Below, in pieces: positions 1 through 64,000 of a stretch of 64,000 nt of DNA. Position 1 is the stretch's first letter, and each line of letters begins with the position of its first letter. The DNA lies in contig JAYKYS010000010.1 in NCBI GenBank assembly GCA_036924285.1, forward strand, positions 10,453,001 to 10,517,000. The letters are read 5' to 3'. The notes below the pieces were generated by a model that saw nothing but the letters and a program-made list of their open reading frames with translations, did no database searches and had not been told where the DNA came from. The stretch is from Asterella californica (lineage: Eukaryota; Streptophyta; Marchantiopsida; Marchantiales; Aytoniaceae). Position numbers and translations under genes: made by a program.

Positions 1-2230
1 AAATATAGAGGAAACAAAAGATCCAGAACTTATCAAAGATAATTTGTATAGAACCGATTGCTAATGACACCTTTGAGGCACACCTTTATGAGCTGATAGT
101 ACTATTTAATCATTCATCTTTTTTACTTCTGAAAGATTAATGATTATAATAAGATTAAATAATGTTTCTAACTTATAACCATTATTTGAGTATTAAACTT
201 CCATATTGCCAAAATCCACTGCTCAAACGATTGAAAAGTAAATAAAAGACACTCGTGATATTTTTCTATTGGTACTTCTGGAAGTGCCGGAAGAAAACGT
301 CTTTCGACTCTCATCCGAAGGAATAACTCCCACCACATGGTAGGAATATTTGAAAAAGTTCAACCTTTGGCACCCCTAATAGGTGTGGATGGATGGATGC
401 ATGCATGTATATGGATGCATGATTGACTATATTTTACCATCTTCGAAGCATGAGGTACAGTACGACGAATCAAACAAGAATAATAGATATCATTATCTCC
501 AACTAGTAACTGATAATAATCTACTACATAGCAAAGCAATCAACATAGTAAATTGTGTCTCTAAACAGCATATGTATCACGATTCATGTCATGTAGACAT
601 TGAACTAACTTTAACTTTAATTCAAAGATCAAAAGTGACAAACATGGGACTTATTGCAGCATGTTGATGTAGATCGCCATTTATAAGCACTCGGAGATAG
701 TCATCCCTTAGTTCTAGTTTTCATACTATTATAAAAAAACACTCAATTTGTGCATGTGAAATATCTGGCAAGACTTGAACGATTAACTGTAACTCGGATT
801 TAATGTTCACATAGAAACGTTACATATCATTATAACAGCTGTGGGAATAGTTGTAAAATACTTGATAGTAGTGAACTTCAAATGTTAAGTATTTATACTA
901 AAGTGGCAGTATGCATAGTTTAAGTTGAGAAACAAGTTACACAATATTTGTGTGAAACAGAAAAAATATTTATGGCAAAATGAGCACACTGACATTGTTA
1001 CACTTTCTAGAATAATAGATATATCGTGATTCACTTAAACATGATACAGACAAAGAGATTTTCAGTATTGACTATTTTAGTCCAAATAAGACTAGAAGAA
1101 TTATATGTCATCTCATCTCTCTGCGATTCTCCTGAGAATGAGATTAACAATGAATTAGCACGGAACTCACATACAAAGGTTGTTTATATTTGGATCACTC
1201 ATGTAGGCTACAAATCTGATGCATTGTGTTTTGTGTGCTCTAAACTCTCGAACTGACCTTGAAAATCTCAATTATGGTCTTAGCGGTGTAGTATATTTTC
1301 TTTATCAATCTGATCCTCTGAAATTCTAAGTTTATGAACAACAACAAAAAGTAATTCTGCAAATGAGTCACGGTTACTTGATTCAACTTCATCGGCTCAG
1401 TATCTTTCAGTTTTTCGAGACGTGTAATATTTAATTCACCTCTTGGATTCGATGTACGTACAACATCCTTGAATGATTTTCAGCACAATTGGTTCTTTCG
1501 GAATCTGCTTTGACAGAAACCTCCCAAGTTGTAGTAAGTCACACTTCTCCTAGCCTTAGCATATCATAGCTATGCTAAATGCTAGATGCTATCGAACAAG
1601 TAATAAGAAACCAAGTGCAACTAGTCATAACTACCGATTGAGAAGTCTATTATTTCTTTCAAATTTACAAGAACAAGATCAGCTGAAACAAACTTTCTTA
1701 CAAATGGTAAATATCTTCATTTGTTTTCTTTGAAGAGTCTTTGTAACATCACATCATCTGACTAATATATTGAAATACATCTACTAAGACAAACAGTATG
1801 CAATCCACAGTTAATGTTTGCAACTCATGTCATAAAATCATTATTGTTGTGTACAAATCAAGAGTTTATCAACAAAATATTTTTTTACTTATATAGAGAT
1901 TGTTATCTATACATTAATTCGCATAATGATCTTTTAGTATCTTGCTCACCTAATCCTTGCAGCTTTGTGAATTCGACCAATGGATTGAGATATTTATCAA
2001 GTGTCAATTAATCAATGTAACCATACAAGCTATCTCTCCATGTGATACAACACGGGTCATCGTCTTAGTGAAGATTACTTGGAAAGGAAGCATCTCTTCT
2101 GCTACTATGTACGGTGTAATGACATATTTTGTCATCCTCACCACTCACAACAACATCAGTAGATCATCTTAAACTATAAGTTTTATCAAAACCAACAGGT
2201 AGTAACCCAATACATGTTTGATCTACGTTA
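1..2230. other. AT-rich stretch with no recognised gene
   Basis: This stretch is AT-rich, with short open frames on both strands. None shows a recognisable domain, a convincing splice structure or protein-like composition over more than about 90 codons. It is the left flank of the copia-1 insertion. The local sequence resumes to the right of that element after a GTAAT/GTAAC target duplication. Confidence 0.5.
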
Positions 2231-2235
2231 GTAAT

Positions 2236-2469
2236 TGTAGAAAGATTGATATTTCTAAGAAGACACTCCAAGAAGAGAGAGCGAGTAGACAAGGAAGTAA
2301 AATAGGAATGAGATGAGAGAGACTTCGGTTCTCCATGTATATATAGTGGAGGTGAGTACAAGAGAAACCCTAATCATGGATTAGTCCTCTAACTAACTGT
2401 ATGTAACTACCTTAACCACTCCGGCTAACATTAACCGTCGATCTACTAGAGCTTGTAACTATATCAACA
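2236..2469 (-). repeat. 3' LTR of copia-1
   Basis: This 234-bp LTR matches the 56296-56524 and 61032-61260 LTRs of copia-2. It carries the same TATATATAGTGGAGG stretch and starts TGTTGATATAG on the minus strand. A purine run (GGAGGAGAG, minus strand) directly precedes it, as expected of a polypurine tract. Confidence 0.85.
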
Positions 2470-2519
2470 CTCTCCTCCAAGCTCGACTCTACATCATGTA
2501 CTCTTAGACAATGTATAGA

Positions 2520-4110
2520 AGCATCAAACTTATCTCTAGATAATGCCTTAGTGAAGATATTGACAACCTGATCTTTTGTGCTCACATAACTAAGCTCAAT
2601 CTCTCATGCAAGGACCTTCTCTCTAATGAAATGACAGTGTACCTCAATGTGCTTCGTCCTAGCATGGAAAACAATATTATTAGTTATCTTCATGCTGCTA
2701 CACTCTGTCCATACATGATAGCCTGTAACTTAGGCGTAGAGACATCTAGTTTAAACAGCCTATCACTCTTGCTACCTCGAGCTTTGACAATGCTATAAGA
2801 ATCTTCAATAAAGCATCCATCTTTATTGAAGCGCACTTGCAAATCATGCTCTATCAACTGTCCTATAGATAGTAGGTTTCTAGTCAATGTGGGTACATGC
2901 AAGACATTCCATATACGAATATACGTTGAAGCAAGAATGTCAAGTAGAATGTTACCCTTGTGTCTGATCTGGTGCTTGGTGTCATTGTCTGTCACCATAA
3001 ACTGAGGAGTCTCCATAGGCTCGAGTGAACTGAACTACTCCCGATGATGTGACTGGTGGTGTCAGAGTCGATCACCCAGTCAATATGTGGCTCGAAAGCC
3101 GCATAATTATTATGAATGCCGTTGTAATCAGCAACTGTTCTGAATAGACTTGCTCAGTTACTGCATAGCATTGCTGGTTGATGTTACCTTGATGGGAGGT
3201 GTCGTAATATTATCTTTGGTTGTTCTGTCGCTTGTAGCATTGATTTACATTGTGGCTTTGCTTCTTGCAGTAGTTGCAGGAACCATGCGTACGTCTTTGA
3301 TTGTTGGAAGAACCAGTCTGTTGTTGTTGCTGTGATTGTTGATGCTGTCCGTGACCTCATCCACGTCCAACAATTATTCCACGACCATTACCTCGAGATC
3401 ATATAGAACCTGCAAAATAGACATATTCTTGTTGACCTCTCGAAGTAGTACTCCCTAGTAGACGCCCTTCTCTCCGTAAGAACAAGTTCATCAAACTGTG
3501 GAAGAGGTTCTCTGATCAAAATTGAAGTAATGAACTGCTTGTACTCAGCATACAGTCCCTGCAATATGGCCGTGATCAAGACAATGAGATCAATCTCAAC
3601 TTTGATACAAGATAATTGATCTATGAGTTGTTTGGCATGGTTAACATAGTCGTTGATGCACATCGACCTCTTCTTCACAGTGTTGAAACTACTGCAATAA
3701 TTGCAGCTTCCGTGTCTTTATTCCAGATTGAAATAGATGGACGAGTGCATCCTAAACTTTCTTAGACGTATCACAATCCTGGATGTGATCGATCATCGAT
3801 GTTGAAATTGTCAACATGATGTAGGGAATCGTCTAGTAGATCACTTTTTCCACTCCTTGAATTTTACATCAGAAATGGGTAGATCAAGCGTTTTCTCCTC
3901 TTTAGTGATAAGATCCCATAGATCTTGTCTCTCCATGAAGATCTCATCCGGAACTTCCACACTTTGTAGTTGTCGAGTTTCTCTCTAGTGATCAAAGACA
4001 CTGACTCTGTCATTCTGCAATTGAGAAATTGCACTGTTCTATACGTGGAAATTATCACAAAACCTCCATGAAACTCGTCTGCCTCCACCTCACGATGAAG
4101 AATTCATCTC
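2520..4110 (-). pseudogene. copia-1 gag/protease remnant plus RNase H tail
   Basis: Minus-strand fragments lie in element order. 4088-3864 is the gag N-terminal part, with a LDNYKVWKFRM-type motif. 3678-3388 is the gag core, with a YAEYKQFITSI motif typical of the UBN2/retrotransposon gag family. A CCHC zinc knuckle (CNYCKKQSHNVNQC) is at 3278-3237. 3016-2690 is the end of the protease and the pre-integrase segment (NVLHVPTLTRNLLSIGQL). From about 2690 the reading jumps to the last RNase H segment, ending near 2520. Frameshifts separate the pieces. An in-frame TGA (2606-2604) in the RNase H tail is shared with copia-2. It cannot make a complete polyprotein. Confidence 0.8.
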
Positions 4111-4606
4111 AAGTCACAACAATGGCAACTTTGCGCACTCCTCCCAAGCGAGAATGAAAAAGAACTTGTCTACGAACTGTAGGTGTACAAAACAAGGCGA
4201 AAACATCAAAAGAACTGACTAGAAAAGGTCAAAACTAGACCAGATGAGATAAAAAATGGACGCGCGATATCTTGAAATTTTGCTAATTTTGCTAATCAGA
4301 CCAGTATTTCTTTTCGACTCAAGTTCTAAAACTTTCATTTTGGTAGAAAAAGATCCAATTAAAAATTTATCGTTAGAAAGCTCCAAATCAGCTGAAACTT
4401 GACCAAGTTCACTGAGAAAAAATAGTCTAGGTCTCCGAAATGCGTTCTAAGTTTATGCTGACAATAGAAATGATTTGTCTCACACGAACGCATCAGCATG
4501 ATAGTGTTCAAGCACAACTCCAACTGCTCTCTCATGTACTTTTCCATGCACAAAGTCCATCTTGCTCATCAGCAAAGGACACATTCTCTCTACTGCTATG
4601 ATATCA

Positions 4607-4839
4607 TGTAGAAAGACCGATACTTCTAAGAAGACATTTTAAGAAAAGAGAGCGAGTAGACAAAGAAGTAAAATAGGAATGAGATGAGAGAAGTTTCTTC
4701 TCTCCATGTATATATAGTGGAGGTGAGTACAAGAGAAACTCTTATGGTGGGTTAGCTCTCTAACTAACTGTACGTAACTATCTTAACCACTTCGGCTTGT
4801 ATTAGCCGTGATCTACTAGAGCTTGGGACTATATCAACA
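4607..4839 (-). repeat. 5' LTR of copia-1
   Basis: This 233-bp LTR pairs with 2236-2469. It differs from its partner at many positions (for example around the CCATGTATATATAG box and near its inner end), far more than the copia-2 LTR pair, so the insertion is comparatively old. Confidence 0.85.
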
Positions 4840-4844
4840 GTAAC

Positions 4845-7800
4845 CAGATTGTACATAAACACACAATGATTATTTCTCTCCATGATCAACAAGAGGATTT
4901 TGTGCAACAGTTATTCCTCATCCCCGATACTATTTCATTCCAGTAGCAAGTCATGTCCTGATTCACTTAAGACAACATTTGAAAACACTCATTATGTCAA
5001 GCAAAAAATATAGATTGTGGACAAGTAAAATCATTTCAATAGATATTTAACTATCCCATTATTTAAAGTCACTTCACTTTCTCTATTGTAACAATAAACT
5101 ATCAAGAACTTCTGTTCCAATTCAAGCTTCGATAACCAAGTACTAGATCCAAAGCTTCCCATCTTATCTGGTACTGTTTCTAACATCTTACAAATCTAAG
5201 ATAAATATGCCTCTTATACACACAATGGAGGTTGTGGACTCAAGTCATAGTCACCTGTTTATTGTGGGTCTGAAATGATTCTTAGAAATAATCTGACTTG
5301 GAAATCTGCTAGAAACAAACCATTCATGGACAATCGACTTGTTCAAGCTCTCGAATGGATTTTGAAGTCCAGACTACTACATTTGGTTATTCAAGTAACT
5401 AACTGGCTTTTGTATGAAATACTCGTGAGTTTTAGTGCATCATGCATGAGCTTCAAGACCTCAAGACTATAGAACCAATTATTGTATTGTTTCGAGTCTT
5501 GTTTGTTGATTTCTGGATGATCTCTCTCTACTTCTTCAGAACTTCGTTAAGGAATCATCAATGTCATTTTCTGCTCTCGACAATTAACGGAGTATCTTCT
5601 TTCATGATCACTTGGTATTGGAGTTTGGTCATGAGTATCCACAACAAATTCATTCAGTTCGTAATCTTTGATCTCTCTTGCAATACATTCTCCTGTTTCT
5701 ACTGTAGTGATCCGTCTCAACTGATCAGAATATTCTTCTCGACCCATTATGCTTAAGCCAAATCTGTCCATTTTATCCAGCAAAGGTTTTGTCCTCTCTT
5801 TCCAACTAGATCAAGCAAGCTTGCACATCCATAGAATAATGTTCAACAATTTTTTTCTCTTCTTCTTATAGTGATTACATAGACACTCATCGACTCTTCA
5901 TCCATGTTTCTCACTTTTCTCTAACAAATAGTTACAGTTCAATGAGCCTCAATCATATTAGACATCAGCTGTAAATGCACAATTGTCACAAAAGTAATAT
6001 TGTTACGTGATTTCTTTGGCTGTTGTCAGTGTCGTGTGAGAACAGTATGCCAGTTGCGCCAAAATGTCTTGTTCAAAATAACCATTCACTTTCATGCGAA
6101 GATTATCAAGACAGATTGTATAGTGTTTATTGTAAGCATATGAGAGTGTAGTACCAGGAGTCACATCGATGTTTGTCAATCCCGAGCAACACTACTCTAC
6201 CATGTTCAAGACAAAGCCCAATACAAAATCTTGCTAATAGGAATGAAATAACTCGTTAACTTGTAACCTTAACCTTCGTTCAGAATGATATTTGTGGTTT
6301 CTTTCAGTAAGAAGCATAATATTGTATCATGTGGCAACTGAGTTTTTCATTTAAAATATATTTTTTGAGTTTTCCATCATATGCTCATAGTGTATTGTAT
6401 TGCTTTTTTATCTGTTTTGTTATTATATTTTGTGTATGTGTGATATAACATAGGAATTAGTAATTGATTATTTGTTATAACATCTAGACGGTTACTAATG
6501 TTATTTCTCTGTAAAGGTATGATTTTGCTAATTTGCAACTCCAACATTTATCTAGGTTATACTGTAACAACAAGGCTTTCAGAGTACCATCTGGTGTGAA
6601 AACGAGAGTTAACATTCTTGTTTATTCTCAATATTTGGATTCAACCTGAGTCTACCTTAAGCTCTTGATTTATGGATTCCTCGTGTATGTATATATACTG
6701 ATTATAATTTTCTCTTACCTAAATTAATTGACTTATATATTATTAATTATATACATATGAAATAGGGAATATCATATGTTCATAATATCCATTGCGGCAA
6801 CTTCCTAGCCTACGCGCTAAGTAGCGAAATCCTTCAATAGATTATGGAATGGCAAAAATGGTCCAAGCAGATATCCCGTGTGACAAAACTCACGTTCCTT
6901 GTTATATTGCCCTTTTGTTTTCGGTTAATTGTATTAGATGAAGTTTCTTTGCTGCCTACTTGTATATATATTTTAGACTGTATTAAGTAATCCTTCACTT
7001 AGCTCGAACTAAAAATACCTACGTATATATGGTCTCAGGCGGTTTCAGAACACAAAAAATGCACGCGCCTTCAACGAATAAAGGATTTGCGTTCCTCTTT
7101 TCATGCAATTTTTCTCCATGTTACACTTGCAGAGGTAATCAATAAGTGCAGAATATTTCTTATGGAGTTTGGATAATTAGCGGATGTGCAAAAAATATCT
7201 TTCTATACGAAGATAATTCTTGTGAACGAGAAACATATCATGGTATAACGAGAAGGAGAAAAATCATACCCCTTCCTTGCCATGATGTAAAACACCGTAA
7301 CAAAGAATGAAGTGTATACAAAGAATCTTCAGTGATATTTCATCTCTCATTTGCGATGGAGAAATATCAGATGCACTATTTGAAATGATCATAAAGAAGT
7401 TTATATATAATGATAACGACATTCAATTAGTTTTTGTGAACAGAAAGACACACATTACCGCCGCTAGTTAGATTGTGATTACATTCCTTTAACAAGAATC
7501 AAAGTTACTGGAAAAGAAAAAACTGGACTTAAAGATTGCAAGTCTAGAATGGATCAGTGAGTGCTTGATGACAAGTTTTCTTGCAGTAAACAGAAAAGAA
7601 CTCTCTATGAAGATTGAAAATGCTAACTCCCTACTCAACTTCTTCTTTTCTCTAGACAAAAGTAAACATTTAAACGGCATATGAATTCTCAGCTTAACTT
7701 CCTCTTTTTCCCTAGACAAGAATAAACATTTAAACAGTAGATATAGATGAAATATTGCACTAATCCAAAGTCTCCGCTTAAAGATATGTCCGCACATGAT

Positions 7801-9290
7801 TTGGTTGTACATCGCCCTGCACTTGTCCAAATGTACAATCTTGCACTTCGTCTGCGTATAATTTCGGAAGCCAGCAAAGAAGAATAAGCATTGTCATAGG
7901 ATTGCATAAATTGGTAGTGCAGTTACAGAGTTCCTGTTTGTAGTACCAACAACGACTATCCACGGTTATACGTCCATGAAGCCATGCCTCGCAGGCCGTG
8001 CTGGACAACTGTAGGAGATTTCTCCAAGAAGCAAACTTCGTCCCGCTATGGATGGATGGAATAATTCACGTGAGTCTCAAGTTTGGTTTCCCAAAAGTTA
8101 TCTCAAGTCTGGTTGCCAAAGAAAACTTCAGCTTTTGAGGACAAGGGTAGGTCAACTGAGGTGGGAACTACTACTAATAGACGTAGTTAAAAGCTCTAAT
8201 ATCAACCGGAACGATTTATAAACGACATGTATAGTAGTGCACACACACATGTATCTTTAACTATGCAGATGTATCGCGCAATGCTTCGTGGTGAATATCG
8301 AAGGCACCACCGAAATACATTCCTAAAGTTGAGTATGAACTATGCTGGAAGGATACGTTTTGTTCTAATAAAGGAAGTAAAGTCTAACTTCCATTCCACT
8401 TTTGAAGCATTCATGGAAATCAAATTACTTAATAATAAGAAAAGACCTGTACCATTCAGAACCATGGAACCATTCAGAACTACAAGACATAACTGGCCTG
8501 CGGACAGAGACCGGACTGGTAGTGCTCGGGGTTTAGAGTGTTGTGTTAGCATTCAGAGTGTCTTGCAACTTTCGATCTTTTCCTACAGTCTCCAGTGTTG
8601 AACCAAAATTATCACGAACTTCCGCGTGAAATCATCAACTTCGACGTATGTTCCATAGTTTCTTATTAAAATACATGATTGATCATTTCCTTTCTGTCTC
8701 ACTGGGAATTTGCCGATTTCTCTCTCTCTTTCCGGAGCACTGGATCAGAAGGAAACCATTAGACAACGACGAATGCAGAATCTATGTATCCTCTCAACGA
8801 GGCACAGGAGACAAGATAACGATACGTCGACTCTCGAGTGGAAAGAGCACGAACGTTCAAAGTCTGAATGAATAAAGAACAAGTACAACTCGATGAGCGA
8901 ATATCCAACGATATCCAACGATTCACATCGAGTCCATCGCGTTTGATTTGAAAGTAATGGTTCTCCGGTCTAACAACTGACTAAAACCCGACTGTCCACA
9001 CAGTGTGACAACCCAAACTTCACTTCCGAACTGAATCCGATGATATGGTTGGACGGATCAGAATGGCCACCCAAATTACAATCATTAGTGGATAAAGCAG
9101 GAACATGTGACTACAGAAACCCTCACCAATCAACTACTCGCTTCACAGGACAAGTTCTCGCAGCAAGATTTGATATGTCTTTGCCCCAACCAGAACACCC
9201 ACCAAATACACCAGGATGAACGACGAAGTCTGTCTACAACTACTCGCTTAGTCTTCTTAATAGTCCACATACGAATAAGAAACCCGCAGA
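4845..9290. other. AT-rich stretch with no recognised gene
   Basis: No gene could be supported here. The most protein-like frames are on the minus strand, at 5783-5547 (78 codons, charged, no known motif) and 8008-7778 (76 codons, Cys-rich). Neither has a family signature or a convincing exon partner. A short duplicated segment (TCTCTAGACAA...AAACATTTAAAC) occurs at about 7640-7675 and 7705-7735. Simple AT runs dominate 6300-7000. Confidence 0.4.
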
Positions 9291-9300
9291 ACTGCACTTG
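9291..9300. repeat. Left target-site duplication of the MULE
   Basis: ACTGCACTTG directly precedes the left end of the element. It matches ACTGCACTCG (20230-20239), which directly follows the right end, with one mismatch in ten. Mutator-like elements typically duplicate about 9 bp. Confidence 0.8.
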
Positions 9301-9500
9301 CAGAAATTTGTTTTATCATACCCCCAACAGGTTAGCTGAGTTTAATCACACCCCTCATAACGACATATTACTTTATCATACTCTCTGCAATAATTTACTT
9401 GATCATACCCCTGATAGGTTAGTTGAGTTTAATCACACCCCTCTTAACGGAATATTACTTTATCACACCTTGTTGCTTGTTCAACCCCTGATAGGTTAGT
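9301..9500 (+). repeat. Left terminal inverted repeat with subterminal motif array
   Basis: After the CAGAAATTTG end, the motif TTTATCATACCCCC / TTTAATCACACCCCT / CTTGATCATACCCCT recurs about every 28-30 bp, with at least six copies to about 9490. A longer unit (GGTTAGTTGAGTTTAATCAC) is duplicated within it. The right end has the same motif in inverted orientation. Repeated subterminal motifs of this kind are commonly transposase-binding sites; here that role is inferred. Confidence 0.75.
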
Positions 9501-9673
9501 TGACTGATTATCGACAATAAAACCGATGAGTTGTTTTTTCTTCATTTCACTACTTTCAACTGTTATTAAATATATGTAATCTACATCGTCTAACAATTAA
9601 TCTTGTTATTTTGCATGTCACTATTTTCATCTGTTATTTAATATATATTTTTTATTTTACACTATTTAAAGAG

Positions 9674-9707
9674 GAGCCGTATGAAATTTAAATTTCACGT
9701 ACGGTTT
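9674..9707 (+). other. Group II intron domain V-like sequence
   Basis: This 34-nt sequence starts GAGCCGTATG and ends CACGTACGGTTT, with an inner stem GAAATTT/AAATTTC. It has the conserved length, the AGC catalytic triad, and the paired CCGT.../...ACGG base stem of group II intron domain V, closest in my recollection to organellar introns of plants. The terminal loop is degenerate: no GNRA tetraloop is left. It is probably a fragment of chloroplast or mitochondrial DNA inserted in the nucleus and now inside the MULE arm. I saw no larger organellar segment around it. Confidence 0.55.
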
Positions 9708-9911
9708 TGAAACGGAGTTTTTTTTAATTAAATTTACAACCGTAACGAATGTCAGCTCAATCTGAAAGAGAATAATATGCAGAAACAATTATCTTCATGT
9801 CACTACTTTCATATGTTATTAATAATATGTCTAACATTTAAGTACACTTCAAACAATACATGCTCAGAGAAAAACACTTGATTCAAACGCTACATGCTCT
9901 CATAGAACTGA

Positions 9912-10061
9912 TATGTGACTCTTATTAAATATCTGTAAATCTACACGTCTAACAATTATGACATGTGACTCTTATTAAATATCTGTAACCTACATCGTCG
10001 GACAATTATGACATGTTACTCTTATTAAAAATCTGTAATCTACATCATCTAACAATTAAGC
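9912..10061 (+). repeat. 50-51 bp tandem repeat, three copies
   Basis: Copies start at 9912, 9963 and 10013, each beginning ATGTGACTCTTATTAAA or close and ending CAATTA. Degenerate related copies lie at about 9543-9660 and 9797-9850, so the array once filled much of 9540-10060. The sequence is AT-rich and noncoding, between the left terminal repeat and the inner inverted arm. Confidence 0.75.
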
Positions 10062-10235
10062 AGGTTTTTACTTGATCAGGCCCCCAGAACGAATCGCGGA
10101 CTTGATTGGACCCCTCTTATAAATCCCTTCTTGATCGGACCCCCAACCTGCAACAGCCCGTAAAACAAGTAACTGTGCCATGTCAGAGTACAGCTCGGAT
10201 TCAAAATACAAGTAACTGTGCCATGTCAGAGTACA
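10062..10235 (+). repeat. Left inner inverted arm of the MULE
   Basis: Three spaced copies of CTTGATCGGACCCC-type motifs (about 10071, 10100, 10131) are followed by AAAACAAGTAACTGTGCCATG. The reverse complement of the same block occurs at 19866-20047. This arm also holds a short direct duplication of AAGTAACTGTGCCATGTCAG. Confidence 0.75.
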
Positions 10236-10423
10236 GCTCGGACTGTACAACTGAAGTGTCGGAAGTGTTTACCGGGAAATTTGAAAAACGCAATACTGAT
10301 AATACAGTGACCGATTTCACTCTTTATTCGACGAGGGGTAGACATTTGTCGACTGAAATATATTTCTTAAGAGAAGAGTGCGACGGGTGTGGTTAGGAAG
10401 CAGTGAGTGCAAACACTTAAACG

Positions 10424-13084
10424 ATGGAGGATGTGGAATCTCCTAGTACTGAAGAGGAGAGATGTCTAGATGGATTATATTTTTAGGATATTGACAGACA
10501 CGACTTTACGTTGGATGCGAGGACCGATGAAGAAAGAGACTTGAGCATATTAGATCAATGGCGGCGCCAAATGTCACAAGCTCGAGCTGATGGCCGCGTG
10601 TTGCAAGGAAGAACATTAGAGTCATTGCGTGATGCTGCATGCAGATTGAAGTTGGGAGCGGAATTCTCATCCTTCAAAGATTTTGATTTTGCTGTTGATA
10701 GCTGGTGTTTTCTTCACAGTAGAGCAAGCCAAAAGGCAAAATCGAAAAAGAATTATAAGCTGAGGACATGCAGGTGGGGTGGCAACGCGCGCCGTCGCAA
10801 AAGTGTCAAACAGAGAGGAGAGATAAATAGAGCGGCGGAAGGAGATATTCGCAATAGTCAACCACGCAGCTTTCATGAGTTCTCTCAGAGACAAAGACAA
10901 CGCCGGCGACGAGATGATCAAGAAGCAAGTTCAGTCACACCAACACCAACAGCAGATCGAAGGGTGCCGGAAAATGGTCGCTGTGGAGAGAAATTACGAT
11001 ATTTGAGTGCGGGAAGAACCATCTTCTATGGAGGAGGTTCTATCGTCGAAGAGGTGTTAAATCAATGCAAATGGAGAATTAGAGCACAAAGAGGAAAGTT
11101 GAGTGTGAAAATCACTGTCACAGTTTACAATCTAGAACATACTTGCCCGACACACATGGCTTATTGGCGTGGTCCTGCATCAAATTCAAAATTTCTTGCT
11201 ACTGTTCTGTGTAATAGAGTGGCGATTGATCCGCATACACCTATTCGTAACTTGATGGAAGAAATCCGAACATCTTTCAACAAGCGAGCACCTTATAATC
11301 AAGTGTCGAGAGGTAGAGAACATTCGTGTGACTGGTTAGAAGGTAACCAAGCCGTCTCGTTTCACTATATTCCATCCGTGTGTAGAAGGCTTAAAGATGT
11401 AGACCCTGAGTGTGTAGTAGATTGGGGAACATGGGAGAATCACCCAACTGTTCTCAGCAGGTTCTTTGTGTGCCCAAGTGCCACCCGTAACGCATATAAG
11501 TTTTGTCAGAGAGTGATCTGCTTAGATTCTTGTCACAGTAAGAGCCGAAAATTTCCATCTCAGATTTTTTTAGCTACGGTGCTTGATGACGCAAACGAAG
11601 CTATCATCCTGGCATTTGCAGTAGCTCCAAGAGAAGATACCTCGAATTTGACATGGTTCTGTGGTTTATTGCGTGAGTCCATACATGGGATTTTATCACC
11701 CCAAACTGTTATAATCAATGATCGACAAAAAGATATTGAAAAAGCCGTGGCTACAATATTTCCTGACACAAAACATGGGCACTGTGCACAACACATTCGC
11801 ATCAACGTGCGCACACGCTTTGGGAAGGATGCTGAGCAGCTGTTTTTAGCATGTCTTTATGCCCGAACTCGTGAAATGTAAGTTCTTCAAATTGATTTCT
11901 TATCTGCTATCATTTTATTTGTATGAATCATGTCTGCTTCACTAACGTGGTTACTAATAGAGGTAATTATGTATGAATGCAGGTAAGACAGTGTCTTGAG
12001 CAAGCTGGCTGATTCCGGAGAAAGAGGCAAACAGCTAGGAGAATACTTACGAGATATCGATCCAGCGAGATATAGTAGGTGTGCCTTTCCTTTACCACGT
12101 TATGGGAATGTTACTTCTAATGTTGCAGAGAGCATAAACAATGCTCTAGGACAAATTCGATGGAATGCACCTCTTAAGATTCTACTCGATCTTTGGTATT
12201 ATAGTATGCAGCAATTTATGAAGCGAAGGACACAGCTTCGACTGGAGACAAATTTGTTAACGAAATTTGCGAGACTCAGGTTTAATGAGAATGAACAGGC
12301 TGCTGAGGGTTTTCTCTGTCAAATATCGAGCCAAACTGAGGCCACGGTTCGTTGTCATAGAACTGGAAAGAGTTATGTTGTGAAACATTATGTAAACGGT
12401 AGAGGTACATGCACTTGTTTGAAGTATCAAGAAATGGCTTGGCCATGTGGTCACATGATAGCTTTCGACAGAGAGCTTGGAGAGAGTCCAATTACACGAG
12501 TAGATTCAATTTGGTACAGTTCTAGTCTTATTTCAATTTATGGTCATTCATTTCTGCCTGCTATGACAACCGATGACTTAGAACCAGTGTGGACTTGTAG
12601 ACCACCTCCTATAGCTAAGCGTATCGAGAGACATAGAGTAATGAGGATAGATAATAATACTCAGTTCTCACAAGCGAGAGCTACCGATGCAGCTGAAGCA
12701 ATTGATGATGCTGACGAGAACGTGGCTGAAGATGGAGAAACTATTTCAAGAGGCGGAGTCACTATTGAGAACATTTTTCCTTTACATGACATGCCGGTGA
12801 ATCATTTTCCAAGTTCGGATATGACTCATAGAAGGAGAAGAGTAGTTTTAGTGACTGATCCTTCATCATCTGACCAATTAGGATCACAATCACGATCTAG
12901 TTCAAGGAGTTGCAGTAGGTGTAAGCAACAAGGACATAACAGACGGACTTGTCCTGGACAACAAGTAGTTAATGAACCCATTGCTTCTCTTCCAGTGGAG
13001 GGCGATATGTTGGTTGAGGATGAGAACGAGGTAATCTTCACTGCATCTAGTGGTGATGAAGATGAGGATGAGGATGAGGTGTAA
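10424..13084 (+). pseudogene. MuDR/MULE transposase, one in-frame TAG
   Basis: Two exons, 10424-11877 and 11992-13084, join over a 114-bp GT-AG intron and would encode about 848 residues. ATG 10424 is in frame, but TAG at codon 21 (10484-10486) interrupts it. Motifs in order: the N-terminal MuDR-type part with Arg/Lys-rich segments; the MULE transposase domain with candidate catalytic Asp in ICLDSCH (about residue 369) and INDRQKD (about 431), then HGHCAQH; an NVAESINN motif after the intron; a SWIM zinc finger (CTC...CGH, about 625); a CCHC knuckle (CSRCKQQGHNRRTC, about 792); and a very acidic C-terminus. I could not assign the third acidic residue. Starting downstream of TAG would still leave a long ORF (from about 10487), so partial function cannot be excluded. 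The family cuts and pastes MULE DNA in the nucleus. Confidence 0.85.
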
Positions 13085-13450
13085 CTAGTTGAAGTTTTGT
13101 GTAGTTTCGGGTATAGAGTAAGAGTCCTGGAACTGAAGTTCAGATGGCTTCAAAACAAAAGATATTGTTTGACGATTAACTATGTAACGATGTTGGACGA
13201 TTATTGTAACGATGGATATTGACACATGTTGCTGGTCTGCATCGTCTCATTTTAGAGTCGAGTCTCCGTTTGTCTCCACATTTACTGTAAACTCCATAAT
13301 TTGCAAACACGATGAAGTGGTGGCAGCTTTTCATATCGGCTTGAAAACTAATGCATACCCACTCTTATAAAATATTAGCAGCGTCATGTAATATCAAAAT
13401 CACACTGAAACTCCCAAAAGTTTGTACAAAATGCTCAAAAAAAAAGCCAA

Positions 13451-13620
13451 AACAATGAGAGGAGAGGGAGGAGAGGGAGAGGAGAGGGAGAGGAGAGGGA
13501 GGGAGAGGAGAGGGAGGAGAGGCGAGAGAGTGGTGTGAGAGGAAAGAGAGTTAAGGGAGAGGAGAGTTATACGAGAGGCGAGAAGAGAGGAGAGGAGAGT
13601 GAAGAGGACAGTACATCGTG
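13451..13620 (+). repeat. GA-rich low-complexity tract
   Basis: Runs of GAGAGG and GGAGAG units lie between the transposase stop and the next gene. The position just upstream of the fusion gene's first exon would fit a GAGA-type leader or promoter element, but that is inference. Confidence 0.7.
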
Positions 13621-13708
13621 TGTGGAGCGCGCAGAGTGCGAAAGATTAACTAATTCTTGAGTGAGTTTTAAATTTGAAGTTCCTATTCTGAGCGATGTCA
13701 TCGCTGTG

Positions 13709-16700
13709 ATGAGAACTCGAGGAGTTGGCCGTGGCCGAGGTAGAGGAGATGGAAGAGGACGAGGTCGAGGCCGCGATGGAGTCGCGGGAGAGAGGAGAGT
13801 TCGAAGAGATGAATCCTGTAAGATATATCTTACATCCATGTGTTTGTTTGAATCAGTGTTGTGTTTGTTTGAATCAGTGTTGTAATGGTTAGCGTTTCGA
13901 TGTGATATGGTTGTTAGGTAGGCGATACAGTCTGTTTCGATGTAACTTTGTAGTTTAGGGTTAGCGAAACATTATGTTTCGCCGTTTTTTTAAATATGTG
14001 GGCGAAACATACGTGTTTCGCCCACATAGATGGCAAAACACATATGTTTCGTCTTGCGGGGAAGGGGTACCCCTTCCCCGATTTATTACAGTGGGCGAAA
14101 TAGACGTGTTTCGCCCACTGTGAGACGAAACACGTATGTTTCGCCTCGATATATAATCGGGGTAAGGGGTACCCCTTACCAGATAATATATGTGGGCGAA
14201 ACAGACGTGTTTCGTCCACTGTGAGGCGAAACACGTCTGTTTCGCCTCGAGGGTAAGGGGTACCTCTTACCCGATAATATATGTGGGCAAAACACGTCTG
14301 TTTCGCCTCGAGGGTAAGGGGTACCCCTTACCCGATAATATATGTGGGCGAAACAGACGTGTTTCGTCCACTGTGAGGCGAAACACGTTTGTTTCGCCTC
14401 GAGAGTAAGGGGTACTCCTTACCCGATAATATATGTGGGCGAAACAAACGTGTTTCGTCCACAGGGTAAGGGGTACCCCTTACCCGATAATATATGTGGG
14501 CGAAACACGTCTGTTTCGTCTCGAGGATAAGAGGTACCCCTTACCCGATAATATATGTGGACGAAACAGACGTGTTTCACCCACTGTGAGGCGAAACACG
14601 TCTGTTTCGTCTTGAGGGTAAGGGGTACCCCTTTCCCCGATAATATATGTGGTCGAAACAGACGTGTTTCGTCCACTGTGAGGCGAAACACGTCTGTTTC
14701 GCCTCGAGGGTAAGGGGTACCCCTTTCTCCGATAATATATGTGGGCGAAACATACGTGTTTTGCCCACCCTATTTGTCCTTCTTTTTAACTTTTTTTAGA
14801 CTATCTTTGTTTCTAGTTGGTGTGTTATAATGTCTTTGTTTCTAGCGGGTGTGGCATTGGAGAGTATGAAGGAAGGACCTTCAATGTTCAAGTATTCTCA
14901 CGAAGAGGACGAGAGATATCATTTGAAGTGGTGTTGGGTTTCGAGAGATGAAGTGGAGAATTCATTGCAAGGAGTGGAGGAAGAAGCTCTTGACCGACTA
15001 GGATTACTTGTTGCTTTCTCCTTTGACTTTCCTCCTCCGGATGTAAGTAGTCATTCTTATGTAACTTTGGTTGGATGCATGTCCTCTTGTTTATAGTATG
15101 GATGTTATTTCCATCACTTCTGTTAGTTAGTAATCCTTTTATATCATTGAGGGTGTGGTTTCTTTTTAAATGGATTTGCAATTCTGTTTATATGGTTAGA
15201 TTGTTTATTTTACAGGTTTCATTTTATATAGAGTTCATCCAGTCATACGATGAGAGAAATCATCGTGCTATTGTACAAGGACACGAGATAGTGTTGGATG
15301 AGTCGGTTTTAAGGGAGTCACTAGTTTTACCTATGGGAACAACCATCCCTCGTCCTCATAATGTTAAGAGGAGCATGATAGATGATTGGTTTCCTCAAAC
15401 AGATGAGAAGGGAAAGAGATATTTATTGTGGATGTGTGAGTATCCGGAGTGGAGACCCGTTTTCCAGCTTATCAATTGTCTCTTTCTGGCGAGACGGCGA
15501 CCAAGAGAAGTACATGGCCATTTAGCTTTATACGTCAAGACAAAAGTAGAGGAGACGGCAGAAGATTACGACTGGACGGAATTCATTTTAGATTCCTTGG
15601 ATACAGAGATCTCTTCTATCAAAAAACATATGAGCAAGGAGAGATTAGTGAGACATCCAGAGACATGGGTAGGTATGATCTTGACCCATCTTATGATCCA
15701 CATGGGTATACTTCCCGAGGGAGGACGAGTGGATTCATCTCGGCAAAATCAGCCATCATCGAGTAAGGCCTTTAACTTCTTGTGAGAGCATTGTCTTTTG
15801 TTTCTTTTACTTACAATTTAATGATTAGTCTTGAATATGTAGTGTTGTAACTCACATTTCACTCCATTGATTTCAGATGTGGCAGAGTCTTCTCATCATG
15901 GTCAAGACCCACAGTCTTTGCAGCATGTTACTCCATCATCAAGTAAGACTTTTGCAATTTAAGGTTTCAGGGTTTCTTCTTTGTTATGATAAAGTTTGTA
16001 TTATGTTTAAACTCTCATCTCGTCTCATGTGGTGTTTCCAGACCCTGCTGTGCCGTCTTCTTCTCCTGGGCAAGATCCTCAATCTTCGCATCATGCTCGT
16101 CCTTCGTCAGGTAAATATATTATAGTTTAAAGTGTTTCTAATTAAACTTTACATATCCAATGATCCTTTTCAACTTGTTTCTTTAGTTATAGTTTTGTTT
16201 TACTAAATAAGAAGTGTTGAGACATATTTAGCTTTGTTTTTTTTATCTACAGATGATGAAGCTATTCTCATAGCGAGAATTAATCAACTCCATGAAGCCA
16301 TAAAGAGGAGGGAGGAAGAGCTTAAGTCCAAAAATGTTGAACTCGAGCATTTGAACTATCAACTCATGGTAGTTCAAGAAGAGTTGACCACGATACGAGC
16401 TGCCGAAGAGTTCTATCCTCCTCTAGTTGCACCTACCGGAAATCGACGTAAGACCTTAATCCTCGACTTGAATGGTCTTTTGGTATTAGTGGGAAGAAAC
16501 GAGCATGAGTTGATGCCTGTGCGTGAGAGAAGATATGTAATACAAACTACATCGAAGCCGTTTATATGGTACGTGGCGAGACGTGGAGTGAAGCAGTTTT
16601 TGGAAATCTGTCTAGATAAGTTTCATGTCATCATATGGACTTCTCGGACGATGTTAAACACGGCCACTTTACTACGTGCTATGGAGGATGATGATTATCT

Positions 16701-17298
16701 ACCTCCTGGAGTGACAAAAGGGAAGGTATGAACTTTTTAGACTTTGAATTTCTTTTCAGATCAACTTATCAATATCTTTGTTGTATTATATGTTATTTGT
16801 TTGAGCTAAGATATATATTCTAATGGGGATTTTTTTTCTTTGCAGGTATGTCATATTTTTGCTCAAGACATGTGTTTCAAATACAAGACGGTGAGAGAAG
16901 CTGCCTCTGAGAACCACTTGTACTTGAAAGATTTTGCACAGCTTCATCATCGCAACTTGAGCACGAGAGACGTATTATTGGTGGATGATAGTCCAGTGAA
17001 AAACTGTACTAATCATCCTTTTAATGCTATACATCCTCCTCCTTTCTCTCCTTTCACTATGGATAGTGATAGAGAATTGTATCTAGAAGCCACTTTGTTG
17101 CCTTGGCTTCTTCGTTGGGGTGTTAGCCTAGAGGCAACACCAGTTTATGTAGAGAGCAGATATTCACAGATTTATGGTCAAGATCCATTTATAGCTCTTA
17201 AAAGTTATTGGACCAATATTACCCAGGAGGAGGCAAATATTGTATGGAGATCTGTTCCTCATGGAGTTTGTATGGATCTCTATCCTAAACTTCGATGA
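13709..17298 (+). CDS. Transposon-domain / FCP1-like HAD phosphatase fusion protein
   Basis: Seven exons join in frame over GT-AG introns: 13709-13817, 14846-15042, 15216-15762, 15877-15942, 16042-16110, 16253-16725, 16846-17298 (637 aa, no internal stop). Residues 1-36 are Arg/Gly-rich. About 103-270 resembles a putative plant transposon protein domain (IVQGHEIVLDESVLRESL... and ...MILTHLMIHMGIL). 285-329 is a Ser/Gln/His linker from two similar small exons. 332-382 is a coiled coil. About 395-600 is an FCP1/NIF-type HAD domain with LILDLNGLL (nucleophile D401; N403 replaces the usual second Asp), IIWTSRT (456-462) and VDDSP (D534, D535). Known FCP1-type enzymes dephosphorylate protein Ser/Thr; DxN here may mean weak or no catalysis. 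The least certain point is exon 1; ATG 14830 would give a shorter product starting in exon 2. Confidence 0.7.
13990..14770. repeat. Hairpin array 1 (GAAACA/TGTTTC and GGTACC palindromes)
   Basis: Units start at about 13997, 14090, 14191, 14282, 14343, 14434, 14495, 14556, 14649 and 14740, with spacings of mostly 91-93 or 61 bp. A full unit holds three palindromes: GTGGGCGAAACA-GACG-TGTTTCGTCCAC, AGGCGAAACA-CGTC-TGTTTCGCCT, and a 22-24 bp palindrome centred on GGTACC (perfect at 14057-14080). The 61-bp units lack one GAAACA hairpin. By eye there are about 16 GAAACA hairpins and 9 GGTACC palindromes. The two hairpin types are reverse complements of each other, with complementary loops. The array lies inside proposed intron 1 of the fusion gene. 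Apparent ORFs across it are by-products of the repeats. Confidence 0.9.
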
Positions 17299-17539
17299 GA
17301 TACATAACTCTTTTTGAGGAAGTCCATAATTTTATCTTGTAAACAGTTATATTTTGTAATACTTACTTTCTAATGTTAAGCTACACTACTTTAAGATATT
17401 GTCCTTCACTGCTACACTAGTTTAAGAGATTGTCTTGTGAAGGGTTGTTTGAGAGAAAGAAAAGAACACAACAAGAAGACACCGTGTGTAGGGTTCGATT
17501 CGAAGAAGCTGTAAGTGAACATCGAGCGAGGTTAAGAAC

Positions 17540-17807
17540 ACGCTACAAAGCGAGACATGCGTTTCTAGAAAAGAATCCAGTATTGATTGGAGCCGAGTAC
17601 ACATCATCGATACTCGGCTCCAAACAGTTTTGGATTCTATTCCATTGTACTCAAATTTGATCATATTGGGAGCACGCTACAAAGAGAAACATGCGTTTCT
17701 GGAAAAGAATCCAGTATTGATTGGAGCCGAGTACACATCATTGATACTCGGCTCCAAACAGTTCTGGATTCTATTCCACTGGACTCAAATTTGATGAATA
17801 TCAGGAG
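17540..17807. repeat. 134-bp tandem duplication with an internal hairpin
   Basis: Two copies (17540-17673 and 17674-17807) follow the fusion gene. Each holds GGAGCCGAGTA and TACTCGGCTCC (17589-17599 and 17611-17621 in copy 1), a perfect 11-bp stem with an 11-nt loop. Further inverted similarity (AAGAATCCAG...TGGATTCTAT) extends outside it. It could act as a 3' end or terminator structure, but no function is shown. Confidence 0.75.
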
Positions 17808-18078
17808 GCAGCAAACTTTCAGATTTGAAGATATCTCAAACTTCTAAACCGGATGGCTTGGCCGGGAGAAGCAGTACGGGGAGAAGCAGTACGTGGACAT
17901 CGAGGTTAGAGGACGACGAATAGTTTCCATGCGGATAAAGAACTTCCATGAGCAGTTTATTTCTTGCACTTCTTGCAAAGTTTATAAAGCGATAAGAGGA
18001 ATCGCTACAAAGCTACTTACAAATTAAGGATTTTCGCATCCATAAGAGTTTTCGGTGCTCTTCGCAAAGTGTAGCCTC

Positions 18079-18536
18079 AGAGGACGAAACATCATGTTTC
18101 GCTCTCCGCAAAGTGAACTCAATAACAGAGGACGAAACATCATGTTTCGCCTCCGACTAATCTTCACGAGGCGAAACACTCCATGTTTCGCCTCGTGACA
18201 GGGCGAAACATCGTGTTTCGCCCTCGGGGTAAACAGAAAGTCGGCGAAACACAGAGTAAACTGTCACGAGACGAAACACTCCATGTTTCACCTCCAAGTA
18301 AATGTCGAGGTGAAACATCGTGTTTCGCCTCGTGACAAGACAAAACATCGTGTTTCGCCCTGTAACGAGACGAAACACGAATACATCAGAGGACGAAACA
18401 TGATGTTTCACCCTCTGCAAACTCTACCCAACGTCAGAGGCGAAACACTCTCTGTTTCGTCCACTGGGTAGGCTTGTACATGCGAAACATGTATGTTTCG
18501 CTTACCGAGTGAGCGAAACATATCTGTTTCGTCTCC
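18079..18536. repeat. Hairpin array 2 (GAAACA/TGTTTC palindromes)
   Basis: About eleven short hairpins share the GAAACA-loop-TGTTTC core of array 1 but have different arms and loops. Examples are CACGAGGCGAAACA-CTCCA-TGTTTCGCCTCGTG (14-bp perfect stem, near 18166) and AGGGCGAAACA-TCG-TGTTTCGCCCT (near 18200). No GGTACC palindromes occur. The array lies between the convergent ends of the fusion gene (plus) and the RPA-like ORF (minus), about 100 bp from the stop of the latter. Confidence 0.9.
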
Positions 18537-18636
18537 TTAACGAGTAATATTACTAGCTTTTTCTCGAAAGCATGCATGAGTTTGAACACTGTATTGAATT
18601 CAAAACTTTATTATAAAACTGATGATCTTTTTACAC

Positions 18637-19440
18637 TTACAACTCTTTCAGTTTCCGTAATGCCTCTACTAATTCTAACAGTTCTTCTTTTTCTTGGCGT
18701 CTGAGCTCTATTACAGCATGCAAATCCCGAGCAATACCTTCTAAGCTCTGTTCAGTCTCTTCTGATTTTTCAACCAGGGCCAATACTCGATAATGTAAGC
18801 GTTCTATCTCAACAAGCTCCGCAGTATTGCCCACTGTGGACATTTCACTTTCTATTGAAGGATAAAATATCACACTATCCATGACAGTGGCAAGATCTTC
18901 TATAGCGTCTTCGAACTCATCTAACTCCTCTACCTCCTGCTCCACATCGAACACGGTAAATCGATTCTGCTTCGAATTCATACCTATTTTAAATCGCCAT
19001 TTCTTTCTGCAAACAACATTGAAAATGTTATCTTGTTCATCAGAAGATAATTTCTCGAACTCTTCCACAGTGATCTCTAATAGTTTCTCTCCAATACTCC
19101 ACACAATGGCTATAGGTAAGGCTGCTTCTGGACGATCACTTACACTATAATCGATCAATCCTAAATGAAAACGATATTGCCTTTTACTTCTCCTTTGACC
19201 ACAAGCATGCTAAGCTTTCCTACTATCAGATTGCGAGTGATTGAAATATAACACCTTCCTTGCCGAGCTTGACGAGATTTGTGTCTGTTCTGTCACTTGC
19301 TTGAAACACCTTGGAAAATTACAAGCAACGTACGATATAGAACTCCACTTCTGATTTTTTATTATGCGCTGAATAGAAACTACCACCCACATGGAAGGCA
19401 TATTATTTATGCACTCTTCAAGTTCTGCCAAAGAACACAT
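18637..19440 (-). pseudogene. RPA70 C-terminal OB-fold-like protein, one in-frame TAG
   Basis: One minus-strand frame runs from ATG 19440 to the stop at 18637 (267 sense codons) and is broken only by TAG at 19212-19210. Before the TAG is SYVACNFPRC followed by FKQV, like the first half of a zinc ribbon. After it come HAC and YRFHLGLIDYS, then IVWSIGEKLLEITVEEFEKL and FTVFDVEQEVEEL. This order matches the DNA-binding domain C of the large RPA subunit (zinc ribbon in an OB fold). The C-terminal about 90 residues are acidic and probably coiled coil. RPA-like proteins bind single-stranded DNA in the nucleus and are known as cargo of plant Helitrons. I saw no Rep/helicase here, so this copy seems to be MULE cargo. 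N-terminal OB folds are absent or in unseen exons. The family call is moderate, made from the pattern only. Confidence 0.5.
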
Positions 19441-19454
19441 TTTAGAGTTCTGTC

Positions 19455-19575
19455 GTCTCTACTCAAGCTCTGCGGACTTCGATTCAACACATTCGAGATC
19501 TCCCGTCTTCGATTCAAGACGCTTATGCTCTTCCACATTCGATTCAACGCGCTCAAGCTCGCCCGCATTTGTAAC
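19455..19575. repeat. About 30-bp tandem repeat, 3-4 copies
   Basis: Units built on TTCGATTCAA(C/G) recur about every 30 bp just upstream of the RPA-like ORF (minus strand). A multiple-of-three period would allow an in-frame peptide repeat, but I could not tie it to the ORF. Confidence 0.6.
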
Positions 19576-19865
19576 ACGACATTTCTATAAGCTCTACCGT
19601 TTTAGTAACACAACTTGAGTTCTCAACAATATGAAACAAACTTCATTCGAAACTTCTATTCCCGCATCTTCGTCACTTGACCGCGTCTTCATCCCTTGAA
19701 AGGTCCAAAATGTACTCAAATTTCTGGCGATAAGTTGTACTCTGACATGACTCTCACGTCATTGTGGAGTGGTTGATATCATCTTAGCTGTACTCTACGT
19801 CATCGTGATGTGATTGATATCATTCTAGCTGTACTTTGACATGGCACAGTTCCTTGTTTTACGTG

Positions 19866-20047
19866 CTATTGCAGATTGGGTTGATATCATCCTAGTTGTT
19901 CTCTGACATGACACAGTTACTTGTTTTATTGTCAGACACAGTTACTTGTTTTATGTGCTATTGCAAGTTAGGGGTCCGATCAAGAAGGAATTTATAAGAA
20001 GGGTCCGATCAAGTCAGCGATTCGTTCTGGGGCCCGATCAAGTAAAT
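19866..20047 (-). repeat. Right inner inverted arm of the MULE
   Basis: This is the reverse complement of the block at 10062-10235, with three GGGTCCGATCAAG or GGCCCGATCAAG motifs (about 19974, 20003, 20030) and CACAGTTACTTGTTTTA copies. Extra degenerate copies extend left to about 19735. Confidence 0.75.
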
Positions 20048-20174
20048 TACTGAACAATTAAGTACACTTAAAACGATACATACTCAGAGAACTGATATGT
20101 GACTCTGAGCATGATATGTGAGTACAAAATGTCACTAATATAACAAAGCGAGTCGTTTAACAGTCTATAGCCAC

Positions 20175-20229
20175 TCGGGTGTGATCAAACCATACATCCT
20201 TAAGAGGGGTGTAATCAAGCAAATTTCTG
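20175..20229 (-). repeat. Right terminal inverted repeat of the MULE
   Basis: Read on the minus strand it begins CAGAAATTTGCTTGATTACACCCC and shares the first ten bases exactly with the left end. A GATCACACCC motif follows about 35 bp in, as at the left. It ends at 20229, followed by ACTGCACTCG. Confidence 0.78.
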
Positions 20230-20239
20230 ACTGCACTCG

Positions 20240-22313
20240 ACAACAAGCAACCGGATACGAACGTAGTGTACACTTACTCACGTGAAATCAACCAAGACGT
20301 ACAATCGACTTACAGTAGAGCGTTACCCAAACATGCTTTTAACGAAGATTCAGGAAGATTCCACAATAAACCCCTGCCGACTCATGTCTTGACCTCCAGA
20401 GTTAGTACGAAAACCATGTGTGATTGATGAAACTGTGTCCGACCAAAGTAGGTAAAAGGATATGAATGCCCATAATGTAGGTGGGCCTTGACAAATTCTA
20501 TAGACTCTGAGAAATCGAGTGATCGATTGTGAAAGAGCTCTTCCGATCCAGCTCATCTCTACACCAATCCATCAGGTTCAGAATGAAGAACGACCTTCTA
20601 ACAACCTGACTAACGGTGGTTGCATCTGCCAGGCGAAGACATTCGCCAATGCAAGTTACTCCATTCTGCGACTGCCAAAGAAAACACAGAGTCCGAAACC
20701 GGCATATCCTCCGTCTTAAGCTGGTAGTCGCTTATCAACAAGTCTCTCGAGTCGCTGCGTTTGTGCATCTTTACACAGAAAACACGACATATCACATGTA
20801 CTCGCTGTCCATTCGTGGTCTCACTATAACAAACCATAGTTCCAACGGCAGCACACAGGATCGCCTTTGGAAGAAGCGAACTGTACCGAGTACCAGTCCA
20901 AACGGTCACATGAATTAAATAAAGCTAGATCAAAGCACCACCTGCCGAACACTCTGTTAAACCCCTGAAAGTCTTGATGAGTGAAAGCAATCAAGCCCCA
21001 CACTGCTAAAAGTAAATAAACAGGAAGTAAAAATAAAAGTCGAGAATCCCAGACATGAAATATCATAAACAGAACTGATCGTCAGGCCACTGTAGTCATG
21101 CATATTCATAAAATACTACGGATGACCATAAACTGAGACATCAAAGCATGCATCTATACAAGCGGAAGGGACATGACAAATGTAACAAACTACAATACCA
21201 AATCATGCTAACATCATGATTTAGTATCGTATCAGAACCCACAGGCACAACGGCCGAGAGTCTACTCACACCCAGACACTGGTGAAACCGAACTTAGTTT
21301 ACCCACCGCCATTGCATGCCCCTGAAGCCCTTCTCCCCTTCTATGGTCTAGAAAGACTTTTCTACCAAGGGAAAGAGATCACATCCACACACTGGAGGGC
21401 AGACATACAATACCATCGTACTGCGGCGCACAAGATGGAAAGGGTCGCAGACAGGAACAGGAGTACCAACAGAAGGACGATAAAGTATCCATGTTGACGA
21501 GGAGCAGCCAAATATTGCATGCATCTGAGCAAGTCCATTAGACTCACAGAAACTGAAACACTGGCTCACAATACATCCAAACAAGAGACTTCAACAGAAG
21601 TGAGCCAACGGCCAGTCTGTAAATAGCCACCCAGAAGGTCCATGCCAACCAATTCACTCGTCTCGCTGATCAGGACCAAGTCATGCTTTGTTGCTCCGGA
21701 ACACGGGAAGCTATTTACAGATTGGCAAAGACACACAAAGCAATATCTGCCCAGAAACATCAGTCACTGGTGTGTTCAAAACCGTTACACATCCATATAA
21801 GGATGCTGAAACAAATATCAGGCGCTCGCTTGATGAGTACAGCCAGAAACTGAGCGCCTTACAAGTGAAGGGTTTGAGGACAATACAAGTACACCTGGGT
21901 ATCAAACGTAAACTGGGGCAAAACCTCAAACCAGGTTCCACCACTGACGGGAATAGTACAGGTTTGATCGAGTACAGAGCATCCCACCGACTACAATCAA
22001 CTCCTTCAGAGAACAAAATGGACAAGAAAAAAGATTGGTACAAACATCACCAAATTGCTGAAGCCAGAGCGCAACCGAGCCTCAACATTGCAAGACAATA
22101 TATCCTGGCTAATGTGTTCAAGGACCCCTTAAATGGATAATTGACGAATTCGTTGCTCTCCTGTGGTGTCCACTCCATGCCTCGATGTTCAACACGCATC
22201 ACTACCAGAAAAACTTCCAGTGAACCCGCCTGACGATATTACACCGCAATCTTGTCGATGAACCGGGGCAACTCTGCGGACGGAACTGGCGAACTACAGT
22301 TCTTACGACCAGG
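20240..22313. other. Spacer between MULE and Rab7; 3' flank of Rab7
   Basis: No gene recognised. Open frames of 100-150 codons (plus 20616-20918 and 21688-22140) have no known motif or exon partner. The last few hundred bases before 22314 should contain the Rab7 3' UTR (minus strand); I saw no decisive polyadenylation signal. Confidence 0.4.
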
Positions 22314-24004
22314 TCAGCATTCGCAGGCAGATGACTTTGTTGGCCTATTCGCAGCGACGTCGATTGTGTCAGGCAAGTATCTGCATCACAACAATGACAA
22401 TATAAACAACAACACCACCACTGTCAGCTGGAAACAACCCTAGACCAACGCAGTATGTGCCCTTGAATCGAAGCCAGGCATGTCACTGTAAAGGGATGAG
22501 ACTCACATTTCTTCATCCGTCTCGTTCTTTAATGCATTCTTGGCAATGCACTGGAAAGCGGCATCAACGTTAAAATCTTCCTTCGCAGAGGTCTCAAAAT
22601 AAGGGATGTTGCCATGCGATGTACACCACGCCTTAGCCTTCTTCTCAGAAACCTGGCAAGGGCAAAGATCGAATCATACACTCACCCAACCACTTAACTA
22701 CTGGAGAACACAAACCGAAAAGAACAGACATGTTCCGCGTGAGACAAAGAGGGTTCAACTCACCACGCGACTATTCCCACTGTCGACGTCAACCTTGTTG
22801 CCAAGCACCACAAAAGGGAAGTTCTCTTGATCTTGTGGGCTTGCCTGCATGTAATCAAGCATGTCAATCAGGACTCAACAATGTCCTCACATGCACCTTC
22901 ACGCAGAAAAACGACGGAGCTGACCGGAGAGAGAAGAAACTGACTTGAATTAGAAACTCATTACGCCAGTTATCCAAGTTGTCGAATGATCTCATCACAT
23001 TCACATCGTATACGAGTACACAGCAGTCGGCTCCACGATAGAAGGCAACACCGAGGCTCTGGAATCGCTCTTGCCCTGCCGTGTCCCAAATCTGTACATA
23101 AGACTTCTTCGTCAAGTTCGCAACGCAACCAAGGTCGTTGGATTTGATTGAGTGCGAGCAAAGAATCGGATGCAATGAGTACACCTGTGCAGTTCTCAAC
23201 CCCATCGCCTTTACACACGACTGAAACTTGACGCAAACTACGACCCATAAAACACTAAAAAACACAAAGGTAATGTGTATTTACAAGTATGCTACTAGTG
23301 CCCACCTGCATCGTGACGAGCCTGTCCTCCACTTGAACCTCCTTCGTTAAGAAATCAGCACCAATAGTTGCCTTATATTGAGCGGTGAATTTCTTATTTA
23401 CATATCTGTCAGTTGGTTAAGGAAGCACATTCCAGACCAAACCGCTCTCGACAAGATAAAAACCAAAATGACGTCACTGAAGAGGTCTCGTAACATGCAT
23501 GGCCAAGTGACAGTCGAGAAACTGACGTGATTACACTGGGAATGGATACTGATTCATCAACGATGTTTTTCCTACCCTGTAAAGCACAACGGCCACAGCA
23601 AGGGGCTACCAATCATCAGAAACACCACAGGTGAAACTCATAGAGATGTCGAAACCCTACATCCCAAGTTCGAAGGGAAAGATTTGACAGAGCAGAAACT
23701 AGAGGGACCTTGCACGGCAAGAGGAATTACAAATTGAGGGTAAAAGCTAGATCTGCGCGACCCGCATGCACATCTAAAAGCGCGAAGCTTTAGTCAAAAT
23801 CATGTCCAAACTTTGGACATTAGAGTAACTTCCAACTCAATTTACGCAGGATATCAGGAAGCAAATCTGTTTAGCCGGTCAACCTGGATCACGATGAAAA
23901 AAGGAAAAAAGGGAAAATACTACATCCTTCACCCGCTCTGAAAGATCTTACCCGCTATCTCCAAGAATGATAACCTTGAGCAGAGTCCTTTTCCGAGCTG
24001 ACAT
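22314..24004 (-). CDS. RAB7: Rab7/RABG3-type small GTPase
   Basis: Seven coding exons on the minus strand join in frame over GT-AG introns: 24004-23952, 23576-23550, 23405-23306, 23091-22945, 22844-22764, 22652-22507, 22380-22314. They give 206 residues, the usual Rab7 length. The start [18 protein letters not shown] matches plant Rab7. Seen motifs: P-loop GDSGVGKT (15-22), switch I Thr40 in [14 protein letters not shown] (63-67), NKVD (125-128), ETSAK (156-160), and a C-terminal CEC for double geranylgeranylation. Exon 2 is only 27 nt. The protein controls traffic from late endosomes to the vacuole, on the cytosolic face of those membranes. No stop, frameshift or missing key residue was found. 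It is the one ordinary host gene in the window, with GC-richer exons than the surroundings. Confidence 0.97.
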
Positions 24005-24519
24005 CTTTGCCTGCTTGATTACCCTCTAGTGATCTGCTGCTCCCTCTCTCCTTCTCCTTCGGCTTTCCCTGTGCTCAATCCCGATCTGCGTATGCCCTAA
24101 AAATACCGAGAGACCCAAAGATCACTTCAGCTCGAAAACTCCCCTCAGTAAACCGGGGCATCCGAACCCCCTCCACTGCCTACTCCTAACGTAGTCAAAC
24201 GCCGAGGCCTACACAACAGGCATCGCTCTCCCCTTCACCTCCCCGATCTTCGATCACAACTCAACCAACCATGTAATACTCTACAAAGCATTTTAAAAGC
24301 CCGTTTTGGGCGCACTACGAACTATTCACACGCGTCCAGACCAAAATTCCAACGCTAGCAGCATCAACAAACGAAACGAACGATTAGCTTACAATTGATA
24401 TCACTGATAAGCCAGCACAAAAACCAAAATACAAACAGCGAGCGGCAAGCAGGGACCAAGACAGGAAATCGACTCACGGAAAGAATGACAGAAACATAGC
24501 GAGAAGGAACCTACACTTT

Positions 24520-24960
24520 GGAAGTTCAGCGGTATTCTTGCCAAGCAAGCTTCGAGCAAGCAAGCAGGCGCAGCAGAAGTGAGAAACCACGACAACAGAC
24601 GCTCGCTATGCGAGAGAGGGTGTGTGTGTTTTTTCGGGGTGAGTCACGAGTGCACGAGGCCTGCAGCAAGTGCGAGCCTGGAGCCTCACAAAGGGGCCGG
24701 GCAGCAGTATACCGTAGAGCAACAGGGGAGGCCAGCAACGACGCGACAGGTAGAGAAAAGTGACCGGGAGGTAACGCAAGGGGAGGTCTAGGAGAAGGAA
24801 GCAAAGGGAGGGAGGAACGTGGAGAAGAGACGCGACGGGAGGGGAAAGGAAGCGGCAAAGGGAGGATAGTAAAGGACAATCGTTCTTCTTCGACGTGTTT
24901 ATCGCTCTTCCGCTCCTTATCCTACCCTCCAACTTAGGGTACGACAATTTCACCTGCTCA
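24520..24960 (-). promoter_or_regulatory. Probable Rab7 leader/promoter region (CT-rich on the minus strand)
   Basis: Upstream of the Rab7 start the minus strand is strongly CT-rich between about 24880 and 24520, as in many plant 5' UTRs. A 5' UTR intron is possible. No clear TATA box was found, so the transcription start is not placed. Confidence 0.35.
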
Positions 24961-25260
24961 TTTTAGGAACGAAAAGAGAGCCCCAGCTCGAAGGCCCCGA
25001 ACCGGCCCCCCGCAGCTGAAGAAGGCGACCAACAGGTTGTCAGTCATATATCGCTGCTTCGGCATGTTCCACTACTGTGCATACATATACGCGCCTCCAA
25101 GCTTTCAATTCATACGCCCTGCGTCGACACGTGTCCGTGCGTGAAAAAGGTCGTCCTGCTCTATGCACTGTGTTGTCTGATTCTGTGGTGCGTAACGCGG
25201 AGAAGGAAGGGGCCACCCTGTAGGCTGTCGCATTGCCACAAAGCAGAGAGGCTGTCGAAG

Positions 25261-28200
25261 ACATAACACAGTCCTACGACTGAAGATCTACATCATTCAT
25301 TAGGCCTAGGATAGACACCTGTTGGTTTATAACTGTATCAAGGGGTTTCAAAGTTAGGAGGAAAGATTCTCAAGCGCTGGATGCGAAATCAACCGCGAAG
25401 AAATTAATATCCGCCGTTGTGTCAGTCACGGTGAACTTTGTTGGTCATTGTTTTCTCAAGTCGTGTTTTGTTTAAAGAGTGAAAATAAAATACAAAATAC
25501 GTGAGAATAATGAAACTTCGAGGCTGCACTCGCGGCTGGCTCAGGAGGTAGCCCTCCGGTTTAGCACCGTCGTCGCGGAAACAATCGAGACTTCAAAATA
25601 TTTTCATTATATTCCAACATCGACACCCTCTATTATTAAGATACGAGCATAGAATAGCTCCGGAGCTTCCACTTTTCTGCCTCTTCTTGTCTACAATTCA
25701 CTTGTAGCTATAGTTTATTCTCGAAGTTTTGCTTACGTCATTATTAGACGTTCTTTCTAATCCTGCAGAATAGAGTAACATCTTCAGATTAGAAACTGAT
25801 CTTCTCAAATCTAATACCTTCCATAATTTAATAGAATATCATATTTATCAACTGCGGTCCATATCTCATAATCTACAACTTTTTATTTCTTATAAAAGAT
25901 AAAGTAAATTACACATATTGTTTATAATAATTTACTGTGGTCTTATTGTAGTCAACTATCTAATGTAATGTGATTTGGTACTTTGAGATTTTGAGCTGAA
26001 ACTATATATATGACAGAGTTTCCAGTAAAGAGTTATTAGAGATGAAACTGATATATAATCGTTGTGCGCTGGTGAGATTTGAAGACATTGCTTATTATTC
26101 ATCATTGTTCGTTTTCATATTGTAAAGAAGTGCTCGTCAATCGGGATAGTTCTAAATATTATTCGGTGGTTGTAAAGTCTTGGGAAACTAGTAGTTGTTT
26201 TGGTAAGAAAACCCATCTTGTCACAGAAAATATAGAAACTAAAGTTCAAACTAAAGACCTATAATAATCAATGGAATGATTCATTTGTAAGCTAATATTA
26301 TATTTAAAAAGATATATTAAATATAATATTGTCTTATACTTGATAGAAAATAGATCCACATAGCGTATCAGTTAAGAGAGTTTCAACTATACTCTAGAAA
26401 GAATATTGTATATTTATGTTATCGAACATAAGATTCAAGACTACAGATGGACATATGTTGTATGAGTTTTTCGTTGGAGCATAAGAGGTGTTCGTCTATG
26501 TCGTAAGTATATTAAAACATTACATTGTTTTTATGCTGTGGGTTTATCAATAATTACAGAATATTAATCTATCCGTCAATTGTTAAAAGGAAGCAGCACA
26601 ACATTGTTAGAATATCATGTTCTGCCAACTAGCAACAAGAAATGAAGATTTCATTATTTAACTCACTTCTGTAATGTTTTGCTTTTTGTGAAATATTACA
26701 GAAGTGAGTGACTGCGATTAATTCTTTGTCTAAAAGAGGAGGCGTCAACACATGTATTATAAAATACAAAAGATTATAATAACAGCACTATATTCTCTGA
26801 GAGAATTAAAACAAACTCAAAACTAAGTCTGCTTTGCTTCTAAGTGCATGTGACGCAGTTTGTTCATAATACTAGTGAAGGTAATCCAAAAAATCAGATT
26901 TGTAATTTACCATCTGAAGTTACATGGACGTACAAGAGTGAGTTTTTAGTAAATAAAATGATTTGTATAATATATATACAAAGAGCGGATCTCAAACATC
27001 CGTGGTACCACGTTATTTACGATTGTGGTAATTTCTCTTACAACGATGATGGATCATCTCGTGAGTTTTTTGTTGCAGAGATATGATAATTGTTGTAATT
27101 GTCATAAGTGTGTCCATCCGTAACATGATTAATAATGAGACTAGCATGGAACTTGTAACAAGCAAGCATATCACCTATCCTTGAAAGTGCACGATGGAAC
27201 GTGATTATTTTTGTGCGGATATTAAATATTTTTCGCCATGGACCATATGAGGAAAGTTTCGGTGCTCCATGACCAGTTCGTATTTTGTTCAGATTCACGT
27301 CAAAATCAAAGAGAGTGTGGGTTTTTTCTACAAGATGTATACTGCCTACAGCTGCGTACAGGTGTCGCATGGCAAAATTTACGTGGCATCCTTTTCGGTA
27401 GCTCCTTGTACAGAGAGAACATTATTTCAAATAGTGACAAGCCATCTTTACAGAGAAGAAAACAGCACTTTCATAGATTTCTTCAAGGAGAAGTCTGAAA
27501 CTTTCAAGTGACCATAACTTGGGCTACATCGGTCAGCTTGAGCCAAATATGATATCACTGGATAAGAGTTTTCAAGGACTTTCAGGCAACACCAAACAGC
27601 TCTTGTATGCGTTTGAAGTTTGTCTAGACCTTTGGCCGGTTATTCAAATATGCAAAAGAGCTCGCATAGATTGACAATATCGAAGAGGATGTGAAGGTAT
27701 GGAGGGCATGTTTGTGCAAGGGCTCGTGGAGATTCACAAAGAAGAAGAGGTCCGTGGACTTTGAACGACCAAATCCTGAAGTTGCACTTCTGTCTGACAA
27801 CCAATCCCTGAAACACACACTTGCTAAGACATCCAAAGCAAAAAAGAGAAAGAACGCATCCGACTTGCAAAGAGAGGAGAAAAAGAGTAAGATTGGAACT
27901 ATCTCCACTTAAGTAATAGCCAAAGAAAAAGACAAATATAAGTCAAACATCCGCTACTATAACAATGTTTCAGCTTCATCACAAGAAAATTTACTTGAAA
28001 GACGCTCAGAAGAAGACACGACTGTAAAAAAATGAGAGATATTAAACAGCCACCTCCAAGAAGAACGGTCCAATCCAAAACCAAATTTCCATCAGCGAAC
28101 CAACTGTTTGTCTCTTACCGTCTATCTCCTAAACACACTTGAGGTCAATAGAGATAGATAGTTTCACTCGGATAAATGTTAATCTTCACATTTTAGAGAA

Positions 28201-30480
28201 ATTTGGACATTGAAAAAAACATCGTCTGTCTTTTCTTCCTTGAACTTCACGACTTGAACCATTGAAGTCTATTTCGCTCCGCTCAACCAGAATATGCTTA
28301 TTCAAAGCACCTGCATATATACTCATCCTCTTCCAAGTTTGGAAGAGGAGGAATATACATGCACTTTAATTTATTTCTTTATTTTTCTTCTTGGGAGGAT
28401 TAGGTCATAAATTAAAGTTATAAAACTGAAAATGTTTTAATTCTCGCAAACCAGACATGTTTAAACCAATATAGGGATCACTTCACGTATTTTGCTTATG
28501 AGTTTGATAATCAATCAGCAGCCATGTGTGACCAAGCAAATTGAGTTCAATTATAGAGGTTTAACTTTAGTAGTTTATATTTAACAATTTATATGTAGCA
28601 CATTAAATTTAAGAAACAAATTATCCTTTATTCACCTATTGTCTTAATGATTTAAGAAATCAAGTCGAGCATCATTTGTCTATCTGTATTTTTCTCTCAT
28701 CATTGTAATTTGGACAGCAACCGCCAATCAAAATTATTGATTTAACCATGCTTCTCATTTTCTTCTCCAGCATGTATATTCGCTCTGCTCAACAAGAGGA
28801 TAATGCATTAGAAAACCCAGTGGTATGAAATGAAGGATTGTAAGGATTGTAAATCTATGTGTAAAAATCAAGTGACAAATACGATTTGATTCGTACTCAT
28901 GAGAGTAATGGACTACAAAGATATGAAAGGAGATTGATGGAACAGATGGTCGCCTATGATGACGAAGATTTCACAAAGTTGTATTATGTGCAGTTGGGTA
29001 CTTGATATTTCAAAGATAGAGTTTGCTTTGTCAATAGAGGTGACTTTATAAATAATAATCATTAGAATATTTCACATAGGTAATTTATGTAATGTACTCC
29101 AATGGATAAAGTTTTATGTTTCAGAGGTTGAGTAACGAAGATACATAAAGAGTCATGGTGAAAGACATAAAGTAAAAACCCAAATCCTAATTGATCAGTT
29201 CGAAAAGAATATTTTTTGACGCTTCAATAGTATAATAAAGCATACCCCTAAGCTCACCATGATCTCATCATTATCTAAGCAGGGATACATGTATGACTTT
29301 TTTCATCGTCGACCTCATGTACATGTATACATCTGGTACATACATCATATGGTACTCCAAGTGGTGCATATGTGTGTTATCTCATTACGGATCAATGTCA
29401 CATTGTCATACTAGCATCCCATCCACGTAATAAATTGTCTCATCAACCTTCTTATGATCCACAGATGATATGAAATTTTTTGATGAAATATCAATATTCA
29501 TACTAAAGATGATGTGCACTAGATGACGATTCATTTTATCTTTTTGTGCGGTTGAATTTAGTTAATTTTTTTTGCTCCCCATTGTATTGCCTCTTCTTGG
29601 TTTCGGGTTCAAGTCCTTCAAGTCGCATGACCTTTCACCCCTATCCACACGCGTCGGTTAGAGTCCTTACTACAAATTCCCGGTTTGAAATGCTCTTGAA
29701 TAAGCAAAATGTAGTTTCTACTCGTTTTGACTTGTCACTCAAATATAGTTACACATTATGGATAATTTGTACATCCGTTAATAAGATATGATTTTTATAC
29801 ACAGATCCACCAGTTTAAAACAATCAAACAGATCAGACTGAATACAATGACAAGGTCTAGAGTAAATTACATGTGATGCTTAAAGAGCATGGTTCGACAA
29901 TAATATTTTGAAGCTTTAGTAGCTGAAATCATGAAGAAAGAAGTGAATCCCATATATATGTTCAGATGGTTTTCTTACTCTATTAGCTAAAATTTCAACT
30001 TATCTATGGTGAGACAAAATTGATTTTGTATTTTTATATAATTTTTTGAAAACAACAACAAATTTTGATCATTTCATGCATCATAATTTACATAATCTCG
30101 ACCAATCAAGTAAAACTTCAATATATAAGTTAAAATGATTGAATTCAAAATAATTCAATATTCTATGATCGAAGTAAAATGACAATGTAAATTACTATGA
30201 TTAGATTAATTGTACAATGTGAATTACAAGGTCCATGAGTCAAATACATGTATCATGTGTCAAAACCTACTCAATCTATTGTAAAATGAAAATACTGAGG
30301 AAAAACAAGTCTTGATTTTTGACAAAAGAAATCTATGCAGCAAACCATGACAACATGCAAAATGAGTAACACTAGTTCACGACATTCCATTCTAAATTTC
30401 AGAAATAACTTCATTAATGAGGTACATATTATGTGAAATACATAAGTGGACAGATTATGCAACAAAAAACTGACGTCATT
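25261..30480. other. AT-rich stretch with no recognised gene
   Basis: No supported gene. A plus-strand frame at 27691-27912 (73 codons, Lys-rich) has no family signature. 25537-25591 has a box A-like TGGCTCAGGAGG and a box B-like CAATCGAGAC 45 bp apart, as in the head of a tRNA-derived SINE, but the match is weak. The segment 27490-27690 is a diverged relative of 30505-30710 (repeat listed separately). The rest is low-complexity AT sequence. Confidence 0.4.
27490..27690 (+). repeat. Dispersed repeat, copy 1 (copy 2 at 30505-30710)
   Basis: Both copies run from a CTTTCAAGTG(A/G)CCATAAC-like start, through TTTGATATC and GTTTTCAAGG or similar, to ATGCGTTTG(A/G)AGTTT. They are alignable by eye over about 180 bp with many differences. 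Noncoding; the origin is probably the untranslated part of an LTR element. Confidence 0.6.
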
Positions 30481-30889
30481 ACAGTTGCACATAATACTTC
30501 TCGATTCTTGCATGTGTTGAAACCTTCAAGTGGTCATAACATCGGTTCCAAGGGTCAATTGGAGCTAAATTTGATATCGTTGGACAGTGTTTGTCAAGGG
30601 CTTTTAGATGACTCCAAGAACACCAAATTTTGAGTTGTGAGGCATAATTTCTATGCGTTTGGAGTTTAAGTGGACTTTTTGCCATAAGGGTCGAAACCGT
30701 GTAAGGGCTCGTTATATTATGAGGTTTTGAAGAGCTTATATGTGCAAATGCTCATCTGGATTCCCCTTAGAAGAAAGACCATATGGCTTTGACTGACCGT
30801 AACTAAAATTTTGGAGGTGAAGTGGTAGGTTGGAAAGAGGACGTCGATCGAGAACTTTCCAAAGATATCAATAATAGATTATTTGGACG

Positions 30890-32302
30890 TTGTTGTGCTA
30901 TGTGACATCCCATACAGTGAAACAGATATCCAGAAGACACTCGAGTGACATTTCCACAAGAAGCTGCACCCAAACTTACCAACTGGGCATGTGTTAAGCT
31001 AGGGCTGAGCTAGACAAGCTACTCATTAGTTTGAGTTAAAATATCATTCTAAAGAAAAAATAAAGTATCATAATGCAGAGCTCCTTGAGGAGAGTTATCT
31101 CGTGCCTTCCAATGTGAGAAGTAGCATTCTATGCAATAGTTAGTGCAACTTTTAAGTTATGAAAAATGTGAAAGAGAAAAATCTGTCGATTTTGGCTCGT
31201 GACTTGGATCCATAATCTGAAGATTCGTGCTACGTGTCGTCCATCCAGTGAAACAGATCTCCAGAAGACATCTGAGTAACATTTCCACAAGGAGCTGCAC
31301 CCGAGCTTACCAAGCTGGGCATGAGTTAAGCTAGGACTGAGCTAGACAAGCTGCCCCTCGCTTGAGTTAAAGTATCACTTTGAAGAAGAGTGAAAGTACC
31401 AAAATACGAAGTTCGTTGAGGAGAGCGATCTCATGCCTTCAAGTTAGTGCAGTTTTTAAGTTTCAAAAAATATGAAAGAGGAAAATCTGTCAATGCTGGT
31501 TCGTGATTTGGATCCATAATATGAAGGTACAAGTGTGTATGTGTTAGTGAGTACTATAGTTTTGACTCTTCATTCATTAAAATAGAGCTATACAAAAAAG
31601 TTGACGCAAAGAAAGTTAATAAAGAATGTAAAAGTAACTTCCTGTAGGTTTATGTATGAGTTTTAATGAGTTTGAGGCGCCTCGACCACAGAGGTCATCC
31701 TCATTAATAGAGGCACCCACCTAGGAAGAAGAGATCTCAAGATCAAATCCTCTTAGCATGTGTTTCTTATTACGGTGTGATTTAGGAGGTGGAGATCGAT
31801 ATCTCTTTTAATCATGGGCTTCTTGACCTAAGCCTCCTGCATATCTAGGGGCGAGGGACCGATCTTCTCCTTAATCGTGGGCTTCTTGGTATAAACCTCC
31901 GCATGTCATTTCGGTTATAGATCAATAGTTACAGTATGCAGCTCTAGTACCACTTGTGTTATAGATCAAGAGTTACCTAGTGTAGTTATGGGGAGGCTGT
32001 AAGCCTTGTGGGTTGGCTCCGTAGCTATGACTTTGATTGACAATGGATGGTCTGTACTGTAGTTTTGACTTTAGTGCAGTTTTTAAGTTTTGAAAAATGT
32101 GAAAGAAAGAAATTTGTCGATTTCAAATGGCTCGTGACTTGGATCCATAATCTGAAGGTACAAGTGCGTAGGTGTTAGTGAGTACTATAGTTTTGACTCT
32201 TCATTCATTAAAAATAGAGCTATACAGAAAAGTTGACGTAGAGAAAATTAGTAGAAAATGTAAAAGTAACTTCATGTAGGTTTATGTATGAGTTTTAATT
32301 CT
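30890..32302 (+). repeat. Segmental tandem duplication, two full copies and one partial
   Basis: A block of about 330-450 bp (containing CAGTGAAACAGAT, CAGAAGACA, AGCTAGACAAGCTGC and CTTGGATCCATAAT) starts near 30895 and again near 31228. A third partial copy (TTTAAGTTTTGAAAAATGTG onwards) covers 32066-32302. It is noncoding. The spacing and order suggest unequal exchange rather than separate insertions. Confidence 0.7.
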
Positions 32303-32411
32303 TTTTCTAACAAGAACAGAGGCATCTTCGGTGGTAGAGATGCCCACTTAAGAAGAAGAGGTATCAAGATCAAATCATGTGTTCCTATTCGAGCATGTTG
32401 GTATCCGTGAT

Positions 32412-32497
32412 GACGTAACTACATATCCAACATAGATTTAAAACGTAACTACATATCCAACATAGATTTTAAATCTATGTTGGATATGTAGTTACGT
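32412..32497. repeat. 55-bp perfect palindrome with an extra direct copy of one arm
   Basis: The arm ACGTAACTACATATCCAACA (plus TAGATTT, 27 nt in all) occurs at 32413-32439 and 32443-32469 in direct orientation, then as its exact reverse complement at 32471-32497. The last two form a stem of 27 bp with a single-base loop. Confidence 0.95.
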
Positions 32498-33081
32498 CTT
32501 GCATAACAGAAGTGGTATCAAGATGACATCAAGAGCCTAGAAACTTTTAATAAGCAAAGGTCTAGCTTAGCAGAGGGTTTGCTTGTTTGATACATAAGTT
32601 TGTTTATAATTACCTTAGCTTAGCTAGAGGGGGTGCTTAGTTGAGGTGTTAGCTAAAAGATGTGGCTCATCGCACGATTAGAGATATTGTACTTTTCATC
32701 GTCAAGGAGAGTCATCGATGCATACGAGAAGGAAGAAAAAGATCAAGAGGATCGTTTTTTTTTTAGGTTTTCAAGTTTGAGAATGTTACAGGAAGAGGAA
32801 TAAAGAATTGGGAGTTCAAGTTTTATCTATTGTTGTATTTGAGATAAATCTGTCTTTTGGTGAATGTAAATTGATCTTATTGAGTAAGGATGGACGGTCG
32901 GACAAAAATCGGTATCTATGGAAGACTCTGGTTGTTGTAGGCAAGCTGGTTGGCTCTTGTCTTCTCATTCAGTCTCTATCCTCACAATTAGTCACAGTTA
33001 GAAGTCTCGCTCTTCTTGAGAAAGACTCTCCTCGACAACGTGGAAAGAAGGAACACATGAGTTTGAAGTAAGTGAAGAATT

Positions 33082-33540
33082 TCATAGCCGAGTCTGCAGA
33101 ATCATGCATGAGAGTTCCAAATCATCCATATGAAGATCATGCTCAATCTCTTCGATCCTAGCACCATAGCTTGTAACTTCGACAACTGTAGTAGCATGTA
33201 CCGCAAAGTAATCATCGATCAACTTATTCATCCGTCCTTTATCAATGCTGGCTTGAGTGAGAGTACATGTACTTCTGAATGTAACATTTCCATCCTCCCG
33301 AGCAATAATCTCTCGTTGCAAAGACTCTGCAAAGTCCATCAATCTTCTCGTTGATGATTAGTACCATTGTACTACACGCACTGATGTATGCAAGCTTGTT
33401 TGAATACAAGCTCCCTTTCAGTCGACGATCATTTATCTTCCAACATAGTAATCTTAGCTTGTAGATCTTGCATCTTTTGTCGTAGGTCCTCGATGGTTGG
33501 ATCCTTTTCCTCTACAATCACAAGTGGAGGTTAAATCTCA
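33082..33540 (-). pseudogene. gypsy D gag remnant, C-terminal part
   Basis: Minus-strand frames at about 33540-33450 (DPTIEDLRQKMQDLQAKI, coiled coil) and 33342-33082 resemble the region before the zinc knuckle of gypsy A gag (IEDLIRQMRELKVELAGL). The matching N-terminal gag piece lies at 39884-39270, on the far side of gypsy C. This suggests gypsy C landed inside this gag. Stops and frameshifts are present. Confidence 0.5.
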
Positions 33541-33894
33541 AGTACTACCAACACTGTTATGATAGTCAGCGATACATGTGTCAACTTTGTAACCTTTTCC
33601 CATGTATGTCTTCGTTTGGCAAGAAGCTCAACCGCTTCATTTTCGTGCACTTACCGTCTTGTTGCGTCAGCGGAAGCTCTTGTTCAATAGGTCGCAGAAC
33701 TCACAATGCTAACCTGCAAACCACAATCACAAGTTAGCATCCATGCACCACTTACCTTAACTATGTTTGGTCCGGACTCGAGTCGGACCGTCTCCCTAAT
33801 TATCAAGCTTAGTATTTCCTAAGTCTCGGCCTAGACCCGCCTAGGTCGGTCCCAAAACAGACTTGGGGCGGACTTCTCATAAGTCCAAAGTCAT

Positions 33895-34734
33895 AAACGG
33901 TGCCTCCAACACACCTAGCGGTCCAACCGCCAGTGATGTCCGTCTGGGTCTAGGCTCTCAAACGGTGGTCTAACCCGCCGTCTCGTTTCTTAGTCTTGCT
34001 CCAACCTTTAGATCATTCATAAGTCCAGACATCCAAGTCTGGACCGGAACATGTCTTGAAACCGATCCAATCATCATCTCATGCCCCCAAAGTCCACCTG
34101 CCGAATCCTGAGGTTGGATGACTCGTCTTGACCCACCAAGGCATCGAGCCCCCTCACATATACTTTTGAGGATCGGCGGCCCCGCCCTCTTCTTTGATCT
34201 TTGAAAATTATACCACAACATGATCACAGGACCGGCCATAATTCTCAGCTCAAAGGTCAGTTCGAGGAGTTCTGCATATCACTGAAAAACTCTCGCTGAG
34301 ATCTTTCCAATGATACCTTACTCGCCTCGAGATCTTACGTGGAGTTCCGTCCACGACCTAAAACGTAGCTGGAGCTCCAACACTTAGCAGTTTTCCGACT
34401 TGTGGTCTAGACCCATACTCAAACCCTGTGGTTCGGACCAGCATCCGAACCCACGTCTCGGTCTCTCATCTCGGTCCCATGTCTCAGACTATGTTCCGAT
34501 CCGTTTCTAGACTTGCCTCCTTAGGTCAGCGTTTGTCTGGGGTTGTCTTGGGATAGGTCCTTATGTCATAATCCAATGTTCCAACTTTGGTTCAGAAAAC
34601 CACTTAGGGTTCATCTGATCCCGATTCTCGGCCAAGCCGTTCAGTCTTACTTGCAACGTTTACAACCTAGTGCAAGTCCACTAGGGTTCTGTTGTTCGCG
34701 TCTGCGCACGATCTTGAGATTGAGGGTCGCAAGA
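33895..34734 (-). repeat. 3' LTR of gypsy C
   Basis: It aligns with 38476-39222 from AAACGGT(G/A)CCTCCA to GAGGGTCGC. The two differ throughout, so the insertion is old. Its minus-strand start is mutated (TCTTGCGACCC against TGTCGCGACCC). Confidence 0.7.
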
Positions 34735-35650
34735 TTCACCTTCACTTTGGAGGTTGATGCCCTCATCAACAATGATCCTTAAGTTAACACCAAGTTCAGA
34801 ATGAGTAGTTGTCAGAATCGCATTCTGGTAGCTAACCCGCAATTCTCTTCTTCGCTTGAGTCTTAAGTAGTCGCTAGAACACTTCGAAAATTTCAACAAG
34901 TCTCGAGAAAAGCCTAACCTTTTTGGCTATCCCTAAACAAAACTAGTTGACAATTTCTAAACATTCTACTTAAGACTCTAACTTGCTAACTTATAAGTAT
35001 TCACACCTACTTACGAGGTCCCATGAAGCTCACTTTCTGATCGCAACCTGATTTGACTTAGACGACCGACTAAGTTTACTTTGTAGTTAGAAAACCGCAA
35101 TGCAAGATCACCCCAAGTCCCAAGACAAGTATAAAAGTTCATACTTGTTTTGCCAACGCTACGGCAAACCTAAGTCTTGACTTCAAGATGCTTATCCAAA
35201 CCAACTTGCTTACTTTGAGTGTGCTTCGTTCTTCCTCTAGAGAACATCCTAGGCATCTGATCAGAACTAGTCATAGTCATGCACTACCAATACACTTGAA
35301 CAAATTTCAAACTAAATCTTTATTTCCACAAAATACAAGACAAAGCTACAAAGTCCATCGGTCCAAGTCGCCTCAAGTTGCTACTCGTATGGTTTGTCGT
35401 TCCTTCACTCCTCGCTGGAAGGAGATGTCTTCATCTTGCTAATGCCCTTGTTGTCCTTGAAGAGGTCCAGTACTTCGCTTGCATGCGCTAAATCTTCCTC
35501 TGGCACCCAAGTTGCTTCCTTCAATGATATCCACATCATTTGATCAAGTATTTCATCCTGTTCGATTTGCACCGTGACGTAAAATGATCTCTACCTCGTA
35601 TTCTGCTCGCCTTGCACGACATCAGGTTGAGGCCTGAGAACTTGTTTGCG

Positions 35651-38424
35651 CTACGACCGCAAATCATCCTTTAATGAAAAAACATGAAAAGCCGAATGCA
35701 ACTGCCACTCAAGAGGAAGGTCTAACGTATAGACATCTTCGTGCGAATTCTTGACAATGATAAAAAGTCCCGTTAGCTTCGATGAGAACTTTACCGATAT
35801 TCCCTCCGGAAGGATGAAGTTCTTTGTACTTAACCATACCTCTTCGTCCACTTGAAACTTCACTTGCCGCCGATGCTTGTTTACCGGCTTCGTGTAACGT
35901 TGATGCACCTTCTCGAGGTTCTTCGTCACTTGTTCCTCGCACCGCTGCATTTCTACCACCAACTCTTCAGCTGAAATTTGCCGTGTTTTTGGTCGTGCCG
36001 ATGTAGATCTCCCTACAAGAGTCAAGTCAAGACGCCTTTCTGGCTCACGTCCGTAAGCCAACAAGAAAGACGATTCGCCGGTTGCTGAATGTTTCGTGGA
36101 GTTGTAGCAATACTCCGCAAGACTGAGCGATTCCGTCCAATCATTTTAGTCCGTGCTCACATAATTCCTCAAGTATTGATTCAGAATCGAGTTAACTCGT
36201 TCGTTTGCTCATTTGTTTCAAGATGAAAGACGGTGTTAAATTTTAACTTAGTCTCCAATTTTAGGAACAAGTGTTTCCAAAAGACACTTGTGAACTTTGA
36301 GTCTCGGTCTGAAATAATACTCCGAGATAATCCGTGTGGACGCCATCAAGTATCTAGGAACAACCGTATCCAAGGTCGGGGTAAACTTCACTAGTTTGCT
36401 AAACCGGTCAACTATCACAAAGATTACGTTGTATCCATTGAGTCAAGCAGAGACTTAATGAAATCCATGCTAATGCTTACTCAAGGTCTGGCTAGAATCG
36501 ACAAATGATGAAGCAATCCCCGTTAGAAACACAGTTCGTCTGACAAGTTACACATGTTTTCACAAAGTGGACAACATCTCTTTCATGTAGGGCCAATAAA
36601 ACTTTTTAGCTATCATTGCTAACGTGGAGTTTTTTCCTTTATGGCTTGATAAGGGCACATCATGACATTGTTTGAGCAACTTAGTCCTAAGTTTTCCTTG
36701 ACCTACATAAACCCGACTTTGCTTGAACATGAGTAAGCTATGTCTCAGCTGCATGTTTCGCAACTTCATTCCTCGCTTGAGCTGTTCCAGGTACTCTTTT
36801 GCTTGGTCATCGTCCTTGTAACCTTCATGTATTCGTCTCTCCAAGTCTGACTCCTTAGGATACATAGCTCGCAAAATATGTGTTGACGATGAAAGATATT
36901 GCTCCTTGCGACTCAAAGCGTCAAGAACCACATTGTCCTTTTTCGCTTTGTGCACTAATTCCACATTCATGAGCACCAAGATATCATGCCACTGTAGTTG
37001 TTTTGGAGTCATCCGATCTTGTGTCTCAAAGTACTTGAGCAAAATATTGTCAGTATACACTTGGGTTTTATGAAGTCCCAAGTAATGTCGTCATTTCCTC
37101 AAGCAATGAACCACCGCAAATAGTTCCTTCTTGTGAGCCGATCATCGACTCTCCGTCTCAGATAACTTTTTGCTTTCATACGCTATAGGTTTTCCATCCT
37201 GCACCAACACTCCACCAATCTCATAATCGCTCGCGTCTGTGTGTACCTTGAATGGTTTGTCAAACTCTTGCAGCTTCAAAATTGACGCTTTTGACAAAAT
37301 GGATTTGATCTTCTGGAACGCATCGTCCACCTCCTTGGTCTCAACTTATCTGTATGTCTTTTCCCGTCTAGTCCGTCAGCGACTTCGTGATCTTTGAAAA
37401 CCCCTTCATATACTTGCGGTGGAACTACATCAATCCTAAGAATCGTCGCATCCCTTTCACTCTAGTCGGAGGCTCCCAAGTCACAATCGCATCCACCTTC
37501 TGCATATCCGGACCGACTCATTCTGCACTAATGACATGTCTCAAAAAGTTAATGCCTTCCAAACCAAGCTCACTCTTATCAACATTGGCAAACAACTTAT
37601 GCTCCCACAGCTTCGTCATTACCATCCTTAGTTGCTCTACGTGCGACTCCAAGGTTTTGGAGTAGATCAAGATGTCGTCGATGTAAGCGATGACAAACTC
37701 GTCCACTCCTCGTGAAAAATTGTGTTCATCAATGTAGTGAACGTCGAAGGGGCTTTGTAGAGTTCAAATGACATCACCACGAATTCAAACGACCCGTATC
37801 TGGTTCGACAAGTGATCTTCTTAACATCTAGATCAGCTACCCGGATATGGTAATATCATGACTTCAATTCGATCTTGCTGAAGTACTTTGCGTCCGCTAA
37901 CCTATCAAACAGATCATCTATCCTTGGCAAGGGATAATTATTCTTCACCTTCATCTTATTGAGCGCACGATAATCTACGCAGAGGCGTAACTTCCCATCC
38001 TTCTTTTTTGCAAAAAGAACTGAGGCTCCATAAGATGACTTGTTGGTCCGAATATATCTTCGAGCTAATAGCCGAGTTGTCTTTTCAACTCAAGGAGTTC
38101 CACCTGATTTAGTCGATAAGAGACTTTGGAAGGTGATTCTTATCATGTCAAGACCTCGATCTTGTGATCCACCACCCGCCTTGGAGATAACTCAGCAAGT
38201 AACTCATCCGTCAAGACATCCTCAAACTCCTTAATCACTTCGCGAAGCACCTTCGGAAGTTTAGTCGCGTCTCTTGATGTTTCCTCTTGTCCGTCACCCT
38301 TCATCAAATCTGCAACAAGCATCAAACACATGACTCCGTCATTGAAGTCCATATGTTTGTCTTTGATCAAATTCATCGCAAAGTTGTAATTTTTCGTTGT
38401 CTTTCGGATCAGCCTCACTCCCAA
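35651..38424 (-). pseudogene. gypsy C pol remnant (RT, RNase H, integrase)
   Basis: Minus-strand fragments in order: 38424-38143 (start of the RT region, VLREVIKEFEDVLTDELL); 37706-37518 with the RT active-site motif AYIDDILIYS; 37330-37142 (RNase H, FKVHTDASDYEIGGVLVQ); 37081-36560 (RNase H end, then integrase zinc region with KKFYWPYMKEM); and 36064-35651 (integrase C-terminal part, LAYGREPERR to FHVFSLKDDL). Pieces are separated by stops and frameshifts, and part of RT and of the integrase core are not intact. It cannot encode a working polyprotein. Confidence 0.85.
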
Positions 38425-38475
38425 CTTTCACCTTTTTATTCTGACGTTCAACCTTAAAGGTTTCCGCCTAAGTTC

Positions 38476-39222
38476 AAACGGTACCTCCAGCACACCTAGC
38501 GGTGCAACCGCCCCTGATGTCCGTCTAGGTCTAGGCTCCCGAATAGTGATCTAACCCGCCGTCTCGTTCCTTAGTCTTTCTCCAGTCCTTAGATCGTTCA
38601 TAAGTCCAGACGTCCAAGTCTGGACCGGAACGTGACTTGGAACCGGTCTTGCTATCGTCTCATGGTCCCGAAGTCTGTCTGCCGAACCTTGGGGTCGGAT
38701 GACTTGTCCTGGCCCACCCAGGCATCGAGTCCTCTCATATATACTTCTGGGGATCGGCAACCCCGCCCTGCTCTTTTATCTCTTTTATACCACAACTCGA
38801 TCACAAGACCGGCCATAATTCTCAACTCAGAGATCAGTTGTAGGAGTTCTACATATCACTTAAAAGCACTCGCTGAGGTCTTTTCAATGATATCTTACTC
38901 TCCTTGAGATCTTACGTTGAGCTCTTAAAACGTCACTGGAGCTCCAACACTTAGCAGTTTTCTGAAAACTTGTGACTTATGTTCCGGTACTTTTCTAGAC
39001 TTGCCCCCTTAAGTCAACGTTCGTTTGGGATCTTCTTGGGGTAGGCCCTTATGTCTTAACCCAATGATCCAACCTTGGTTCAGAGAATCACTTAGGGTTC
39101 TCTGATCTCGACTTCTCGGTCAAGCCGTTCAGTCCTACTCGCAGCGTTTACAATCTAGCGCAAGTCCATTAAGATTCTGTTGTTCGCGCTTGCGTCTGAC
39201 CTTGAGACTGAGGGTCGCGACA
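38476..39222 (-). repeat. 5' LTR of gypsy C (truncated)
   Basis: Partner of 33895-34734, about 90 bp shorter. On the minus strand it starts TGTCGCGACCCTCAG at 39222 and runs into pol without a visible primer-binding site or gag. Confidence 0.7.
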
Positions 39223-39268
39223 TTCAAGCACAACCTTCCAATTTCTTGTCAATCCTTCTTCTTTCTCT

Positions 39269-39884
39269 TGTTCCTCCAAAAGTAGTTCCAACCGCTCTCC
39301 CATGTCTCATCCGCAAGTTGAAGAGATAGCTTTGTGTTGTAGGTCCGCAAGGTCAGCTTCTCCACCCCGAGATAGTTGAGAGTACTGTATCTCAAACACC
39401 CTTAATAGCTCAATAGGCTGAAAATCTTTGCTAGATCGATGAACCCATCCAAAAACGATTTGTTGGTTACTCGATCAGAGATTTCCAAGAAATATTCTTC
39501 CATCAACGCTTGTGAAAACAACTTCCAAGTTCTCTCAAAATGCGTCGCTATACCTTTCACATGTTCTCTTATATCAAGCACCATAGTGAATTCGAATATC
39601 TAATTCATCTCCTTCTTTAATACTTGATCCAAATCCATCTTCATCTTGTAACATATTAGGTACCTTGAGACGTCTCTTCCATGAAATAGATCGAGCTTGT
39701 CGATCATCTTTCGAAATGCCTTCATCCTCAAACCTCTTTTTGTTTGTTCCCTTGCTCTTGTTGTAAAAACAAATTGAAGACTTGAATCCTCCTTGCAGTT
39801 GCTGCATCCAACTGCATTCTCCTTAGATCCACTAGTCTCGTCCATAGTCATGGCTTGTTCTTTCTTCTCATGATCCCAAAACAT
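39269..39884 (-). pseudogene. gypsy D gag remnant, N-terminal part
   Basis: Minus-strand frames 39884-39600 and 39584-39402 contain LFHGRDVSRYLICYKMKMDL and ERTWKLFSQALMEEYFLEIS. These match gypsy A gag (RFEGRDISRYLREYRREMEL and ERSLREEFLEEDSERVTRR) in order and spacing. A single shift separates the two frames. The 5' side of gypsy D (39.9-40.15 kb) is interrupted at 40155 by gypsy A. Confidence 0.7.
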
Positions 39885-40154
39885 CTACTGTGGTGCCCAC
39901 AATTTACAGGATTCACAAATTTTTGAAAATTTTAAGGTTAATATCTTGGTTGTATAACTGAAGAAGCTTTGTTGCTTAAGATTACGGCTTCCTTAGAAGG
40001 AAGATGATCTTGCGATCCGCTCCGCAACAAGAAGTTGACTTCTTCGAAAGACGGCCGTCTTTCGGAAAGCGTCTTCTCAGTTGTGTCTTCGGAAGACGGA
40101 AGACGAAAGACATGTATCTTCCAGAAGACAGCGACCGCAGAAGCCTAACCGCGT

Positions 40155-41473
40155 TGTCGTGATGTGAATCATTTCACATAGTAAATGATTCACTTCTCTG
40201 TCAGGCGTTAGTCTCTCTGAGTGAAGTTAAGACCTCAGAGAAGTCCATTTTTGGAAGATGTTATATATTTTGAGTCTTAGTAGGTTGATTACCATGTTGA
40301 TAGGGTTTAAGCTCATGGGTTGTATTTGCGTGTCGCCCATGCACGCTTTCTAGCTGATTTAAGTTAATTTTCGGGGCTGCATGTCATTTTAGGTAGTTTA
40401 AGTTTTACGCTGGCACTCTAGGGGGCTTGACGTGGTAGCCTATGAGTGTAGATAAGTTACCAGGTAGTTTAAGGCACAAAAGGACAACCAAATGGAGCTA
40501 TGAACTCCCATTGGTCCATTTTTGTCTTTTGTAAAACTCTAAGTTTAGAAACAGAGGTCTAAAGGAGATTTTTAGCAACTGGTAAGGACACTGCGAAATC
40601 TGAGAGCACAAGGAGATAGAGCTCGTCGAGCCAAGCACTGTCAGTGAAATTCTTGATCGATTTGGATCAATAAACAAGGAGTTATGCCCAATTGAAGTTT
40701 GGATTGTGCCAAAACTGCATCACTTTTGTTGATTTTGGGGTTTTGAGTGTCAATTGCAGCAGAATTGAGGAAATCGCTTCAAACCTTCGTGGTTGCGTTC
40801 ACTGTCAGCCGGGCTACAACTGTCAAATTAGTTTCAAGTGATTTGAGTTACTGAGTAAATCAGGGCGACCGCTGAAGCAGAAGGGGTCCGAAAAGCTCTC
40901 AATCTGGAACATTAACTTCAGAGAGCGAGATCTGGAGTTCTGTGTGGAATCAGGAGGCCCAACTTCACAGGAGTGTTCAACAAGCTGTGTACTACAAATA
41001 CTGTAAGAAACTTCGAAATTGATCGAGCCAACCTCTTTTTATAGGTTGAAACAGCTGTCTGGGTACCAGAAATGGCCGTAATTTCTCTACTCAGAAAGTT
41101 TCTACTCATATCTTAGTGCTCTGAATTGACCTGAAGCTGAAACTTCGTATGTGTTTCTAGTAGGACCTCATTGACATGTAGGAGGAGTTCTGAAGTCTGA
41201 ACCTTCACATATTTCTCAATCTTGAGTGTCAAAGCTCACCATCTGATCTTATCATTGCTAGTTAAGTCTGAACTTTACTTCCTGAACATATCAGAAGAGC
41301 CAAGAGACTTATATGAGTGTTTTTCAGTATCACCTTGAGACCTGAAGCCTATCCTTTGAGTAAACCTGCCACAGCCTGAAGCCCAACGCTTCCTTGAGTA
41401 GATTGAACACAGCCTTCAAGCTCATATCACAGCCAGAAGGTTCGCCCTTCCCAAGAAGACTCTCAACCCGACA
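40155..41473 (+). repeat. 5' LTR of gypsy A
   Basis: 1319 bp, TG...CA ends, followed at once by TCTGGTGCTTCCACTGAGAG, which looks like a tRNA primer-binding site of the TGGTGCTT type seen in plant gypsy elements. Confidence 0.92.
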
Positions 41474-41494
41474 TCTGGTGCTTCCACTGAGAGC
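41474..41494 (+). other. Primer-binding site of gypsy A
   Basis: TGGTGCTTCCACTGAGAG begins two bases after the 5' LTR. TGG matches the CCA end of a tRNA. Which tRNA primes was not determined. Confidence 0.6.
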
Positions 41495-41541
41495 TCTTGG
41501 GGTGATTGATTGAGAAGGTTGAGTTACTACAAGGAGAAGAG

Positions 41542-43986
41542 ATGGATCGCAAGGGCGCTGCTGCTGCTACTTCTTCGGCTGCTGCATCTACGTCTACTGC
41601 AGCACCTTCTGTAGCACTTGTGACTGCAGTGACCTCTGTACCTGGTCTGGACACGGCTGAGATCTTGAAGACGCTTGAGGCCCTGGTCCAACAGCATCTG
41701 ATCGTTGGAGGGGGTGAGTTAAAATCCACCAAGGCTTTGCAAGCAATAGTGAATAGGTGTGGAAGGTTTGAAGGAAGAGATATTTCTAGATATCTGCGTG
41801 AGTATAGAAGAGAGATGGAGTTGGTTAGGGTTACTGATGCTGAGATGATAGCAAGTTTTGAGTTAGCTGTCATTCCTGAGTTGCGGGACCAAGTTAGGGA
41901 TGTACAGAGAAGAAATCTTGGAATCTGGATGAGTTTTGAGCGATCTCTTCGAGAGGAGTTTCTTGAGGAGGATTCAGAGAGAGTTACTAGAAGGACATTT
42001 CTAGACTGGGTTGAGCAGCAACCTGGTCGTATGATGAGCTTGAGTGAGTTGCTGAGAGAGTTTGATCGGAGATACCGACAGCTTTCAACTCTAGAGCGAA
42101 TAACCCTAGATGCTAGGAGAACAGAGCTTTTCCTGCAAGCTACCGATGATGCTACGGTTGTGTTTTATGTTGGCTGATCGATCTGCTGAGGGAGGTGTTA
42201 CTATGGATTGGGGGAGAGTTGAGGATGCTGTGGCTGTATTGACAAGGCAGAGGAGGGGAAGAGTGGCTGTGGGAGGACGTCCGCTTGCAGAAGTGGTCAC
42301 TCCATCTTATGCTGCTCCTCAAGTACATCAGCCTTTGGTTCCTGCTCCTAGACCTGTTGTCCCAGCTGCAGTTCCTTTGATGCCAATTGTACCAGCTCCG
42401 GCACAATGGGCACCTTTCAGAGACCTGCGGAGAACCATGGTCAACAGAACCAGATTGAAGACCTGATTCGGCAGATGCGAGAGCTGAAGGTAGAGCTAGC
42501 TGGATTGCAGAGAGAGCAGCCATCGGTGCCTGCTGCTGCACGTCCAGGAGGAGCTCCGGTTCGTAGATGTATTTGGTGTGACAGTCCTGATCATTTTCGA
42601 GGAGACTGTCAAGAGCTCACGGCTGCTTTGCGAGATGGTGTGGTTCGCTATCAAAACGATAGACTGCACCTTTCTTCTACTGGAGAGTTGTTGAGCACGC
42701 AGTTTGGGCGAGGAGGCATGAGGAATCTACCTCAGATTGCTGCGGCTGCAACAGCAACCGCGTTAATGGCACCGCTGGTAAATTTTGATGTATATGCTGG
42801 GCATATTGAGGTCTCTTCTAGTCCTACATTGCTAGATAGGACTGCTGAGAAGAGTGTGGCTCCAGTCCCTTCTGAGATACTGAAGAGAGGAGCCGAGTCT
42901 ATTCGTAGGGTCACAGGATTGGGAGATCTTGTAGATGCTGCTTCTATCAGAGCATTCTTGGATGTAGATAGACACGTTCATTGGCAGGATGCTTCTGTGG
43001 AAGAAAAGAGGCGGCGAGAAGTCTCTGAACTTGATACTGGAGTTCCTGAGGAGACTGGGGATAGACGGAGAGTCACAAGGAGACGAGCGGCTCTTCCTGA
43101 GGACATCCCGTCTACTTCTGCAGCTCCTCCGTCTGCACCAGGTCCTATGGAGGACGTGCAGAGATCCCAGCAAGAGCCAACGACTGCTGGTAGGAGGTTT
43201 ACTGCCCAAGAGAAAGGGAAGGGACCGACTTACAAGTTGGCAGCTGATATTGAAACTTCTATTGATCTGAAGAGCATCTTGGAGTAGAGGATACTGGATG
43301 CACGAATCAAGTTTTCTCTCCGAGAAGTTCTTGGTATTGCAAAGAGGGAGTTTCACGAACTGATCATTGACATCATCAAGCACAAGAGACAGGTGATGTC
43401 CGAGCAGGTAGAGAGTCAGATGATAGATGTGGTAGGAGCTTATGTGAATGATGCAGAGTTTAGAAAGGTGCCTTTTCAAGAAGTTGATGGCCAGGGCTAC
43501 CAGCAAGAAGCGTTAGTTGCTAGTACCAACACTATTGAGTTCGATGATGAGGAAGCTGGCGAGGAGAGTCCGGCTACTGATAGCGATTTCAGAAGGAGAC
43601 ATTGGGCTCGTGTTACAACTGCTACACGAGTTCGTCTTGGAAGTTGGGCTGAACCTGTTGCTGCTTTAGTTGATCACGGATCTGAGATCAACATCATGTC
43701 ACGGGAGGTGTATGAGAGAGGTCAGTGGTCTATCGAGCTGAACCATGGTTGGGTGCTATGAGCTGCAAACAACCAGAAAGGTGAACTATACGACGCTTGT
43801 CCTAACGAGAAGGTGAAGATAGGTGATGTGGATGTGGATCAACATTTCTTCGTGCAGTCTTCTACTTCATATCATGTTATTCTTGGTCAGCCTTATATCA
43901 CTGCAGTTCGAATGGAGACCAAAGTGATGGATGATGGATCTCATTATGCTAGGATCCGTAGTCCAGATGATAGACATTTTGTGTAG
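41542..43986 (+). pseudogene. gypsy A gag-protease, broken
   Basis: ATG 41542 opens an Ala/Ser/Thr-rich start, then the gag core (RFEGRDISRYLREYRREMEL). The frame shifts near 42165 and again near 42440. A CCHC knuckle follows (CIWCDSPDHFRGDC, about 42573-42614). TAG at 43285-43287 and TGA at 43759-43761 interrupt the same frame. Around 43665-43710 it holds the aspartic protease motif as DHGSEINIM, with His where Ser or Thr is usual, then a later ILGQPYI motif. The product would be capsid/nucleocapsid and protease in an active copy; this copy cannot make it whole. Confidence 0.85.
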
Positions 43987-44216
43987 TTTCTGACCGTTCG
44001 TACGAACCACGAACGAAACCGGCAGATCTTAAGGGATTCTCCTATCTGTAGGAGTAAGGGTTTTCAGAAACCACTCTCGTAGGACGGGATAGCGAGAGTG
44101 AAGGATCTACTGCTACTATGATCCCGCTTGAGCACCCTGAGGGATCATAGGAGGCTGATGGAGAGGCTGCTCAAGATTCAGAAAGTAGTTGCACTGTAGA
44201 TAGTTGGAAATCTGGT

Positions 44217-47200
44217 TTGATGGCTTTCAATTCTGATGATTGGAGTGAGTTCACGCGGGTAGAGGATTTGACTGAGAAGAGTAGAAGACAGATGGAGAAG
44301 TATGCGGCAAATCTGCGTTGTACAGGAGTTCTGAAGGAAGATGAGATGATTTCTGGTGTTTATGAGGAGTTTGTAGGTGTACAGTCTTTTGTTCGTTGGC
44401 TGGATGATATAGATAAGTTGATGGAGCAGATGGGAGGTAGGGTGGTGATCCCCATCCATTTTCGCGAAGTCTATGAGGAGATTATCTCGTACTTGCGATA
44501 TCGTCCTCATCCGAGATTGGAGAATGGATGGAAGGATGCAGCCTGTTGGTGTGGCTTACATCAGGAAGCGGAAGTACACGCCAAGTATAAAGCTGTAGCG
44601 AGGAAGGTGAAGCCTGTGGCGACCCAATTACATGTTGATTCTCAGCAGCAAATGGAGTTAGCGGCTGCTGAGCCTGTGCTTAGAGATCCTACACAGGTAG
44701 GACACAAGTTTACTCAAGAGACACTCGAGCAGCTCCAGATAGGAGGAGGTGGCTTCTTGACTGAAGTGGAGAAACGAGCTTTCGAGAAGATGATAGTTAG
44801 CCATGATAAGGCATTTTCTTTCTCGGCTGAGGAGATTGGTTGTGTGGATCCTAGTGTGATAGCTCCGATGGTTATCTTCACCGTTCCTCACGTACCTTGG
44901 GACTTGAAGCCGATTCCAGTCCCTCGTGCTTTGCTACCGAAGGTGATTGAGTTACTGAAGGAGAGGATGCGGATGGATATTCTTGAACCGTCTATGGCTC
45001 CGTACTCTAGCCGATGGTTCACAGTACCTAAGAAGACAGGAGCTTTACGCTTCATCCAAGACTTACAGCCTGCCAACAACATCACAATTCGAAACGTTGG
45101 AACAGGACATGTGGTTGATGAAGTAGCTAAGGCGTTTGCTGGAAGGTCAATCTATTCTATTGGAGATCTGTTTTCAGGTTATGATCAGTTTCAGCTTGCT
45201 TTGGAGAGTAGAGACTTGACTACCATGCGTACACCTTTGGGATTGATGCGGATGTGTACTCTTCCTCACGGTGCGACAAACTCAGTACCTCATATGCAAA
45301 ATGCGATGCATAAGGTGTTACGAGAGTTTGTACCTGAGGTCACTATCCCGTTTCTGGATGATATTCTCATGAAAGGTTGTCCGGTGGAAGACAAAGACGA
45401 AGCTGTGACTTCTGATGGATGCATAAAGTTAGTTGCAGACCACATTCGAGATGTGGAGAAGATTCTGATGCGTTTGGAGGAGGTACACCTCACTCTATCA
45501 AGTACCAAATCTCGTTTTGGTATGTCAGAGATTGTGGTGGTGGGTCATTTGTGTGGTACTTTTGGAAGGCGTCTGAACCTAGAGAAGGTAGATGCTATAG
45601 CAAGGATAGCTGACTGCACCAACATCACTGAGGTTCGGCGGTTCTTGGGAGCTTGTGTGTTCTTTCGTGTGAGTATTCCTCATTATGCACACATTGCCGA
45701 GCCTCTATATGCACTTCTGAGAAAGGGAAAGAGGTTTACTTGGCGGCAAGAACATCACGAGACGATGGAGCAACTGAAAGGGATTCTAAAGTCTCCACCT
45801 ATACTAAGGAGGCTTAGCTACGAGAGCGGGAGACCTGTGGTACTGACTGTTGATACGAGTCCAAAGGCGATTGGATGGGCAGTTGGTCAAGAAGATGCAA
45901 AAGGAGTGCGGTTTTTTTCAAGGTTTGGAGCTCGGATCTTAACAGATAGACAACGTAACTATCCTCAAGTGGAGCGTGAGTTGTGGGGAGCTGTTACTGC
46001 TATGAAGGTAGATCGAGAGTTCTTGATAGGAGCTCGTGTGATACTAGAAACAGATTGTTTGCCTTTGTTGGGTATGATAGCAAACTGCAATACACCAGAC
46101 ATAGCAATGCTGCGATGGATTGCTTATGTCCGGAGTCTGAACCCTAAGCTAAAGCATATAGTAGGGAAGGACAATCCGGTTGCAGATATGTTATCTAGGG
46201 CTCGTTATACAGATGAGGATGAGATGTTTGCAGAGGTGGAGAATGAAGAGAGGAGAGAGGTTTGGTGCCAAGTTGGTCAGCAGACTTCAGACTTGGAACC
46301 ACTGTCGTTCAATGAGGAGTTCTACTCAGAAAAGTTCCGCAATATCGGATATTATCTGAGTTCGTTATGCAAAAGAGAAGGATGGAGTGATGCAGAGTTC
46401 AAGGAGATCAGACGGAAGACGTACAATTACCTTCTACGTGAAGGTTATATGTGGAAACGTCCGAAGAGAAGAGACGGGGTGCTTGCTAGAGTGGTGGATG
46501 ATCAACCGACGAAGTTGAATCTGCTGAACGAGTTTCATGACACCTTGTGGGCTGGACATCGTGGAGTATGGGCTACTTACACGAAGATGAAGGAGCGTTA
46601 CTGGTAGAAGGGTTTGTATCAAGACGTGGTGGACTTTGTTGGGTCGTGTCTGCATTGTCAGTTCTACTCTAAAGTCCGTTACAGAGATGGACTTATACCT
46701 ACTTATCCACCTAGTATCCATTTTCAATGGGTTCTTGATCTTGTGATGATGCCACCGGGGTTATGGGGGATACGTTACTTGGTGTTGGCTCGAGAGGATC
46801 TCTCCAACTATGTGGAGGGACGAGCAATACGGACGAAGACTACAGAGAATATCTACAGGTTCGTGCTTGAAGATATCATCTGTCGTTATGGATCGGTTGA
46901 GAGATTACGTGCAGATAGAGGCGAGTTGAGAGGCGTTGAAGTGAAGGAGTTTTTTGCTCGTTATGGAGTAAAGCTTCGACTTACCACTGCTATGAATCCA
47001 GAGGACATTGGTAAGAGTGAACGAGGACACCCTTCTATTGTTCATGCTTTAGTGAAAGCATGTGATGGTAGGCCTAGAGAATGGCCGAGATTATTTCCAT
47101 TTGCTTTGTGGGCGGATAGAACTACACACTGTACTACGACTGGCTATATGCCAGTTGAGCTTATGCTGGGGCAGAAACTGATCATGCCTGCTGAGGAGTA

Positions 47201-47711
47201 CTTTCCTACATGGGCTACGCTACCGTGGGAAGATGGTATAGATCGTGTTTCACTCCTTGCTTTACGTATTAGGCAGTTGGAGCGAAGGGAGGAGGATCTT
47301 GCTGATGCGCAGGAGAGGCTGAAGGTGGCTCGAGTTAAAAACAAGAAACGTTTTGACAAGACTCACCGACTACGACCGAAGCCAATACATGTTGGTGACT
47401 GGGTTCTGGTATATGATAGCACGTTGGAGAATCAGCATTCTACACTTCGTAAGTTCTCTCGAAGATGGTTCGGGCCTTATGTTGTGCAAGATGTGTATGA
47501 GAATGCCACTTATAGTTTGCGTGAGTTGGATGATACTCCTTTGAAGCTATCTGTGGCTAGCAAACGTGTGAAACTGTTCAAGAGACGCGGAGGATCAGTT
47601 GAGTTATTGAACTTTCTGGAGTCAGAGTTGAGGACAACAAGAGACAGAGACGTCTCAGTGTCTGATGAGACTGAGACGGAGGAGAGCGATGATGATGAAG
47701 AACAAGCATAA
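44217..47711 (+). pseudogene. gypsy A pol (RT, RNase H, integrase), one in-frame TAG
   Basis: The frame 44217-46607 holds reverse transcriptase with WFTVPKKTGALRFIQDLQPA, SIGDLFSGYDQFQLAL, and the active site as PFLDDILMKG (FLDD rather than the common YVDD/YIDD). RNase H follows (LTVDTSPKAIGWAVGQ, ETDCLPLLGMI). TAG at 46605-46607 falls inside the integrase zinc region: H...H before it (EFHDTLWAGH), CLHC after it. The same frame continues to 47711 with the integrase core (LRADRGELRG, then PEDIGKSERGH) and a C-terminal part rich in Arg/Lys followed by an acidic tail. Only one stop breaks nearly 3.5 kb, so decay is recent. pol is in a different frame from gag-protease. Confidence 0.9.
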
Positions 47712-47763
47712 GACTGAACAGGTTGGCACATGCCGGAGGATGTGCAGGTTTGGAGGGGGTGGA

Positions 47764-49082
47764 TGTCGTGATGTGATTCATTTCACATAGTAAATGATTC
47801 ACTTCTCTGTCAGGCATTAGTCTCTCTGAGTGAAGTTACGACCTCAGAGAAGTCCATTTTTGGAAGATGTTATATATTTTGAGTCTTAGTAGGTTGATTA
47901 CCATGTTGATAGGGTTTAAGCTCATGGGTTGTATTTGCGTGTCGCCCATGCACGCTTTCTAGCTGATTTAAGTTAATTTTCGGGGCTGCATGTCATTTTA
48001 GGTAGTTTAAGTTTTACGTTGGCACTCTAGGGGGCTTGACGTGGTAGCCTATGAGTGTAGATAAGTTACCAGGTAGTTTAAGGCACAAAATGAAAACCAA
48101 ATGGAGCTATGAACTCCCATTGGTCCATTTTTGTCTTTTGTAAAACTCTAAGTTTAGAAACAAAGGTCTAAAGGAGATTTCGAGCAATTGATAAGGACAC
48201 TGCGAAATCTGAGAGCACAAGGAGATAGAGCTCGTCGAGCCAAGCACTGTCAGTGAAATTCTTGATCGATTTGGATCAATAAACAAGGAGTTATGCCCAA
48301 TTGAAGTTTGGATTGTGCCAAAACTGCATCACTTTTGTTGATTTTAGGGTTTTGAGTGTCAATTGCAGCAGAATTGAGGAAATCGCTTCAAACCTTCGTG
48401 GTTGCGTTCACTGTCAGCCGGGCTACGACTGTCAAATTAGTTTCAAGTGATTTGAGTTACTGAGTAAATCAGGGCGACCGTTGAAGCAGAGGGGGTCCGA
48501 AAAGCTCTCAATCTAGAACAGCAACTTTAGAGAGCGAGATCTGGAGTTCTGTGTGGAATCAGGAGGCCCAACTTCACAGGAGTGTTCAACAAGATGTGTA
48601 CTACAAATACTGTAAGAAACTTCGAAATTGATCGAGCCAACCTCCTGTTATAGGTTGAAACAGCTGTCTGGGTACCAGAAATGGCCGTAATTTCTCTACT
48701 CAGAAAGTTTCTACTCATATCTTAGTGCTCTGAATTGACCTGAAGCTGAAACTTCGTATGTGTATCCAGTAGGACCTCATTGACATGTAGGAGGAGTTCT
48801 GAAGTCTGAACCTTCACATATTTCTCAATCCTGAGTGTCAAAGTTCACCATCTGATCTTATCATTGCTAGTTAAGTCTGAACTTTACTTCCTGAACATAT
48901 CAGAAGAGCCAAGAGACTTATATGAGTGTTTCCCAGTATCACCTTGAGACTTGAAGCCTATTCTTTGAGTAAACCAGCCACAGCCTGAAGCCCAACGTTT
49001 CTCTGAGTAGATTGAACACAGCCTTCAAGCTCATATCACAGCCAGAAGGTTCGCCCTTCCCAAGAAGACTCTCAACCCGACA
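47764..49082 (+). repeat. 3' LTR of gypsy A
   Basis: 1319 bp, equal in length to the 5' LTR. It is preceded by a purine-rich tract (GGAGGGGGTGGA, about 47751-47762), a fitting polypurine tract. Confidence 0.92.
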
Positions 49083-52000
49083 ACGTATTCCTCAGTAAAG
49101 AAGTAGGTGTACCTACCAGGTAGCACCAAGGTAGTAGGTAGGTCAGGAAGGTCAGGTAGGTCGAAGAATTCTTAAACTGCGCGAGAAGATACGAAGGAGG
49201 CGCATTAGCACAGGAACACCACCGCTTTCCGCATCGAGGGCATTTTGAATAGAAGATCGAATTGGGAGTTGATCGAATTGAGTGAGGAGGGTCAGCAGAA
49301 TGAAATCGAGTAGAGCAAGGATCGATTCGCAGCTAGAGAGAAGACGAGGACAAATTTTTGAGAGTAGGAAGCACCATCGAGCTAAAGGAGTCTTCTGTAG
49401 ACTCCCGGAAGCAGATATTGAAGGACAACTGAGAAGAATTAGAGGTGGAGTCTTGTTCGAGTGAGGAGTGACAAGACATTGACGGCAACAGCAACTCTGT
49501 GGAGTCGCATTGGAGCTGGAATCGGAGCCGGAAGCACGCAGAAGACTGAAGATACTACGGAAGCAGACAGAAGACTGTTTGAGGTTCTTCCTATGTTCTC
49601 TTCCCTTCCTACTGCTTCTCGCCTCTTGTTTAGTATCCCCCACGCTTCCCCTGGTTGTTTGCAGACAAACTGACCGATCGTTTTCCCACCCCGCATTTTC
49701 CTTCTGTGAAATTGGGCGCAGAAGCGCAGCTCAATTTTTGACAGTCATCTTCTAACCTCTTCCCAAACTATAATCGAGCTTCCCTGTCCGTCGTTCTCAA
49801 ATTCGATCCCGCAGCTATCAATTTCCCTACCCTACCGCACTTGACCAGAAGACGCTTCAGAAGATCTGAACATCTTCGGAAGACGCTTCTGAATCCTGAA
49901 CATCTTCGGAAGACGCTTCTGGATGTCTGAAGTCTTCAGAAGACGACTGTGTGTAATTCATATCGAGAGTGGATTGGAATTGCTTTTGTGTTGAGAGAGG
50001 CTTGGTACGAATCCCTAGTGACTTGGTGAGTTGTTTATTGTTTCGAGAAGCTGAAAGTTGGGATCCAGGTCTGTGCCTCTCGATTTTCCAAGCTTCTCAA
50101 ATCCATATCTTCCTAGAGAGACTAGAAGACTGGAAAGACTGGCAGAATGCGCGAGAAGACGTGAGGGTCCGTTACGGGTCTCTTCTATCCGACCCATAGC
50201 AGCATATTCTTTCTTCTTCCTAAACTTAGAAGATAGTTGTGAGAGGTCTTGCTGGCATAATCTAGGGAGAATGATCGAGGGTCATGTCTTCCCGTCATGC
50301 AGCAAGCTTCTTATGAGTGTGTATGAGAGGTGAGAAGTCGGAAGAACAGAGTGCGAATGTCTTGTGTCTGTTGTGAGGTTAGATTGCGTGTAGGAAGCAG
50401 AAGACAAGTGAGACCAGTGAAAGGAAGCCTTGTTTCGAGAAGTCTTCCGAGAATGTTATTGAATCGGAAGCTGTCTCGGGAGTCTTCGCAGAGGCCATTG
50501 TCACCGCAGGAGCCCGCAACCATTTTCTGAACTTTTTATACACTCTACTTCTCGCATATCTCGTATCTTCTGTTAGGAAGTAGGATGTAATGCAAGGTGG
50601 GTTGTCTTCTTAGGAATCCACGCGAGGCCTTGCTTAGTTAGGATTGTTTAGATATAGCTCGGAAGACGAGAGCTACTTAGGAAGCACTGTTAGGATCCCG
50701 GAAGACGGAGTAGCTGTCTTATGAAAGACTAGAATCGTCTTTTGAGAGTGGAAGCTAGACTGTGAGAACTTGGGAAGGACTGAGCCTTCGGCTCACAGTA
50801 AGTACGTGTGGCTTAGTGCATCAGAGTTTCAAGTATGTCGATGCATCCTCGAGGGTTGGTGCTACCGGCAGCAGAGTTGGCCGAGGCCAAACCTTTCATC
50901 AAGGAGTTGGGTCTCGACTTCTTCCTGTGGGATTGGAACCTCGCCGACCAGGGTCTTCTGGAGGAGGTTTGAGCAGCATTACCGTCCCGCAGCCGTGTAC
51001 CTGCGAAGGCAGGAGTAGCTCGGGGAAGATCATCTTCTTGGACAGCAGAATGGTGGCGTAAGACTTTCCACAGATCAGAAGCAGAGAACAAGGAGTACGA
51101 ACTGGAGAAGAAGATCCTACCCATGATCTCGGAGAAGTGTCATGTGCCTGGAAGCACAACTTGTCTCTTCTCGGAGGACAGGCAGGGAAGAAACAGATGG
51201 AAGGTCGAAGCACCATCGACCGGATCAGACTTGGAGAAGGAGGAGTTCGACCTCGCTGTCCACTTGGTAGTGACAGCATTGGAAGCCGAGAAGACTCCGA
51301 AAGAAGCCCCGGAAGACAAGGTGTCTTTTGGAAGACAGGAAGAAGAGCTGTCTTCCTAGGTATTCCGAGTGGAGGAAGCGACTTCCCCGGACCCCCACGA
51401 GGTCATCACGGCTCCCAGTGTCGAACTAGTGTCTCAAAAGAGCGAGGAAGCACAAGTCGACCCAGCAGTAGAGCCAGCGACGAATGTTGAGGAGGAAGCC
51501 ACCTCAGTGACACCCGAGGTATTCACAGGGCTTCTCAGCTTATTAGAAGCCGAGTTAGGAGTTCAGGTAGGAGGAGATCAAATGGAGATTGCATCCGAGC
51601 AATTAGTGTAATATTAGATAGGTGACCATGTGACAGAGTAGGCAGCACATGAGTAGTAAGGTGGATGGCTAATTAGGAAGGGGAACCGCTTGCATATGGA
51701 GTGGCAGCTTTCTGACAGCGCCCATCTCTCCCTGGTTGTAGTTGAGGATTGGAAGGGATTCCTTCTGCGCCTCAAGGCAGATGCATAAGTAGGATCGAAG
51801 AGTAGGAATTGGGGCTTGCACGCTGTCGTGTGACGTGCTTTCTTATCTGAGAATACACCAGGTATCTAGCTGTAGAGAGTACATGTCGCACTCCGTGACT
51901 CAGAACCAGTGACCACCCAACCCTCTCTCTGATCTCCAAGTACACTTTGAACCTTTCTCGCTACGATATCCTCACGTCCTCTCGGCAGATCTCTCTCTTA

Positions 52001-55000
52001 CTCGACTAGGAATAGAATCGGGGTAACAAGCACGGGCAACCTGTTCTTGTCATCACCGCAAGCACTCTTGGGTCTGCTGGTCATCACTCCAGCCTCACCA
52101 CAAGAGAAATACCAGCACTCCTAATAGAAAAGAAACCTAAGCGCAACGCCCGCACACAAATCCAATCAAAACCAACTGGGCGTACAAACAGGCATGCGGG
52201 TATGGAGAGGATCCAAACACAGGAAATACAGTCAACAACTCTCCATACCCATGATCAAGTGCTCTGAAACACTGGCAAAACCTCCAGGTCGACCTGTTCT
52301 TCAAAGAATCTTAACTCTTGCGTCTGTCGGAGCAAGAACCTCTCAACTTTACCTCGCTGTCACTCCTCAACCACAGCTCAGAATGAGATGAAACCAAGGC
52401 CAGCAGATAACCTGTAGAATAATCTCTCTATTAAGGTATTACATGCAGAGAGATCATCTCTGAGTTGGCATCTATGTCCTTCCAAAGTTTGCTGTTTCTA
52501 TAACACGATACTATTTCAACAGAACTTTGTTGTTCGATTCCTCACAAACCACTCGATCAAAACAGCTCAAACTTCTCAGGAAGCTAATGTGTCACCATCA
52601 CTACCACTCTGTAAAATTTCACCAGCAGATCTTCAACCAAACTCTCGAAACGATCAAGCCCTTATCGCTGTTTTTATAACATGATACTATTTCGACAGAA
52701 CTTTGCTGTTCGATTCCTCACAAACCACTCGATCAAAACAGCTCAAACTTCTCAGGAAGCTAATGTGTCACCATCACTACCACTCTGTAAAATTTCACCA
52801 GCAGATCCTCAACCAAACTCTCGGAATGATCCAAGCTTTTTTCGTCAATGACACAAGACGATATGCAGACCCTTGTGCACAAAAACAACGTTTCCCTTCA
52901 ACCCAATAATCCAAATGGTCTGAAATTCCACAGGTAGGTAGCAGACTGTACCTTCTCAGACCCTGGAAGGTTTCATAGCGAAATTCGACCTCAAACTCTC
53001 CATATCTCTCTCAATGTCTCATGTTTACAGTCACCTACTATCATAACCTCTGATTTGGGACACCCAACTTCAGCTGGCCATAACTTTTTCACTCCGGCTT
53101 GGAATCGATCGATCTCGGAGTCCATCGGCAAGCCCATCTCAAGAGCTTTCCAGCAACATTCAATTCATCTCCAGCAACCTCACAGAACTCCCAGAAAGTG
53201 AGAAAGACTTCACGGAAATGAACTTGGTCACGAATTTGACCCCCTCAGCTTCAATTGATCGAAACTTTCTCATCCGCGCTTCAAATCCAGCAACCATTGA
53301 GTCTACGGGCATCCTCGTCTCCCAAGCTTTCCAACCATATCTCACACTCCGCGAATGGTCCACGGGAAGTGCCTCTAACCCTCGGAAACGTGAAAGGAAC
53401 TTGGTAGAAGGTGATTGGTCAAACTTTCGACCAATGAGAAACAAGTTGACAAAAGGGTTTTGTCTTCACTCACATGACAAACACACCAAGAACGAATTTT
53501 TATCCAAGAGTACCATTTAGGCCTCAAAGTTTATATTGAACAAACTCCAAACAAGTGCCGTTGACGATGCCGTCGGCCACGAAGCACGTAAACACGATGA
53601 ACAAACTACGCTCAATAGAGAGTCAGAATTCCGACTCTAAAACGGTTGACAATAAACGGAACTACAAAAGGAACAGATGAAGCTATTATCTGGTTGTAAT
53701 AATCTTCACCGAAGTTCCTCTCGACAAACTCACGATGCGCCACCTTTGGACGACTGTAACATCGTATTTCGACCCAAGTGTTGAACGGAACTCTCGCTGG
53801 GAAGTTTAGATCCAACGGAGGATCCATACCACATCAGAGCAAGATGTAGACAGTAAGATCCCAAACAGCGTCGTAAGTGACAATGGGAAGAACGATAAGA
53901 TCCGCAGCCATAAACGACTCTCCCCAATGAGCTACCATAAATACTCGAAAGTGATCTCGCGGCAGACAATGGATCTTAATGACGAATGGATGCGCAAGTG
54001 GAAGATCAGGAGCACGAAAGGGTTCTCCGTTCATGCCTACCACTCGCACTGCCGCTTACTTCATCCGATGATACTGATCACACTCCACTAGACTTGGATA
54101 CTCTACACTCTATCCCTCAAGCTCCGCGCACCTCTCTTCTTATACATCAATCTCACATGTGACGACAAGAGTACTACTCTTATCTCCACTCAGCGAAGAG
54201 TACACGGATCGTCCACGTGGAGCCTTATCTTTTGACACGATAAGGTCCCAGTGGCTCCTCAACACCAAACACGTACGAAGGATATGTGGTGGTTTCACAC
54301 CCTAGCCAATCCACACACGACAACGCACATACATATTTTACGGCGCAGACACATGACACACACATGAGAGGCGCACTAAGCACATTGATGTACACACTAC
54401 TATGCGCACACACACTACACTCGATGTTAGAGACATACGAATAGATTGAGATTACACCGGAGGGGTCTGGATGCTCGTTGCCAAAAGTGCTTCGAAGATG
54501 TAGATGGAGGTAGTGGAAAGTTTAGGAGCAGGGAACAGCATCCTCGTGTAGTCCTACTGGCTAAACTGGTATGTCGAGGAGTAGGAGCAGAAAGTAGAGG
54601 GAGTGAGCTTCCCAACACCAATGTGCCTTCTTCTCGAGGAATGGATTGCTGATTTGAATGCATAAGCTTTGTCTGTGTCTTCTGGGTAGTGGATTTCCTT
54701 GAACTCACTCCCAATTGTGCATGGGAAGCGTTCTTCTTGAGTGGCGGTGACAGTCAGCAGTTGTGCAGATTCACAGCTTGGCTCGTCCAGTGGAGCACTT
54801 CGGATCCACGTACGGACAGTCTTATGGATAAGTGATCTCAGAACATAGAGTAGTCGGATCAGCGAGAGAAGAAGAAAGAAGCCTTCTTCCCACAGCAGAA
54901 GACTACATCTTCAAGTAGAAGACTGTGTACTGTATGTACGTTTGTTGTCTTCCTCCTCAAATTATTACAAGCAGGGATGGTTTGTTAGTCAGGATCCGGA

Positions 55001-55660
55001 CTAGAAGCCTATCAGAATCTTAATTTCTCCTTTTCATTTTGTTTCTCTCTCGTTTGGATTTTCCCTTCTTCCCCTTCTTCCCCATCTTCTTATCTTCTTC
55101 TAGTGAGCTTCCGAGACTGCTATTGAGCTTCCGTGAAGGTGAATGTCGTTGTAGTGCTGCAGGAAGACCGTTTCCGTAGGCAAAGGCCTGGGAAGGCTAC
55201 AGGGGACATACACCCTGTGATTAATCTGACCCGTTGAGACTTGGAAGAGCAATGTGCGACAGACATTGCTAGTCGACTTCTACGAAGCAGGAGCAGTCTT
55301 CTGGAGGTGTGAGAAGCCGAGCTGAACCCCCAGAAGCCGAGAATTGCTTCGAGAAGACGGTATTGAGAAGACCGAAAGAAGAGCTCGAAGCAGGAAGTGT
55401 CTTCCCGAGCTTCTCTGTAGATAGTTGTGTGATATTTTAGTTAGTAGTTGTTTGTTTAGGTCCAGAGTACCTTCTGAAGGGTCTAGAAGCCGTGTGGTTT
55501 TGTGTGAGAAGACGAGATTTCTAGACAAAACCCGTGTGTTTGTGTGTTTGAACAAATCTTAGAACTTAGAACAGGGTTACTTGTGCAAATCCTCTGTGAG
55601 AACGATATCTTTTATACTAAATGGGCAAAAGGAGTAATCCTGCGACACTACATATAGTGA
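49083..55660. other. Retroelement-derived noncoding region incl. probable gypsy E 5' LTR
   Basis: No intact gene. The stretch is rich in AGAAGAC and GGAAGAC words, as is the coding part of gypsy E further right and the left flank of gypsy A. Acidic frames at 51123-51359 and 51369-51611 look like eroded retroelement coding sequence but match no domain I can name. 53200-54070 and 54200-54420 hold only short frames and CA-rich simple sequence. The gypsy E 5' LTR should end at about 55663, just before its primer site; its start was not found. A tandem duplication at 52494-52850 is listed separately. Confidence 0.45.
52494..52850. repeat. 176-bp tandem duplication
   Basis: Two copies offset by 176 bp contain CGATACTATTTCAACAGAAC / TGATACTATTTCGACAGAAC and CACCATCACTACCACTCTG. 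A handful of differences separate them. Noncoding. Confidence 0.8.
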
Positions 55661-55669
55661 GCATCATTT

Positions 55670-55692
55670 TTTGCGCCGATGCCGAGGATTTC
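55670..55692 (+). other. Primer-binding site of gypsy E
   Basis: TTGCGCCGATGCCGAGGATT resembles the TTGGCGCCGTTGCCGGGGATT primer site that marks many plant Athila/Tat-type gypsy elements, with a few substitutions. It follows a possible LTR end at GAGCA (55663). Confidence 0.5.
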
Positions 55693-56078
55693 ATCTTAGT
55701 AACTTCTGTTCTAAGCTTCATGGATATGTTTGTCAGTAGTTAGTTTCATTCTGAACTAACTTCGATTGTAGTTGAATGTGTTGTAGGACTCTATCTTGCT
55801 AGAAGACAGAAACCGCACCCAGAAGCTGATGAGATACATCAGGAGGAACTGGAAGAAGCCGCTTCCCCGCTTCCAAGAACTTCTTGGAAGACTCGATCTT
55901 GGAAGACTGCAGTGAGTACAACAGGAAGCATGAGAAGAAGACGTTTCGAACCTGTGACCAGTTGTTCAGACATCCAGTCTGCCGGATCTAATGTTAGAAG
56001 AAGAGGGACATCTCTTCTCAACACTCTGGTGGATGCCTCCGACTAGAAGAAGAAGCAGAAGATGCACGGGTAAAGACC

Positions 56079-56295
56079 TTGAGTGGGTACATTCATCCCA
56101 GCGTACGGATATCCCTGAGACACCAAAGGAAAGAAGAAGAGCTAAGGAAGATCCGGTCAGTAGAGTTGGAAGAGCCTTCCATCTCGAGCATAATCTTTGG
56201 AGAAGACAGAAGCCAACCGGGTGACCACGTGTTTAAAGTAGATTTTGGTACTGGTTACTCGGAAGATGTCTTCCCAAGTGCGGAAGAGGCTTCTC
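56079..56295 (+). pseudogene. gypsy E gag, part upstream of the copia-2 insertion
   Basis: The frame contains GEDRSQPGDHVFKVDFGTG and ends at EEAS at the insertion point. The codon split at 56295 is completed at 61266. It is acidic and Ser-rich, like the continuation. Frameshifts further upstream obscure the true start. Confidence 0.6.
56291..56295. repeat. Left target-site duplication of copia-2
   Basis: TTCTC before the left LTR, identical to TTCTC at 61261-61265 after the right LTR. Confidence 0.93.
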
Positions 56296-56524
56296 TGTAG
56301 AAAGATCGATACTTCGAGGACACTCCAAGAAGAGAGAGAGCGAGTAGACAAGGAAGTAAAATAGGAATGAGATGAGAGAGGCTTTGCCTCTCTCTGTATA
56401 TATAGTGGAGGTGAGTACAAGAGAAACCCTAATGGTGGGTTAGCCCTCTAACTAACTCTAACAACCCTAACCACTCCGGCTAATGGTAGCCGTCGATCTA
56501 CTAGAGCTTGGGACTATATCAACA
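56296..56524 (-). repeat. 3' LTR of copia-2
   Basis: 229 bp, TG...CA ends, three differences from 61032-61260. Confidence 0.95.
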
Positions 56525-56529
56525 CTCCC

Positions 56530-58295
56530 TTTCAAGCTCATCTCTACATCATGTACTCCTAGACAATGTCTGAAAGCATCAAACTTATCTCTAGGCAATG
56601 CCTTAGTGAAGATATCGGCAACCTGATCTCCTGTGCTCACATAACAGAGCTCAATCTCTCATGCAAGGACCTTCTCTCTAATAAAGTGATAGTGCACCTC
56701 AATGTGCTTCGTCCTAGCATGGAAAACAGGATTACTAGCTAACTTCATGCTTCTAATGTTGTATGTATATACAACAACAGGATCTGTACACTCCACACCA
56801 ATATCAGATAGCAGGCATCGAAGCCAAATCGATTCGCATGTTGCGTTCGTGCTCCTCGGTACTCTGCTTCCGAGGACGACAAAGCAACTGTGGGTTGCTT
56901 CTTAGAAGCCCAGCTTATAGCAGCGCTTCCAAGTCCAAAAGCGTAATCTGACGTGGATCTCCTGTCGGCACTTCCTGCCCAATCAGCATCTGTGTAGCCA
57001 TGTAACAACAATGGTCCACCGTATCGATAGTGAAGTCCGTACTGCATCGAGAACTTCACGTAGCGGAGGATCCGCTTGACAGCCTCCAAATGTGGTCTCC
57101 GTGGTGACTGCATGAACTGACTAATCAGATCAACAGCATAGCTCAAGTCTGGTCTGGTGATAGTCAAGTAGATAAGACTCCCAACCATCTGTCTGTACAT
57201 GCGTGGATCATCCAGCAACTCACCATCCTCTGCTCCTAGCTTTACCCCTTGCTCTAATGGCATAGCAATGGGTTTGCAGTCAAGCATACCAAATCTCTCA
57301 AGCATACTGAGAGCATACTGTCGCTGTACAAGCCAAACATCCTTCCCATCTCTAATGAACTCCACAGCAAGGAAGTACTTGAGTTCTCCTAAGTCCATCA
57401 TCTCGAACTCGGATTTCAAGTGATCCTTGATCTGAGAAATAAGCTCCTCAAAGTTACCGATAATGATCAAGTCATCAACATAGATAGTGATCACAACAAT
57501 CAGGTCTCGTATTCTCAATGAATACAAGGTATAGTCTGAACTACAAAGATGGAAACCAAGAGACTGCAAGTAAGAATTGATCTTTGCATACCATGCTCTT
57601 GGTGCCTGTTTCAGACCGTAGAGAGCCTTCCGTAACTTACATACACGGGAAGGGAACATAGGATCCTCATAACCAAGAGGTTGCTGCATGTAGACCTCCT
57701 CCTCAAGATCGCCGTTGAGGAAGACGTTCTTGAAGTCCATCTGGTGCATCTTCCAACCTTTCTGAGTTGCAACTGCAACTGCTGTTCGAATAGTCACCAT
57801 CTTCGCAACAGGAGCAAAGGTCTCCTCAAAATCGACTCCATGTTGCTGTGCGTAGCCCTTAGCTACCAATCTGGCCTTGTACCGACACACGGTACCATCC
57901 GAGTTGCGTTTGACCTTGAAGACCCACCTGCAACCAATCGCTTTCTTACCCTGAGATAAGTCTATCAACTCCCAAGTCTGTTGGTGATGAAGCGCAGCAA
58001 GTTCAGCTTCCATAGCACTTACCCATTAGACCTTGTGCATCGCCTCCTCAAATGAACTCGGTTCCTGTTCCTGAAGAACATTGGCCATATATGCATGGTG
58101 CGCAGCAAGAAAACCTTCATGCATATATCTACTCACTGGATGTTTTGCTCGCTCAGATCTGCGAGAGGTAATCGGTGCACTAGTCACCTCCCCTTGCAAC
58201 TGATCTGACGTAGACGCCAAGGTGTGGGACAAAGTATCTAGTGGATGTGGAAGATCCACATATCTGGATGAGTCAAACATACGCTGCAATAGCAC
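56530..58295 (-). pseudogene. copia-2 reverse transcriptase / RNase H, broken
   Basis: Minus strand. 58295-58029 is the linker before RT (HPVSRYMHEGFLAAHHAYMA). TAA at 58028-58026 breaks the frame just before WVSAMEAELAAL. RT follows to about 56870 with WVFKVKRNSDGTVCRYKARL, QMDFKNVFLNGDLEEEVYM, KALYGLKQAPRAWYAKI and the active site IYVDDLIIIG. RNase H starts with DADWAGSADRRSTSDY and ALSSSEAEYRG. A frameshift after EYRG (about 56865) moves the rest (IWLRCLLSDIGVECTDPV, HARTKHIEVHYHF) to another frame, and TGA (56661-56659) follows EKVLA. The family copies RNA into DNA within virus-like particles. Confidence 0.92.
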
Positions 58296-60255
58296 ACGCT
58301 ATCGTGTCGGATATTTTGTACGTGAAGGATGTCCAGGAAAACGCGAGGTCCTGGCTGTGGAGACGTTGTGTTTCGAACAGGACAAGACAGAGAAGAACAA
58401 CCACAAAAACGAACGCGCAATATATACCACTCCAAATGTATGTACACTGCCGTTTCTTTCTCCTAACAGCACAAAACTGAGGAACAGACCAGAGCAGTCT
58501 GTAACCTACTTCAGAAGCCCTAAAACAAACCCCTGAATCACAACCCTAGCCCAAAATCGCCGAAGCGTAGCTCAAAGCAAGAGAAACTTCTCTTTGCTAA
58601 CAAACAGAGCCACAACAGTATCACGCGATCCAAACCCAAGTCCAAACCACATCCACACACTAGCTCTTGGCTAAAGCTAGCTACCACAAGCCATACACAA
58701 CCAACTAAGTCCTTAACGAACTCAAAAGGACGAAACCCGTAGTGAAGGAACCGAAAAAGATCTATCTGGGAACTTCCTTCTTTCGCTGAACGGACTTCAG
58801 ATGTCGATAGGATCTCCTCCGCTGACTCCGTTAACCCAAGAAACTTTCAGATCCGACTCCTGATAGTCGAGATATCGTCGATTTTCGGTCGCAGGTGACC
58901 GAACCTTCAAAAATTGCTCCCTGCGGCTTAAAACCGCACACCACGCACAAACGGATCGTCTAAACTGATATCCGTCTTCCCTGGCAGATAGATCTAGCTA
59001 CCCTGAACCCAATGAGACTCCAAACAAGTCGTTTGGAGTTCCCCTTGCAAAATCACTCGAGAAATTTGGCCGCAGGTTGCAAAAAACTGACGTAAATCAG
59101 CTCCCTGCGGCTCAAACTTGCTCACCACACTCAAACCAACAATCCAATTCACACACGGTCTTCTCCTATGAGTAGATGAAGACTCCCTGATCGCGTAGGC
59201 ACCAAGAACGAAGAGCTTGGCTCACCGATCGTGAAGAACAGCCCAACCTCAGGTCGCAGGTGAACGAAAATCTGATCTAAGCGCTTCCCTGCGAGCCAAT
59301 TTCACTCCGAACTTCCAAACCGCCTGATGAAAACTGGTGTCGTCTTCAATTTCCTGTAGAACTCGGTGTTCTGATCCCATTGGATCCAAGGACAGCAAGT
59401 TTGGACTCCGGAACGGTCCGAACGGTCCAACTCTCCTTCACAGATAACTGAAAACCTCAAATCTGCTTCCTGCGTCTCAATTTCCCTCAGTACACACTCC
59501 CCGATCTGTCTCTTCCCAAACCGTTTGAACCAGTGCGTAGCCTGCACAGATCTGAACCCAACGACGCCTTGCGCGCTTGCATTGGACTCCTAAATCTCCC
59601 GAACCGTCTGTTGACAGCTCGCAGGCGCAAGCTAACCCCTTAAGCACCCCCCTTGCAACAGTCTCTGTACGTACAGTTTTCTCCTGAATACCTGAATAAT
59701 AAGAAGCAGGTCCCTTGCGTCTTTGATATAACGCCTGAAGCCCTGAATACCCAGTCAGCAAGTAACTAGGGGCCTAGCTTGATTTTACCTTCTTTCGAAT
59801 CGCATAACTTCTTCCCTGGATGTCCAAACGAAGTAAACAAGATGCTCATGGAAAGCTGACAACGAGCTCTACCCATCCATGTGATGAAAGTGAAGATCGG
59901 AAGTTGCGCCAAAAGCCCGTAAGCTGGGGCCTAGCTTGTTTTTTCCATCTTTCGAGTCTTGTAACTTTTTCACTAGGCGTCCAAACGAAGTAGATGAAGT
60001 GCCTATGGAAAGCTGACAAGGAGCTCTATCCACTAGTGCGATAAAAACGAAGATCCGAAGTGGTGCCAAAAACTCGTAAGCTGGAGCTTAGCTTATTTTC
60101 TCCATCTTTCGAATCCTGTAATTTTTCCACTAGGCGTCCAAACGAAGTAGACAAAGTGCCTGTGGAAAGCTGACAAGGAGCTCTACCCATCTATGCGATG
60201 AAAATGGAGATCTGAGATTGTGCCAAAAACCCGTAAGCTGGGGCCTAGCTTGTCT
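58296..60255. other. Noncoding block inside copia-2 with degenerate tandem repeats
   Basis: It separates the integrase end from the RT linker and has no copia coding sequence. Its right part is the 157-bp tandem array (59769-60239). 58870-59480 has degenerate units of about 180 bp with CGCAGGT...CCCTGCG pairs. It could be an insertion of another noncoding element, or captured sequence. On the minus strand its exit reads CTATTGCAG next to the linker, so an intron-like role cannot be dismissed. I found no target duplication. Confidence 0.5.
59769..60239. repeat. 157-bp tandem repeat, three copies
   Basis: Units start at GGGGCCTAGCTTG or its variant at 59769, 59926, 60083, and a partial fourth at 60240. 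Each period is exactly 157 bp. Units share CCAAACGAAGTA, GGAAAGCTGACAA and GAGCTCTA. They differ by scattered substitutions. Confidence 0.9.
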
Positions 60256-60700
60256 TCTCATGAGTGTCTTTGGAGCGACAAGCATCAAAGTTTGAATTCC
60301 AAGTAGGAGCCGGTCCACGACACGACAACGCTCATCCTGTGTAGAAACTACACTAGCTGTACTAGGTTGTGTTACGTGGACTCCAGCGTTAACAACAGCT
60401 CTATGTGCAATAGACTCTGATCTGGAATCAATGACTTCTCCAGATCCTCCACTCAACATACTACTCTGAGGTACTACAATGGACTGACTCCTTGGTTCTA
60501 CAGTAGGTACAGGGATGGCTACGACAGCTGCAGGTGCAAACCAAGACTGTAGCTCATCAAACACGACATCTCTACTGATATAGAACTGCTTGGACGAAGG
60601 ATTGTAGCATCTATATCCTTTCGTATCAGAAGCATAACCAAGGAAGATACATCTATCTGCTTTCTGATCGGAACAGAATTTGTTTTAGGGTCAAGTCCTA
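60256..60700 (-). pseudogene. copia-2 integrase C-terminal remnant
   Basis: Minus strand. About 60690-60540 reads [19 protein letters not shown] then [14 protein letters not shown], the usual end of copia integrase, followed by the Pro/Ser-rich linker. Sequence to the right (5' side) is noncoding leader, so gag, protease and the integrase core are deleted. Confidence 0.75.
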
Positions 60701-61018
60701 AAACTTCCGTCTTGGTCGAAAAAGATCCGATTGAAAATCTGCCACTGGAAACCTCCAAATCGACTGAAACTTGACCCAGTACACAATTCGCACCTTCTGA
60801 ACAAGACAGTCTTTAATAGACTGGTCGACAAATTTCAGCAAAAAAAAATCATCTAGGCTTCCGAAATCGCGTTCAAAGTTTCTGGTGGCGAAAAAAACGG
60901 TTTCGTCTCACCCGAACGCATCAGCAGGATAGTGCTCGACATCAGGCATAACTCCGGCTGCTCTCTCCTGTACTCCAATCTCCATCTTGCTCATCAGCAA
61001 GGGACACACACTCTCACC

Positions 61019-61031
61019 AGCTCTGATACCA
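61019..61031 (-). other. tRNA-iMet primer-binding site of copia-2
   Basis: TGGTATCAGAGCT on the minus strand directly abuts the 5' LTR. This is the standard copia primer site for initiator tRNA-Met. Confidence 0.93.
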
Positions 61032-61260
61032 TGTAGAAAGATCGATACTTCGAGGACACTCCAAGAAGAGAGAGAGCGAGTAGACAAGGAAGTAAAATAA
61101 GAATGAGATGAGAGAGGCTTTGCCTCTCTCTGTATATATAGTGGAGGTGAGTACAAGGGAAACCCTAATGGTGGGTTAGCCCTCTAACTAACTCTAACAA
61201 CCCTAACCACTCCGGCTAATGATAGCCGTCGATCTACTAGAGCTTGGGACTATATCAACA
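61032..61260 (-). repeat. 5' LTR of copia-2
   Basis: 229 bp. It differs from the 3' LTR at three positions, followed by TTCTC target duplication at 61261-61265. Confidence 0.95.
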
Positions 61261-61265
61261 TTCTC

Positions 61266-63116
61266 AAGGTGAAGAAAGACTAGAGGAGATCGTTCCAGAC
61301 GTCTTAGAAGGCGACAGCGATAGTAGCTCTGACTCAGAAGATGACATTCGTGATTCAGACAGACCTGGACCTTCGAGAAGACCATCTGGGCCTGAGGAAG
61401 GAAAAAGTTGACAGTCGCACCAGCCGGCAGTCGACATAACTTCTCACACTCGGCAGAAGTACTATCCGTACGACGATGATGCTAACGCTGACGACTTCAT
61501 CACGATGTTCGAGACCATCTCTCGATCCAACAAGGAAGACTCTGATGTCGACAGACTCCGTGTATTTCCTAGTTTGATCGTAGGAAAGGGAAGGAAATGG
61601 ATGAGTAAAATGTTGGATGATGGGTTAGTAATGGCCGCTTGGGCTACTCTGAAGGCAGCTTTTCTGAAGAGATTCAGAGGAGTGGGCTATGATCGGATGA
61701 CCCTCATAGAACTTCAGAGGCTCGAACGGAAGAAGAAAGAGACACTGCGGGATTACACCGAGAGGTTTGAAGACCTCCTGGATCACATTCCTCAGAACCA
61801 AAGAAGACCCGGTTATTGTGCCCAGCAAGCCGTGGACTGGTACTTGGGAGGATTGTCTCAGGATATGGAGTTGTATTGCAGAAGAGGAGGAGGTGATGAT
61901 TTAGTAGAAGTACAGAAGCATGCCGAGCAGTATGAAACCTCGAGCATCACTCGGAATATGACGAAAGATAAAGAGAAGACCTCGAAGAAGTCCAAGAAGT
62001 CGAAGAAGTCTTCTAGGAAGTCCAAGAGAAAGTCCAAGTCCACTGAAACTGATAACAATGTTCCGGAAGTATCCTCTACTTCTGAAGAGTCTACTGTCGA
62101 AAGTTCAGAATCAGAATCTGAACAAGAGAAGAAGACACGGAAGAAGAAGAAGGAGAAAACACGATCAAAGGAAGAAGTTGTGCAAAAGATGTCTCATACT
62201 CAGATCATTCAGTCTGCACCTGATCCCCGGATCGATGAAGTTCTGAAGCAGTTTGCCGACCTGAAGGTTCATCTTCTGAACCAAAAGGACAACTGGAAGC
62301 AACCTACGGCCAAACATTTGGTGCAACCTTTGCAACTCTTCCGGGCACACAAAAGATCAATGTACGCAGGACCAAGCTGTCAATTGGGCAGACTGGGAAG
62401 AAGACAATAAGAGATATCTACACGATCTCAGTGAGGAATCCTGCTATAAGATTGAGACGATACAACCATTCACTCCTACTCCTCCCACCCAATATAATTG
62501 TTATACACCTATAGACAGGGCTAGTAATGTACAGACCAGGACGCCTTGGCAACCTTCTTCATCACAACGACCTCTAAACCCTCTTTCTGGAGCATGCAAC
62601 AATTGTGGAGAGACAGGACACTGGTGGTCCACCTGTCCTCATCCGAGAAGACAGATTGGATGAGGACAGGTGGACCTGTAAGGAAGCAGGACATTTCACG
62701 AGAAATTGTCTTCAGATCTTACGTCCACGACAAATGGTTAGATTTGCAAAGACCACGCCTCCTACAGAAGCCGCATCAGCTTCTAAACTCGAGCTAGCAG
62801 TGGTACAGCACATCACGGTAGAAGAAGAAGACCCTGGGGATTGCACGGATTGTCTCCATATTGAGGAAGACGAACTAGACCCCGGAGAAGATCTTACTTA
62901 CGATCGAGAAGATCCGAAGTACTTTGCTCCTGACATTAGACAAAAAGTTGAAGCGATCATGCAAGAAGAGCTGGAGAAGCGACGGAAGATAGTACAGCAG
63001 CTTCCTCCACCGACTACGGCAGTCCCTGTCTCACAGAAACAGCTTCCAGTCGAAAGAAGACACTACACAAAGCAACTACTACATCTTCTATGTTGGAAAC
63101 ACCAGTCACTCTTCTG
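61266..63116 (+). pseudogene. gypsy E gag, part downstream of copia-2
   Basis: The frame continues the 56079-56295 frame. A TGA after GPEEGKS (about 61410) breaks it. It then runs past DDFITMFETISRSNKED to 62410 and includes a retrotransposon gag core (WATLKAAFLKRFRGVGYDRM, RLERKKKETLRDYTERFEDL) and a Lys/Ser-rich stretch. Frameshifts follow. Two zinc knuckles lie in different frames: CNNCGETGHWWSTC at about 62595-62636, and CKEAGHFTRNC shortly after, whose start was altered by a perfect inverted repeat (62626-62676). An acidic segment and a coiled coil (EAIMQEELEKRRKI) reach 63117. Confidence 0.8.
62626..62676. repeat. Perfect 19-bp inverted repeat inside the gag zinc-knuckle region
   Basis: GGTCCACCTGTCCTCATCC (62626-62644) and its exact reverse complement (62658-62676) flank a 13-base spacer. 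The left arm encodes the end of the first knuckle; the right arm sits where the second knuckle should begin. Confidence 0.95.
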
Positions 63117-63316
63117 AAGCGATCCCTTTATGACTTCTTGCGAGACTTGTGGAATCAGAAGGCGGATGTAACCTTCCAACAGCTTTTGGATGACAACGCT
63201 GGTTACAAGAAGCTGTTACAATCTGTTCTTCGAGGAAGAGGAGAACAGCTAAATTTCCCCAGAGCACCTCGATCCTAAGAATCGAGCATGAAGACTTGGG
63301 AGCCCCAGAACTTGAT

Positions 63317-64000
63317 ATGGAAATCCATGGCTGTCTTCTGAAGAAGGTACTCATTGATTCCGGCTCCGGAGTTAACATCATGACTGAAGAAACGGTGCAT
63401 GTCTTAGGCTTCACTAAATTCTAGCCTACTCCGCGAATCCTCAGAATGGCGGACCAGATCAGAAGACGACCTTTGGGACAACTGAAAGATGTCTTGACGG
63501 TAATTGGGGGAGTATCTTTTTACCTCACTTACATCATTTTGCGACCTGTAGCTAAGGTTGGATATCAGGTGTTGATAGGAAGACCATGGCTGTATGCTGC
63601 AAATGTAAATACTGATTGGAGAAGACATCGTTTGAGGTTTCCCAATCCTACACCTAAGCAAGGTGAGAAGACCAAAGTCCCACTTCCTTGGATGAAGATT
63701 GGACACCAAGGTGAAACTCCTTCTACGACTGAGGGATACACGTCAGAAGACTCAGCTGCGTCTTCTGACATTGACGAACGATATGATGAGTTTGTGATGA
63801 ATAACTTGTGTACTACAGAAGTAGCAGAGATAGCAGAAGAAGTGATCTGTGGATACATTGAGTGCTACGAAATTGCGGAAGAGGAGCTTCCAGAAGAGGA
63901 AAATATCATCTTCCTTTCAGAAGATCTGACAGTTGGTCTTCCAGAAGACGAAAGTATCGTCTTCCCTTCGGAAGATCTGACAGTTGGTCTTCCAGAAGAC
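63317..64000 (+). pseudogene. gypsy E protease region, partial at the right edge
   Basis: The frame from 63317 has the retropepsin active site VLIDSGSGVNIMT. It is broken by TAG at 63422-63424, then continues open with YQVLIGRPWLYAANV, the usual second protease motif, into an acidic linker that runs off the window. The protease cuts the Gag-Pol polyprotein. Reverse transcriptase must lie beyond 64000. Confidence 0.8.
63887..64000 (+). repeat. 51-bp in-frame tandem repeat
   Basis: CTTCCAGAAGA(C/G) recurs at 63887, 63938 and 63989. Each unit encodes 17 residues around SEDLTVGLPED. The array continues past the window edge. Confidence 0.85.

Follow-up and report, generated by a model that had tools for sequence, protein, structure and literature searches.

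Nested MULE insertions in Asterella californica: a three-gene element with retained accessory genes and palindrome arrays

An interval of about 10.9 kb in the genome of Asterella californica, located within the window (the whole stretch of 64,000 nucleotides that was analysed), raises the question of whether it represents one large transposon carrying captured genes or more than one insertion, and of whether the additional genes and palindrome arrays residing in it are of use to their element. The features identified are compiled in Table 1.

Table 1. Features of the nested elements (positions within the window).
Feature	Position	Strand	Remarks
Outer left target-site duplication (TSD)	9291–9300		ACTGCACTTG; right copy 9/10 identical
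Outer element, left part, short, MITE-like	9301–10060	+	begins CAGAAATTTG; second terminus-like unit at 9388
Plastid-type group II intron domain 5/domain 6 fragment	9671–9746	+	within outer element
Exon-like stretch	9747–9765	+	adjoins intron end; ATG frame reads MSAQSE
Outer-element tandem repeats, three x 50 bp	9909–10058
Inner left TSD	10051–10060		AACAATTAAG
Inner left terminal inverted repeat (TIR)	10061–10242	+	40 scored genomic matches for 10061–10260
Gene A exon 1, MULE transposase	10424–11877	+	PF10551, E 6e-13, 49.5 bits, cut-off 27.6
Gene A exon 2, SWIM-like and CCHC-like zinc motifs	11992–13084	+	PF04434 E 0.0015, PF13696 E 0.021, both below cut-off
Gene B, seven exons, 637 aa	13709–17298	+	six introns, all GT-AG
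Gene B exons	13709–13817, 14846–15042, 15216–15762, 15877–15942, 16042–16110, 16253–16725, 16846–17298	+
Palindrome array 1, intron 1 of gene B	13965–14768		12 exact CGAAACA-N0-8-TGTTTCG cores and GGGTAAGGGGTACCCCTTACCC-type palindromes
Tandem pair of long hairpins	17536–17795	+	134-bp period, 94% identical; just 3' of gene B
Palindrome array 2, 3' of gene C, between B and C	18083–18534		7 exact cores
Gene C, RPA C-terminal-domain-like, long charged coiled-coil-like tail	18637–19440	-	one in-frame stop (TAG) in window copy
Inner right TIR	19827–20052	-	end reproduced in c38, c39, and c40
Inner right TSD	20053–20062		AACAATTAAG
Outer element, right part	20063–20229	+	ends CAAATTTCTG
Outer right TSD	20230–20239		ACTGCACTCG

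The interval 9301–20229 consists of two nested insertions, namely a younger MULE inside a smaller, related element. The inner MULE (10061–20052, 9,992 bp) contains all three genes, and the two segments of the short host element add up to 927 bp. Perfect 10-bp repeats border the inner MULE, and, in a search of the whole window at spacings of 200 to 14,000 bp, the ends flanked by 10051–10060 and 20053–20062 formed the sole CAG...CTG pair with an exact 10-bp flanking repeat. Furthermore, joining the outer flanks across the inner insertion yielded a match of 38 out of 42 bp to a sister repeat (9830–9871), spanning the joint. Using the left TIR (10061–10260) as a query, 40 scored matches (39 besides the window's own) with identities of 86–98% were obtained among 332 first-look candidates. 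None of the 20 copies with an examined left flank showed any likeness to the window left of 10061, as judged by eye on 60 bp and, for the copies c38, c39, and c40, also by blastn; in these three copies, the right end was equivalent to position 20052.

An earlier note on this DNA had described a single MULE extending from 9301 to 20229 and had proposed to check whether other copies end elsewhere. They do, as genomic copies stop at 10061, and the single-element claim has to be given up. The inverted arms that the note had regarded as an internal second pair exist (10079–10177 and 19937–20035, 90% complementary), but they represent the true terminal repeat of a separate element. Likewise, the outer termini (9301–9310 and 20220–20229) and the 10-bp flanking duplication with one mismatch are present as reported, but the termini belong to the short host element.

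This host element is a member of another, related family. Its terminal sequence, CAGAAATTTG, was found in three exact matches in the window, on both strands (the third at 19717), compared with 0.33 expected by chance. The first 81 bp of its left part were 73–78% identical to the left ends, and the last ~116 bp of its right part 73–77% identical to the right parts, of the genomic loci L010–L013. Its termini are also found on short elements of 343–484 bp: six facing CAGAAATTTG pairs were chosen by spacing among 100 listed genomic places, and four of them were flanked by a perfect 9–10-bp TSD, one by a 7/9 duplication, and one by none. No usable facing pair was present at L015–L017, and no pair with a TSD at L001–L008. 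The intron fragment within the left part scored 54.8 bits for the Rfam family RF04357 (cut-off 53) and 48.9 bits for RF00029 (cut-off 40), and the exon-like stretch next to it presumably corresponds to the beginning of exon 2 of plastid ycf3. The candidate ycf3 junction had no match among viral contigs.

The inner element features TIRs of ~180 bp with 79–91% identity in blocks, i.e., the long TIRs of a MULE. Its target duplication of 10 bp, being perfect in the window, c38, c40, and the relative L064, and 9/10 in c39, agrees with the 9–11 bp stated for the superfamily in the excerpted text of PMC3310237. The MuDR-type transposase postulated earlier was confirmed as a MULE transposase by the PF10551 match of gene A, the start of exon 2 being chosen from two possible acceptors. 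An in-frame stop at 10484–10486 (codon 21) was detected in the window only, that is, in one of the four close copies. Because genes A and C are both interrupted here, a fact of the sequence from which we infer the loss of function, the window copy of the inner MULE is probably no longer mobile on its own.

Gene B was recovered as the seven-exon fusion gene described before, with a confirmed frame and a layout comprising an RG-rich start, a domain lacking a Pfam match, a coiled-coil-like linker, and a NIF/FCP1-like HAD domain at the C-terminus (PF03031, E 9e-15, 55.1 bits, cut-off 21.8). Its introns are of the GT-AG type in the four close copies, the exception being one altered donor in c38. 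Phosphatases of the FCP1/SCP (NIF) type within the HAD group carry the catalytic motif DxDx[TV]. Gene B has PF03031 and the VDDSP motif in common with them, the latter being retained in the window, c38, c39, c40, L064, and L065, but differs by DLN in place of DxD at motif I in all six of these copies and by the fusion to an extra N-terminal domain. No Pfam model matched this N-terminal domain, and Pfam revealed no recognised DNA-binding domain in B. A PDB sequence search returned no hits for B, its HAD part, or C, and the two structure models, with pLDDT values of 51 and 34, were of too low a quality to be searched by fold.

For gene C, the signal behind the proposed likeness to RPA is weaker: the PF08646 (Rep_fac-A_C) match stayed below the curated cut-off of 28.5 in the window (E 5.5e-4, 20.2 bits, only with the TAG masked; E 6.4e-4 with the TAG read as Q), in c39 (E 2.7e-4, 21.2 bits), and in L064 (E 2.9e-5, 24.3 bits). 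The frame is open in c39 (271 aa from stop to stop) and in L064. A spliced version of gene C, with an intron removed, lost the PF08646 match, and the unspliced frame with its stop was therefore preferred. An Ulp1 domain was matched in neither B nor C. Altogether, the three genes and the hairpin arrays reported for this MULE were borne out.

All three close copies examined in full (c38, c39, and c40) are complete, 95–96% identical to the window, and equipped with A, B, and C. Short TIR matches (query positions 1–187 or 7–187) had been considered TIR-only copies; the four that were opened all continue into the transposase region at 92–96% identity. L064 represents a complete relative of 11,393 bp (C1:8036914–8048306) with TIRs of 231 bp (87%) and the TSD CATCTCATAC (10/10). 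It holds A, B, and C in a different order, with the transposase on the opposite strand and further right, together with another ORF resembling C (28% identity across 160 aa); the assumption that L064 has no transposase was overturned by the neighbouring stretches. Within the aligned codons of A (772), B (549/637), and C (265), L064 contains no stop. The occurrence of the genes in c38, c39, c40, and the divergent L064 supports the earlier statement that the set travels together. In the 200 kb around the window, neither palindrome cores nor matches to A, B, or C were detected; the outer element was matched there just twice, both times weakly.

Comparison of the window with L064 yielded a dN/dS of 0.11 for gene B (dS 0.93, dN 0.10; Fisher 4e-65; 549/637 codons) and of 0.12 for gene C (dS 1.44, dN 0.18). 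The dS of B was uneven, being 0.44 in exon 6 and 1.1–1.4 in the other exons. Gene A showed pS values of 0.81/0.72 and pN values of 0.21/0.25. Judged from these codon comparisons, purifying selection acts on both B and C, which do not represent passive cargo. Among the close copies, dN/dS values of 0.67–0.87 were obtained for B, 0.48–1.15 for its HAD part, and at least 0.94 for the linker where defined, with Fisher tests being mostly not significant; such values nearer to 1 would be expected for decaying copies and, taken alone, lend no support to B being used. Between the two subfamilies, B is 79–85% identical per exon hit, compared with 60–70% for the transposase (60–63% for its exon 2), and this smaller divergence is strong evidence for the use of the accessory genes.

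Arrays of CGAAACA-N-TGTTTCG cores were found at both non-coding places in five out of five complete elements examined. Intron 1 of gene B comprises 12, 13, 22, and 9 cores in the window, c38, c39, and c40, respectively, and the region 3' of gene C 7, 5, 5, and 8; L064 has 7 and 4 cores at these places, with other loops. Elsewhere in the window, no cores occurred. The longer palindrome form was detected at 722 genomic sites, compared with none for the reversed-pattern control. For the flanks of 29 cores, pairing over the first six positions reached 100, compared with 82.5 for reshuffled flanks (sd 6.3, maximum 105, 5,000 shuffles; the copies being non-independent), and the base adjoining the core paired less often than in reshuffled flanks (12 vs. 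15.9 of 29). The hairpin pair, present in the four close copies, has a predicted fold of -108.7 kcal/mol (z -11.8). Since the two extra genes and the palindrome arrays are retained in a distant relative, the sequence comparison suggests that the MULE depends on them and that they are not an accidental acquisition.

The best overall explanation, in which we have moderate confidence, is that of nested transposons, the inner one belonging to a multi-gene MULE family that keeps A, B, and C. The nesting, the copies, the conserved gene set, the purifying selection, and the placement of the arrays are demonstrated by the sequences. As the likeliest mechanism, though still tentatively, it is proposed by analogy that B and/or C act on the family's own arrays in a VANC-like manner. 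VANC binds short motifs, tandem repeats of which have built up within VANC21 and VANB21 introns; these motifs are arrayed in one orientation, according to the excerpt of PMC5735166. Correspondingly, the element's palindrome arrays would be the target that B and/or C recognise, this recognition would keep the element unmethylated and expressed so that A can act, and the HAD domain of B would serve as a binding or altered-chemistry module, not as a normal phosphatase. As counterpoints to this analogy, the motifs are palindromic here, B has no recognised DNA-binding domain, and the arrays could be products of slippage.

Rather unlikely, in our view, is a role of B and C as transposition cofactors instead of anti-silencers, with B aiding the transposase in targeting or complex assembly, C protecting or repairing single-stranded DNA where the element excises and inserts, and the arrays being transposition enhancers or internal sites for the transposase or B. 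The joint retention of A, B, and C under purifying selection, the RPA-C-like signal, and the second C-like ORF of L064 are consistent with such a role; however, the arrays are located in an intron and between genes, away from the TIRs, and the RPA signal is below the cut-off. Similarly doubtful is a passive nature of the arrays, as self-propagating palindromes or slippage-prone repeats and possibly a source of hairpin siRNA, with B and C serving an unrelated use. Copies that are 95% identical already differ in how many cores they have and in their loops, which points to fast change; the nearby hairpin pair folds strongly, and pairing of the base beside the core falls below the reshuffled level, all of which would fit passive repeats. 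This reading is opposed by the identical core at the same two positions in L064 at a dS near 1, by the excess of pairing in the first six flank positions (within the limits of non-independent copies), and by the abundance of the longer form over its control.

A capture of B and C by chance as host gene fragments, in the style of Pack-MULEs, is very improbable: MULEs often capture gene fragments (excerpt of PMC13317346) and B has a host-type NIF phosphatase domain, but the element has its own transposase, and the dN/dS values were obtained against a complete relative with the same genes in another order. Accordingly, the word "cargo" used in the earlier note is not the best one, although capture is the likely ultimate origin of the NIF domain. 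A single 10.9-kb MULE with tandem TIRs at both ends, to which the relatedness of outer and inner ends across their first ~60–80 bp and the 9/10 outer duplication might point, is ruled out by the inner TSD, the short outer-type elements, and the copy boundaries, and its probability is close to nil: multiple-TIR MULEs, which resemble the present interval in their two pairs of inverted arms, are known from tomato, Arabidopsis, rice, and maize, but in the tomato elements the internal TIR lacks a recognisable TSD (PMC3310237), and the perfect TSD at the inner arms here therefore indicates nesting.

In a limited literature search, no MULE with a NIF-like gene was found among titles and abstract openings, which is no proof of absence. 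Maize MuDR (mudrA/mudrB) is likewise a MULE with TIRs in which an accessory gene accompanies the transposase, having two genes compared with three in the Asterella MULE; mudrB is not known to contain a NIF or an RPA-like domain. Pack-MULEs are non-autonomous and carry host gene fragments; host-derived sequence lies between the ends in both cases, but the Asterella MULE differs by its own transposase and conserved genes. Ulp1-carrying MULEs (Kaonashi/KIU) keep a host-type enzyme domain in a multi-gene element, as outlined in the excerpt of PMC13317346, the domain being NIF/FCP1-like here, with no Ulp1 match in B or C. VANDAL MULEs (VANA/VANB/VANC; Hiun, VANDAL21, and VANDAL6) also combine a transposase with two further genes, L064 having the C-like ORF as a fourth. 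Their introns and other non-coding stretches contain arrays of a short motif, which gain and lose units whereas the motif itself persists (excerpts of PMC5735166 and PMC10398659), and the arrays of this study behave likewise. In contrast, degenerate TIRs are given for VANDALs in the excerpt of PMC10398659, whereas those of the Asterella family are clear and ~180 bp long. The VANDAL motif also differs from the palindrome described here, and the Pfam domains, NIF/HAD in B and RPA-C-like in C, give no link to VANB or VANC. Anti-silencing has been shown for VANC, whereas for the Asterella MULE it is a putative role.

One palindrome at two fixed non-coding places represents a clear cis element, through which a role in anti-silencing or as a cofactor can be tested directly beyond the VANDALs of Arabidopsis, and the genomic palindrome sites offer a ready read-out through the methylation and expression of array-bearing copies. 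It is unlikely, though conceivable, that this MULE constitutes a second, independently built anti-silencing system of plant transposons, in which a TIR MULE uses the fusion of an unassigned domain with a substituted (pseudo-)phosphatase, alone or together with an RPA-like partner, to read the palindrome arrays in its own intron and intergenic DNA. If true, VANC-like self-recognition via motif arrays would have evolved repeatedly, each time from other protein components.

The earlier note described the interval 9301–20229 as one complete 10.9-kb MULE carrying three genes between matched ends. These outer ends were recovered, with CAGAAATTTG at 9301, its complement ending at 20229, and ACTGCACTTG and ACTGCACTCG outside them. 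The second, internal pair of inverted arms was also found, but it is not a mere inner feature of one MULE, since the arms bear their own exact 10-bp duplication and thus mark a separate element. The left terminus of this inner element (CAGGTTTTTACTTGATC...) starts at 10061, its right terminus (CAGTAATTTACTTGATC..., reverse strand) ends at 20052, and the identical ten bases AACAATTAAG flank it on both sides. In a scan of the whole window (spacing 200–14,000 bp), the inner pair was the only CAG...CTG pair with an exact 10-bp flanking repeat. When the inner 9,992 bp were removed and one duplication was kept, the sequence spanning the joint matched a sister repeat of the outer element (9830–9871) at 38 of 42 bp. 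Because the flanks rejoin without the insert, and the outer duplication has decayed by one base while the inner one is still perfect, the outer element was likely inserted earlier and the inner element later.

A search of the assembly with the left 200 bp of the inner element yielded at least 332 first-look candidates. Of these, 40 were scored and listed; the 39 besides the window's own showed 86–98% identity. Left boundaries were examined for the best 20 of these 39 listed matches, and likeness to the window left of 10061 was found in none of them, so that 9301/20229 can no longer be held as the boundaries of the repeated unit. CAG was present at the left start in 17 of the 20 copies, and other first bases in three. 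The three best matches, c38, c39, and c40, are full-length (9,806, 10,483, and 10,016 bp, respectively), mutually 95–96% identical together with the window copy, and flanked by the duplications GAAAGAAATG (10/10), TAAGATCATT/TAAGATCAAT (9/10), and TACACATAAC (10/10). The gene set indeed accompanies the inner ends: genes A (transposase), B (NIF/HAD fusion), and C (RPA-C-like) were present in all three full copies. Another four of four copies, examined over 1.24 kb, extended into the transposase region, and the further copy L065 contained A, B, and a partial C.

Without its insert, the outer element is 927 bp long. Its terminal 10-mer CAGAAATTTG was detected at no fewer than 4,064 sites of the 516.7-Mb assembly, 2.4 times the count for the reversed control (at least 1,723). 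Of six facing CAGAAATTTG pairs (spacing 343–484 bp), hand-picked among the first 100 places listed, four carry perfect 9- or 10-bp duplications, so CAGAAATTTG marks the termini of a short-element family. Among short elements with ends of this type, L010–L013 matched the outer element at 73–78% over 81 bp (left ends) and 73–77% over 108–120 bp (right ends), L009 was similar to its ends, and L014 weakly so. Inside the outer element, domain 5/6 of a group II intron of plastid type was found above the Rfam cut-off, which suggests a plant source, and the letters directly after it are presumably the start of ycf3 exon 2; this MITE-like element seems to hold captured plastid DNA.

Elsewhere in the window, a polyprotein ORF (56745–58025) that we take to be Copia-like lies beside a set of related repeats, and the WDTAGQERF... 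stretch of another ORF is presumably Rab-GTPase-like.

Features located in the window and in the divergent relative L064
Feature	Position	Strand	Remarks
Plastid-type group II intron domain 5/6 and exon-like stretch	9671–9765		Within short MULE-type element
ORF	22864–23280	-	Contains WDTAGQERF...
Gypsy-type LTR retrotransposon	40155–49082		LTRs 40155–41473 and 47764–49082, 97.4% identical; Ty3-like polyprotein ORFs between
Related repeats	2236–2700, 4401–4839, 56296–56755, 60827–61260		79–88% alike; one 232-bp part 98%
Tandem repeat	59769–60253		157-bp period, 3.1 copies
Second C-like ORF, open	L064:2303–3064	+	254 aa from first ATG; near L064 left end

The transposase gene and the seven-exon, phosphatase-like fusion gene of the earlier note were both recovered: A has the MULE transposase domain PF10551, and B encodes 637 aa with a C-terminal NIF/FCP1-like HAD domain. 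For C, on the opposite strand, the RPA-C likeness is sub-threshold. B also matches TIGR02251 (E 2.6e-9), far under that model's cut-off. The standard phosphatase HAD motif follows the DxD rule; the corresponding motif of B is DLN in all six copies examined, which argues that its HAD domain is no standard phosphatase.

The splice sites of B are conserved in the close copies, bar one donor in c38. In the window copy, with the ATG at 10424 taken as codon 1, A is interrupted by a stop at codon 21; C contains one internal stop. Counted in the window's frame, internal stops in c38, c39, and c40 numbered 2, 1, and 0 for A, 3, 0, and 0 for B (c39 with frame-changing gaps), and 2, 0, and 3 for C (one stop common to c38 and c40). 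A has frame-changing lengths in c38 and c39, and B of L065 contains two stops in exon 3. Open frames were found for B in the window and c40, for C in c39, and for A in c40, where the frame consists of two long pieces. Individual copies are decaying, and each gene is still open somewhere among them.

The divergent relative L064 (with L066 and L067) was found via a palindrome cluster on contig C1. It is complete, 11,393 bp long, with the same first 40 bp at both ends and the perfect duplication CATCTCATAC. Identity to the window was 79–85% per exon match for B, 67% for C, and 67% and 60% for A; the gene order is C-like (+), B (+), C (-), A (-), compared with A (+), B (+), C (-) in the window. 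The extra C-like ORF shares 28% identity with C across 160 aa, and a scan from 2306 gave no Pfam match above cut-off. Between the window and L064, B showed dS 0.93 and dN 0.10 (Fisher 4e-65) in a comparison of 549 of its 637 codons, drawn from four of the seven exons (2, 3, 6, and 7). C showed dS 1.44 and dN 0.18, and A pS 0.81 and 0.72 (near synonymous saturation) with pN 0.21 and 0.25; some dS values exceed 1 and are rough (B exon 6 is lower, at 0.44), but the direction, purifying selection, is plain. Among the close copies, dN/dS was higher (A 0.45–0.88, B 0.67–0.87, C 0.34–0.67), as expected for decay of recent copies, and is on its own insufficient to show constraint on B.

All 19 exact CGAAACA-N0-8-TGTTTCG cores in the window lie within the inner element, 12 in B intron 1 and 7 downstream of C. 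The two arrays recur in c38, c39, and c40 (13 + 5, 22 + 5, and 9 + 8 cores), in L065 (2 and 6 cores at corresponding places), and in L064. The L064 cores have loops different from those of the window; 7 lie between the exon 1 match (3680–3763) and exon 2, which begins at 5237, and a further 4 fall between genes B and C. A Markov model of L064 gave a mean of 0.0 cores in 200 runs. The stricter pattern GGCGAAACA-N2-6-TGTTTCGCC matched at least 722 genomic sites versus 0 for the reversed pattern. We grouped the first 50 of the listed sites into 14 clusters, of which three consist of a single site. Both clusters opened (L064 and L065) proved to belong to elements of the family, and a third cluster has a listed TIR match 4 kb away; near the TIR match C1:18675769, which falls within the range that the listing covers, no palindrome site was present among those listed. 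Flank pairing over six positions of 29 loose cores reached 100 versus a reshuffled mean of 82.5 (sd 6.3; maximum 105 in 5,000 shuffles), and at the core-adjacent position 12 versus 15.9, below expectation; since the core copies are tandem duplicates, this is only mild evidence. Just downstream of B (17536–17795), two tandem 134-bp units with long-hairpin folds (z -11.8), present in the close copies, may be precursor-like for small RNAs.

A protein encoded by the element may recognise the palindrome arrays, for which VANC of VANDAL21 is the nearest worked example. According to passages of PMC5735166 and PMC10398659, VANC binds short motifs, tandemly repeated in VANDAL21 introns and upstream regions, and demethylates there, and these motif arrays grow and shrink quickly. 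An anti-silencing role can be put forward tentatively; a role as a transposition cofactor is only slightly less probable, and the remaining probability falls to passive arrays and other readings. In the two subfamilies examined, this multi-gene MULE family is shown to have kept A, B, and C together with both palindrome arrays, even though synonymous sites have diverged almost to saturation and the genes have been rearranged.
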